A DNA stretch of 64,000 nt. Source: Polytrichum commune (Eukaryota > Streptophyta > Polytrichopsida > Polytrichales > Polytrichaceae). The notes beneath the pieces are model-generated. The model saw nothing but the letters and a program-made list of their open reading frames with translations, was not told the DNA's origin and did not search any database. Position numbers and translations under genes: made by a program. Shown in pieces: positions 1 to 64,000 of this stretch (positions are counted from its first letter, which is position 1; each line of letters starts with the position of its first letter). The stretch spans positions 13,828,001 to 13,892,000 of the forward strand of contig OX485803.1 of NCBI GenBank assembly GCA_950295325.1, in the 5' to 3' direction.

Positions 1-2028
1 CAGACATTGCAGGAATTTGAAGGCAGCTACAATTAATCGGGCATCTACAATCCGTGCCTGTGTGAGATGCTTTTTGATCACAAACAGGGAAGAGGGTGCG
101 AGTGGAGGAATCGATTTCTCACTCGTCCAAGCTCAAGCAGCTGGAATTTTGCCAAAGAAACCAACCCGAACAGAAGAGAAAAGGGGAAGCTCATGTGTTA
201 TTCACTCTCGTCTTCGTCACTGGATGATGGAGCCCAATTCGATGCTCATAAAGAGCTGGGGGTGATCCCCCTTTGTTAATTTATGTACCTTATATAGGTG
301 AATGCACCACTTGTCGAGAAGAAGTCTATGGGCGATGAAAGCAGCTTCTGGCTTCTGGTGAGGCCACGTCGCCTGTGCTTTCTCGACCGTCGGATCTGAC
401 CGATATAACCCTCTCCCCTAATCTCCTCCGTCCACTGCCTGTGCAGATAGACAGACACTCACTCTCTTCACCTTCCCGATTCCGATTTCTTTGCCTATTC
501 TCTTTGCCAGAGGTCATCTGATTACGCATTGTCTGTTCGGAGTGATTAATGACAGGACATCATGGTGCCATAGAATGCAATGTGCCGATTACAAGTGGCA
601 TAATGCATTGCAAGAATTAGTTCATTTTGTTTACATTGGGTAGCCCTACTCGGATTGGGCATTCCTAGATTTATGGGTCATCACCTTAGGCTACCGCCCT
701 TGACAGTAGGCCTTTAATTCCATGAATGCCCTCTCCTTGAGGCCCTACCCTGTACGTAATTAAGGGTGAAGAGGCACTAGAAGAAATCATGTCCAAATGA
801 ACCTTGTCATGTGGTGACGGTGACCTCTCAGACGTGCTCTCAGATCACTGCCATTTTGATTGTCACCCTCAATTCCATTGCCATTTTGATTGCAAATTGG
901 GTGCCATTGGGTTAACACCAATTTTGTTTTAAATGTTGTGTATTATGCTATCACTAGCACTTGGCATGGGCAACCATCACCGTTTCGATGACCAATTGGT
1001 AGGCATTGGTGCATGTTTCGTGTTGTGGGTTTGCATTCTGGATAGGAAGGTTCCTGATGGGTGGGGTTTCAAAGTTCCACACGTGTTGTGGGAACTCTTT
1101 ACCTTCACAAGCACGTCGATGGCTTGCTTTTTGTGACCTCTGCCTATTGAGGTTGGGGGAGTATTATGTCCATTTGTCGGAGGACTTGATCCCCTCTAAC
1201 ATACACCGACACCATCTATTCTTGCCTCTCCTGGTCAATTGTTCACAGTTTGTATTCACTTGAGATGCCTTAGTGAGTGGCTGCCCCCACCGGTGATTTT
1301 ACCGGTTATTCCCACTATGTTAAGACTATTTGCACCACTAAGGGGGCAAAGAAGGGGGGGGGGGGGGGGGAGAGAAGGAGGAAATCACTTTCCTCTACAC
1401 AAGTTGGCGACACTTGGTTGGAACCCGTGCTTGAATGTGTGAGGAAGGAGTGAGTGATGCAAGGTTGCATTTCAAAGTAAATTGAGTGTACATTTGTGAG
1501 GTTTTCAAGGTTTTTAAGTAAGGGTGGAAGAACAAGTTTTTGGTGTAGAACATTTCAATGTGAGTACAATATTCCTTCTGAACTCTTCCGTCACAATCTG
1601 ATTTTGTTCATTGTTGAATTCCATGTGTTTTGTTACTTGCATGATGAGCTTTGGCATGTTTTGTATGCAACTTAAGCTATGACCTCCATTCTGAATTCTT
1701 CCTCACAATCTGATACTCAAGTTTGTTTTGATTTTAATTTTTTCTTCAGTTTCATCATTCTGACCAAGAGTTGCAGGCACGAATGTAAACATTGCTTAGA
1801 CACAACAAATAACCATTTGTATACGTATTTGTATAAATACAAATCCATATATGTATGGATATATATAAAATATTATAAACAAACACAAAAGCATACCCAT
1901 TTACAAACGATCATTTGTAAGTTCCAAGGCAACGCATAAAACAACTTTTTTTTTTACGAACGTGCGTTTGTAAACATCCGTACCCAAAACCCAATGATAC
2001 AAGAAAAATGAACGTGCGTTTGTAAACA
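1..2028. other. no gene recognised; repeats only
   Basis: I see no convincing coding exon. There is a G17 run at 1354-1370. An AT-rich patch at 1800-1925 contains a hairpin at 1827-1844 (ATTTGTAT, two bases, ATACAAAT). A 19-nt motif, GAACGTGCGTTTGTAAACA, occurs twice, at 1958-1976 and 2010-2028, the second copy ending exactly at the MITE border. A short diverged repeat near 775-805 recurs near 11085-11115. Around 300-540 the DNA is pyrimidine-rich and promoter-like, but no gene follows. Confidence 0.5.
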
Positions 2029-2530
2029 CACGGGTAGATCACTCTAAGGCATTTTTGTGCACCACGTGCGGCTGGGTTTTTTTTTGTTTTGGGGCTATTT
2101 ACCTTCAAGGGCTGAATTAAAGCCTCCTTATAATTACTTAAAATCTTAAAATGGCCCATTTGTTTGCACCCTTCCATTACTTATATTGTCCAAGTCACTG
2201 CAATTTTTTGTACTTTATATTCCTTTAAAGTAATTTTGGATAGATGGAAATCCCAATTATCATCCATCCCCGTGAGTCCTAAACCCATTTACATACCATA
2301 CTAAACATACCTTCTAGGATCCTTATCTTTAGCCTCTATATTAATTTTACAAAAAAATTAATAATGGCCCACGTTTTATGTCCATCTAACTTACTTGTAA
2401 TGGGATTGTGTACATTTAATGGCCCCTTCATTATTTGGAATTCCTTTATAATTTTTATTTCAAATGATTTTAATCCTCTCTATATTATGCCGCATGTCGT
2501 TTTTAAAATGCACTAAGTGATCTACCCGTG
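2029..2530. mobile_element. hAT-like MITE, copy 1
   Basis: A 502-bp non-coding element bounded by a perfect 15-bp terminal inverted repeat: CACGGGTAGATCACT on the left and its reverse complement AGTGATCTACCCGTG on the right. A second, closely matching copy lies at 61381-61878. The flanks of copy 1 (TGTAAACA left, CAAGAAAT right) do not form a target duplication, so this copy is older or has been rearranged. Assignment to hAT rests on the 8-bp duplication of copy 2. Confidence 0.85.
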
Positions 2531-2611
2531 CAAGAAATTACCTTACCCTCAACTTTTGCGTCACAGTGAACCAATTAGGTGACCAATCTATTGAACAAGT
2601 CGCTACATTAT

Positions 2612-4290
2612 CATGAGCACATGGGACGAACATTGGGCGAAGAGGAACAAAGAGTTTGAGGATTCTTTTCTAATAAGGAAAACACAAAACATTGTTATAA
2701 TCTTATGTTTTTTTGTGTGGGATGGCAACCATCACCTGATTGCTTAGAAGAATGTCATCAAAGAGTCTACAAGGACAATGAGTTCATGCATATGTCGTGA
2801 ATTCTAAGTGGAAAGCAGAAATTGTTTCACATGCCATGTTTGAGATCAACATGTCACTTCTCACTTATGTTAGTCACTCGTTATTCTTTAATTCATCTCC
2901 CATATTTGGTCAATCCGGTTTTTGTACTCACACTTTGAAATGTGTAGGTCAATTGAATTTGGGCATGTTAAATCAAAGCTGGTACATGACCTTTTCAACA
3001 TGCAAAAATATGGTCAGATGCAAATGAAGGATTTTGAAGGATTGTTGCCTCATCATCTCTATGTTCAGTCTCTTAAGTTTGAGTTGTCCACATCTAAGTG
3101 GCACAAATGAACACAGGATACACTCCTACATTACCTTCACTACGTAAGTTTCCATGTGTCACAATATATCTTTCACTTTTATAGTGTGTACTTGCATGCA
3201 AGCTTCAATTTTTCACAGTGTGTACTTTCAAATTTTGAATTTTTGGGACATTGTACAACAAGACGAGTATGCAGTTGACTAAGATTTACAAGCAAGAACA
3301 CCCAATCTTAAAGAGAAAACAACAATTGGGGTTCAAACTTTCATAATAGGGGAGTTCAACAAGGTTACAAAAAAACACAATAGCAAATTTTGTAAACTTC
3401 TTGCAATTGCTAACCATGAGTTTGGCGTTGATTTCTTGTACAAGGTTAAAAAACACTATAACATAAATTCCGATTCCTATATGAGCCATGAAAAATTACA
3501 TAAAATGGTTCTCTCACAATTGAATGCTAAACAAAAGGTAAGGTGGTTGAAATTTTGGAATTTTGGAAGAGAGAGGAAGGAAGTAGAGGGTTTCCCACTG
3601 CCAAGTATGAATAACCCAAAGTTGGAATCTTTCCTCCATAAGGCAACATATTGGTGGCATGTACAAATGTTTTACCTTTGTTACCTTCTTTATCTCTATG
3701 TGTTTGTCACTATTGGTTTTGATGCTCATGTTGCACGTGTCATTTTGATCTTTGCCTTAGATGACAAAGGCTACAAATGAGCAACTTGAATGACTATGGT
3801 AAGAATCCAAGGAGATTATAATCCCAACCCATGCAATACCTATTTGCGAATACACCTGAAAGTGGAGGATGATGGTGTGTACTTCTTGTTTCCTCAAAGA
3901 GTTCAAGCAAGTTGAGTTCATTTTTTGCAGCTTCCCATTTGAAAACAATTTGGCGAAGTGAGGGCCTTCTATAGGCTACTTGCAAGGTATTCTCTTGGCA
4001 CATGGTCCATGAAGTTGGTATTGTTTGTTATTTAGCTTGGTAGTAGGCTCACAAGCATTTCCGCATGTACTTCAAATTTGAGTTCTTGCCAAAAGGTGTT
4101 TGTAGGCCATGTTTACTCAAGACTTGGAATAAACTTGATCGACACAACATGTATCGACAACTCCATGATTGTGGGAAATCGGGGACCTCCTCACCTTGCC
4201 ATGCATGGACATGATGGTTCATCTTTGGGATACACAAACGCGACAACTTTGGGAGTAGGCTCCGTGCACAATCTGAGTCATTGGAGGGTT
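2612..4290 (+). pseudogene. decayed paralogue of the ParB/methyltransferase-like gene
   Basis: Disconnected coding stretches on the plus strand match, in the same order, exons of the gene at 12048-20487. At about 2617-2790 a W-x4-W-A-K-x-N pattern is followed by FFVWDGNH (DGNH at 2721-2732), matching WNAKND...FFVCDGNH; a stop follows directly. At 2961-3040 GHVKSKLVHDLFNMQKYG matches HVKTNIVHTLFRVQKYG and follows an acceptor AG. At about 3350-3450 KLLAIANHEF matches KLVVVTNPEL. At 3436-3660 VKKHYNINS and FLHKATYWW match IERHYTLNS and FLAKASFWA. At about 4063-4100 YFKFEFLPKG matches YFKYELLAKG. Stops and frame changes interrupt it, so it is a pseudogene. Weak traces of a later exon may occur near 5200-5390 (TEIFFSAPLFEQF compared with VDIFEALLAPLI). 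The missing 5' part would lie where the MITE at 2029-2530 now sits. Confidence 0.7.
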
Positions 4291-7030
4291 GTTCCTGAGC
4301 TCAAATAATTTTTTTTGCAACTTCTATGACTTGATTATCTGTATTTATATGTTTATGCCACCAAGTCCATAACATAGCTTGAATGGAGTTTGACTTAAAC
4401 ATTTGTAATTGCAATCATGGCAAGGGGCATTGTTGCTCAACATCCTCACCAAATACTCGCATGATACAACTTTTGACCTTGTAATATGGAAGCAAATATA
4501 GAATTGTCATCCAATTGGTCTTACTTCACATTGCAATGACCTTGTCGAATTCTTAAAATAGGAGTAATTCTTGGGGTTTGATCTATGTTGACATATGATG
4601 GATGGTGTTTTAAGCTAAAGTCAAGGAGGGGCTCGTCAATTGTCGCACGTTGTGATGCATGTTTTAAGTCAATACTTACTGGTAAATATGAAGAAGTATC
4701 AACATCAAAGTTGTCTTGAAGTGCCCGCATCCATTACATTTTTCAAGCTATTTTAGCGAGAACCTCGGAGGTAATCAAAACTAAGGCAATATCATAAATT
4801 TTCTTGGTCTATTGACACATGAAATGCTCAACTTACCCCAATTCATTGCACTAAATATGATATTTAGTCTCATTTACTTTTTGGAGTTACACAATGCTAT
4901 ATCTTGTTACTATCAATGTAATCTTTACAATCAATGTAATTTTTACCATGTAGAGCTATTATTGTTCTATAATGTCCAAACAACCAATTGGATATATTTG
5001 GAAAAATATGAGATATACAGTTTATAGAAAAAGCATTGTATAACTCCATATGGTAAATGACAATATTTACTGTACTTTGCTTCTCTACTTTGCTGCTGTT
5101 CCTCTTCGCAGTTTTGTAAAACGTTCTTACTAATACCTTATTTTGGGAAGTGGTATCACAACATTCATGGGTCCAATACTGAGATTTTCTTCAGTGCACC
5201 GTTGTTTGAACAATTTTAATTTGTAAGTTGATCTCAGGATTATATTGAAATTCCCATGGATATAGATTCAGTGGCATGTTATGTTAAAAATGGATTTTGG
5301 ACGTACACATATTTGGTTGTCTTTGAAGTGGTGATGTAGGAGGGTGATCCATGTGATGATTTGAATGATGACGACATTCGGACAACTAAGTTATAGGTTT
5401 ACCCCCGATAATACGACACCTCGATTATACAACACATTTCATAACATGTATGAGTATATGTGAATGTACAAAAGGGGTATTAGTTTGAACTTTGTCGTAC
5501 TATGTGTACATGTGCTACACAAATGTAGGACATAGTTATGTACATGTATGATAGTGTCATTAAACTTCATGAGATCAGTATTGAATATTGGATGAAACTA
5601 GAATGATTAGTTTTCTCAATTCTTATCTTAGCCATGCATGTATGGAAGAGGCAATCGTAGGGCTTTAGAACGGGTTTCTTGAGCTGGGAACAAGGTCACT
5701 TCTTGCTTAGGGTTGCACGAGGAATGGGCAACATTTTTTTGTGAAGACTGATGAAAGGGCGTGTGGATGGTTCAAGCGGGTGGTTGATGGATGTAGTGAT
5801 TGCAGGCATTAGGTGATTTAGAATTTAGGTTTTGTTGCAAAGGCCAACATAAAAGTTCGTTGAAACTCCTCCTTAAAGTTCGTTAAAATTTACGAAGGTG
5901 TTCAAAACTCCTCCTTTCCTCATTCATTTTTGTGTGCTTCACATTGCCCTTACCTCCTTTTGGGTGGTCGTCACATTGGTGGTTTTGTGTATTTGATTAT
6001 GGAAGCAACAATTGGTGTTTATCGATAAATTTCTTCCATCAATTGAATTCTTGGCTTTGACTAGAGAGCAAATTGCTTGTCTTGTCTCTGAATTAAGTTT
6101 TTGCTATCATTAAAGCATGCATGGTAGAGATTAATTAACAAGTGGAATAAAATGAGATAAATAATATTTTTTGGTTCAAGATACTTTGAGTTTTGATTGC
6201 GATAAGAACTACATGATGTAGGCAAGGAAAATCAAGACAAAAACATACATGCAGCTAGAATTTTAGAAAATATGGTAGACCAAAAAATCGTCTCCAACTA
6301 CGGTTTGGTTTGTTGGGAGGTTTATAAGATGCACAATTTTTTTGGTAATCATTGGGTGGAGTATAGGAATCCAATTGACTTGATGGACCCTCCATCAAAC
6401 ATGAAGATTGGCTTAGGCTGTTATCAAAAAGGCCAACAACAAGTGGACTTATAATCTTACTAATCATTGGATGAGAAACTTCTTATAATCTTGTTGATCT
6501 TTGGAAACAACAATTGCATTAGCTTCTATGGTATATATTATAGGCTTAGATGCTCATGAGCTACATCCCGGGTAAGAAAAGTCTTCAACAACTTTAAGAT
6601 GAATTCTAGGGTTTTGCATTTTACATATGATAGGGGTTTATTGTTATTCAAAAGGAAAATTTTCTACCTATGTAAATGACTATATAATAACATGGTCACC
6701 CATATTGATGTTCAAGAAAAAAAGACAATGTGTCACCATGTTAATTTTCTGCTAGAAATTCAATGTAGGTTGAAAATTAATGTGATCCATATTCATCTTA
6801 TTATGGGAATTAGCGTGGGCTCTAGATAATTATTGTGGCCCACAAATTTAGAACTACTCAATGTACCACTATCACAACCAACCCCAGTGTAAATTGCCCT
6901 CCACACTCAAAAAATCTCATCACTCATGAAAACAAACCATGCAACAACTTCCTTTCCACAGAAAGAGAGATAGGTACAAAATACTTCCATACAAGTGCTC
7001 GCGTTTTATTACCGGGTTAGTGGAAGCTTG

Positions 7031-7032
<2 letters not shown>
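4291..7032. other. no gene recognised
   Basis: AT-rich DNA with many stops in all frames. Apart from the possible pseudogene remnant near 5200-5390, I see nothing supportable as a gene, RNA or mobile element terminus. Confidence 0.45.

Positions 7033-7070
<38 letters not shown>
7033..7070. repeat. (AG)n microsatellite
   Basis: Nineteen perfect AG dinucleotides. A second purine-rich stretch, built from GAGGGA and GGGAAA-type units, lies at about 7418-7475, upstream of rbcS. Confidence 0.95.
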
Positions 7071-7074
<4 letters not shown>

Positions 7075-7501
7075 ATCTTAATTATTTTACGCAAAATTAT
7101 TCACGGGACTTGTGTTGAGAGTTGTGTCTAGCTTTTTTGCTCAACCCAACTCTCAACACGAGTCTCAAGCCTGACCTCCAAATAATATTACCATGTATGC
7201 ATCCATGTCCTATTTGGGACATAAGACTTGGGACATGTACGAAGTGGTAAGTCCTAACTTCCATGCTCTCAACGGCTGAGATTGCATGGATTGACCTCAA
7301 GAACTTGGGACTTGGGACGCGTGTGAACAGGCCCTAAGTAACCAGCATCTGATATGGGACCAGGGTGTCGTGGCAGCCTAGGAGTGGTTGCCAAATGTGC
7401 AAGGCCCAGGACAAGCGAAAGGGGAAGTGGTAGAGGGAGAGGGAAAGGGAGAGGGAAAGGGAGAGGGAGAGTGCCAGCCTTGGGTTGCAAACTAGGAACC
7501 T

Positions 7502-7521
7502 TTATCCACTGTTTCCTTATC
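7502..7521 (+). promoter_or_regulatory. paired GATA (I-box-like) motifs upstream of rbcS
   Basis: TTATCC at 7502-7507 and CTTATC at 7516-7521 are two inverted GATA cores about 180-200 bases upstream of the rbcS start codon. I-box GATAAG motifs are known in light-regulated rbcS promoters. Here the link is by position and motif only. No clear TATA box was identified. Confidence 0.3.
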
Positions 7522-7699
7522 TGCCTAACCGATCATCGCCTGCCTTTCGGTGTGTGGCTCCCGAGACTCTCGTTGTGGCAATAAGACCCTCCTCGTCCCC
7601 GTACATCATCCTCATTCCATCTCAACGCACTTCCTGCGCGCGTCTCTCATCCTCTCGAGCTTCGTTCTTCTCTCACGCAGAGAGCTAGCTTCTGAAGCC

Positions 7700-8484
7700 A
7701 TGGCCTCCATTGTGGCTGCCTCCGCTGTGGTGGCCCCCGCCGCCTTCGCTGCTGCCTCCTCCAGCGTTGGATCGTCCGACGCCTCAACCGTGAAGGCTTT
7801 CTCTGGCCTCAAGGCTGCCACTGTCTTCTCCAGCAAGACCCAGAAGTTGAGCTCCGTTCAGAACGGCAGCCGCGTCAACTGCATGCAGGTTGGAACTTCA
7901 CACTTTACTATCCCCTCTTTCATGATTTTTAGTTTGCGGGTTTTTACATGTGGTTTGGGATTGTTTGATATGTATCATCCCCACCTGAATGTATGAACTG
8001 TATTGATTTCCACGATATTGTACATCTGCTGCTACTCAATTAGCTAGCCAATTCCGAGCACCGTGGGGCATGCATTGGCTTTGGGTAATGGAATGTTGAT
8101 GGATGGAATTGCTCGAGATGGCTGCAGGTATGGAACCCTTACGGCAACCCCAAGTTCGAGACTCTGTCGTACTTGCCCGCATTGAGCGACGAGCAGATCG
8201 CGAAGCAGGTGGAGTTCATGATCCGCCAGAACCTCATTCCCTGCTTGGAATTCGACAAGGTGGGCACCGTGTCCCGCGACAACTTCCAGGGATCCGGCTA
8301 CTACGACGGGCGCTACTGGACCATGTGGAAGCTGCCCATGTTCGGCTGCAACGACGCCAGCCAGGTGTTGGCTGAGATCCAGGAGTGCAAGAAGTCATAC
8401 CCTGACTGCTTCGTCCGCGTCTTGGGCTTCGACAACAAGAGGCAGGTGCAGATCGCCGGATTCTTGGTCGCCTTCCCCAACTGA
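7700..8484 (+). CDS. rbcS: RuBisCO small subunit, chloroplast precursor
   Basis: Exon 1 is 7700-7888, the intron 7889-8127 (GT...AG, 239 bp), exon 2 8128-8484 ending in TGA; the product is 181 aa. Residues 1 to about 61 are a Ser/Ala-rich chloroplast transit peptide ending SRVNC, followed by the mature start MQVWNP. The mature part carries the conserved [18 protein letters not shown] block and ends [13 protein letters not shown] plus a short tail. The protein assembles with the large subunit into RuBisCO in the chloroplast stroma, where it fixes CO2. The intron sits between MQ and VW, the classic first-intron position of plant rbcS genes, and the further intron many plants have is absent. The start is the first ATG of the frame, in a good context (AAGCCATGGCC). 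Codon use is GC-rich, unlike the surrounding AT-rich DNA, as expected for a highly expressed nuclear gene. The gene looks intact. Confidence 0.97.
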
Positions 8485-10213
8485 TAGGTTTCATCGCAAT
8501 TTATTATTCGCCGAGCTCTTGGCTCCTTAGTAGGAGCCATTGAGTCAGAGTCATGAAAATAATCTGATATACAGGCAACGCCTTGAATTGCAAAGGAAAG
8601 GAAATCCAATCCTCCCATGATTCGCACACATTTTTGCTTATGAGACGATGGAAGTGCTTCTCCCTTGATTTCTTTGTCGAGTATGGCCCGTGGTTTTGAT
8701 CCTGCGCTTCTTCCGGCACTCTATTGTCGACATTGTAGCGACTGCTACCGCTGTCGCTCGTTGTTGAGCGGCTTTTAGTCATGGCTATCTGTGATTTGGG
8801 ATTCTTCAAACCAGAGAAACGCCAAACTGTCGCCGGTGTCTGAAAAAGAATTGTGTGAAATTGTTAAGAGTGCCCATTCGATTGAGGGTAGAAATAGGGC
8901 TTCTACGGACAGTCTTCCGGGTTCCGAATGATGTGAGTAGTTTGGGAATGTGTGTCTATAGCTGTGCAATTTGCGGTGTTGGTGATTTTGTGAGACCTAC
9001 AGCGAATGTATCGTTTAAAATTCCCACATCTTCCCTCGGATGATAGAAGCATTTTGCAAGCTTATGAAGTCGCACGCATCCTTCATCCGTTGAAATGTTC
9101 TGTGCACAATGGACTTCTCTGCTTGCTATATTTGAAATCGAGACTTGCTAATGTACGTGGGGAAACTGAAAGAAGTTCGTCTCAAGACAAGAGATTTATT
9201 ATACGGAGATGAAAAGAAAATGCTTAATGCTCTACAACGAGTACACTCTCAGGGATGGTGGTCAACACCAATTACACACCTCTGCTGTGAGATGGGATAA
9301 AATTTTAGAAAACGAAATTAATTGGTTCAAGACCATGGTTAATCCGTCATGAACAGCAATCTGCGGTCCATTCCCCCGAAACTTTTTTATGAAGGCTTTT
9401 ATAGAACTGATGGTCATGGCAGCTATTCACTGGTGTACAACATGCTAGTAAGCCTTCATCTAAATCTCAAATGAGTGGCTTGTCTACCAGCCAAGGATCC
9501 TGGTGATCTCTATGCGAAAAGAGAAAACTTTCGAAAGTCAATCAAGAAGGTGGCTGTCTACTTACCTTGAAACTGTAAATGATCCCATTATCACCACACC
9601 GCAATGCTTCCAAATGACAAAAGGAGGGGTGATGAATGTTGTGGACATAGGTCAATGGTACAGAATTTTTGCGAAGCCAACAACTCTTCAGATGTGGCAT
9701 AATCCACAACTGGCATGATTTATGTAGGGAAATCCTTCGCAAGAAGTTTGCCTGCTGAATGTCTTTAGGAAACCAAATGTGAGCAAAATACTTAACCTCC
9801 AGTCTTCAATTCTACAAATGGATACTCATTTGATACCAAGAAACCATAATAAGGAATGACTTAAAGCCAGAAATTGCAATAAGTCGTACTAGTTTTGATG
9901 CCAGTTGAGGAAGTGGATGTGCGGAGCTTTCTAACACTTTTGCGCCAGTCACAAGGAAACCGGGACAAGAGCTCAAGACACGAAAACAAAATTAGGATCA
10001 GCCACTCACAACCAACTAGAGCTGCGAACTTTAATGCAATCTACCTTCTCGCTGGGTGAAAGCAGGTGATTTACCTCTCGACCAATGCCGTCAACGATCA
10101 AAAAATGTTACTGTTAAAGCTCATTGCTATCGTGGCAGGCAGCCATTGATGCTGGATGGAAGCACTTGACAAACGAGGTATCAATAATTGGACTCAGGGG
10201 AACTTTGCCGGTG
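8485..10213. other. rbcS 3' flank and unassigned DNA
   Basis: The rbcS 3' untranslated region must begin here but no decisive polyadenylation site was identified. The rest shows only short ORFs without recognisable motifs or splice-site-supported exons. Confidence 0.4.
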
Positions 10214-10395
10214 TTATATATCCACAGAATCCTTATCTTCATCCCGGCCGATGCGTGGCTCTTGAGGATTTTCTGAGCTCGCGGTGTCTTTAGGCGTCGA
10301 TTTCATGTCGACTTTGCTCCTTCCAAAGTACTGTATGCGGGTGTTATTCCGAACTTTTTCTTGTTCTCTACCTTTATATTGATCAGATTTCACGT
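10214..10395 (-). CDS. possible last exon of an unknown minus-strand gene
   Basis: On the minus strand an acceptor (ATTGTAG) at 10396-10398 is followed by 182 bases open in one frame: about 59 charged residues, including RIQYFGRSKVDMK and later EPRIGRDEDKDSVDI, then TAA. The lack of low-complexity bias and the clean acceptor suggest a real exon. An upstream ATG exon near 10480 is not phase-compatible, so the remainder of the gene was not found. The family is not recognised. Confidence 0.3.
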
Positions 10396-11440
10396 CTACA
10401 ATTTTTGTTACGTTAGCAAATCAACAATGAAACACCCAAAAAAAAATAACAACAAATCGAAAGTCAGACCTCTCCTGATTTAGTCATGGTTATCAAAAAG
10501 TGCTTGATTGCTGATTTCTTCTTAATTAGTTATGTAGGTCTTCCCGATTGAGTTCACTATTGAGTATGGTTTAGGCAATAAATTTGAAGATGTTGTCCAG
10601 TCTCTTTAAAGCATGTGTCTATATGCTGTTTGTTTTTTTGATCCCTGCCTAACCACATTCCAATCAAATACTAAGGATCCAATTAGGAAAAGTAATCCAA
10701 TAACATCTGCATACCTTACACCAATATTTCAAGTGTGCAATCAAATTGCTCCATGTTTATGCAATTCTTCTGCAGAATGTCATAGTTTTTCTTTTTTATT
10801 TGGAAAGTTTGGAACAAGAGGTAAAGATGGATGCTTTACTCAATGGCTTGATTGTTTGATCAAGTAAGTTCCTGGAGCTTATGAATTTGGATGCCTACCA
10901 AGCATAGGCAGATGTAAGTAGACATTATGGATCTTGTTTTGGACACAACATTATTTCCCAAATCCCACTTTGAAAACTACACTAAACATTGTATGCAGTG
11001 TTACCAAAACAGTGTCTTGCTCAATACTCATTGTAAACCGCCACATGGAGGGTTTCATCAACCCAAGCAACCAACTTACTACACTAGAGGAAATCATGTT
11101 CAAATGAACCATGTTCAACAATGTCGCTAGCCTCCATATCCACTACCATTCTAATTAAAACCATCATTTTCACTGTTGTTTCTGCATGAATGTGGGTGGT
11201 TCTAACCCCAGGAATGCTACGATGTGAGCGGTGAGCGGTGAGCGGTGAGCAGATCTCGTGAGCAGAAAATCAAAATTTGAAACTTCATTTAACGAAAGTT
11301 AGGACCCCTATGACCGTGGATTTTGCACATATTTCAAGTTTAATTTTGGAATTATGAGTCCGATATTTATGGAGTGCCTAATTTTTAGAACCAAAAGTTT
11401 CTTAAAATTACCAACGAGTCCCTATGGCCGTGGGAAAATT
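10396..11440. other. no gene recognised
   Basis: Low-complexity AT-rich DNA. A short microsatellite built on GTGAGCG lies at about 11224-11250. Nothing else is supportable. Confidence 0.4.
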
Positions 11441-11700
11441 CGGTGTGGTTGAGAAGATGGTGGACCTATGGGAAGAGGCCTCGGATCCGAGGCCTCTTAG
11501 TTGTGGGTAGCTTATGCTTGAAAATCAAAATGTCATGTATATTTGAGTTGGCTACTTGTTTTTGCATTTGGCTATTTCTTGTATGTTCTAGCATGAGGAG
11601 GAGGTTTGGAAAGAGGCCTCTGATCCGAGGCCTCTTTCTTGTGGGTAGGATATGCTTGAGAAATCAAAATGTTAGGTGTATTTGGTTTGGCTACTTGTCT
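11441..11700. repeat. tandem duplication carrying a 26-bp palindrome
   Basis: Two diverged direct copies of a unit of about 138 bp. Each contains an inverted repeat centred on GATCC. The first, 11473-11498, is a perfect 26-bp palindrome: AAGAGGCCTCGGA followed by its reverse complement. The second, 11610-11637, is 28 bp with one mismatch. Flanking words shared by both copies include TTGTGGGTAG and ATGCTTGA, followed by TTGGCTACTTG. Confidence 0.85.
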
Positions 11701-12047
11701 TTAGATTGTCTACTAGTTGACGACCACAAAAGTGTAGTGTTATTTGAGAACAACGACAAGATGCATTCAACAAGACAATTGGAATATTAAAAACCACACC
11801 ACACTTTATAAATCCAAACACTCAAACATTAACAAGTAACCAAGTGGTGTTAGAGAATATTTTGAACAATATAAAAAAAAACGAAGTCAAAAGTTAACTT
11901 AAATATGCAATTTCATATATGCAATCCCAAAAACTCCGAAAGTGATACACATACAATGAATTCCATGCGGAATGAGTGCACAAACTGAAAAACCAACGGA
12001 AGAAAAAACGGTATATTAGATAGTACACAGACATTCACATGAAGCTA

Positions 12048-15000
12048 TTACATCAGATCCGAATCACTGTGATCAGCTGATGATGAAGACATTCTAGAAT
12101 CACTAATATCTGCATCAAAGGAGGCCTGACCATCAGATTCTAAAGCTTCTATATCCAAAAACTCTAAAACTCTTCCCGGACGATATTTAGATGTAAAAGT
12201 CTGATAAGAACCTCCAGCTAGTTGATTAGCAATATCATTTGCATATGTAGGAAGTTGCCAAGACTTTGGAGGGCTGGGATAGAATGTAGGGTCACAAAAA
12301 AAAGGCCGGTGAATAGGATAGCCCAATTTATCGCATCTGCAAATGCCAATGGTACCATGTTCATAACTCAACTTTATAAGAAATGACAGTAAAAAACATA
12401 ACACACGTAAGAAAATTTGTGGACCTTACTCACTTAGTAAACCGAGATCTTTTCACAATCCTCTCTACGGGGATATCTTCACCCTCAAGATCCTCTAAAC
12501 TGGTGACACGGTCTTCAAGAGTGACTTCAGAGGCTGCTCTAGGGATAATCAATGGAGCAAGTAAGGCCTCAAAAATATCAACGTCAACCTCTAATGCCGC
12601 AATGTGACGGTGCACATTGCGGCATGCATGAATGGAAGATCCTGCAAATAAAGAAGTTGGAAAAAACTTAGTACAAAAACAACTATGAATTTTGTAGACC
12701 AAAACAATATTAACGATTAACCAACTGAAATGGAAGATTACAAAGACATACCGGTTGCTGCCGTGCAGTCTAGAATAATATCCCATGGGGAGCTACATGC
12801 TTCAATTAGCATTTGCATTAGAAGCACGGACTTTTCACGAGGCCCTCGCCATGGTGTGGATCCATTAGTTAGCTGGTCCTCACGAGAGACCAAGTTCTGG
12901 AGAATATCATCCCGTGCAACATCCACCCCATAAGGATCCAATGCAGGGACATGGCGAAATGAAAACTTCGATGGAGGTGACCCCGGCACGCTCCTGACCG
13001 CCAATGAAATACCGAACTTCATGGTCTACAATGTACGAGACATAAAGAACAACATTACTTTACAAAGTAAACAACACAACTGCGTGAGTATAATACTTAG
13101 GTGGGTCTACACTCAGAACTACCTCAAGGATTAAATTGAAACTGAATGCGGTGATCAGCAAGAAGACATAAGCTTTATCTTACAGTTGATGCTGGATTTA
13201 TTGGGGATGTGAGATGAAGGCGGTTCATTCTCCACCACTCTTTCCGAATTGCAAAACCATACGATTTGCAATATCCAAGAATATTGGACTTCGTACTCAT
13301 GCGAAAAGGGTGAAACAAAATAATTGCCCCGTCGTCGTGCAGATGTTCGTCGGCAAAGTCAAAGAGTGGTTGTAACCACTCTTTCGATTCTTGATTCCAA
13401 GCGGGAATGGACGACGGTGGGTCTGATATGCCAGGAACAGGAAGACCTTCCGGTATATCTGCAAGAATCAAGTCCAAACAGGGATGGTCCTCCGGAGAAC
13501 CCTTGTAGTGCCGGGTTTTGTCTTTTGAGTGCTGCACCCAGCTCAACCCCCAGCCACCCTTAGACTCAAATCAAATTCAGTCAAATATCAACTCCTAACC
13601 CCAAACCAGATTCCCTCAACCCACAGTCAAGCTCACAGTCATATCAACCTCACTAACATATTAGACCCCAAAAAATGTGTATCAAGGCCGAGACACCTTT
13701 TATGAGTCCTACATTTCAATTTCAGATTTTTAGAAAAATCAAAACTTGACACTTCTACCCCCTACTAGAATCCCCTCAACACTCACCCATCCTTAGACTC
13801 AAATCAAATTCAGTCACATATCAACTCATAACCCCCGAACCAGATTCCCTCAACCCATAGTCAAGCTCACAGTCTTATCAAAATCACTAACATATTAGAA
13901 CCCAAAAAATGTGTGTCAGGGCCGAGACACCTTATATGAGTCCTACATTTTAATTTCAGATTCTTAGAAAAATCAAAACTTTATACATCTACCCCCTACC
14001 AGAATCCCCTCTTCCTTCACCCACCCTTAGACTCAAATCATAATCAGTCAAATATCAACTCCTAACCCCCAAACCAGATTCCCTCAACCCACAGTCAAGC
14101 TCAAAGCCTTATCAAACTCACTAACATATTAGACCCTAAAAAATGTGTATCGGGGCCGAGACACCTTATATGAGTCCTACATTTTAATTTCAGATTTTTA
14201 GAAAAATCAAAACTTGACACTACTACCCCCTACCAGATTTCCCTCAACCCCCAGCCACCCTTAGACTCAAATCAAATTCAATCACATATCAACTCCTAAC
14301 CCCTAACCAGATTCCCTCAACCCAAAGTTAAACTCAAATTCATATCAAAATCACTAACATATTAGACCCTAAACAGAGTGTGTCGGGGCCGAGAGACCTT
14401 TTATGAGTCCTACATTTCAATTTCAGATTCTTAGAAAAATCAAAACTTTATACATCTACCCCCTACCAGAATCCCCTCTTCCCTCACCCACCCTTAGACT
14501 AAAATCATAATCAGTCAAATATCAACTCCTAACCCCCAAACCAGATTCCCTCAACCCACAGTCAAGCTCACAGTCTTATCAAACTCACTAACATATTAGA
14601 CCCTAAAAAATGTGTATCGGGGCCGAGACGCCTTATATGAGTCCTACATTTCAATTTCAGATTTTTAGAAAAATCAAAACTTGACACTACTACCCCCTAC
14701 CAGATTTCCCTCAACCCCCAGCCACCCTTAGACTCAAATCAAATTCAGTCACATATCAACTCCTAACCCCTAACCAGATTCCCTCAACCCACAGTCAAGC
14801 TCAAATTCATATCAAAATCACTAACATATTAGACCCTAAACAGAGTGTGTCAGGGCCGAGACACCTTTTATGAGTCCTACATTTCATTTTCAGATTCTTA
14901 GAAAAATCAAAACTTGACACTACTACCCCCTACCAGATTTCCCTCAACCCCCAGCCACCCTTAGACTCAAATCAAATTCAGTCACATATCAACTCCTAAC

Positions 15001-18000
15001 CCCTAACCAGATTCCCTCAACCCACAGTCAAGCTCAAATTCATATCAAAATCACTAACATATTAGACCCTAAACAGAGTGTGTCAGGGCCGAGACACCTT
15101 TTATGAGTCCTACATTTCATTTTCAGATTCTTAGAAAAATCAAAACTTGACACTTCTACCCCCTACCAGATTTCCCTCAACCCCCAGCCACCCTTAGAGT
15201 CAAATCAAATTCAGTCACATATCAACTCCTAACCCCCGAACTAGATTCCCTCAACCCACAGTCAAGCTCACAGTCATATCAACCTCACTAACATATTAGA
15301 CCCCAAAAAGAGTGTGTTGGGGCCGGGACACCTTATATAAGTCCTACATTTCAATTTCAGATTTTTAGAAAAATCAAAACTTGACACTTCTACTACCTAC
15401 CAGAATCCCCTCAACACTCACCCATCCTTAGACTCAAATCACATTCAGTCACATATCAACTCATAACCCCCTAACCAGATTCCCTCAACCCACAATCAAG
15501 CTCAAATTCATATCAAAATCACTAACATATTAGACCCTAAACAGAGTGTGTCAGGGCCGAGACACCTTTTATGAGTCCTACATTTCAATTTCAGATTTTT
15601 AGAAAAATCAAAACTTGACACTTCTACCCCCTACCAGATTTCCCTCAACCCCCAGCCACCCTTAGAGTCAAATCAAATTCAGTCACATATCAACTCCTAA
15701 CCCCCGAACTAGATTCCCTCAACCCATAGTCAAGCTCACAGTCATAGCAACTGACTAACATATTAGACCCCAAAAAGAGTGTGTCGGGGCCGGGACACCT
15801 TATATGAGTCCTACATTTCAATTTCAGATTTTTAGAAAAATCAAAACTTGACACTTCTACCCCCTACCAGAATCCCCTCTTCCCTCACCCACCCTTAGAC
15901 TCAAATCATAATCAGTCAAATATCAACTCCTAACCCCCAAACCAGATTCCCTCAACCCACAGTCAAGCTCACAGTCTTATCAAAATCACGAACATATTAG
16001 ACCCCAAAAAATGTTTGTCAGGGCCGAGACACCTCTTATGACTCCTACATTTCAATTCAGATTTTGAGAAAAATCAAAACTTGATATATCTACCCCCTAC
16101 CAGATTTCCCTCAAGCCCCAGCCACCCTTAGACTCAAATCAAATTCAGTCACATATCAACTCCTAACCCCCGAACTAGATTCCCTCAACCCACAGTCAAG
16201 CTCACAGTCATTACACATTTTTGTACCCTCATGTAGTTTTGCTATTCTACATATGAATCACAGGTACTCTATCGATGTTTCGGTTCCGATTGCTGAGATA
16301 TGAAAGGCAATAACTACTTAATGATAAATGTCGACCATACTGAAGTGCATAAATGTGAAGCCCAACCTGTGATGACATCATTATGGAAGGGCAGTACCTT
16401 AAGCATGAATCTTTTCAACTCGTTATAGGAAGGGGTGAAATCACCCGTGTCACCGCCAAGAATGTCCTCCATTGAGGAGTTGAGAATGAGCTCTTCAAGT
16501 TGGATCTCAAGCTCCTCCCCCGGTGTCAAAATAGGAATTTGACTCAACTGCTCGTAGGAGGAATCGCGTTTTGTTCCTCTAGAAAATGTTGGAGCATGAG
16601 AGCCAGATTCATATGTTGGACTAGGAGCAACGGGACTCTTACCTTCTGGCTCTGGAGGGGGGTTCATTTTCCTTTTGCCCTTCTTGGTGGACTTCTCTAG
16701 TGACTTCTGTAGCTTCTCCCGCTCTTTTTTATCAGCTCTCTCCTCAGCCTCTTTGACCCTCAGCGCTTTCTTTCGGTCCTCTTCGATGCGTCGTTTCATT
16801 GCCTTTGCCCTCTCATTCTCATCTTCAATGGCCTGTATGTCCAACATTTCAATTCCAGAATCACCTACATCCTCCCTTGACTTTCTGAGCTCAGTCTCAA
16901 AAGCAGGCGTAAAACTTGCAGCGCAATCAAGATACCAGGCACCGCCGGCAAGGTGAGAAGTTGTCCACGTGCGTTGTTGATGAGCTGAGAACATGCATGC
17001 TGAATTTGATCTATCAAGCCATGCGGTCAAGAATACAGGAAGGTCTTCTTTGGAAATAGCGCCTTTCGCCAAAAGCTCGTACTTAAAGTACCTGGGTTAC
17101 GACATAGCACATAACATTAAATTCTTGAATTCCTCAAATAGCAAGTCACATAATATCAACTGAAACAATTACTGAAATTAATGAGAATTACTTCAAGATT
17201 TGAGACGTACCTAAAAAGAACTTTGCGGACAACTAGGTCAAATCCGTCAAATCCAACAAAATCGTCACCTTTCTTGAAGGAATCGTGTCCTCTGAAATAT
17301 GTGTTGAACGCATGGTCCCATAACTTCATGCGACAGTCTTCGATATACGCGGGCAACAACATTGGCTCACTGGCAAGACTCATGTTGATTGGAAGTCGGT
17401 CTTGACGCATGGTCTCGTCAAAAACAATACTGGCCTGCTCAGAAATCTAGTAACCAAGACAATAAGCATCAGCTGCACTAATTGCATAAGCAAGACAACA
17501 AATGCACGATTGCGTCAATGAAATTAAGAATGTGAGGTAGATAAAAGAAATGCCAACGAGGAATTCAAATAATTGAAAATTCATGAAATCAGTGGACTTA
17601 CTCCTGCCCAGAAACTTGCTTTAGCTAGGAAATTTGCCAATCTCTCTTCGTTGATGGGCTTGGGAGGTAGCCTGCGGGCCTCGCGAGTGGAAGCAGATGA
17701 ATTAAAGTATTCTAGCCATTTTATTTTGAATGCGGGAGACGCCTTAGAAGTTGCAATGAGCTGGAGCTTCTCTAAGTTGAGTTCCGGTGAGAGTGAGTTT
17801 AGGGTGTAATGTCGCTCGATCTGTGTGACAGAGGGTATGTGAGTTGGTGAGTCCTCTTCTCAAGGATAAGCTGAACAAATTGATATGGACAAAGAGGTAG
17901 GGGACCTACCTCACGAAGCCAACCGTCGGTAAGCTCCGGGTTAGTCACAACAACAAGTTTTCCCATCTTGATGCGAAGTGCCACAGCTTTCTTCTCAATT

Positions 18001-20487
18001 GCGGCATTCATTGCAGCCGCCTTGTCAACAGGGGAGACTTCTCCTTCTGTTTGCTCCACAAGCTGACGTACACCATCGTCCGCAGCGAGACCCAGTTCGT
18101 GCTGCACAAAGAAAGAACAAGAATGCATAAACCAAAATATCATAAGAAAATGAAAACAAGAGTTGAAGATTCACGAAATTAGCCGGTTGCGATTAATAGA
18201 AAATAATTATTCATGACTTCAAAAAATGTGAAATCAAACTAACAAATCACCTTAAATGTGAAGTTTGTAAACACATTTAATGGCAACGAATACCAAGTCT
18301 TTTTTTGTGACTTCTTGCATCTTTTGAAATCTGCCGGACTCAAAAGGTCACTGAACTGATCAATTGACATTAGACCATACTTCTGAACCCTGAACAGGGT
18401 ATGGACAATGTTGGTCTTCACGTGCGAATCCTCGGTATGTCTAAAATCAAAATCAAGTGAAAAATATTATATTATTGAAATGAAATGAAATGAATATGAT
18501 AGAATGCATATGAAAAGAAAATGCACTTACTTGTTAATGTTGTGCATGACTTGCATAACAAGTCCAACTCTCCCATTTGTGTCAAGGAGAATCGAGTCCA
18601 CCAAATAATGCCAAGACTCCTCAGTTCGGTGAAGTCTGTCAATGTGATTTAACCATGCTTGACGCCTATGGTTTCCGTCACACACAAAAAAATCATATTT
18701 GTTAAGTGTGCCAAATTTGGATCTGATAGGAGGAACGTGTTGAAAACGTCGTTTTTGGCGTTCCAAATAGGACCCCAAGAAGCTTTATCAGCTTCAAACA
18801 CTTCATGTGTCTTATCGTCTTCATTGGTGGTTGTGACATAAAACACCGAAGCGCCCTCCCTATATCCGTGAACAAACTCTTGCTCGAGCTTAGCAAGATC
18901 GGATGATAGAGTTGGCCTTACCATTGGCATTACAAACATTCTGCACAAAGGAATACAAAATCGCGAGGAACTAACGGGTTGCAATCTCAAGCTTGTGATC
19001 GTCGACACTGAGTTAAGTTTCTGCCGAGTCCGAATCTCATCCTCATCAACCATAAATTGAGCATCATCCCTAAGAATATCTTCCTCTCCCTCAAGCCCGT
19101 CCTCAAGGATTTCCAACTCTGGCTGTATTCTTTCTGATACTTGTGTAGAAGGTGGCGAAGATGCAGCATGTACCTACAATTTTGAAATTTTATTTTCAAG
19201 AAAGTAAAAATCACTTCCTCGGCGAAACACATAAACGCTTTTAGCTGATCCACATATTCACCTCGATCAATTGAAAATCAACAATAGCAACTAACCACCT
19301 ACCAGATTTCCCTCAACCCCCAGCAACCCTTGGATTCAAATCAAATTCAGTCACATATCAAGTCATAACCCCCGAACCAGATTCCCTCAACCCCAAGTCA
19401 ACCTCATATTCATATCAAACTCACTAACATATTAGACCCCCAAAAATGTGTATCGGGGCCGAGACACCTTTTATGACTCCCACATTTCAATTTCAGATTT
19501 TTAGAAAATTCAAAATTTGACACTTCTACCCCCTACCAGAATCCCCTCCTCCCTCACCCACCCTTAGCATCACATCAAATTCAATCACATATCAAGTCCT
19601 AACCCCCAAACCAGATTCCCTCAACCCCAAGTCAACCTCATAGTCTTATCAAACTCACTAACATATTAGACCCCCAAAAATGTGTATCGGGGCCGAGACA
19701 CCTTTTATGACTCCCACATTTCAATTTCAGATTTTTAGAAAATTCAAAATTTGACACTTCTACCCCCTACCAGAATCCCCTCCTCCCTCACCCACCCTTA
19801 GCATTACATCAAATTCAATCACATATCAAGTCCTAACCCCCGAACCAGATTCCCTCAACCCCAAGTCAACCTCATAGTCTTATCAAACTCACTAACATAT
19901 TAGACCCCTCTCCCACCCTGAGCCTCACATCAAATTGAGTCACATATCAAGTCCTAACCCCCGAACCAGATTCCCTCAACCCCAAGTCAACCTCATAGTC
20001 CGCCATCCCTAAAGCCGTTCTCCCGCACCCTCAAGCTCAACCCTCAACCCTCCTCCTCACCTCCTCACCCTCAACCCTCCCCCTCACCCTCACATTCGCC
20101 GAGTATAGGTTCCAGAATATAGGTTCCGAGTATAGGTTCCATAATATTTCAATTCACACCAAAAATTTACATTCAATTATTTATGGGTGGGACAACCTAC
20201 CTCTTCCCCAAAGTGTTGCTCTTCATTGTCCATGCTGGCTTCTCGAAGATCACCCACATCAGCGCTGCGATCAAATTCTCCTAGGCTCTGTCAAGTGTAT
20301 ATATCCTTTGCTCATTAGCTATGAAGTTGGCCTGGGATAGCGTTAGCTTTGCAAAGAAACCTAACCCTACACCAATGGCCCTAAAAGTCACCAATTGAGT
20401 CCAATCTTTACAAACCTACTCCTCTCTCTCATCTGATGTGGAGGCACTTGAGGCTGCCCCAGGTTGAAGCTGTGTCTGCGTAAGTCG
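12048..20487 (-). CDS. ParB-like plus DNA methyltransferase-like multi-exon gene (5' incomplete)
   Basis: Exons reconstructed on the minus strand, in order of transcription: 20487-20420, 20285-20201, 19173-18531, 18440-18251, 18101-17910, 17820-17602, 17446-17211, 17091-16398, 13531-13184, 13025-12752, 12641-12434, 12336-12048 (TAA). Every intron is GT...AG and every junction keeps phase, giving about 1150 codons. Exon 3 contains FFVCDGNHRRQAW, matching the DG-x-HR motif of ParB/sulfiredoxin-like domains. Exon 8 encodes a Lys/Glu-rich, probably coiled-coil segment. Exons 9-11 follow beta-class amino-methyltransferase order: motif IV-like DLILADIPEG, a GAIILFHP strand, then motif I-like IILDCTAATGSS and motif II-like ALEVDVDIF. 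The canonical DPPY is DIPE here. Exon 12 is Ser/Asp-rich. One base is missing in an A7 run at 18686-18692, shifting frame just before FFVCDG. The first listed exon is 110 bases from the LTR element, and earlier exons are not seen. The function, perhaps DNA or RNA modification or binding, is inferred only from motifs. Confidence 0.72.
13560..16215. repeat. 233/234-bp satellite array, block A (intronic)
   Basis: About eleven head-to-tail copies of a G-poor, C/A-rich unit. The marker GCCG(A/G)G begins at 13687, 13921, 14155, 14388, 14622, 14855, 15088, 15322, 15556, 15789 and 16023, a spacing of 233 or 234 throughout. Copies differ by substitutions and mostly lack indels. The array lies wholly inside the 2.87-kb intron between exons 8 and 9 of the minus-strand gene at 12048-20487. 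No unique spacers occur between copies. Confidence 0.95.
19291..20000. repeat. 233/234-bp satellite array, block B (intronic)
   Basis: Three or so copies of the same unit as at 13560-16215 (GCCGAG at 19458 and 19692, 234 apart), then a shortened copy. It lies inside the intron between exons 2 and 3 of the same gene. It is followed at about 20000-20090 by a degenerate stretch of CCCTCAACCCTCC-type words. Confidence 0.9.
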
Positions 20488-20597
20488 CTGTTCCAGATGC
20501 CCAACCCAAACCCAATTCACAATCCCACACCAAAGATAAAATACGATATAAAGGAGCCGATGGAAGTTAATGTTTGTCAACTATTCTAATTACCGTG

Positions 20598-22426
20598 TGT
20601 GAGCCCAAAAGGGTGCCCACATTTAGTCTTAGACCCTTGAAACGTTAGTTGATGCACTTTGAAGTAGCATGTTACTTCACAAAAATATAAAAAGAGTGAA
20701 ATGTTAGTCTTAGAAGTACCATGTTGTAAGAGGCTAGGATGTGAGTTGTTATTGTGTTTTTACCTTCGGAAGGATTTGAGTGAATGAGGATAGGTAAGGA
20801 GAACTTAGATTGAGTAGTTAGTGAGTAGGCTAGTACAAATGGATGGAGACAACCAAAGTGACTCAAGAGGCAAGTGCATTCGAATTGGGATGAATGGAGG
20901 ATCACATGGAGCGCACAAGTGGACCACCTCATCATGGCCACTTAATGGGGAAGGCCCAAGGAAGAATGCAAGGTGGAGGATAAGCAAATTCTCAAAGCAC
21001 CAATCAAATCACGAGCTAAGCATCGTGGTTTGAATTAAGTGGTGAGCGACGATTTGGGAAAGTAAGGGGAGAAAGTTATGGCGGCGGAAAGCGAAGGAGG
21101 CTAAGTTTGGGTTGAAGCATCCCAAGTTTGGTAAAGTGTGGTAGGTAGAAAGCCAAGGCTAGTTAAATGTTCGAATTAGGATCCTTGTTGATCATTTGAG
21201 GGAGGAAGACTTAGAAGATAGGATTGGCGCCTACTAAGTAGGAGGAAATCTCAAGGGCTTATCGTGAGCCTTGAGGGTGCTCACCCCCTCAAGCTTACTA
21301 TATAATCCCTCATTCTTCCCTCACTCACTCTCTCTTTCCTTTGTGCTCCAAGGCACCCCACGAGTTATAAGTGTGGGTGTGGGAAGCCATATTGGAGCAC
21401 ATGTGTGTGCTTAGTTTTTAGTTTGAGAGCCAAGGCTTGTTAGCCTTGAAGAGGGCTTGACCTCTTGGTAGAATTAGTGTTGACGTGAAGGATTTTAAAG
21501 TTAATTCATGATTCCAATTTGTGGTACTTAAAGTTCATGTTTTGAATACACGTGGTTGCAAGTTCCATGTTTAAGAGTTGAGCACTTGATGTCGTGATGA
21601 GTGCAAAAATATACTTGTGTGGATTAGTTAGTCTTAGTGAAGTTAGGAAATTCTCTCTCCCCCTCTCCTCTCTAGGATTTTAGGATTTTAGGATTAGAGA
21701 AGAATTGTGTGATTAGAAAGGGGTTGTTAGTAGAATTAGGGAAATTAGGTAGGAAGATTAGTTAAGGGCTTGAATAATTAGTGAGGTAGTTGGGGATTAC
21801 AACTACAAAGTTGTGGGTTCATGAAGGAGCTGGGTTTATGAAGGAGCTGGGTTTGTTTAGTTAGAAAGTAAAGAGCTGGGTTTATGAAGGACCTGGGTTT
21901 GTTTAGTTAGAAGCTAAGGAGCTGGGTTCATGAAGGACCTGGGTTTATGAAGGACCTGGGTTTGTTTAGTTAGAAGCTAAGAAGCTGGGTTTATGAAGGA
22001 GCTGGGTTTATGAAGGAGCTAGGTTTATGTAATTAGAAAGTAAAGAGATGGGTTCATGAAGGAGCTTAGTAGATAGCCTACCTAATTAGCTCATAGACAA
22101 GTAGTTAGTTACATTATGCTAGTTAGTGTTATGTGTGGCTTTCACAAGTAAATGTATTTGAGATTGACTATAGAGAATAGTGTTTTTTTAACACTTACAT
22201 CCTCTCTTTAAAAATAAACCACGTGCACAACTTAATGGAGAATGTGGAGCACTCTCGCGATGGCAAGACAAAGGAAGCAAAGACCAAAGTTAAATCCAAG
22301 ACCACTTGAAGGGTGAACCTTGCACTATGGACTCATCCAAGTCCAAATCCAATACCGCGGAGGAATGTGAGCCCAAACCCACTACTCGGACTACGGACGC
22401 TTAAGGGTGGGGGGTTTGGCCTCACA
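20598..22426 (+). repeat. 5' LTR
   Basis: 1829 bp, from TGTGAGCCCA to GGCCTCACA. It holds a TATA box at 21299-21305 and, at about 21815-22065, imperfect tandem copies of a short unit (GAGCTGGGTTTATGAAG and variants). Compared with the 3' LTR it lacks a 335-bp segment at the junction near 22289. Confidence 0.97.
21299..21305 (+). promoter_or_regulatory. LTR TATA box
   Basis: TATATAA followed by a pyrimidine-rich stretch with CTCACTCACTC words about 20-40 bases downstream, a plausible transcription start for the element's genomic RNA. The same motif lies at 30338-30344 in the 3' LTR. Confidence 0.6.
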
Positions 22427-22430
22427 TAAT

Positions 22431-22448
22431 TGGTGCGTCCGCCGGGAG
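22431..22448 (+). other. probable primer-binding site
   Basis: Four bases after the 5' LTR the sequence TGGTGCGTCCGCCGGGAG starts with TGG, the complement of a tRNA CCA tail, and has the GC-rich character of such sites. It partly resembles the complement of a plant tRNA-Asp 3' end, but I cannot assign the tRNA with certainty. The leader continues without a convincing ORF to the gag start at 23336. Confidence 0.55.
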
Positions 22449-23335
22449 CGAAGCGGAAGGTAGTTACAAGACTTGGAGGCGACTAGGAGACTTGGAGGCA
22501 ACTAGGAAAAATTGGAGACACAAACTTGAGAGAAGGGAAGGAGCACCCGAAACTCGGTAAGTATTCTCTCTTTGGGTTACATTTGAATTCATTGTATTTC
22601 AACTATTCTTTGGAATGAATTGCATTGTCAATTACGCAAATTCATTTTTGAGGAAGGAGCGCGGCGAAGGTACGTCCTCAACCTTTTTGGGGATTTGCTA
22701 AGAACTTAAAAGGAACCTATAACCGAGTAGCTCATTAAAACATTAGAGGGTAAATTCACCTTAGGACATTGAACTTTGACACTCACCTCGGGGTGAGTCT
22801 CAAAGTTTTGGGAGTTGTCATTTCATGCTCTAGATTAAATTAATATTTCACAAAATTTATGGTGTTGTTACATTGAGTCACGATTGAGGGGAGTGCTAAC
22901 TCACAGGGGGATGCGATTGCTCAAGGTATGTTTATTTCTTCAAAGTGAACTCATTAACTAATTAAGGAATGCCTTTTGTACTCGTGATTGTTGTTATCCG
23001 TTGTAGAGGGTAATTCCCGAATTGGGGATGGTGTGAGAAGTTGAAGGGTGAAGCCTCGACTTTTAACATAATCTACTCGGAAGGTCACCCCCTCACAATC
23101 GGTATTGTGGTGAGTGTTAATTTGCGGGAAGGTGCGGAGGTGATGCTCCGACTTAACCAAAAAATTAACATGAACATGCCTATCCCCTATTGGGATTCTT
23201 TCACCTAAGTGGGCTTGCAGGTTCTTTTCCTCACCTCCTAAAAAAATTATAACCACACCAAGACAAGTGAAAATATTAAGAGGGGAATTGCTAGGATTAT
23301 GTGTGGTCAAGTGAGGGTCGATCGATTCTTATGGA

Positions 23336-26300
23336 ATGCAAGGTAGGACTCGCTCACAAAAACCAAGTTTGATAGTAGGACTAGAGAAATCTACTCGAAA
23401 GAGGCGGTCCTCTAAAATCAGTGATAGATTAGAACAAGATAATGTTAGAATAGAGAGTTGTTTGAACGTCGAACCTAGGACTAGGTCAATTCTAGACACC
23501 TTAGAACTTGGAGCTCAACTTGAAGAGGAGATCACTCCCTCCAAATTGAGTGGTGAAACTTCTTCGGAAAATTACACACTTAGAGAAGAATTCCCGGTAG
23601 AAGTTGATAGGGGATTGTTGAATAGTTCACCGGTCACCATGGCCGAGGAACGGGGGATGGATCCACCACCCATACCCCCAATTCCGCCCATACCTCCTAT
23701 ACCTCCAATAGACCCATTGGTTAGGCCAAGAGGCCTACCAATTGTGGTTCCACAAAATTTAGCGGCGATGGATATGCCATCTCATCTCCCTAAATTTTAT
23801 GGGACCAAGGATGAGATACCCTCTCGGCACATGGAACGGTATATCGAACGGTTGGCTAGCTTCCTCATAACCGACCCGGGTTATTGGTTAGTGTGGTTTC
23901 CTACCACTCTAGAGGGGGAAGCCTATGAATGGTATCGGGATCATGCCGAGGGACATTTTAGGGGATGGGAACAATTACAAAGGGAGTTTCTTAACGAATT
24001 TAGGCCGGAAGTGGGTCAAAGTACCGCATTAAGGGCATTGTCGTCATTGAAGCAAGGAAGGGAGGAAGAAATTTCGGCTTATATTAGGAGGTTTGATTTA
24101 GTGTGCACTAGATTTGTGGGTACCATGCTCAACGACGACACGCTAAAGCAATTTTTCATTCAAGGGTTTTTTAAGTCCGGAACTATTAGGGGTGTTCTAG
24201 AAAGGAATCCCTTGACATTGGCGGATGCCAAGCGTGCGGCTAGAGATATTGAAAACTTGGATAAAGATCACGAAAGGCTATGGAGAAGGGAGGATGAATT
24301 GATCCCACAATTCATCCCCATACGCCCTAGGGTGGTAGCGGTAGAACCCGCTAAGTATGAGAACCAAATTCCATATGCCATTGTGGACACCGGTCCCCGA
24401 CCTTTAGCGGTTAGGGAACCGGCACCTCTTTTGGCACTACCGGCCCCTAGAACGGATCCACACTTGGAGGAGGTTGAGAGAAGACTAGGTGCTAGCCAAC
24501 TAGGATTCCAAGAGGCTATGATAAAACAAATGCAAAGCCTCACGGATCAAATGTCATTAATGATCCGGAGTCAACAACCGGGGCCTCCACCCCCGGTTGA
24601 GTCGGGTAGGCATTCTTCCGGATTATGGTGTGTCCAATGTGGCCAACCGGGCCACACGCGTCAATTTTGTAGAAGTGGACAAAACCGTGACCAAAGAGGA
24701 AACGGTAACCCACCTCAACAAAATCAACGAGGTCAAGCGCCACCTCACTATGGAAATGGAAGCAATAGAGGACCACAACCTAGAGGGCAAGGTGGCCAAA
24801 ATTTAGAGAAGAAGGAATTTCATCCCTTTTGTGGAAGGTGGCACGCTCAAGGACAATGTTGGTCCGAAGGTCAAGAGTTTAATTGTAGCAATTGTGGAGG
24901 AAGTCATCCCTCGGATACGTGTCGCCAACCGGACAAAATAATTAATGTCCCTTACCCGGTGGCTAATCCACAACAACAAGCAAGGGATAATATGCGAGGT
25001 GCTAGGCCACAAGGAGTACCGGCCAATGAACTTAGGCCACCTAACTTATACTATGACCATAGTAATGCTAGGCAAACTTTTCATCCACCGGCGGGCTTGC
25101 AAACTACAACCGGTTACATTCCAATACAAAATAGACAAGGAGTTCCACCTAATGGTAGTAACGGGAGACAAGCGCCTCCAACGGATCCGGGACCATCTAA
25201 CTCCCAAGATGTTAGGTTCATGGATGGAGTGTTGGAGGCCACATGTGATGACATGCTTCCTCTCCCAACGAGAATTGGAGAGGAGCAAAGTCAATGGCCT
25301 CCTCACACCAATGCTATTACATATGAGTTAGTGAAGGGTAAGGGTGTGGTTGAAGAAGCACCTGCACTAGCGGTAACTACTAGGGCTAGGAGAGGGGATG
25401 CCCCGTTGGAGGTAGGAATAGGAGAGCAAGGAAATTACTCTTCGGATGAAGAGATTAATCTCTCCGAGTTGCATAGGGTAGCTAGAAGAGCTACTAAGGA
25501 TGTGGAGAGGGAAAATATAATTTTACAAGATAGGGAGAGGACTAATGCGGTACATGACTTGGATAATAGCGATGTGGGTGAATGGGAAGGACCGGGGGTT
25601 CCCGTAGACGAATTCGACGTAGTGGGTAATTCTAAGGTGGAAAGATCTACCGGGTACGACTTGTGGGCGGACCTTAGTACACTCAAGGCGGATATTACTT
25701 TCGGCCAACTATTGGAAATTTCACCCACGGCAAGGAAAACATTAAAGGAGGGAATGCCGGTACACAAGAGGATGAGGAAGGTGAAAGCTAAAATAGCCGC
25801 TAGGATCCAATCACAAGGTGGAAGAGACGTGAAAGCTATAGAAATAGAAGTTGTTATAGTAGATAAGGTGGTTCCTAATGTGCTAGTCGACGGAGGGAGT
25901 AGTCTAAATATACTACCGGAGGATACTATGAAAAAATTGGGACTTGGACTCACGGGGCCTTCACCTTTGGTCATAAATATGGCAAATCAAAGTTCGACTA
26001 CGCCTTTGGGGATGATCAAGGATTGTAGAATGACTACGGGAGGTGAGGAGTACTTGGTCACCTTCCATGTCATTAAAATGCACTCCAACAAGGACACCTT
26101 CCCCATTTTGCTAGGTAGGCCTTGGTTGCGGATGGCGAATGCTATGGTCAATTGGGGTGGACCTAAACCATCCATCACTTATGGTCCGGAGGGTAATAGG
26201 GTCATAGTGTCCATTGGTTCATTAGAAGGATGGATGAAGAAGGAGATGTATTTGCCATTGGAGAAGGAAATTGATGACTTAAACGAGAATGAAATTGGCA

Positions 26301-26797
26301 AGGCATTGGTGGGAGTCGTCCATCCCGAAGGTCAAAGGGTTGTTATAGATTCGGGCTCGGGAAGTCTAGGTCCTAATTTTTACAATTATGGGGATAATGG
26401 GGATTATGCCCAATGGCTAAGGGAGTACCCCGAGTCCGAGGTTGATGTAATGGTTACATTTCACCAAGTAGGCTTAGGGAGTGAATTTCCTAGTGTTAGT
26501 TTAGGAGAGGGCTCATTGTTGGAGCCATGTGAGGTGCTCACCGAGGAAGAGTGGGTTAGCGGTGGGTTAACACCTTGGGTAGATGACGTGGAAGAGGGTG
26601 AGGTTAGTTTAATTCATGTAGATGGGACTCAAGAGGAGGATGTGATTATTGAGTCATCGAAATTGGAGGAGCCTTTACATTTCAAAACCACGTCTACGGG
26701 GATAGTTGTAGGTCAAGATGTGAAAGATTACCCCAATGTGCCTTCCGATTGGTATCGGAACAAAGAGGAACAAGCACATGTGTCGGAAGCGGATTGA
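23336..26797 (+). CDS. gag-pro: Gag-protease polyprotein of the Ty3-type element
   Basis: 1153 codons, ending in TGA. After a Lys/Arg-rich start and a Pro/Ile repeat at about residues 110-125, a retrotransposon Gag capsid domain occupies about 150-290 (EGEAYEWYRDHAEG, then FIQGFF). A CCHC zinc knuckle, CVQCGQPGHTRQFC, lies near residue 432, with a second Cys/His cluster (CSNCGGSHPSDTC) beyond it. An aspartic protease active site, VLVDGGSSLNIL, lies near 850; DGG in place of DTG occurs in several plant Ty3 lineages. Gag builds the particle and the protease matures it. The frame is intact throughout. It stays in register with pol beyond the single stop, which argues for recoding and against two independent genes. 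Confidence 0.95.
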   Translation: MQGRTRSQKPSLIVGLEKSTRKRRSSKISDRLEQDNVRIESCLNVEPRTRSILDTLELGAQLEEEITPSKLSGETSSENYTLREEFPVEVDRGLLNSSPVTMAEERGMDPPPIPPIPPIPPIPPIDPLVRPRGLPIVVPQNLAAMDMPSHLPKFYGTKDEIPSRHMERYIERLASFLITDPGYWLVWFPTTLEGEAYEWYRDHAEGHFRGWEQLQREFLNEFRPEVGQSTALRALSSLKQGREEEISAYIRRFDLVCTRFVGTMLNDDTLKQFFIQGFFKSGTIRGVLERNPLTLADAKRAARDIENLDKDHERLWRREDELIPQFIPIRPRVVAVEPAKYENQIPYAIVDTGPRPLAVREPAPLLALPAPRTDPHLEEVERRLGASQLGFQEAMIKQMQSLTDQMSLMIRSQQPGPPPPVESGRHSSGLWCVQCGQPGHTRQFCRSGQNRDQRGNGNPPQQNQRGQAPPHYGNGSNRGPQPRGQGGQNLEKKEFHPFCGRWHAQGQCWSEGQEFNCSNCGGSHPSDTCRQPDKIINVPYPVANPQQQARDNMRGARPQGVPANELRPPNLYYDHSNARQTFHPPAGLQTTTGYIPIQNRQGVPPNGSNGRQAPPTDPGPSNSQDVRFMDGVLEATCDDMLPLPTRIGEEQSQWPPHTNAITYELVKGKGVVEEAPALAVTTRARRGDAPLEVGIGEQGNYSSDEEINLSELHRVARRATKDVERENIILQDRERTNAVHDLDNSDVGEWEGPGVPVDEFDVVGNSKVERSTGYDLWADLSTLKADITFGQLLEISPTARKTLKEGMPVHKRMRKVKAKIAARIQSQGGRDVKAIEIEVVIVDKVVPNVLVDGGSSLNILPEDTMKKLGLGLTGPSPLVINMANQSSTTPLGMIKDCRMTTGGEEYLVTFHVIKMHSNKDTFPILLGRPWLRMANAMVNWGGPKPSITYGPEGNRVIVSIGSLEGWMKKEMYLPLEKEIDDLNENEIGKALVGVVHPEGQRVVIDSGSGSLGPNFYNYGDNGDYAQWLREYPESEVDVMVTFHQVGLGSEFPSVSLGEGSLLEPCEVLTEEEWVSGGLTPWVDDVEEGEVSLIHVDGTQEEDVIIESSKLEEPLHFKTTSTGIVVGQDVKDYPNVPSDWYRNKEEQAHVSEAD

Positions 26798-26800
26798 CGG
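26795..26800 (+). promoter_or_regulatory. in-frame UGA-CGG: candidate translational readthrough site
   Basis: The stop TGA at 26795-26797 is followed by CGG. The pol frame continues in the same register with no further stop until 29573-29575 and has no ATG near its start. UGA followed by CGG or CUA is the known leaky-stop context of several plant RNA viruses such as tobraviruses. Readthrough here would give a Gag-Pol fusion. This is inference from context; no downstream RNA structure was computed. Confidence 0.6.
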
Positions 26801-29575
26801 TACGTGGATGTGAAATTAAAGAATGGAAAAACCCGACAAATGAAGATGGGCTCCAAATTGGGGGAGAAAGAGGTTAGGGAGTATAGCAATTTGGTGGATG
26901 AGTTTAGTGATACTTTTGCATGGTCCTACGATGAGCTTAAGGGAATTCCTAGGGAAATGGTAGAGCACCGGATTCCTTTAATTCCGGGGGCGAGGCCAAT
27001 TAGACAAAAGGAGAGGAGGATGAATCCTCAATTGCAATTGTTGGTGAAAGCGGAATTGGAAAGGTTATTGAAGGCCGGGTTTATCAAGCCGGTGGAAATC
27101 ACGGATTGGGTTTCTCCTATGGTCTTAGTAAAGAAAAAAAATGGGAAATTAAGGGTTTGTGTCGACTATAGGAAATTGAATTCGTGCACACAAAAGGATC
27201 ACTTCCCCTTACCTTTTATCACCTTGTTGCTTGAGGAGGTTGGAGGTCATTCGCGATATACCTTTATGGATGGGTATGCGGGTTATAATCAAATTTCCAT
27301 AGCCCTCCAAGATATCCATAAAACGGCTTTTACTACACCTTGGGGTACTTTTGTGTGGGTAGTGATGCCATTTGGGTTATGTAATGCCCCGGCTACTTTC
27401 CAACGATTAGTAATGTATATCTTCACCGACTTGTTGTTCAAATCCATGACCGTCTTTGTGGACGATTTTAGCACACAAAGTAATGTGGATGATCACCTAC
27501 ATTGTGTTAGGGAGGCATTGGTTAGGTGTAGGAAGATGAGGTTAGCATTGAACCCGGATAAGACATTTTTGGGAGTGAATAAGGGAGTGTTGTTGGGTTA
27601 TGTTGTTAGTGAGAAAGGTAGAGAACCCGATCCGGATAAGATTGCGGCCATAAACGACTTGGCAACTCCAACCAATTCCAAGGGGATCTCTAAGTTGTTA
27701 GGACATGTGGGATGGTACCGGGAACTTATTCCTAATTTTTCAAAGATAGCGGTGCCCATTACCCATTTGCTCAAAAAGGATGTCAAATTCGAGTGGACGG
27801 ATGCTTGTCAAAAAGCCTTTGAGGAATTGCGGGATAGGTTGAGCACCTATCCGGTGTTGATACCACCCAATTGGGGTAAACCTTTTCACGTCTATTGTGA
27901 TGCTAGTAATGTGGCAATAGGGAGTGCGCTTTGTCAAGCAACGGGAGAAAAAGAGAAGGATCAACCTATAGCTTATGCGAGTAAGCAATTGACCCCCGCC
28001 GAAAGAAACTACTCTACAACGGAGAGGGAGTGCCTAGCCATGGTGTTTTCCGTTAAAAAGTTTAGGCATTACCTCATGTGCAACCCGGTTGTATTTTTTG
28101 TTGACCACATGGCTATCAAGTATCTAATTAACAAGGCGGAGTTAAGTGGTAGGTTAGCTAGGTGGGTTTTGTTATTAGAAGAATTCGACTACACGGTGGA
28201 ATATAAACCGGGTCGTATGCATTTACAAGCGGACCACTTGTCTAGGTTGTCGGAGGAGATAGGACAAAATCCGGTAAATGATATGTTAGTAGATGATAGC
28301 CTCTTTGTGGTCACTTCTACACCGGAGTGGTATGCGGGCATAGTGGAATTTCTAACAACCCACAAGTTGCCCAAAGAGTGGACAAAAGAAGAGAGAAGGA
28401 AGGTGAGGGTAAATAGTAGGCAATTTGTTGTAGTGGGCCATAGGTTGTTTAGAAGGGGGTCCGATGGTATTTTACGACGATGCGTGTCAAAAACGGAAGT
28501 TGAAGCGATTTTAATCGCTTGCCACGATAGCGCTTGCGGCGGTCACTTCTCGGGTCAACTCACCGGGCAAAAAATACTTAGAGCGGGCTACTTTTGGCCT
28601 ACACTATTTAAGGACGCCCATGACTATGTAAGGAAATGCGACGCTTGCCAACGGTATGCCCGAGACGACCTTAGAATGGAGATGCCTTTACATGTATCAT
28701 TACCCTTAATTCCTTTCGAAAAATGGGGCATCGACTATGTGGGTGAGGTCCATCCCCAATCTTCAAAAGGAATGAAATATATTGTGGTGGCAACCGAGTA
28801 CCTCACCAAGTGGGCGGAAGCCAAAGCGGTGAAGACCGACACGGCGGAACACGCGGCAACATTTATGTACGAAAACATAATTTCGCGGTTCGGGGTGCCG
28901 AAGATCCTAGTAAGCGATAGGGGTACTCACTTTTTGAATGACTTGATTCGAGAGATGACAGAGAAATTTAAAATTGATCACCGGAAGACTACTCCCTACC
29001 ACCCACAAACCAATGGACAAACGGAAAGGGTTAACGGAATTTTGGTGAGTATACTACGCAAGACGGTTATAGACTCGAAGCGGGATTGGGATACGAAACT
29101 AACGGCGGCACTTTGGGCATACCGTACAACCTATAAGGTAACTACGCGTGCTACACCATTTTCCTTAGTCTATGGTCTTGAAGCGACACTACCAATCGAA
29201 TATGAAGTCGAGTCACTTAGGGTGGCCGTGAGTACGAGACTTACCGAAAGTCAATCCTTACGAAATCGACTAACCGATTTGGAAGCACTTGACGAAGGGA
29301 GGAGAATGGCGGCTCAACATATTGAGGCAACCCAAAGAAGGAGAAAGATTACTTTCGACAAACGACATAAGAGAAGGGCCCTAACACCGGGAATGATGGT
29401 CATGATTCAAGACGCACGAAAGCTTGAATTTCCGGCGAAATTCAATGCGGTATGGTTAGGACCTTACCTTGTCTATGAGGTCTTTCCTAATAATTCAATT
29501 CAATTGGAAACGTTGAATGGTGAGCTCTTTCCTACCCGTACATCGGGAAGTAGATGTAAGGAGTACCGAGCTTGA
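26798..29575 (+). CDS. pol: Pol polyprotein: reverse transcriptase, RNase H, integrase
   Basis: Open from the codon after the UGA, about 925 codons. Residues below are counted from GTG 26804. The reverse transcriptase has VLVKKKNGKLRVCVDYRKLN near 105-125, MPFGLCNAPATFQR near 187, and the catalytic box FVDD at about 218-221 (usually YVDD). RNase H has FHVYCDAS near 360. Integrase has an HHCC zinc site near 573-615 (ending CDACQ) and a catalytic D-D-E triad at about D643, D704 and E740, the last two 36 apart as in D,D(35)E. A GPY-type segment (WLGPYLVYEVF) lies near the C-terminus, and no chromodomain follows. There is no ATG in the first 20 codons, so expression needs readthrough or cleavage of a fusion. 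All catalytic motifs look intact. Confidence 0.95.
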   Translation, partial: RYVDVKLKNGKTRQMKMGSKLGEKEVREYSNLVDEFSDTFAWSYDELKGIPREMVEHRIPLIPGARPIRQKERRMNPQLQLLVKAELERLLKAGFIKPVEITDWVSPMVLVKKKNGKLRVCVDYRKLNSCTQKDHFPLPFITLLLEEVGGHSRYTFMDGYAGYNQISIALQDIHKTAFTTPWGTFVWVVMPFGLCNAPATFQRLVMYIFTDLLFKSMTVFVDDFSTQSNVDDHLHCVREALVRCRKMRLALNPDKTFLGVNKGVLLGYVVSEKGREPDPDKIAAINDLATPTNSKGISKLLGHVGWYRELIPNFSKIAVPITHLLKKDVKFEWTDACQKAFEELRDRLSTYPVLIPPNWGKPFHVYCDASNVAIGSALCQATGEKEKDQPIAYASKQLTPAERNYSTTERECLAMVFSVKKFRHYLMCNPVVFFVDHMAIKYLINKAELSGRLARWVLLLEEFDYTVEYKPGRMHLQADHLSRLSEEIGQNPVNDMLVDDSLFVVTSTPEWYAGIVEFLTTHKLPKEWTKEERRKVRVNSRQFVVVGHRLFRRGSDGILRRCVSKTEVEAILIACHDSACGGHFSGQLTGQKILRAGYFWPTLFKDAHDYVRKCDACQRYARDDLRMEMPLHVSLPLIPFEKWGIDYVGEVHPQSSKGMKYIVVATEYLTKWAEAKAVKTDTAEHAATFMYENIISRFGVPKILVSDRGTHFLNDLIREMTEKFKIDHRKTTPYHPQTNGQTERVNGILVSILRKTVIDSKRDWDTKLTAALWAYRTTYKVTTRATPFSLVYGLEATLPIEYEVESLRVAVSTRLTESQSLRNRLTDLEALDEGRRMAAQHIEATQRRRKITFDKRHKRRALTPGMMVMIQDARKLEFPAKFNAVWLGPYLVYEVFPNNSIQLETLNGELFPTRTSGSRCKEYRA

Positions 29576-29636
29576 CTAGGCAACTTACCCTTGGAGCAAG
29601 AGATGTTTGGATTCATCCCCCGATGGTCGCCAATTA

Positions 29637-31801
29637 TGTGAGCCCAAAAGGGTGCCCACATTTAGTCTTAGACCCTTGAAACGTTAGTTGATGCACTTTG
29701 AAGTAGCATGTTACTTCACAAAAATATAAAAAGAGTGAAATGTTAGTCTTAGAAGTACCATGTTGTAAGAGGCTAGGATGTGAGTTGTTATTGTGTTTTT
29801 ACCTTCGGAAGGATTTGAGTGAATGAGGATAGGTAAGGAGAACTTAGATTGAGTAGTTAGTGAGTAGGCTAGTACAAATGGATGGAGACAACCAAAGTGA
29901 CTCAAGAGGCAAGTGCATTCGAATTGGGATGAATGGAGGATCACATGGAGCGCACAAGTGGACCACCTCATCATGGCCACTTAATGGGGAAGGCCCAAGG
30001 AAGAATGCAAGGTGGAGGATAAGCAAATTCTCAAAGCACCAATCAAATCACGAGCTAAGCATCGTGGTTTGAATTAAGTGGTGAGCGACGATTTGGGAAA
30101 GTAAGGGGAGAAAGTTATGGCGGCGGAAAGCGAAGGAGGCTAAGTTTGGGTTGAAGCATCCCAAGTTTGGTAAAGTGTGGTAGGTAGAAAGCCAAGGCTA
30201 GTTAAATGTTCGAATTAGGATCCTTGTTGATCATTTGAGGGAGGAAGACTTAGAAGATAGGATTGGCGCCTACTAAGTAGGAGGAAATCTCAAGGGCTTA
30301 TCGTGAGCCTTGAGGGTGCTCACCCCCTCAAGCTTACTATATAATCCCTCATTCTTCCCTCACTCACTCTCTCTTTCCTTTGTGCTCCAAGGCACCCCAC
30401 GAGTTATAAGTGTGGGTGTGGGAAGCCATATTGGAGCACATGTGTGTGCTTAGTTTTTAGTTTGAGAGCCAAGGCTTGTTAGCCTTGAAGAGGGCTTGAC
30501 CTCTTGGTAGAATTAGTGTTGACGTGAAGGATTTTAAAGTTAATTCATGATTCCAATTTGTGGTACTTAAAGTTCATGTTTTGAATACACGTGGTTGCAA
30601 GTTCCATGTTTAAGAGTTGAGCACTTGATGTCGTGATGAGTGCAAAAATATACTTGTATGGATTAGTTAGTCTTAGTGAAGTTAGGAAATTCTCTCTCCC
30701 CCTCTCCTCTCTAGGATTTTAGGATTTTAGGATTAGAGAAGAATTGTGTGATTAGAAAGGGGTTGTTAGTAGAATTAGGGAAATTAGGTAGGAAGATTAG
30801 TTAAGGGCTTGAATAATTAGTGAGGTAGTTGGGGATTACAACTACAAAGTTGTGGGTTCATGAAGGAGCTGGGTTTATGAAGGAGCTGGGTTTGTTTAGT
30901 TAGAAAGTAAAGAGCTGGGTTTATGAAGGACCTGGGTTTGTTTAGTTAGAAGCTAAGGAGCTGGGTTCATGAAGGACCTGGGTTTATGAAGGACCTGGGT
31001 TTGTTTAGTTAGAAGCTAAGGAGCTGGGTTCATGAAGGAGCTGGGTTTATGAAGGAGCTAGGTTTATGTAATTAGAAAGTAAAGAGATGGGTTCATGAAG
31101 GAGCTTAGTAGATAGCCTACCTAATTAGCTCATAGACAAGTAGTTAGTTACATTATGCTAGTTAGTGTTATGTGTGGCTTTCACAAGTAAATGTATTTGA
31201 GATTGACTATAGAGAATAGTGTTTTTTTTAACACTTGCATCCTCTCTTTAAAAATAAACCACGTGCACAACTTAATGGAGAATGTGGAGCACTCTCGCGA
31301 TGGCAAGACAAAGGAAGCAAAGACCAAAGGTGCGAGGGAGAGATTGACATAAGTCACATAAGTATTTCTTAATACTTAAAGGCTTATGTACGGTATGGAG
31401 ACACCAATTGAGACCTCTTATAGTAGCGATACGGAATACACAAGTGATAGTTCAAGTGGTAGTATAGAGTCAACGGCACGGACTCCATTTAGGAGAGGGA
31501 TATCCTTAAGGGCTTGTGTAGCTAAAGCAGCCGGATGGACGTTAGAAGCAAACAAAGACAAAATAGCACCCGAGCATAAGGAGGTTAAAATAACATAGTT
31601 AACTTGTGCATTCTCCACATACGTATTGAAATCGTACATTGAGTTGTTAAAAGTGAAATTCCAGTTAAATCCAAGACCACTTGAAGGGTGAACATTGCAC
31701 TATGGACTCATCCAAGTCCAAATCCAATACCGCGGAGGAATGTGAGCCCAAACCCACTACTCGGACTACGGACGCTTAAGGGTGGGGGGTTTGGCCTCAC
31801 A
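29637..31801 (+). repeat. 3' LTR with an extra 335-bp segment
   Basis: 2165 bp, nearly identical to the 5' LTR except for 31330-31664. It carries the TATA box at 30338 and the same tandem region at about 30854-31104. The bases just inside its start read GGTCGCCAATTA, not the usual purine-only tract. Confidence 0.96.
31330..31664 (+). other. GT...AG-bounded segment found only in the 3' LTR
   Basis: The 5' LTR runs CCAAAG directly into TTAAATCC. The 3' LTR inserts 335 bp that begin GTGCGA and end TTCCAG at that point. The segment contains a 70-codon Ser/Thr-rich ORF at 31386-31598, which is probably not meaningful alone. It could be an intron lost from the lineage that gave the 5' LTR, a deletion in the 5' LTR, or an insertion here. 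Confidence 0.7.
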
Positions 31802-32848
31802 CATACATAGGATACAGAGGCGGCCTACTCCTATTAATTCACAATAAACATGCATTCCCGGGTAACCTCTCCAAAATACCCACCCCCGCCGACGTATCAC
31901 CATTCCTCCAAATAACACGAATAGCAAATCAACCTTTACAACCTTGGCTCCTAATCAATCTCTACATGCCCTCACATGAAGATAACCTTCCTCTCATCCC
32001 CATCATACAAACCACCATAACCAACCAAATAACCACACATCCTAATCACACATATATCCTATGCGGAGATTTCAATATGGACATAGCTCTAATTGGCAGA
32101 CAAAATGACCAACAAAACACACCCCCGCAAACGGAAGACTATAATTGGCGATCATTTACAACCAGTCTTGAACTATCCTACGTCCCGACAAACATAACAT
32201 TCTCAAGACAAGGAGGACATAACTACACACAAAACAACTTAATAGATGGGTTTTTCATCAAAACCCCCCAAAATCATCAGCACCTCTACTACAAACCAAG
32301 ATATTCGGTTAAACTCTGATCATTTTCTCATACAATTACAAATTCCCCCAAACACACTAATCGCCAAATCACCCACTACCAACTCCGAACCACCACTAAG
32401 AATACTTAATCCCATCCCAAAAGAAAATATAGAAAACTTCCACACCAAATTTTTCGAGAAAAACTCCAACCAAATAGACGACCTCACACACCTATTACAA
32501 AATAACCACCTAACAAGCGAACAATGGCAACAAGCTTGCAATTCACTAAATACCCTTACCGACAATATTACCTCCATAGTCCTCGAGACAGGTAGCGCCC
32601 CACCCATTCCCACATTACCACATAGAATTACTAAGCAAGGCGGATACCTCCCAAAGAAATCCCAAAAAGAATGGAAAACACATCTTTCTACCTATCACCT
32701 AATCCGGAAGGCCATATACATCATAAAAAACAATCCCAATTGGCATAACCATCCCATTATTACACAAGGAATTAACAATCATAGTCACGTTACAATACCC
32801 CCACCACCAAACCCCCCCAAACAAATGAAACATGGATATAAAACTTAG
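31802..32848 (+). pseudogene. LINE 1: endonuclease and linker fragment, 5'-truncated
   Basis: Reading begins inside the APE-type endonuclease directly at the LTR edge: RGGLLLLIHNKHAFPGN, then LINLYMPSHEDN, CGDFNMDIALIGRQND (about 32060-32105), and, after a frame change near 32270-32290, LNSDHFLIQLQIPPNTL. A second segment follows, with ILNPIPKENIENFHT and KNNPNWHNHPIITQG. These align with the LINE at 39480-41310 on the other strand. Such endonucleases nick target DNA for non-LTR retrotransposition. The frameshift, plus a stop at 32848, makes it non-functional. Confidence 0.85.
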
Positions 32849-33249
32849 CAAATATCGCCAAAGAAGCTAAAAACAAAGCTCGCAAAATCACAACCGACTA
32901 TACCACCAAAAAAATCAAAAAAACCATATCCAAATACCAACAACTTTATGACAAGAGCCCCAAGACAATCAATAGAAAAGTTTTCAAAAATATGGAAACC
33001 CCCCATTCGATTGCCTCATCAATAGATTCAACAATATCTTTACAAGCCCAAATGACATTGCACGAGAAATACATGCCCAACAATCCATCAGTAATAGGCC
33101 AACCGTACCGATATGTCATTACCAACCAGATCACATTCCTCAATGCGTATGCGGAGTTAGACAATACCCATGGCACGACCTAAACGGGTATACTCTAGAA
33201 AAAAAAAAGTGAGGCCCTAATCCCCTTGCACACATATCTAAACCAAGAA

Positions 33250-35361
33250 GCATATGATATATGTCTCAAAAACTTAGCCAATGGTAAAACCCCCGGACCC
33301 GATAAAATTCCTAACACCATTCTTAAAAACATACCACAAAGATTTCATACGCTTTTATTACTATTCTTCACCCATTGTTACAAGCAAAAATAAATTTCAG
33401 AAATTTGGAAAACAAGTCTCACAATATTACTATACAAAAAGGAAAATCCCCACTAACTTACTAACCACCGACCAATCGCACTCGCCAATACTATTTATAA
33501 ACTATTCACTAATACACTTACAAGTATACTCTCATCATACGGAGAAAAATAACAAATTCTAAATGATAGTCAAGAGGGCTTTAGAGCTGAAAGATGCACC
33601 GCCAGACAACTGCAAACTATCATCGCCGCCCTAGAAGATGCAAGATTTACCAACCAAGACATCTATATCCTATACATAGATTTCAAAAATGCCTTTGGCT
33701 TCATCGATCATGCTAGACTACTTGCCATTATGAAAGACCTTGGTTATCCACAAGATGTCGTAGCACTAGTAGATAATATATACTCGCAATCCAATACAAC
33801 ATTTATAGGTGAACATTTCGACAAAACACAACCAATACCTATACAAAGAGGAACAATACAAGGCGACACATTAAGCCCATACCTCTTTATCATCTTTCTT
33901 GAACCACTTCTTAGATGGCTACAACAAGGCAATAACGGATATACCTTCAACACCTCCAACACAAAATTAAGCTCCGCAGCCTACGCCGATGACCTAGCAG
34001 CCATAGCCAACAATATAACATCCCTCCAACACCAACTAAATAAATTAGACAAATACTGTGAATGGACAGGCATGGACCTCGGAATACCAAAATGCGCCGT
34101 CACAGAATGCCCTAATAAGTCAAAACTTAACCCCCAAGCCTTCAAAACCCATCTTAGAAACATTAACATAAATTTCCGAAACCAATTCATTCCTCTTCTA
34201 AGCCAACATGAGCCATATGTATACCTCGGAATCAATCTAGTCCCATCACTACAATGGAAAACACAAACACACATCACGACAACCAAACTAATCAAACAAT
34301 GTACATTACTAACTACATGCCCAGCCACCATGAAGCAAAAAATTCAAATGGTAGACACAGTCATAAGAGCCGGTATCGCCTACAGCTTCTACGCTGTACC
34401 ATATTCACTCTCCGTCATCAAAAAATTAGATAAAAGAACAACTGCCCTCCACAAAATCATATGTGGTCTCCCGAAATACCTAACCAATGTCGTTATACAA
34501 CTCCCACAAAATATGTTTGGCACCGAAGCCTTCTCACTCAAAAATGCATATATAACATGTATAGACGAACAACTCATCAATGCCCTCAATGACAAATGTA
34601 GACTAGGAAGAATCTATAATGGCTTAACCAAGCACATACTTGCCAAACATGGAGGCGCACTTAATATACCACGCATAACCCAACATGACTGCCTAAGATC
34701 ACCAATCACAAGAACACTATTCCTCCTCAAAACCACTAGTAACACCCACCTTAGAAGCACACTAGACAAATTTCCCCTCCTCCCCACACCCTTAGAAACA
34801 CAATGGTTGCGCCAAGCACAAAATATCCCAACGATAACCCCCAATACATCCCTAAAATACTTACATAAATTAATACTACAAAACATAACCGAACTCAAAC
34901 ATATAACCCACCCCAATGGCATACAATTAATGACGAACAACGACTTCAAATACTATTATACCTCCCCCACTAAAACAATTAAAGCCGCCCTAGAACACGC
35001 ACGAATGCTCTTTTGCGAACCAACATGCCATAACCAATGTCCAAACAATTGCTCAACACATGACATACCCAATACCCTCAAGACTGCATATAAGATACAA
35101 AACCATCACATCCACACAAGAAATAATAAACATAACCCACACCCTCCAACACCTCCAACACCGGAATACCCAAAACCTCCCCCGCATATCCAAAGAAATC
35201 ATACCCAATTTCCAATACACTCTATAATAAACGACCGTCTTCACACTTCCAAAGATAAAAACAAAATTACAAAAAAATATACATCCTATCTATGCCAGTG
35301 GCAACTTCCAAATGAAACAAATTACAACAAATGGCTCCCACAAAGAGAATTATTCCCATGA
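33250..35361 (+). pseudogene. LINE 1: reverse transcriptase
   Basis: Fragments in changing frames to 33570, among them NGKTPGPDKIPN, then a long open stretch from about 33570 to 35361. Motifs in order: SQEGFRAERCTARQLQT, LYIDFKNAFGFIDHARL, RGTIQGDTLSPYLFIIF (near 33850), and the catalytic YADD at 33982-33993. The protein is Asn/Thr/Lys/His-rich because the coding strand is extremely rich in A and C. The family makes cDNA by target-primed reverse transcription. The catalytic core is preserved; upstream stops disable the whole. Confidence 0.9.
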
Positions 35362-37945
35362 AACAACCAAGACACCATAAACCATAACATACTACTCCTA
35401 ACACGATACTACACCCAAAAACAACACAAACATTTCACCAACAGCTTACAACTAAACTTTAACGAAGACCAATTAAGAGATACAAGATACATCCCCCCCC
35501 CCACAGAACATACCCCTATGTCATATCCACATTAACGAATGCAATCCCGATAATGACATCATCTGCACACAACATACCATTCAAAGCCAACATGGCGCAT
35601 CACATATTTACGACAATGATGGTCGCCACCTAGTTACCATCCCGGAACAAAGATTACAATGGCTATGGGAACAATACCAAGACGCACTAACCAAAGAACA
35701 TAACTTAGAACCCCCCATACAAACATTTGAAAAAGAAGTAGCATGGATGTACCAAAGGTACAAATATAGAAAACCCAAAAACGACCCCCTCAAACTCGCA
35801 CAATACACCCTCCCAAATACCATCATTGAAAACATCATCAACTCCTTCCACATCACCCACTCCTACTTCTCATCACCGGTAACATACCCTACCACGCTAA
35901 GACAATTTTCCTCCCCTTTTTCCCGAGACAAAGTATTTGGATCAATAGGAACGGCATTCCAACATAAATGGATAGGGAACGGGTATGCCCATCCACATAC
36001 ATAAACGGACACACAACAAGCCCTACATTGGGCAAGACTTGCAGCCCAAAATAACCCAAACACAATTACAATACTGGTAACTACCGACCCAAATTGGTAC
36101 CACAACCTTCAACCTCATATAGGCCCTTTTCCAGATTCACACGTCATCACACACTTTAAGGCGGACACCATTATATACGATGAACCCACAATCCCACCAG
36201 AATTACGAATTGAACCACGCACAGAAAGCCGTGACATCCGCATACTATGTATACATCACAAAACCACGTCACTCAGCCCGATAAACTATGCACATCAAAT
36301 GGACATTATTTGCAACACATTACAAATACCCACTATTTTTAATACAATGGCACCACCCACACCAATAAACACCCTAGTAAACCGTAGCAAAAAATGGTCC
36401 CAACTCATATACCCTCCCCCACCTACGAATCAAGTTACTAATGTCCCCATCATCATAAACCAAGACATATGCCTTCCCCTCAAATATCAACCACAGTTCT
36501 GCTATTACACAAAGAAACAACCCAAGGACAGTGGAAACGAGAAAAAGCAGGATATAGCATATATAACCCTTTCAAAAACCTCCAAATCACAGAAAGACTA
36601 CCCGGACTCCAAAACATACTAAGAGCCGAACTTATGGCTATACACCATACCCTCTGCCTCCTCACTACCACATACCGAAATGAACCGGCACACATCTTCA
36701 CAGATTGTCTTAATGTACTATACCTACTAAACACGCAAACAAAACACCCAACTCTACATAATAGCCACCCGGATAAAACGATACTCGAATCTATAATTGA
36801 GATGTTGCAATCCCGCTCACAAACCACCACACTCCATAAAGTCAAAGCTCACACAAACATTAGTGGTAACGAACAAGCGGACAAATTAGCCAAAATGGGT
36901 TGTGAACTCGAACATAGAGATGCCACAATCACATATGAACATGCGCACCCCACGCCATACTACCTACAGAAAGATTGGTGGCACTCAATGCAAGAAACAC
37001 CAGATAAAGGCCCCATCCGACACCTTGGCAAATACATCGCTAAACATGACCAAAAAACATAATCTATCCATAATAGCAACACAAACACATCAACTACATA
37101 AGTGGCTAGACAACAAAGATATTGACAAAACATTATCAAATGATTTTTGGAACAACCCGATTATCACAGATAAACAAAAAACATGCCTAGTCAAATTTAG
37201 AACCGGACAATACATGGGACATGCTAGAAAACAACTATTCTTCGGAAGAAATACATACCCATCACATACGTGTCCCATATGCAACACACAAGAACCGGAC
37301 ACATGGTTACATGTACTCCTCAAATGTAAACAACAACACATACACGCCCTAATAACCAAAAGACATAACAAAGCAGTATGGGAAATACGCAAACTTCTCA
37401 TCTCCAACAAAAAGACAAGATATTACACACTCATGAATGCAGGTACATATAATGAGCTCCCCCAAGAAAACGCAGTACCATCATGGTTACTTCCATGCAC
37501 ATGCACCACCCAAAGATGTCACTGTAACGCTAGACTCAAACCTGACATATTATGCATACTAGGACACCCATATAACTCCCCACCACCAGAAGCACCCACA
37601 CCGGAAATTACAGTTCAATTCATAGAATTCACATACTGTAATGACAGATTCTCCACTGAAACGATAAATAAAAAAACCACAAAATATCAACCACTCATAA
37701 ATAATATCATCGCAAAGGGTTGGAACGTAGCCCCACTTATTGTATTAGCATCTGGTGCTAGAGCCACAACTCATATCCCCTCAATGAACGAACTTGAAAC
37801 AAAGCTTAAACTTCCCACATCACAAATTAGGAACACATTCAAACAACTTAACATAATTGCCATACAATATGCACACTCAATATTAATCCACAAAAGACGA
37901 ATAGAAAACAGACAACCCATCACAGATTTACAAAATCATAATTAA
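35362..37945 (+). pseudogene. LINE 1: RNase H and C-terminal zinc-finger region
   Basis: Several overlapping frames. The RNase H portion (about 36480-36900) shows ILRAELMAIHHTLCLL, HIFTDCLNVLYLL and KAHTNISGNEQADKLAKMG, the E, D and late D/H regions of RNase H. After a frame change near 37050 the C-terminal part has CPICNTQEPDTWLHVLLKC at 37271-37327 (C-x2-C-x9-H-x4-C), typical of zinc fingers after LINE reverse transcriptases. It ends at 37945. Frameshifts at 35362-36480 and near 37050 make it a relic. I do not assign the LINE clade. Confidence 0.82.
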
Positions 37946-38942
37946 AACTAGAGAAGGAGTAGTGGTCAGACCACTAGTTATTAAGATACCACCTATAGCT
38001 CAGAAAGGCGGGGAGTAACCGGCTGGTTGGCATAACTTTCCTGCCTATGATTAACTCACTTGCAGCACCAAGTGTCGCAACCCTTGCTAGCCCCCCCTTG
38101 ACCATCTTGCCAATTTTCAATTCTAGCAAAGGTTACGAGTCGCTAACCCTTCGCATACCGCCATGCTAATGGTTAGCTCCTCTAACCCCGGACCATTAGT
38201 TCATAGGAGGGGAACCAACCCTCCTACTTTGATTTCGGGACTCACCCCTTTAATCGGTAACCACTCCTTAGATGTGGACTTCCATCCATGGAAGTCCAAT
38301 CTTATGTTGATCATCGCGTTGCCGGAGCAACACTACAACAACCCGAAGCATACTAGGCAACTATGGCCTCACAATGGGCCAAAGCCCATGGAGGCCGTGC
38401 CGTTCGGCCTCGGGTGGGTGAGGCCACACCACCTCACCCATATAAGCCTCTAGGACTCTACGCGGGGCCCCTACCCCACCGTCAACCAACCTCTTGTCTC
38501 TCTACCAAGAGTTGGGGCCAAGTGGACATTTTCCTTTAGCTGCTGGGCCTAGAACCCCCCAGCAGCTTCAGACCATCATAACTTCCTTGTATGATGTCTG
38601 ATCATAACAACCAACCACTCCATCTTCATCTACGCTTCACGTAGATGCCGATGGACTCCTCACTTGCCCCATTCGGGCAAGTGGTGAGGAAGTTATGCCT
38701 GTTTGAACCTTTGCAGTCCCGGGAATCACTCCCAGGCACTGCTGTAGCAGGGCGCTGTCCCGGGACAGCGCCCCACTCAAATGGCCATAACTCCTAGCTC
38801 ACACCTCCGATTGAGGTGTTCTTGAGCTTTCTAGAATCACCACGCCATGAGCTACGCATAGCTCATGGCCTTACCCTTGTGCCTCCTAGTCTTCGTGGGT
38901 GGGAGGCGTTCCCAACGCCCGGGGCCCTCACCCACACTAGGA
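37946..38942 (+). other. dense array of perfect hairpins, probable LINE 3' region
   Basis: At least fifteen inverted repeats with arms of 5-12 bp occur one after another. Examples (arm/arm): AGTGGTC/GACCACT 37961-37975; TAGGAGGG 38204 with CCCTCCTA 38219; GGACTTCCAT 38276 with ATGGAAGTCC 38288; ATGGGC 38374; GAGGCCG 38391; TGGGTGAGG 38415; CTCTTG 38491; AGCTGCTGGG 38538; CATCATA 38574; CATCTACG 38627; CACTTGCCC 38661; a loop-less 24-bp palindrome at 38750-38773; ACACCTC 38801; GCCATGAGCTA 38844; a nested hairpin from CTAGT 38886 to ACTAG 38940. It lies just after the LINE 1 ORF on the same strand. The repeats suggest a structured RNA or DNA; the function is unknown. Confidence 0.75.
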
Positions 38943-39480
38943 TCACTTGGGCCCTCTCACCAACGGCGCCACAAGTCCCGGGTGTCACTCCGGGGTCCCC
39001 CTTGTGCCCATGGTGTTTCGGGCACTCCTCATGGAGAGGTGCGCGACACCAAGTCAAAGCGTATTGCACTAACACGCTCAGACGGATTCAACGCGAATCG
39101 AACCCGGACCGTATTAATATAACACGCACGCCCTTATCCAACCAACCTTGGAACCATGACTTGGCGACCAACTATACAATCAACCACCACTTATACTCCA
39201 AAACCAATACGCACACCTCTCGTCTTAAACACAATAACAAGAGTCACAAAATATAATTAAACAAAAGTTATGAGCCCAACACACACCCCCCCCCCCACGG
39301 ATAACCAGTAAAACCCCTAGTTACTAACATAGTGTCTACTCCCCGAAAGGGGTGAAGTAGTATTACATCCAAAGCCACTACCGTGAGGTATGGCCACGGG
39401 TGTCCTACGAACAAACACTTTATTCACTCCGGCCCCCCTAAGCGGGACCGGAGTTCTTCTTCTTCTTCTTCTAGTTAGTT
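38943..39480. other. LINE junction region with hairpins and simple repeats
   Basis: It holds a C11 run at 39286-39296, hairpin CCCC-GAAA-GGGG at 39341-39352, CCGTG/CACGG at 39381-39399, ACTCCGG/CCGGAGT at 39426-39454, and (TTC)n from 39454. On the minus strand about 39090-39150 shows a tRNA-like B box (GGTTCGATTC) downstream of TTGGATAAGGG, a possible Pol III promoter pair. It probably contains the ends of two converging LINE copies. Confidence 0.4.
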
Positions 39481-41310
39481 CTTCTATTATAGGATGTGTT
39501 AGCCAATTCGGTGTATTTTTGTGATGTATATTGCTTTTCTGATTAGGTGGTAGGTGGATAGATGTTTTTTCCATTTTTTTGGAGTTGTCTTGGTAGGAAG
39601 CCTCCTTGGAGGGAGGTGCGATTTGTTAATGTGGGGGGGGGGGGGGGGTGGGGCCATACATGTTTCTTGAATTTTGTCCGATATTTTTTTAATTAAGTGG
39701 TCTAATGTTGTACAAGATGTTTGTCATTGGGTATTTGTTAGATGTTCGTTTGTTAATATTGTGGTGAGGTCATTTATTTGAGGTGCATTTTCTTCGAAAA
39801 ATTATGTTTTAAAATTTTCAATGTTTTCTTCTGGGATGGGGTTTAACAATCTTAGTGGGTTGGTTGTTGTTGGTGGTGTGGGGCGTGCTAATAGTGTATT
39901 TGGTGGTATATGTAAGGTGACTGGTGAGTGGTCTGAGTTTAGGTTATGATCGTTGTTGGTGGTTGATGAGTATATTGTGTTATTAGGTGTTTTGATGTAA
40001 TATCCATCGATTATACTAGTTTGGCTATAGTTCAGGCCGCCTTGTCTGGTGTATGGGTTGTTTGTTGGGATGTGCGTTAGTTGAAGGTTGTATGTGAATG
40101 TCCTCCATTCTATGTCTTCTGTTTGAGGTGGGGTGGTGTTAAATTCATTTTGCCTTCCTGTCAAGGATATATCTCTGTTAAAGTCCCCGCATAGTATCTG
40201 TGCGTGGTTTGGGTGTATTGTTACTTGTTGTGTTATATTTTGTTGAATTATTGGTATGTAGTGTGTGTTTTCTATGTGTGAGGGCATGTACATGTGTATT
40301 ATTAGCCATGATTGTAGGGGTTCATTTTTAATTTCTATTATTTGTAGATATGGTGAAATTTCAGCTGGGGTGGAGATTTTAGTGATGTTACCTGCGTACG
40401 CATATTTTTTGTTTATAAGTGTGAGGAGTCCTCCTCTTGTAGGGGTGTATGGTCGTCTTTGTTGTATACACCGTGTTAGTGCGTGTGTATTATTAAATAT
40501 TAGTTTGTGGTTAGGAAAAATGTTTTGTATATATTTAGTGGATTTTGTAGTGGTTAGTTTGGTTTCTTGTATTGTGATTATTGCGGGGTTATTTGGTATG
40601 TTAGAGATTAGGTTTTGAAGGTTTGGAAGTGTTGTGTTTAAGGATGAGGCATTCCAAGTGATGATATGTGTGCTGTGATTTGTTATTTCTATTTCTTGGT
40701 TTTGGTGTGTGGGTAAGTTGGGTGGTGGTAGGGGGGGGGGGTGGGAATATTCATGTATTGGTTCGTTGCATTTTATTGTTTCTTTTAGTAGTTTAATGGG
40801 TAGGAAGGGAAATTGATTACACATTGTTTGGAGGTTTATTGATGTATTTTGTTGTTTAATGAAATTATAGATTTCTTTGTGGATGGAATTGGGTGGTTTG
40901 ATTAGATTTTGGTGTGTGTTTGTAAATTGTGTGTATGGGTGTGGTGTAGAAATGTGTCTTTCGGGTGGGTTTTGTAGTGTAGACATTTTGAGTAACAGTG
41001 TTGATGTCCAGTCAGGGTCAGGCGTTTGTGTTAATTTGTTGTTGCATGTTCCTAATGAGGGACTGATTGTGGTGATGAGTGCGTATAGTATGTGTGTTGG
41101 TGGGTGGTTTTGTTTATGAGATAGGTATTGGGATAGATGTGGGTAAGTTGTACTTATGTCTTGATGGTTTGGGTGTGTATTTTGTATTGCGGGTGAGAAT
41201 TGTTTTGCTAGGTGTTGGTATTCCGGTTGTAATTTAATTGTGTTTGGTATAAAGTAAGTTTTGTTTCGTCTTCTGTGGGTAGGTGGGTGTGTCGTTAGTA
41301 TGTCTGGCAT
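39481..41310 (-). pseudogene. LINE 2: APE-type endonuclease ORF, truncated
   Basis: On the minus strand a 502-codon ORF (41310-39802) has a Pro/Thr/His-rich N-terminus, then endonuclease motifs: ITWNASSLN, ITIQETKL, RGGLLTLINKKYAYAGN, CGDFNRDISLTGRQNE (near 40170) and NLNSDHSPV (near 39935). After 39802 the frame breaks, but HHKNTPNWLTHPIIEEL at about 39500 still matches LINE 1. The reverse transcriptase is absent: the copy stops at a (GAA)n tract near 39470. A C16 run (G16 at 39633-39648 on the plus strand) lies within. LINE 1 and LINE 2 belong to one family but are well diverged. Confidence 0.82.
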
Positions 41311-42340
41311 AGGTCCTGGGTTAGTTTCGATGTCTCCGCCTAATAGGAGGAGGTGTAGTTGGGTTGGATTCTTTATAACAATTTTGTGTTTATGGAAGTG
41401 GTGGTATCTATGTTTATTTTGTGCATGTGTTAGTTCTTTGGTTTGCTTGGTAATTTTGATTTTGCTATGAGTGGGGGTGTTGTTGGTTTTGGGATTGGTT
41501 GTGTATTTAGTTAGTTTATTTATTTTATATTGCTTTTGTGTTTTTGTGTTGTTTTTCTTATGTCTTAATGTGTTGGTGGGTATGTTGAGTGCTTTGGGTA
41601 ATTGGTGAGTTTTTAGTTTGTTGTTGTTTGTTGTTGTTTTTTGTTTTTTGGGCGAGGCCGGTAGGCTGAGCTTGTTTTAGTTTGGTGGTGTTTTTGTTTG
41701 GATATTGTATTCTAATTTTATAGTGTCTTTTGCCTCTTTCTGTTTTAGTTTGTGGTTTTGTTGGTTTTTTGGGTTTAGGGTAACTTATGGTGTTTGTAAA
41801 TTCTAGTATGTGTGAGTTCTCTTTTGTCTTTGTGTTGTGTGGCCAGGCTGGTTTATTATGTAGTTGGGTTGGATTTAGTATTTTGTGTGGGTGGTGGGGT
41901 AGATGCTTAGTTTGTGAGTGTATTCGTCTATTTGTTTGTTTGGTAGTATTGATATAGTTGTGTTTATGGGGGATGCTTAGAGTGGGGGTTTTTTTGGTTT
42001 TGGTGTTTGTTATGTTTTTAGTTTGTTTATTTATATTGTATGTTTTATATGATTTTGTGTTTGCATTCTTTTGTCTTTGTTTTGGTGTGGTGTTGGGTTT
42101 GTTTAGTGGTTTGAGTATGTGACCAGTGTGTTTTTATTTTGTTGTTTTTTTGGGCGAGGCCGGTAGGCCGAGCCCTTTTTGGTTTAGTTTTTTTGTTTAG
42201 GTGTTGTGTTTTTGTTTTGTAGTGTCTTTTGACACTTTTTATTTGAGTTGGTGGTTTTATTTTGGGATTTTTAGTATACATTGTAGTAGCTATAGATACA
42301 AGTAGGTATGGGTTTCTTATTGTAGCGTTGTTTGACCAAG
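41311..42340 (-). other. LINE 2 inter-ORF spacer with a duplicated GGCC-rich motif
   Basis: T-rich on the plus strand. The motif GGGCGAGGCCGGTAGG followed by C(T/C)GAGC occurs at about 41650 and again at about 42152, each followed by similar T-rich DNA with TTTTGTAGTGTCTTTTG-type words. These are diverged direct copies of a unit of roughly 150 bp, 500 bp apart. GGCC-GGTA-GGCC can form a short hairpin. Confidence 0.55.
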
Positions 42341-43738
42341 CTAGTTTGTCGTGTCCATGTTGCCTTCGATGACGGAGGAACTAGCTCTTGTCATGTCTAG
42401 AGCTTGCATGGTTGTGGCGAGTTGTCTTTTTAGGAGTGTCATTTGTGTGTTGAGGGTTGATGTTGATTTTTCCGCGGCTTTCTCTGCAATTTGCTGTTGC
42501 TCACTTCGTAGTTCTTCCTTCATGGTGGTAATTTCTTCTCTTATGCCGACTATCTCTTTCATGAGATCTTTGTGATGGTTCTCTTTTGCGGGGATGTTTT
42601 CTAGTGCTTCTATGGTATTTGCAAGGGCAGTGTTCACATCACTAAACCCTAGTCTAGTGAGTTCAATTGCATCCGGTGCATTTGCTCCATCAAGGCTCCT
42701 AGGGTGGGGGGTAAATTCTATATGTTTGCCAAGGAGTTTCGCGGTTTTCTTGACAAATGTTTTGTATACCATAGCATTGAGGCATTGGATGTTGCATGAG
42801 CCAAGATGCTTACCATTTTTGTCATCGCGTTTGAAGAAAAAGTTGACCGCATTCTTTGGTCCCATGTGTGCTTTGATGTTTTTTTTTTCTATTTCCTCTA
42901 CACCCTTTGCTTTGTTGAGGTTCTTAGCGATGAGAATGAGGGCATTCTTCCTTGCGATGTCGTCTTTTGATGCATGTGACCGGTCCGCTAGCTTGCCGTC
43001 TAGAATCTCATGGTTGTAGGTGATTTGGTGCTCCTTCATCCGTTGTGCTTGTTCCGGGGAAGAGGCTACTACCCATGCAAAGAGGTTTTCTTTTTTCTTT
43101 TGAATGTTTGTTACCTCGTATTCCGTTCCTCTTTGAAAGCTCTCCTCTACGATTTTTTCAAATAACTCGTACCATTCCTTGGATTCTAGCTCCTCACTTG
43201 TAATTTTGACTGACAAGAGGTTGTTCAAAGCTAGGGAGTCATATGTTTTGCAATTTTTTCCTTTTTTGAGTTTGTCATCATCGAGCTTAAGAATGAAAGG
43301 GCGGAGCCCTTGTAGGAGTCCCACCCCATCAATCTCGGGGGTTTTCAAGTGTAGCTTGATAACCCCACTTCATTTTGTGGACTTGTGGTAACACATGAGT
43401 GCAATGGGTTCCCCTATGATATCCCCAAGCTCAATGTTCATTTCTTTGAGCCTAGACTCTACTAGCGTCATGACCGTATCTTTTTCCCACTCCTTTTCCA
43501 CCATTTCAAAGAAAATTGCAATTTGGTAGTCAAATGCAAAGCCAAACTTGTCAACCTCAACATCCAATGGGATTTGTGTTAGGTTGAAGTGTTGGCCATC
43601 TTTACCATCCTCTCTAGAGTTAGGCCACTCTTCTTGGATGACAAAGGGGAAGGAAGTCACAACGGATTGACATTCTCTCGCTTCTTTCTCTCTCATCCCA
43701 TTTTTTACTAGCGTGGCTATTGGTGTGTTACTATCCAT
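42341..43738 (-). pseudogene. LINE 2: ORF1-like protein, interrupted by one stop
   Basis: A minus-strand frame runs from ATG at 43738 to 42341, about 465 codons, with one in-frame TGA at 43370-43372 (context TGA-AGT) and no frame change across it. The middle part, ALILIAKNL ... GPKNAVNFFFKRDD ... GSCNIQCLNAMVYKTF, has the spacing and hydrophobic pattern of an RRM-like nucleic-acid-binding fold. The C-terminus (MKEIVGIREEITTMKEELRSEQ and beyond) is a predicted coiled coil. An RRM plus coiled coil is common in LINE ORF1 proteins, which bind element RNA. Its position upstream of the endonuclease ORF on the same strand fits that role. No zinc knuckle was seen. The family call is inference. Confidence 0.55.
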
Positions 43739-43757
43739 GGGGAGACCTTTTCCTCTA

Positions 43758-46476
43758 TTAGTCCAATTTCATTGCTTGGTACCCAAACCAAAAGGGGGGG
43801 CGTTTCAAACCGGAGTTTGGTTTGCCCTTAGCCTTCTTTTGGTTTGAGGTAACTTGTGAAGAGGAGGAGCGTTTTTGTGTTACAAACATTTCTATATCGG
43901 AGTCATTCTCTAAGGCTAGGAGCTTCTCTTTGTATCTTTGGGAGGAGTTGGAGTTTGTGGCCCGTTGAGACATTCTGAACATATAAAAACTTTGTGTTAA
44001 GATTCTAAAAAGTTTTTTTGGTATATAGTTTCTCCTTTTTTTCTCATGGTTTGCTTCTCCCCACAACTTAATTTGTGGGGCCGGACGAAGTATGACCATA
44101 GGGAAGGAGAGGTGTGTGTGAGTGGAGTTGCTAAAAGTATAAGCATAGTAGTGTTTAAGACTATATATATATTTGTGCATATAGAGGCATGCTATGTGAC
44201 AAATGGTTTTAAGTGGTAGCATAAAGTGTATGTGCTCTATTGGTTTTTTATTTGGTTTTTTCGAGGTGTACATCCAATCATATGGTTTAAAATAAACATT
44301 ATGGGCATACATGCTAAGTGGCCGTATATAATTTATATTCACTGTGGTGTTCATGGGGTGATAAGTAGGTTGTTGTTCATTGTATGTATACAAGCATTCT
44401 AGAGTGTTTCTATTAAGACAATGTAAGCATTTTTGGGCATAGTCCCTATTCATCAGCATCATTTGAGTGACAGAGGTGTATGCTTTCAAAATAAGCATCC
44501 ATGTGTGTCGTGAGGAAGGGTAAGAGGATTTACTAGTCCTATTATTAATACGACTATATGTTTTATAGATATGATAAAAAGGAGTAATCCTAATGTGAAG
44601 AGAACCTGGGGTGGAACTTTTGACTGTTGGGTCGTTGTGGTGTGCTCGTTTCCTGCTCCCCTTTGGCAAGCTTGGCTCCTCGCTTTTCGAGTCGTTGGCG
44701 GGCTCTCCTCTCCCTCCAACACTCCTCCTTTATTGATTTGACTCGTTCGGCTTGTCTTGACGGTGTAGTGGCTCGGAGTCGGTCTTCCCTTCGCTAGCTC
44801 CTCTCCAGGTCTGCTCTGCTGCCTCCAGTCGGTGTTGTGTGTGTCGTCCTTCGTCCAAAAAAAGCTCCCCTGGATTGTCCTGCTGCCTCCGAGGTTTGCT
44901 CGCGGCGTTGGGGTTGTGTGAGTTGACTCCTTTCTTCCTGGCTTGCTATTGCAACCTGCCTTCTGTGCCAGTGACCCAGGTATGTGTTTGTGCCCTCCTC
45001 TGTTTTCCGGCGACCTTGATATGTAGCTGTACTTGGGAACCACCTGTTTCTAATTACCAAGCACGTTCGTGTGTGTGCTTCTAAGCTAGGGGGTGGAGAC
45101 TTGTGTGAGAGACAGGGGGCAGGAGGTCAAGTCCTTGTGGGGGTGAGGAATGAGAGAGACAGTAGAGCAATAAACATTGATGGTTTTGAGAGGGCAGTTG
45201 TGTCTCCCTTTTGTATTGGTGGGTTTTGGTAGCATTGGTTCGATGTTTTCTGTCATGGGATTTTCTGGCTGGTGATGATGTATTGTGGCCTCTGTTAGGG
45301 TTTCGGTGGTGGCGGCTTCCATTTTCCTGTGGATTTTTCATTCTTTGTGTTGGGCTTGTGTGTGCGGCATATAGCACTGGTTCCTTTTTGTTGTGCTCTA
45401 TATTCTTGTGCTTGTACCCGCTGTTTTTTTGTCGCTCCTTGGTGTTGTGGCGTCGATCTTTGTTGGGTCGGCCTTCAGCGCTGGTCTTTGGTCGTTGTGG
45501 GCTGCCTCTGTTGTAGCCGGGTCGGTGCAGGGTGTTGCCTTTGAGGCAGAGCTGGTGCTAGGTGCTTCCATTGAAGCAGAGTCGTCGTCGCTCTTTGTTG
45601 GGTCAGCTTTTGGTGTTGGTCCTTGGTCGTTGTGGGTTGTCTCTGTTGTGGCCGAGTCGGTACAGGGTGTTGTCTTTGAGGCAGAGTCGGTGCTAGGTGC
45701 TCCTGTTGAGGCAGAGTCGGTGCCGCTCTTTGTTGGGTCGACTTTCGGCGCTTTGTGGGCTGCCTCTGTTGTGGCCGAGTTGGCATTGTGTGCTGCCTCT
45801 GAGGCAAGGTCAGTGCTAGGTGTTTCCGTTGAAGCAGAGTCGGTGCCGGGTGCTTTAGTTTTCTGTGAAGCATGGGCGGTGTTGGGTGTTTCCTCCTGAT
45901 TAGTACCGACTTTTGCTTTCGTCGCCAGGGTTCGGGCTGTGTTTGTTGCAGGAGATGGGTTTTGGACAGTGTTGAGGTGGGTCTTCATTTCTTGTGGGTC
46001 GCCGGTGGTGGGCGCTCCTGAGTTGTGGCTTCCCTTTGCGTAGGTGTTGTTTCTCTCTTGTTGCTAGATTCTGCAGCCAGGGATCTGTATTTACTTTGTG
46101 GCAATCTACGTTTGTTAGAGGTTAGTGGGCTTACCTGAGGTTGATGGTTTTGTTGTTGGGTTGCAGTTTGGGTTTTTTGCTGTAGAGCTTCTAAGTTGGA
46201 TGGTCCTTGCTGATCTGATTCTTTATGTGGTTGTTGCAGGTTGGAGCGGCTCTTTTGGTGTGTTGCCATTTTGATGTTCTTCACATCTGGGAGTTGTGCC
46301 ATTGATGTGCCTGGGTTTAGATCTACAGAGGGCATGGTTAGTATAGGAGTTCTGATAGTAGGGGTGTGAATATAGCAATAGTGTGTGAGAGGGTGAGATA
46401 TGCAGACTTGTGTGATGTAATAAAATTTGAAAGAAGTGTCAGATATTGCAAGCCTGTTTGAAGACGTTTGAGTCAT
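43758..46476 (-). other. upstream ORF-rich region, possible LINE 2 5' end
   Basis: Several minus-strand ORFs of unknown product. The largest frame at 44669-43758 ends with a Ser/Lys-rich stretch beginning MSQRATNSN near 43976. A Gln/Thr-rich ORF at 46476-45985 overlaps by ATGA the next ORF at 45988-45398, which consists of degenerate repeats of APSTDSASKATPCTD. None has a recognised domain. Composition matches the adjacent LINE, so it may be an element 5' leader; the left boundary is not defined. Confidence 0.35.
45458..45880. repeat. about 135-bp tandem repeat, coding-like on the minus strand
   Basis: Three-plus copies, with CTTTGTTGGGTC starting at 45458, 45593 and 45727. A shorter sub-unit (GGCAGAGTCGGTGCTAGGTG and variants) repeats inside. 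On the minus strand the translation stays open and repeats DPTKS...DSAS-x-EAPSTDSASKATPCTD-x-ATTEAAH. Confidence 0.8.
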
Positions 46477-46949
46477 TTGGTGTGCCTTGCTTGTGCGATG
46501 TTGGGGTGAGTCAGATCTGTCCGAGGAGTAGCCTAGGAGCTTGGTCTTTGTGATGAATGGGGAGCATGGTTGTCTAGTTCTTGGTCAAGCAATGGTACGA
46601 GAGAATAGCCCAACCTATTCTCTTCTTGTGACGCAACACTCGTCTTATGCCAACACTCATCTTGCATCGTTGGTGTACTTCAACACACAACGTAACGCAA
46701 CCAACTCCAATAAGTTTTTAGATCTAGATCTGTGAAGCTTTAACAAAAAAACAACCTTCAAACCTACCTTACCATTGCTTGTTTGAGTGGTGCCCTAGCG
46801 CATAATTTAGGCATACCATGTAACTCATTCATTGTAAAGAGTTGTGCTCATGAGGTAGAGAGTTCCTGGTTGGCTCTCTGCGGCTGTCTCCTCGGATCCA
46901 TTTGCCTCCCCCTCACCGCACTTTGCAGAGCTCCTCAACACTCCATCGA

Positions 46950-47529
46950 CTCACCAGAAAAAATCCGACACATAGACACCTATACAAAAGCAAATGAACA
47001 ATGCTTCCCACATCCTCACATACTCACTCCAAGTTGGATCCCCGACCTATCTCATCCGAACAGAGCCAAGAATCATCACCATTTTATGCATACACCAATT
47101 TTCATCAATAAAAATTGTACATGATTTCATGGAAAGATTTGATATTGTCTTGAAACAACATTACGTTGCAACAAACTTCCTTTCACCAAATTTACAAGCA
47201 CCACAAAATGGAAACACACCTCATTCCCCTCCTCTGCTACCCCAACCTCCCCCCATTCCCATTCCCCCTTCCTTTCCCACCTTCTTTCTACACACAATGC
47301 CTATTATAATATAACATCTCACACAGAAATTGCACCTACATCTTATCCCTCCCCCTTGACGCACATACTACACCTACAATTTATCCCCCCCCCCCCCTTT
47401 ACACACACACACACACACACACACCACTCTATGTGTACATCAATTCCTATCAATAAACACCATATCCATCTTCGTAATTATGCCTCGAACGAACTCACCT
47501 TCACCACACTTACCAATACCACCCCCCCC

Positions 47530-47561
<32 letters not shown>

Positions 47562-48970
47562 AAGATGAGGAAGGTAGCATTGGGCTAGGTATCTACCACC
47601 TTTTGGGCAACATCCTACAAGCCGAACTTACAACTCTCTTAGTAGCCTTAAACCTCATTCATGCATCTTCACATACAACCTAATTCCCTCTACCTCATAC
47701 ACAACTGCCTATGCCAATCTTCTTCCCAACATAAACACCCATATAAACTACTCAATCAAGCCATAATTTGCCACCTCTCCCAACAATACTTTAGAAAATC
47801 CACGCACGCTCAAGATTTCTAAGCAACAACACAACAAATCAAAAAACAAAAGTAGGAGCCAACAAACCCTAGAATGAACCACCTCCACCGTACACATGCC
47901 CCATTTGTGCACTCCAAAATCATCATGAAGCACCCCCATAACACACCCATCTGCCACCTTAAACCGTACATACGCAAAGAATATATCATCGACTCATTGC
48001 TACAATCCTCCTCCACTTCCCATACGTTGCCAAATGGCTTAACAACCCCCTAGTTCACTCATTCATCTCCAAATGCTTAAATTTCTCACCCAAAGGCACA
48101 AACGCCCAAATCACATACACACTCAAATGGGATGGGTTCTTGGAATGGGTAGGCTAACTGCAAGGGACAAACCAAAACCTCATGTCGGGTAGGATGGCAC
48201 TACTGGCAAATACCCTTGTCTTGCAAAGGATTAACTAAAATGAGCGTACAACTTGTCCCAATACTATTTCAGCCGACATGATACTTTCTAGATAGGCGAA
48301 ACTAAGATTTGGCCAATGCATGAATAACGAAAGAAAACACAACATCTTGGCCTACTTAGTTCCCATCACCCTTGCCACTTGTGCCTCATTCACGTGGATG
48401 ACACATGCATCCACCTCCTCTTCATGTGCATTATCCCCACCATCAATAACATTTGCACCGCATGACACAAGATAACAACTATGGCAAATTTATTAACTCT
48501 TCCTCTCACACTCCCAAACATGAGACACCATCTTCACGAATGCCGGAACGCACCTAGGCACCCCCCAAGCTCTACCCATCTATATGATGACCATGCCACT
48601 ACCTTGCTTGACTAAGATCATATATCTTCATCACCAATAACCAAAGTACACCCCGTTATACCACTCAAAACTTACCGCCATACGCTTTGTAGAATTTACA
48701 TTTTGCTATGACATAGATCCCACAACATCTATCCAACATAAAATTCAAATACCAATTGTTAGTCAACACATTGGTAGACACCAATTTGTATACCACACTC
48801 ACTATCATCGTGGCCGGTGTCCGCGGCAACATCCACATTAATACTATTTCCAAACTATTCAAACAATGCTACATCCCCTTTATCGTGCCCACCCATGCAT
48901 GCATACAACAAATCCATTTCATAGCCATCAAATACCTCACACTCATCATGCCAACCAAGTGAAGATTTGA
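46950..48970 (+). pseudogene. LINE 3: highly degraded RNase H and C-terminal remnant
   Basis: A/C-rich plus-strand DNA like LINE 1. At about 47565-47660 the phrase GNILQAELTTLLVALNLI matches LINE 1 NILRAELMAIHHTLCLL of RNase H. At about 48770-48960 LTIIVAGVRGNIH and QQIHFIAIKYLTLIMPTK match the LINE 1 C-terminus LIVLASGARATTH and LNIIAIQYAHSILIHKR. Numerous stops and microsatellites interrupt it. Confidence 0.6.
47385..47561. repeat. poly-C and (AC)n microsatellites
   Basis: C13 at 47385-47397, (AC)n at 47401-47424, and a C-run followed by (AC)n at about 47522-47561. A further (AC)n lies at 49000-49024. They explain the Pro/His/Thr-rich open frames here. Confidence 0.95.
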
Positions 48971-51900
48971 GAACCACCAAACACCATCATTCCAAACTAA
49001 ACACACACACACACACACACACACATGTAACAAAACCCCAAGAACATATACTACCACAAACTATCCAAACCAATTCACTTAGCTAGGTTCTAGGGATAGC
49101 TACCAACCTAAAAAAATTGAACCCAATAGACATTGAGACCAACCAGGACAACATGCCAACGTAACAACCACCCTCATGGTACCCATATTAACACAAAACT
49201 CTAATATACAACCGCCTGCAACCAATAGCGGGCCCTCATTTGTCCACGATTACCAAGGGGCCACATCCAATAGGAAGCATAAGCAAGTGTCCCATAGCCT
49301 AGCTATGTAAACCCGCTTCGGGGTTCACATATGAGCTTGTGGCTATGCTCAAAGTAAGTGTCCCTCATTCATGTCTCTCTCTCTCTCTCCATCAAACATG
49401 TCACACACCTAATATTAAACAAACTAAAATTGGACAACTAACAAGCCCCCATGGACTACTGTAGGAGGACAACCCCTCTAATTGACTATGCTACTCAAAA
49501 GAGCCCAATTTTGAAAGCAACAAAATAACCTTATCTTAAAGCTTGACAACACATGATCAAGGTAAGGAAGATCGGGTTTCCATCCACATCGGCGTAAACC
49601 AAAACACCAATGGTATTATTAATATATTTTATATATTTTAAACAATAATGTACATGTGTTTGTTTTGGGACTTAGCCAATGATGTACATGGTAATTTAGC
49701 ATGTCAAGATGTTAAATTTAACTTTTGATTATATGGAAAAGCATTAACCTTATTGAGTTCCTTCACATACTAAACTTGTTAGTAGCTCTTACATTCAACT
49801 ACGTGGCAACTTTAGGCTAGTATTAATCAAACTATCATGAGTTTTAATACATACCATTATTCATACCTTGAGGCATAAGCTACTAATTCCCTTGTATAAA
49901 ATTATGGTTATAAAATATACTCTAAATTGTTTTTGGCACGACTCCAACACATGTTTGAGATATTATCACTTGTCGTATGAGATAGATAAATAGCAATGCC
50001 AACTTCATGAGGAAGCAAACATGAACAAAGAGTCTCTTTGCCCTACTTGCCTTATAGAGTAGAACGTACACAATGTTGTTATTGGAGTTATAAAACGATT
50101 CTCACGATAGTTGGAATTCTAAGTTTTTGTGGGAAGCAAGGTTGCACAGTCATTCCACCCACAAAGACCACATGTTTTCCTAAAAACCGTATTGCCCATC
50201 GCAATTATTCTAGTGAGTGTAAATCCCTTCCCCCCTCACCTTCAAGAATTGAGGATCAAAAGACCATATGTAGAATATAATAGATGTCAAATCCCTAAGG
50301 AGCAAGCATGAATGGAAGAACCCCTTCACATGCATGGTATTATCTCCTTGAAGGACTTTAAACATAAATATTTCATGTGTGGTTTTATTTTTCAATTATA
50401 ATTTCATCTCCCTACTAATTCAAATTCTTTTTTTTGAACTCTAACATAGACGGTGGAGTGAAACTCTAATATGCATGTTGCATATTATGCTTTGAATGTT
50501 GCATGCATGTTGCAAAAGATTTGTCATGACAAATGTAAGTTTTTTTTTGGAAACATGAGTTGTTGTTCCCCACACTCATTTACAAGAAGCTCCTAATAAG
50601 CTTTTTATGGGTGCACTTCATGAGGATTCAGTGCTAAAACATGATTTGGGACACCACACCTAGTTTCTATATAGATATTGGAGGCTCCATCCCTATCACA
50701 CATCGTAATTATAATAAAAGAGATTGATAAATAACAAGTAATCATATATAGTAGTGTTAATATTTTATATATTAACAAATGAAAGAAAATATTATCTAAT
50801 ATACATAATTTTCTTAATATTTTGAATGAGGTTGAGAGTGGTTATTATAGGCTTTATTAAATATAGAGTGAATTATAGTAGAGTTATTGTGTCATTTTTA
50901 ATTAATATGATGAATAATTGTTATTAAAATTTAAATATAAACCCCATATTTTTTATTAAAAATATTAAAAACATAATTGATCAAGTGGTAGAAAATTTAT
51001 TTTGACAAACATCATGACCAAAAATCATAATTTTATTAAATCTCCTACTAGAATGTGTGTGAAAAATATAGTTCAGATTTTATAGCCACTCATAACTTTT
51101 TTTTTAATATTTTTTTAAAACTTTAGTTTATCCAATGTGTTGTAATATTTGATCATCATTATATATTATGTTATCTTAAAAATATAATTGTGCATATTAG
51201 TGTCATTATGTTGAATTGATTTTTTGAGTTCACCAATTTATAATAAGGTGATATATATTATATTGAGCAATTACACCCGTGCATAATAAATGAGTTGTGA
51301 ACAAAAAGAATGGCTACGGCGACACGACATAGCCACTTGTTACATATGTTGACAACTTGCGATACTTATCAATATAACCATGTGGAATCCAAAGCCACAT
51401 CATGACCTTCGAGACAACTCATGTGATGTTAGAAAATAGGCTTAGAGCATGCAAAGTCACATCATGGCCCCTTGCCAATTAATTGATATTTACAAAATAG
51501 CTAGTAGTTCACAATAGCTGTGAGGGAACAAGGGGGTCTTACGTGGTAACTCGGAGGCACTTCACTAAAGTAATCTCCATTCGAGCTTCTTAATGAACAG
51601 GGACGAACCAACCCGTACACTGGTTCCTTGAAGGCAAAGGTTTAGGCATTCAACAAGGAACGAGTCTATGGGTTGGTTTGCCCAAATCTTCTTGATGGAC
51701 TCATCTGATTTTTGTTACTGGATGACTTTACTTAAGTGCCACGAATGTCCTAAAATAAGTTAGACCAACCTTGCTACCTCTAGATCTTTTTTCCGTTGTT
51801 GCTAATAATGATAAGTTTTCAATCCAACAATATGATTTTCATCCACCCATTATGTTCATCCTTAAGCACCATTGTCCAAGATCAAAAGTGATGACATGGT

Positions 51901-52437
51901 CTGTAGTATCCTAAGGGACATAGCCAACAAAGACTACAACAATTGTCCACCATCTCCCCCCAAACAACTAAATCCGCCATATTGAAACAGCTATATAGTA
52001 TAGATGTATAGCGTGGCTATCTAGCAAAACCTGACCAATACCATTGGCGTAAATCTAAGTTAGGAAGCTGCCCTCTAAATTTACAGTGCCATGTGGAGGC
52101 TCTTATAACGGTGATGGATGGAGGTACTATACCTCCATGCTCTGTGGAAGGAGGTAAGCCAGGTTCAGTCGTTTAATCCTCTGAAGCAACAAGCAGCAGC
52201 AAAGCCTCATAGCAGGAATTGTCCACAGTCTCCCGCAAACAATCACAAATCGCATGCTCTGAACATCGATCGGCAGATCAGAAGAAGCAGTGATCGATCA
52301 GAGGGAGGAAAGAAGGGAAAAGAAAAGAGATCCTTGCGCAAAGGATGCACCAGGGGAGGAAGAATCGAAGTAGCAACAGACACGAGAGGATAAGTTCGCA
52401 GCAGAGTTGGCGATGGCCATCATCATCATCGCCAAGG
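48971..52437. other. AT-rich intergenic DNA; AKR 5' flank at the right end
   Basis: No gene, RNA or element terminus recognised. 50700-51270 is extremely AT-rich. Roughly 52080-52437 is more GC-rich and purine-rich and is presumably the promoter and 5' untranslated region of the aldo-keto reductase. Confidence 0.45.
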
Positions 52438-55400
52438 ATGGCCATCAACGCCCTCATCACCGTCTGCTGCTCGCTCCTGCTAGTGATTCACTTTCTGTGG
52501 CGCCCCGTGGGGTTGCCTGCTGGCCTGCCAGGAAGGACCGGGACGCTATTGTGGCCTCCCAGGGGTTTCGTTGCTCTCCGAGACGGTTCTCTTAGTAAGT
52601 GCTCCGATGATGTGTGTTTCCCTTTCTCGTGGTCCAATTTGTGTTTTGGAATTATTTTTTCGGCCTCCCACGGTCTCCTCTCATGTGGTAGCAAGATGAC
52701 TTTGGACTTCGGGTTTAGGGTTTAGGGTTTTGGTGTGTTTTGAGAATTTTATGATTGATTGGTGGAGATTGAAGCCGTTTACGATTTCACATGGTTTAGG
52801 AGAGGGTGAGAAACCGGTGGGGGAAACAGTGATTTAAAGAAGTTCAATAGTGCATTGGCAGTTTCGCATGTAATTTTGATTTGGTGGAATTCGCAGGCTT
52901 TTCCACTTCCTCTCTTGGTATGAACCCTCAGCTCATTGTCTGTGAAAACCATGATACAAAATCAATTTCTTCTTAGGACAGTGTGAGGAATATGGCAATG
53001 TGACCCCTTCATCGGACTAGCCTAGGACGAGAATATATGGAATAAATTAAGCAAGCTTTACTGAGCGTATTCCCTTCATAAAGCCCTCAAGCAATTACGA
53101 TTCCATCAGAAATACACGGAATTCACACAAACTCTCTGGAGAAAACCATATTCACCATTCTGTATTGTCAATCACATCCGCTTGAACCCTAATTTTCGTG
53201 AGCTCGGATAAGAATTGCCACTGTATCGATTGGTGGTGCTTACATCAACTAAAACTCAATGAATTCCTCGGTTCTACTAAATTAAGCTACATTCCCTGTG
53301 TGTTCCTGGTGTCTTCTCGTACATTAGGTTGTAAGCATATTTATAACGAATAGGAGGCGGCCTCGTTTTAGAATGCACAGAAAAGACGAAGTATCAACAG
53401 GGATGAGTGAAAATTTTAATGAGTTCTTCTTCACATGCAGAGTGAGAGGGTCTAATGATTCGATTGCAGCAATTCTCTTTACAGAATCTTAAGTTGACCC
53501 CAGATTGCAGTAATTATCAGAGGCAATTTTGTCGTCGCTGTCGAAGCTTCTCCCTATTTTGTCTTTGTAGATAATAAGTGCTCAAGGACTCGATGAAGGC
53601 TTCAGAAATGCAGAGAACAGACAGGATAGAAAAAACTCTATGTTCATAAACTACATGGAAGAGCAAGAATGCATGTTTAGGCAAAAATTTGGCAAGCGTA
53701 GAGAGTGATTTTAAGAAAATTGGGATATGCTTTGAATGGGCGACAGATCCAGAGAACAGGACAAAAGGTAGGAAATTCTTGACTTTTAGGTCATGACAGA
53801 ATTGTTTTGCTGTGGGTTAAGCAAGGTCTTTCTTTATGTGATTGCAGTGCCGCAGCTGGGCTTTGGAACTGCAGGATTGGGCCAAATGACTGAACAAGCT
53901 ACTATCTGGGCATTGAAGGCGGGTTACAGGTAGCTTCTCATCACAAATTTCTGGACTCATAATTAATATGTTAAAAGACAATCACGTATTGAAATTACTT
54001 CATTTGCTATCATTTAATTTTGTGTTATTTGCACAAATATCTGATTTTCATATATCATGTGTCACATTATATGACTACATGTGTAAGAATGTATAAGAAA
54101 ACAATCACAATATGCACCACTAGAAGTTCTTTTGATGTAAATAGTATAAATTAATCACATTTGGAAGTTTGTGATGCTCCTTGCTTCAAAACATGTGTGA
54201 TCTCTTTGTCTGTGAACTTGTAGTTGTCCAACTTGCAGGATTCTTACAATCACTAAGGCAAGTGAAGCATCATGTGTAGTGTTGAAAGTGTTGTGATTAG
54301 TTAGTATCTGTCTTCTATGTTTGTCGTGCTCGTGAAAATACATATACTTATAATTTTGAAGCTCATGTTTGCAGGTTAATTGATTCAGCGCAAGCTACAG
54401 AGTGGTACGATGAAAAAGCTGTGGGAAGAGCAATACGCACCTTGAGCATGCGCAGAGATGAATTATTCCTCGTTTCGAAGGTCTTGTGAGACTTACCCTG
54501 ATGAGAAGTCTCTTTGTGCTCCCTGTTTATGGTAATGCTGAATGCTTATGTTTATGTCTATGTATATGCTCATGCTTACGTTCATGTTCTGAAGCTCAGT
54601 TCACCTTTGTCTGTTCTTACAGGCCATAGATACCTGTTGTGTTTCTTTTTCTTGTTTTATCTGTCTATTCTGGGCTACTGTTGATTGTGGTTTATAGTGC
54701 ACATTAATCTCTGTTATGTTTCATATCTGGGAGTTGTGGGTGGGCTCTCGTTTATCCATTTGAATCTCCAGGACATTGACAATAGGATGTGTAGGTGTCG
54801 AGATAACAGCTGCATCCAAGGAACTTGGGATATGAGACAACAAAGATGAAATTTAGCAGCTCTTTAGAAGACTTGGGCTCATCATATGTTGACCTCTTTT
54901 TGCTTCACTACCCCCGCTGCTTTCCAGCCATTTGTGGGGACTTCACACCTGCTGGATCATGGCAAGAAAGGTGCGATCAATCCTGTTTCATTGCTCGAGA
55001 ACCTTGTACTTGTGTTATTTGACTATATATAGCATCTGGTGGTGCACCTTTTGTGTACTTGGCTGAAAACACAAAAATAATTATACTTGGGTACACTTTC
55101 TGCTCAAAATCTGTTTACTATTCTAGGCTCAATAGTCAATATAATTGGGTGACCGTATATGATCATATACTAAGAAATAGAATCTTCACTTTGACAATGC
55201 ATAAGATATTTACATGAGCTCCAAAACTTATGAGGAAAATGGCTATGGGTACAATTTGGATTTGCTAATTGCATGTTTCAAATCCTATGAGCAGTGGGTA
55301 CAGAGCTAGAAGTGTCCATTTGAGGCCTGCACCTTAACAACTGCACCAGATGACAGATGGGTTGCTTCTCATTCTCGTGAATCCATTTAGATGTCCACAG

Positions 55401-57371
55401 AGTGAATTGTACATACTGGAACAGCGCAAGTAATACCTGAGATTGACCTAGATTATTATACGTTGGATCACCTTGTGCATTGGCAGCTGGAAGGCTTTGG
55501 AAGACTTGCATGACGAGCTTAAAATCAAGGCAATTGGTGTAAGTCTCAATGCTTTTAACCTTTTGTGATGTGGTCTTTCAGCTCAATCATTTGTGTCTAT
55601 GGGGTACTGTGAACTTTGTTGTCTCCAAAAGACTTGTAAGTGTTATTTGTTTCTGTTATGGAGTAAGAATTCTTCCAAAGACAAGTATCGAGTATGCGTT
55701 TGGGAAGTCTTGAAGAACACTTAAGAATAATTGATTCAAGAGAATTTTTGGAACGTTTCAGGTTAGCAATTTTGACCAAGAGGAGCTAAAGGAGCTTGTT
55801 GCTTTTGCAAGAATTAAACCTCTCGTTGTACAACGGTAATCCATCAATCATTGCAGGAATCCCTCTTGCACACCATGCACACAGGGAATTAAATATTTTG
55901 ATTGCTCTTTGTTCTTTGGTTATAGATTTCCCAAAGGCTGCAGGTTGCAGCCATTTTAGTGGTATTTTTCTTCTGATCTCCATTTTATAGCAATGTCAGG
56001 GCTATGTCAAGTGGTGCTTCAATTTGCAGGCTTTCATAGTGGTTGCAATTTCTGTTTTTTATAGTTTCAGCATCTTAAATACAACATATCCTCACTCTGT
56101 CTCTGCATTTCTCCAATAGTCACTAAGCATTCTTTGGTTCTAGGCGATTTCAATTCTGCTCAAGTAAGTATCTTGTGATACCATTCTTTTCTGTGGTTGC
56201 TGCCAGGAACTCTGATCCCTTCAGTTCCGACCTGAAAGTGCAGGTATAACTTGCCTATTTTACATTTTAGATATGTGTTTGGCATATATCAGCCCATGCA
56301 GAGGCAGTGGAACTCTGTTATGTTAATTTTGTACTCGAGTCTTTACCTAGCCTTTGTCAGAAGTTAAATTACATTGATTGAAGTACAAAAGAACTTATGC
56401 CTTGAGCAGGAATATTGTCATCAAGAAGGAATTCAATACATGGGGTACAGCACTCTTGGCAGTCAGTGGCTCATGCGAGGAGTCTCTACAAACCCGGTAT
56501 TGTTTAATGCTTTTGATAAATCAGATTTAAAACTTTCAGGATTAAGCCACATGTCGAATACCTCAAATTAATTGAAAACTCTCCTTGGCTTTGGCATATC
56601 TCAGAGGCATCTGAGAAGTCCTGTTTTCATCTTGAGGTGTTGTCTATATTTCTATGTAATGACTGACTAAGATCGAGGAACAATATGTGCACATTTACTG
56701 TATAATGTGATTAGTAGTGGTATAGAATAATGTAGAGAGGGGTGCAGTATTTCTAAAAGTCACTTAGCAATGTGCAAATCCTCCATTACCTAGTGGGGTT
56801 TTGGTTATGCTGCTACACTTTTAGTGCTTCAACCGTTTTTGTGTGTACAGGTGTTGAAGCATCCTACAATCCAAAGGATATCTGTTGCTCAAAATTGCAC
56901 ATGTGCCCAGGTAGAGCTACCACTCTTGTATAGTATATTATCAAGTTTTGGGTGAAAATTGTCAGAATCTATGATGGAAATTGTAGTTCAAAACTACACA
57001 TTGAAGTTCAGCTTGCTGGGAGGCAATTGCTCGATCAATGCTCATGTTCCCTTAACCACTGTTGTCATCATGTTCTTCCTACATTTGCTCAACCTGCAAT
57101 TTCAACCAGGACTGCAGAAGATATCCTCATAGCAAACCAGTTAGTTAACTTGGATCATGGCTGGAAGTATCACAATAAATGAAATAACACAAGCCTTGTT
57201 TCGATTCTTTTGCAGGTGGTTCTGAGTTGGGCACTTCAAAAGCACCAAGTTGTTGTACCAAGATCAAGTAAACATGCTCATATAATTGAGAATCTCAATG
57301 CTCAAAACTGTTATCTTCCAGATATTCAAGTTAAAGAGATAGATGCTCTAGATGGCCATGTTCCTCAATAG
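52438..57371 (+). CDS. aldo-keto reductase with N-terminal membrane anchor
   Basis: Ten exons: 52438-52594, 53848-53929, 54375-54480, 54810-54970, 55487-55538, 55762-55835, 56207-56243, 56410-56496, 56851-56910, 57216-57371 (TAG). All introns are GT...AG, all phases agree, and the product is 323 aa. Residues 3-20 (INALITVCCSLLLVIHFL) form a hydrophobic signal or anchor. The barrel starts RDGSLMPQLGFGTAGL (49-63). The aldo-keto reductase tetrad is visible: D83, Y91 (in EWYDEKAVG), K115 (LFLVSKLHPRN) and H148 (VDLFLLHYP). Later conserved parts are IGVSNF and, near the end, VVVPRSSKHAHIIENL, the NADPH-binding region. Family members reduce aldehydes and ketones with NADPH; the substrate is not deducible. 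Three extra residues separate D83 and Y91 compared with many AKRs. The gene appears intact; the start ATG was chosen because only its frame splices in phase to exon 2. Confidence 0.93.
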
Positions 57372-60300
57372 CAGTGCTGGTAATTGAGGACACATGCACC
57401 TGCTGGCTTCTGTGATACTCAAATTTTTTTAGGCCTAGTGTAGGTTGCAGGTGGTTCCATGTTTGTGGCCACATGTGACAGAAAAGCATAGCAGCAAAGT
57501 TTCACCTTATACACCAGACAGAGTGTCAATCCAGGTATGTACGACATTACAATTTTGTATATAAATCAGCTAAGAGAAGTTCAAAATTCAACAGTTGTCA
57601 CTCACAAGATTCAATTTGCCAGGCAAAAGTGCAGATGTACATCATGTTTGGAATGCTCACTTTAGTTGCAAATGTGTAGGTGCATTTCATTAGAAAGACA
57701 TTTGACTCTCCTGAGTGATAGCACAAGTTTTCGAGTCTCAGGAGAAGACATTCTTGATATGATTTTGCTTGTGAAGAGGTACCAATCTCAAGTGCCAGTC
57801 GTGATGACCATAGACCTAAATCCTATTTTGTAGAGTCTTGATTCGAAAGAGAGCTGAGAATATGGTAATCCTAATGTTCCCCTGCAAGATTACATTTTCT
57901 TTGCTATCTCTGTGGCATTGTACACAATCTGACATTATGTTCATGAAATGATAGTGTTGATGTACACTGATGCATAAATCCAAATATTGAAAGTCAGTGT
58001 GCAAAAGTGTAAGCAATATTGCAATTGAAGAAGTGCAAGTTGAATTGGCGTAAGCCTGGATTCACCCTTAACCCTAATCCTGGGCAAAATAGTTTACACC
58101 CAGGTTGAAGGTTTAGGGTGTAGTGAAGAAGTGTAAGCAAGATAAGGTTCAGATTTTATAAGGATGTGGCCTTCTGGAGAGCAAACTGTGGTTAGGTGAA
58201 GATCAAAGCACAAACACCAAAGACACATGTTTAAAAGAGATTGGACTACATCTTCAAATTTTAGCAACTACTACACAACCAATAGTGAACACAATTGGGA
58301 GGACCTCCGTATTTAATTAAGGAATCAATAAACATGCACTTCCTATAACATTAAGTAAATCATGGGAAGTCTGATTTTCAATTTGGTTTTTGTTGATGCT
58401 TTGTCGTAGATTTGCTTTGCATCACAAGTTTTGTTGTGTTAACTCAATCAGTAGAAGTTGGAGAATGTGAAAACAAACTGAGAATAACACCCACATATCT
58501 TGAGGTATGTTGGCCTAATCATGTGGTCATTTTTCTTGATCTGACATCCATATTTGAGTGGTATATAACAAAGCTAGTAGTGAGTCACAGACTCTAAAAG
58601 ACACATCTAATGATGAGATTAGGCTATGTGCTCAAAATGCAGACACTATCATAGGTACAATAGTGAACATAGTTGCGAGTGCCTGTGTGATTGTCACTCA
58701 GGACCTTGCATTAACATGGTATGCATTCTTAAATGACTAGGAGAGTTGCAGAGGACCTCACTTGTATTGTTGCTTGCTCGATGCACATGTGTATGTGATT
58801 GATGGCAAACGATAATCCTTTTGAGGATTCCCCTTCACGCAATCCTCCTCAATTTTGATGAGGCCTACAAAACAAAACAAATCAAATCAAACCATCATCA
58901 AGCATAAGTAGAGATCCCTAGTAGTTGTCACGTAAAATCTTCCAACAAGAAGGTTGTAATTACTTTGTAACTACATGCCGGTTATAAAAAATCATTGTGA
59001 CTCGTAACGAGAGGGTTGTAATATTGTAGCTGGAGATTTTGACCAAAGGTTAAGTCATGGAAAGACATTTGTAACATGAGCATTGTAACTTGCTAAATTT
59101 TTGGTTCATTCATTTAATGATTACTTTTGTGAACATACAAAATTGTGAATTTGTACGTTACTTGATTCCTCAACAAGTAGTATGTTACTTGAGCAGAGAA
59201 AACTAAGTATAAGTTCATGACCGATTCAAAAGTTGATTGATTGATGAAACCCATTTACAATGTACCTTAGTTAAAATCTTCTAAATTCCTATTATCATAC
59301 AAACAACCCGTTTATTGGAGGTATTTAAAGATTTTTCTAAGTGTTGACAAAATAAAAATGAGATGGTTGCAACCATGTTCAATGCTGCAAGTTATATAAC
59401 ATCAAAAGATTACAAATCGTGAGGGACAAAATTTTAAGATAAATTTAGTTGAATCACAGACTCTTGTATTAAAAAATACTCGAGACAAGTAAAGAAAGCT
59501 GAGACTGACTGATGCAATTCTCTTGAACCAGTGACCATGAAAGTGTAGCTTCACATATGGAGATTGATTATGTGATTGAAGGGTAAAGGTATGCTCCTTG
59601 GTACCATGTTCTGATCCTACCACACCTAAGGAAAATTGTATGCTAAGTTACTAACATTAAGTTCTTCGAACCTTGTTTAGAACTCAATTCAGATGGTTGA
59701 ACAAGGTAAGGAACAATATAATCTTATAGTTGAAATTCAGATATACTGAGATGGTCTCCGGGGAATGTGAGGCCCATAATCGATGTCTTGGACCTTTCAA
59801 GCTTAACAATGTGTTTGTCAGGATATATAACATTTCTCAATAGCTCATGGATGTTTTGTGGGTTCTGAAGGACAAAGTACTTGGATGCTTAAATCTCCAC
59901 CTTCGGATGTGGGTATTCAAGGGCCATTCTATGCGTATTAGATTGAATCTAGGCCTCCGTAATATTTTGAATGTGAACAAGGCTACCATGATATTGAACA
60001 ATGTTATCGATCAAGTTGTTTGTTGTGGGAAGTGGTTTCCCAAATGTGCACAATAAACTATATGGTATGTCAATTGCTAGTGCATTATTGGAAGAACTAC
60101 AAATATTGGATATTAAGATTGCTCACTTTCATATTAGATCAACATGTTGAGTTGATTGGATGGCATAGGAATTGAGATCCTGATATTTTTTTGCTTCAGC
60201 TTATTCAAATTGAAATCAAATTGAAAATATTGTGTGTAAAGTGGTAAGTGGCATATCACTTCATAGCTACATGTTGTTTCTTGACCTCATCACAATTTTT

Positions 60301-61380
60301 GGCTTGGCCTTGGAGCACAACTTTCGGTTCCATTGACATTTTTGGCCCAAAAATCTATTCTGAGATGAATGCGTGGATAATTGTTTTAGGAGTCCATGGT
60401 TAATGGAATCATTAGTAGAGATGTATAACTGGGCGTGACATGGCCTCTAGTTGTCATGTCCAAAACAAATCTAGACTGTAAGATCTTGTAGGTTGTAACC
60501 AACAAGATCTAACAATCCAATTTTTTGGAATTTTGGAAATATGTATTGCATATGGCAAGAAAAATAATATTTTAGAGCATTGGGTAATAAGTTGATGAGC
60601 CTAGCAAGAGTAGGGATTGGGTCTTCCACTTATGAAATAGAAGCTCTCTCAAGAATCTTATGGATGGCCTCTACACCCTTAACAACTATGATTCCTTTCT
60701 CTTTTATACATGAGAAACCATTTCCTTTGTAGTCATCAAGTCAACCATTATGTTGATTGTTATTTTGCAATCCACTACAAAGTAGTAGTCGACCACATTA
60801 GTTTACCCTTAGGTAAATTGTTGAGCTTACCCCCCACTAACGTGTTGTTTTTGGTCCGGGGCCACGTCACCATCACAAGATGTGATGCGACGTGACAAAT
60901 GCAAACATGAGACCCCTACTAAAAGATGTCAACACAAATTTATTACTCATCCGTCAATATCTACATTATGCACAGTGATTATAAACATCTATGATAGCAT
61001 TAACAAATTATCATGCTAATTAAAATTGTGATGCAAATGTGAAGATTCAGAGTTTTACTTCCCTTGATAGATAATTATATAAACATTACCCAACCAATCA
61101 TCAAATTAATTCATTGGATAAACCTTCACGAATGGAGCACCTTGTTTATATCAACTTTCACATCAAAAACGTTATCGCAATGATATTTTGGATTATGAGA
61201 AGAGTTCAAAGTTTTTACTTGTTAATGCATTATTAGGGAAGCATTTCAAGTATATAAGATAGTATGGATGCGATCCCTTGATGGTGTCGCTCTTTTGTGA
61301 TACATCCATACTTGTGGGAAAGTACTGGAAATCACAAGTGGAATGCACTATGATGCTTTCAAAGTCATCCTATCAAAATG
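57372..61380. other. no gene recognised
   Basis: AKR 3' flank, then AT-rich DNA with only short ORFs. No terminal repeats or splice-supported exons were found. Confidence 0.4.
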
Positions 61381-61878
61381 CACGGGTAGATCACTCTAAG
61401 GCATTTTTGTGCACCACGTGTGGCTGGGGGTTTTATTTATTTTGGGGCTATTTACCTTCAAGGGCTGAATTAAAGCCTCTCTATAATTACTTAAATTTAA
61501 AAAATGGCCCATTTGTTTGCACCCTTCCATTACTTATATTGTCCAAGTCCCAGCAATTTTTTGTACTCTATATTCCGTTTAAGTAATTTTGGACAGACGG
61601 AAATCCCAATTATCATCCATCCCCGTGAGTCCTAAACCCATTTACATACCATACTAAACATACCTTCTAGGATCCTTATCTTTAGCCCCTATATTAATTT
61701 TACAAAAAATAATGGCCCACGTTTTATGTCCATCTAACTTACTTATAATGGGATTGTGTACATTTAATGGCCCCTTCATTATTTGGAATTCCTTTATAAT
61801 TTTTATTTCAAATGATTTTAATCCTCTCTATATTATGCCGCACGTCATTTTTAAAATGCACTAAGTGATCTACCCGTG
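61381..61878. mobile_element. hAT-like MITE, copy 2, with 8-bp target duplication
   Basis: Same 15-bp terminal inverted repeat and closely similar internal sequence as copy 1 at 2029-2530. It is flanked by a perfect 8-bp direct repeat, TCAAAATG, at 61373-61380 and 61879-61886. An 8-bp duplication is the hallmark of hAT transposons. It is non-coding, so it was mobilised in trans. Confidence 0.92.
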
Positions 61879-62261
61879 TCAAAATGTCATTATCATTGAA
61901 AGTGTCATAGGTACTTTAGGGCATGTGTCTCTATTACCATAACCTTCCAATGATAGAAGATTTGATAGAACTAATCATAAGAATAAACCTGCCAACAAGG
62001 GTATAAATACTTAATTGTGAGTTACTTGTAGCATGCTCACACTAGGACAAGCGATTGGTCTACAACATTGGGAGAGTTTGCAGTTTGATAGGATTTTATG
62101 TCTTGTATGTAGTGAAGTGAAAGAGCGAAATTGTTATGCATTATATCCCGTGAGGTTGTTGTGAGTACGACAGAAAAATTGGTGTTGACAGTTATAAATT
62201 TCAGAAAGAGATGAACTTTCATTATCAAGAGGGAGCCCTACTGCTACCAGGGAGCAACGAT

Positions 62262-64000
62262 CACTACTAGGAAAACAAACGAAATATGACTAGGGCCTTA
62301 TGACCGGATATGACTATCGGTTAGAATGCAGTCATCAGTGACCACTTTGGTGACTAGAAATGACTATAGTCATCACATGACTAGGATTTTAGTCATATTT
62401 TCAGGGGGCCTCAATTGGAACTACGTAGGGAACGTGTTCTCCTGATTGTTTTTCTCATGGGCAGCCATATGACTAGAATTAGTAGTTAGGTGACTATAGT
62501 TTTGGGCAGCCAATTGTAGGGGGATTTAGGAGTGGGGCATTCATGGTTTTAATGCAACTTTTTTTCCTTTGTTTGTGTTCAATTTATTCTTTCACTTCTT
62601 CTTTCCTTCCTTCAGTTTACACTCTTCTCGTGGTTTTACTTTGTTCCTTTAAGGTTTTCTCCTTAGGGTTATTGTATTTTTTAAAATGTCTTTAAATTTT
62701 TGTAAACTTATATGAGTTTTATTTGAAATTTTTTTCATTCTAGAATTTTTTTCTTGGAAGCATTTTCCCATCTTTTTTTGAATTCAAATGTTATGGAAAA
62801 AATTTCTAGTTACAAACTCAAACTGTCTACAATCACTACAATTCTCTTTGCACCTTGTTCAAATACTTGTCAATTTGGATTTTAATTTGAGGCAATGCAC
62901 ACGCATGTTCTTTATTCAATCAGTGACGTTGAAGTTAATTGGAAGGCAAGTCCAATTGTATATATTGGCAATGACATAAATGACTACCCTTCATAGTGTG
63001 TTTGATAGTTGGTCATGTCCCACCTCTAGATCCTCCTCTACAACAACCTAAGTTTGGTTTACATCTTGGGTGGTAAGTCTCCTGCATCTGCTAAAATCAA
63101 GAGTGTCCGGTTCCTTGTCCATGGTACTGCATGATGGGCCGCAGGCCTGCATGCTCATCTACTCTACCTAACTGCACACTTTGCATTTCATGCCTTCCGC
63201 CATCGCTTGACTCGACTCTTGCACCACGTGGCTGTCGCCGCAAAACAATCTTCCATTCATTGTTCTCCTCGTCGTCTACAAAAAATATTTGTTGTACGTG
63301 AAGAGGAAATGCAAAAGAGTCCATTGAATATGGAATCAGTCGATCAAATCTGAACAATGTGAATCTATATTCGTCGCATTTCATTGTAGCCCGAGCTCCC
63401 CTCTTGTTGGCTTGTGCCCATGTGCAATACAACACCACCACTTCATATATCCCGTAGTCTACGCTGATAATTTCGTCCACCCACCCCACATACTCCAGAT
63501 TTGTTGTCCTCATGTTCTTGTCACTAGAACTAGAATGACAAGATTGGAGAAACGTAGCAGCTACTACACTGTCACATGTGGACATAGCTGCTTCTGCTCC
63601 CCGTACTCGTATATGATTGTCATATGCATACATCGCCTTGTATGCCTTTGCTTCTCGTCTAGGAGGCAACAACAATGCTAGTACATCCTTGGAGACATCA
63701 TTCCCCCTCGCAATGTCTTCGGACACTGCGTTTTGGAACCACGTACTGAAGGATTCCTGTCGTAAATCAATGGGATAATCCGGGCATCTTCCCTTGCTAC
63801 GTCTTTGGACGACTTTTCTGGCCTCTTCTCGTCGAGTCATTTCAGTGGCATACCGCCTGCAGTTAACACATCACCTCAAGTCCGTTATTTTCCATAAACT
63901 GTAGAAATACTACATCATGTACAATTTTGTTGGTCATCTTCTTCATAACTGTGACTATACATAGTAGTTTTCTTCACTTTTTTGACTGTTTCATCTGTTT
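62262..64000. mobile_element. CACTA transposon, one terminus and part of the interior
   Basis: CACTACTAGGAAAAC at 62262-62276 is a typical CACTA terminal inverted repeat. It is followed to about 62500 by roughly ten subterminal copies of TGACTA in both orientations, some paired as TGACTATAGTCA. The element runs beyond the window. The coding strand of its ORF at 63097-63840 is minus, so the visible terminus is the downstream one. Confidence 0.88.
63097..63840 (-). CDS. CACTA-associated protein with DUF4216-type domain
   Basis: 247 codons from ATG at 63840 in this frame; an upstream exon may exist beyond a splice site. An early segment (FSTWFQNAVSED, later YDNHIRVRGAEAAMST) resembles the region between DUF4218 and DUF4216 in CACTA transposase genes. 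The central part, YVGWVDEIISVDYG ... VVVLYCTWAQ ... LHVQQIFFVDDEENNEWKIV, follows the DUF4216 pattern of a Tyr-Gly, hydrophobic strands, then QQ-x-FFV-x-D ... W-x-IV. Such domains lie C-terminal to the TNP2 transposase in plant CACTA elements. The transposase core is not in the window. The frame is open and may be functional. Confidence 0.75.
   Translation of the reverse strand: MTRREEARKVVQRRSKGRCPDYPIDLRQESFSTWFQNAVSEDIARGNDVSKDVLALLLPPRREAKAYKAMYAYDNHIRVRGAEAAMSTCDSVVAATFLQSCHSSSSDKNMRTTNLEYVGWVDEIISVDYGIYEVVVLYCTWAQANKRGARATMKCDEYRFTLFRFDRLIPYSMDSFAFPLHVQQIFFVDDEENNEWKIVLRRQPRGARVESSDGGRHEMQSVQLGRVDEHAGLRPIMQYHGQGTGHS

Follow-up and report, generated by a model that had tools for sequence, protein, structure and literature searches.

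A spliced minus-strand gene of the moss Polytrichum commune joins a ParB-like motif to a methyltransferase-like domain, which raises the question of whether it belongs to the plant or to a mobile element, and of what its product might do. An earlier note had offered two readings, a domesticated modification gene or cargo of an uncharacterised transposon. The gene lies at 12048-20233 of the window (the whole stretch of 64,000 nucleotides that was analysed), and the model comprises 11 exons:

20201..20233, minus strand: exon 1, MDNEEQHFGEE, contains the start codon
18531..19173, minus strand: exon 2, encodes the ParB-like part, including FVCDGNHRRQAW; reading frame disrupted in the window copy
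18251..18440, minus strand: exon 3
17910..18101, minus strand: exon 4
17602..17820, minus strand: exon 5
17211..17446, minus strand: exon 6
16398..17091, minus strand: exon 7, charged stretch as read by eye
13184..13531, minus strand: exon 8, methyltransferase-like, with LILADIPEGLP at the position of motif IV, then the strand GAIILF
12752..13025, minus strand: exon 9, GPREKSVLLMQMLI (motif X-like) and the start of motif I (LDCTAAT)
12434..12641, minus strand: exon 10, remainder of motif I (GSSIHACRNVHRHIAALE)
12048..12336, minus strand: exon 11, C-terminal tail and stop codon

That the gene is spliced on the minus strand was borne out by canonical splice sites, which are kept across the fetched copies: where the match reached the exon edge, donors were GT in 136 of 137 cases and acceptors AG in 140 of 145. 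The ATG and donor of exon 1 were retained in all seven other copies read, these being the best matches to a query that itself contained the exon 1 stretch. In exon 2 of the window copy the reading frame shifts within a T run near 18686-18700, whereas both halves lie in one frame in each of the ten other copies in which both were found. The window copy therefore carries a one-base frame break, due to mutation or sequencing error, and not an intron; the twelve exons without phase conflict reported earlier included a supposed extra splice that bridged this break. The charged stretch of exon 7 may form a coiled coil.

Late motifs in beta-class order had been noted and were found (IV..X..I), together with sequence homology. 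Exons 8-10 matched PF01555 at E 4.6e-6 (27.2 bits versus a cut-off of 26.7), the whole product scoring 23.4 bits, below that cut-off, and profile matches were obtained to DpnA (E 2.8e-7) and CcrM (0.0022). By tblastn, query positions 18-232 matched the DNA methylase of Enterococcus phage 9184 (E 3e-6). Comparison by hhalign with three phage DNA methylases, whose rows were drawn from tblastn matches, gave 97.6% over 196 columns with distant rows included and 96.9%, covering motifs X-I only, without them. Judged from its sequence, the C-terminal part descends from bacterial-type beta-class amino-methyltransferases, but its catalytic motif is not canonical. In place of [DNS]PP[YFW], profile alignment puts D[IL]PE[GN]; an alternative register gives [DN]PP[ST] in copies, and the aromatic residue is missing in both registers. 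D[IL]PEG was present in 19 of 20 copies, and D.PE[GN] in seven of the eight relatives containing the stretch. The SAM-binding FxGxG is likewise replaced, by DCTAATG in 14 of 20 copies and by other non-FxGxG letters in the remainder (one cut short), none of which restores it. ALEAD, the acidic end of motif I, is conserved, as is K/S in motif X. As far as residues can tell, the canonical catalytic letters are lost; of the proposed beta-class modification gene, descent (PF01555, DpnA) stands, and the label of a modification gene is unproven because the catalytic motif is not canonical. A structure model of this part (pLDDT 39) was left out of the analysis.

The early DGNHRRQ motif was found as FVCDGNHRRQAW in exon 2. 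In 40 sequences this motif, FFVCDGNHRRQAW, is of the GxRR/DGNHR type, D and N being invariant and G, H, R and R nearly so; a low-confidence model places a strand (162-165) before and a helix (171-182) after it. The profile phrog_1033 ('ParB-like partition protein') matched weakly in 17 of the 40 (best E 0.082) and, on a rescan of ten members, in five, located at the motif. No ParB match was obtained in Pfam among the 40 members or among solved-structure sequences, and the low-confidence model of this part (pLDDT 57) gave no significant fold match. An hhalign value of 83% against control sequences is circular since these were picked by VIDGNHR (82 matching stretches; 81 open frames, of which 16 and 12 were aligned); stretches from P1 and N15 were left out. 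Five of eight controls scanned from the 28 aligned matched Pfam ParB_N at E<=0.021; as calibration, the control alignments gave 96.4% against each other and a negative control 0.1%. Relatives of the ParB-like part were not found in phages by tblastn, nor in prokaryote genome contigs scanned with two short peptide patterns; a scan of viral contigs, likewise with two such patterns, gave no relatives either. The ParB-like character claimed for the N-terminal part is based on DGNHRR together with weak matches in PHROGs; it was not confirmed by Pfam, PDB and fold searches, and the putative assignment is made at the level of the motif only.

The surroundings of the gene were compared among copies. 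Genome-wide, exon 8 scored at 150 places among 1124 first-look candidates. One common 3' terminus followed by unrelated flanks was present in 11 of 20 fetched copies, with single substitutions in two copies (L013, L019). The 5' end of the element (CAACGACGCTAC...), which scored at 40 places among 79 candidates, equals the inverted 3' end in 15 of 21 bases; terminal inverted repeats are present but imperfect, and GTGAGCGGTGAGC is common to both ends. Perfect 10-bp target-site duplications were found in six of seven copies tried, the six being those with both ends read; for the seventh pair (L038/L040) the 3' end was absent from the stretch fetched. Six complete copies measured 13.5-30.3 kb, and one copy with a target-site duplication is flanked by sequence that matches Ty3/gypsy coding DNA of the kind also present in the window. 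The relevant features of the window are:

11209..20597, minus strand: 5'-truncated transposon copy without the transposase part, with the common 3' end
11209..11229, minus strand: element 3' terminus GCTCACATCGTAGCATTCCTG, forming an inverted repeat with the far 5' end
2952..3663, plus strand: degenerate relic of a related gene (3385-3663, 30% identity, E 5e-10; 2952-3047, 50% identity, E 3e-4)

A transposase-like gene was present on the strand opposite to the accessory gene in all three 5' regions fetched. It appears DDE/SWIM-like and is oriented divergently to the accessory gene, with the motifs FMADSA, CHVYDS, NLSETVHN and a SWIM-like CTC..CKH recognised by eye. Searches against Pfam and solved-structure (PDB) sequences gave no meaningful match; assignment to the Mutator-like superfamily therefore depends on the length of the duplications, the termini and these visually identified motifs. 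Among the three genes read, the matched stretches were complete and stop-free in L038 only; in L037 the match ends after residue 653, and in L039 it is interrupted by stops and one piece is out of place. Mutator-like elements are described with target-site duplications of 8-11 bp, and several bear extra genes (PMC6446971, in excerpt); the 10 bp found here falls within that range. Most such elements, though not all, possess terminal inverted repeats, and their DDE transposase of the MULE type frequently includes a SWIM zinc finger. The duplications and inverted termini speak against Helitron, LTR and LINE origins. From the common 3' terminus, the 10-bp duplications, the inverted termini and the divergent transposase-like gene it follows that the gene belongs, as its second (accessory) gene, to a large cut-and-paste DNA transposon present in many copies and probably Mutator-like. 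The element's mobility, copy number and gene layout are shown, as are the gene's splice sites. What had been taken for possible cargo is the transposon's own second gene, as attested by the terminus, six duplications, the transposase-like gene and 150 places.

The window copy itself is dead, being 5'-truncated, frame-broken and devoid of transposase; no transposase match was found within the window at E<=1e-4. Sequence beyond 20597 is common to seven other copies, for 1.2-1.5 kb in the stretches read, and three of the copies extending past this point were read for 10 kb. Position 20597 was refuted as the element end, the window copy having merely been cut there, against a gypsy LTR; 20204, suggested as 5' end by L014 alone, was refuted by an insertion in L014 at that point. 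The gypsy LTRs lie at about 20598-22426 and 29637-31801, and since their flanks differ (CCGTG versus CATAC) the gypsy element is not a clean insertion. The interval first given, 12048..20487, does contain the gene, but the element is larger, its 3' end lying at 11209 and the copy being cut at 20597. The paralogue postulated within the window proved to be the degenerate relic on the plus strand, further pieces of which, out to 2607 and 4148, are weak matches only. Plant origin is backed by the splice sites, a RuBisCO small-subunit gene in the window and relatives in Ceratodon purpureus, the closest that are named, of which KC19_5G032000 matches PF01555. A protein search with a peptide from after the frame break (words from the first 500 residues) found nothing; domain profiles did recover relatives missed by it.

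Between distant subfamilies dN/dS was 0.05-0.06 for the ParB-like part, 0.07 for the middle, 0.09-0.14 for the methyltransferase-like part, 0.09-0.23 for exon 7 and 0.25-0.48 for exon 11, i.e., the main parts (about 0.05-0.23) are under strong purifying selection. Stop codons occurred within matched pieces in five of 20 fetched copies. Candidate target sequences were found within and beside the gene:

13542..16211: 234-bp tandem repeats, 11.4 copies, intron 7 (from exon 7 to exon 8)
19294..19908: 2.6 further copies from this 234-bp family, intron 1
11473..11498: 26-bp perfect palindrome AAGAGGCCTCGGATCCGAGGCCTCTT, candidate cis-site
11611..11636: second copy of this palindrome with one mismatch, 138 bp away

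The repeat arrays vary among element copies. One or two palindromes were present in 12 of 20 fetched copies; L026 and L027 have degenerate versions and L009, L022-L025 and L028 have none, so that the palindromes are not family-wide sites.

Our preferred reading, to which we give a probability of roughly 0.55, is that of a Mutator-like accessory gene, read away from the DDE/SWIM-type transposase gene of its element, whose ParB/Srx-like and methyltransferase-derived product would serve as a self-DNA-binding anti-silencing or transposition co-factor. The protein would carry a ParB/Srx-like part on its N-terminal side and a domain derived from beta-class amino-methyltransferases on its C-terminal side, with a middle specific to the family between them. 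It may bind the element's own DNA, the 234-bp intron repeats and the 26-bp subterminal palindromes being candidate sites, and might act in the way that VANC does for VANDAL elements, its C-terminal domain probably being a DNA/SAM-binding scaffold and not an ordinary N4/N6 methyltransferase. A self-binding factor built on a pseudo-methyltransferase is favoured because the introns are full of 234-bp repeats, as in Arabidopsis VANDAL/VANC. A more speculative extension, to which we give a low probability, is that a prokaryote-type pair of ParB and amino-methyltransferase was taken up by a family of eukaryotic cut-and-paste transposons and turned into a self-targeting epigenetic device; its ParB-like part would address the element's repeats or palindromes, its D[IL]PE[GN] domain would perform an undescribed SAM-dependent reaction or read methylated DNA, and the giant elements would be aided in their spread in mosses. 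It is also conceivable, if rather doubtful, that the altered catalytic loop leaves DNA amino-methyltransferase activity intact: the ParB-like part would then find the element's sites, and N4-methylcytosine or N6-methyladenine would be placed there by the C-terminal domain to mark or protect the element. The hhalign and tblastn matches to phage DNA methylases, the kept ALEAD and K/S residues and the use of N4-methylcytosine by bdelloid rotifers (PMC8885841, in excerpt) are consistent with this, and conservation of D.PE[GN] in copies and relatives argues for function; the aromatic residue absent from both registers and the FxGxG restored in no copy argue against it.

The gene might instead be essential transposition machinery, its ParB-like part acting e.g. 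in synapsis or target choice, and not an epigenetic factor. The divergent second gene, the strong purifying selection and the parallel of mudrB of MuDR, which integration reportedly appears to require (PMC6446971, in excerpt), would fit this reading, which we nevertheless regard as unlikely, the intron tandem repeats suiting an epigenetic target equally or better. Mutator-like elements tend to pick up fragments of host genes (PMC6446971, in excerpt), and a gene of host or bacterial origin, acquired passively and of no use to the element, would conform to this habit; such cargo is quite improbable given the low dN/dS across distant subfamilies, the 15 of 20 copies stop-free in the pieces found, the kept splice sites, and a ParB-like part without relatives in the viral contigs, phages and prokaryote genomes searched. 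Least probable is a domesticated host gene: the plant introns would agree with it, but the 150 scored places, the target-site duplications and a truncated, frame-broken copy that is one of many do not. Domestication is refuted for the window copy; a single-copy, syntenic, expressed orthologue could exist elsewhere.

Transposons carrying epigenetic genes (VANC, TET/JBP, SET) are among the few direct views of mobile elements against silencing. A bacterial-type methyltransferase lineage that is under selection in giant moss transposons, its catalytic motif consistently altered, would add a new tool to this struggle and be a new fate for the amino-methyltransferase family. PF01555 matches in moss proteomes, such as that of Ceratodon, may represent transposon genes and not host 4mC/6mA machinery. 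In the open-licence library searched, no paper was found on a eukaryotic transposon with ParB and methylase, on moss Mutator-like elements or on transposable elements of the Polytrichum genome.

Among known systems, the VANDAL/Hiun Mutator-like elements of Arabidopsis (vanB, vanC) resemble the moss element in duplication size, in extra genes beside a transposase (SWIM-type in VANDAL, putatively so in the moss) and in tandem repeats within accessory-gene introns that differ between copies (PMC6446971 and PMC5735166, both in excerpt); in VANDAL21 such intron repeats are bound by VANC21 (PMC5735166, in excerpt). In contrast to VANDAL, the moss accessory protein is ParB-like and methyltransferase-derived, and the element has 10-bp duplications and imperfect inverted termini; the likeness to VANC is one of gene layout and intron repeats. 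Proteins of the VANC type counter silencing by binding their own element sequence-specifically and demethylating it. We know of no ParB- or methyltransferase-like domain in mudrB, and MuDR is much smaller than the moss element. MuDR is alike in having two genes (mudrA/mudrB), the second of poorly known function (PMC6446971, in excerpt). Fungal DNA transposons with TET/JBP and HarbingerS/MuDR elements with SET are likewise DNA transposons bearing a gene related to epigenetic enzymes (PMC12730594, in excerpt), whereas the moss gene stems from the amino-methyltransferase lineage and has a changed catalytic motif. With DpnA, CcrM and the DNA methylase of Enterococcus phage 9184 the moss protein shares the IV-X-I order, the neighbourhoods of motifs X and I and the domain length; it differs from them in that DPPY has become D[IL]PE[GN] and FxGxG mostly TAATG, and in that its domain is fused to a long eukaryotic protein within a transposon.

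The accessory gene is real, belongs to a giant Mutator-like transposon and encodes an unusual protein. Its arrangement in the window is as follows:

20233 down to 12048, minus strand: accessory gene model, 11 exons, spliced
19294-19908: 234-bp tandem repeats, part of intron 1
18531-19173, minus strand: exon 2, ParB-like part
13542-16211: 234-bp tandem repeats, filling intron 7
exons 8-10, minus strand: METHYLTRANSFERASE-like part

The earlier note had described twelve exons without a phase conflict. A spliced minus-strand gene with phase kept at all exon junctions was recovered, with 11 exons and a sole exception inside exon 2, where the reading frame slips at a run of Ts near 18686-18700 (peptide ...LAHLTNMIF in one frame, FVCDGNHRRQAW in another). 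This shift had presumably been bridged by an extra splice. As the exon 2 halves lie in the same frame in all ten other copies where both were found, the window copy either has a broken frame or was misread at a single base. Where matches reached the exon edge in the 20 fetched copies, splice donors were GT in 136/137 and acceptors AG in 140/145. All 11 query pieces were present within the stretch fetched in 8/20 copies, and five of the 20 carried stops in matched pieces. Start codon and first donor were intact in 7/7 other copies read, these being the best matches of a query already containing both.

Exon 8 yielded 150 scored places in the 408-Mb genome, the window's own counted, out of 1124 first-look candidates. 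Matches formed three groups (full-length at 95-100%; 91-98% across most of the query; 70-77%), and 20 of the 150 places were fetched. A 3' terminus, ...GCTCACATCGTAGCATTCCTG, was common to 11/20 copies and followed by unrelated flanks, with one substitution each in copies L013 and L019; in the window it lies 0.8 kb beyond the accessory gene stop. In copies L009 and L014 the match ends before this terminus, and the seven copies of the two other exon 8 groups showed no match to it. The window copy is cut upstream at 20597 against a gypsy LTR, and other copies extend further. L038 and L039 both show the element 5' end, CAACGACGCTAC; the region of this end was found at 40 scored places of 79 candidates genome-wide. 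A further 5' end of the same family lies in opposite orientation 3.7 kb beyond the right edge of the window (G000:C1:13895707-13896319). Both ends were read for six copies, and there the element (13.5, 17.8, 20.0, 21.0, 28.9 and 30.3 kb) is flanked by a perfect 10-bp duplication (ATGCAAAGCC; CCGACACTGT; GCGGTGGGAC; GTCCCGCTTG; GGGTGCGTGT; TTGTTGTGGT). A seventh pair, L038/L040, had no 3' end within the fetched stretch. The copy with ATGCAAAGCC adjoins sequence that shares 79.5% identity with the gypsy ORF of the window.

A domesticated modification gene and transposon cargo had both been considered. The shared 3' terminus, the six duplications and the 150 exon 8 places argue for the transposon, with the gene as its accessory gene rather than a host gene. 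All three 5' regions fetched contain an opposite-strand gene whose N-terminus is a candidate zinc-binding region and which has DDE-like motifs and a SWIM-like CTC...CKH. The CTC...CKH was read in L038, past an intervening stop that is possibly an intron edge. This transposase-like gene matched only up to residue 653 in L037, carried stops and a displaced piece in L039, and gave no meaningful match to Pfam or PDB. In one account, duplications of the Mutator-like superfamily measure 8-11 bp (PMC6446971). Duplication length, termini and motifs jointly make assignment to this superfamily well supported, without a profile match. Smaller transposase-like pieces occur in L016, L019 and L020; in the L038 5' flank (1827-3722) the element is inserted into the transposase gene of a diverged relative (39% identity, 12 stops), a nested insertion.

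The sequence is of plant origin and, as the earlier note held, not contamination, given a RuBisCO small-subunit gene inside the window, canonical introns and closest named relatives in the moss Ceratodon purpureus (61% over 66-75% of the query). Three scans with two short peptide patterns each found no relatives in viral contigs and, for the ParB-like part, none in prokaryote genomes; nor were relatives of this part found in phages.

Exons 8-10 matched PF01555 with 27.2 bits (cut-off 26.7, E 4.6e-6); the 957-residue product scored 23.4 bits, under the cut-off. Among PDB sequences they matched the beta-class amino-methyltransferases DpnA (E 1e-5 as single sequence, 2.8e-7 as profile) and, by profile, CcrM (E 0.0022, nearly the whole domain covered). 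The phage search returned 297 records at E<=1, the top one among the eight matches listed being Enterococcus phage 9184 DNA methylase (E 3e-6). Profile-profile comparison with three phage methylases drawn from that search's own matches gave 97.6% over 196 columns with distant relatives included (DLILADIPEGL opposite VDMVLTDPPYG) and 96.9% without them, over motifs X-I only. Plain multiple alignment favours another register (SDPPSS opposite TDPPYN); the catalytic aromatic is absent under both. D[IL]PEG is present in 19/20 copies (exception L021), and D[IL]PE[GN] in five of eight protein relatives with the stretch (P0011, DMPEG; P0018, DQPEG; P0017 departs); identities of these relatives reach down to about 40%. 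Motif I is DCTAAT in 14/20 copies, with variants in five and one cut short. The most economical reading is that exons 8-10 represent a methyltransferase-derived domain whose chemistry would have changed or been lost while a role was kept.

The ParB likeness proposed for exon 2 is at the level of a motif. FFVCDGNHRRQAW is almost invariant across 40 relatives, picked among 120 listed of 560 found; none of those 120 bears a function name and many are labelled 'hypothetical protein'. The ParB-like partition family phrog_1033 matched weakly in 17/40 members (best E 0.082; next family in 2), at the motif region in 5/10 members rescanned. Exon 2 matched no ParB in Pfam or among PDB sequences, and its low-confidence model gave no significant fold match. 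An hhalign value of 83% against ParB controls (negative control 0.1%) is no evidence because the controls were chosen by the same motif. Independent support for the putative ParB assignment is weak.

Selection was estimated from ten pairs (Nei-Gojobori dN/dS); saturation of synonymous sites left several of the values rough or undefined. Distant pairs gave 0.05 (L014/L028) and 0.06 (L013/L028) for the ParB-like part, 0.07 (L014/L023) for the middle part, 0.09-0.14 for the methyltransferase-like part, 0.09-0.23 for exon 7 and 0.25-0.48 for exon 11. Closer comparisons ranged from 0.18 to 0.83, with one value of 1.67 resting on very few changes. Between L023 and L028 the front part is close (dS 0.17-0.19) and the methyltransferase-like part is not (dS 1.5); the pattern is reversed between L014 and L023. 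Judged by these divergences, the front and back modules of the gene have been swapped, probably at the large intron 7 with its repeats. L014, L023 and L028 are mosaics whose front and back gene halves come from different subfamilies.

Elsewhere in the window, a Ty3/gypsy LTR retrotransposon (20598-31801) has LTRs 99.7% identical over 1693 bp and unlike 5-bp flanks, which suggests inter-element recombination, not simple insertion. Non-LTR-type open frames encode a reverse transcriptase, RVT_1 (33553-35361, plus strand), and, in opposite orientation, an endonuclease domain (39802-41676, minus strand). DUF4216, a domain of CACTA-type transposon proteins, scored 28.8 bits at 63097-63870 (minus strand), slightly under the cut-off of 30.6.

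The 234-bp repeat arrays vary from copy to copy. The window copy has a pair of 26-bp palindromes, roughly 260 and 400 bp inside its 3' end, and one or two occur in 12/20 copies; single-stranded folding of the stretch with both gave z -6.75. In the Arabidopsis element VANDAL21, the anti-silencing protein VANC21 is described as binding motifs located in tandem repeats, which also sit in introns of VANC21 and VANB21 (PMC5735166). Tandem repeats occupy accessory-gene introns there and here, a likeness of layout alone, and it is mainly because of this VANDAL21/VANC21 parallel that a mechanism of the same kind is favoured.
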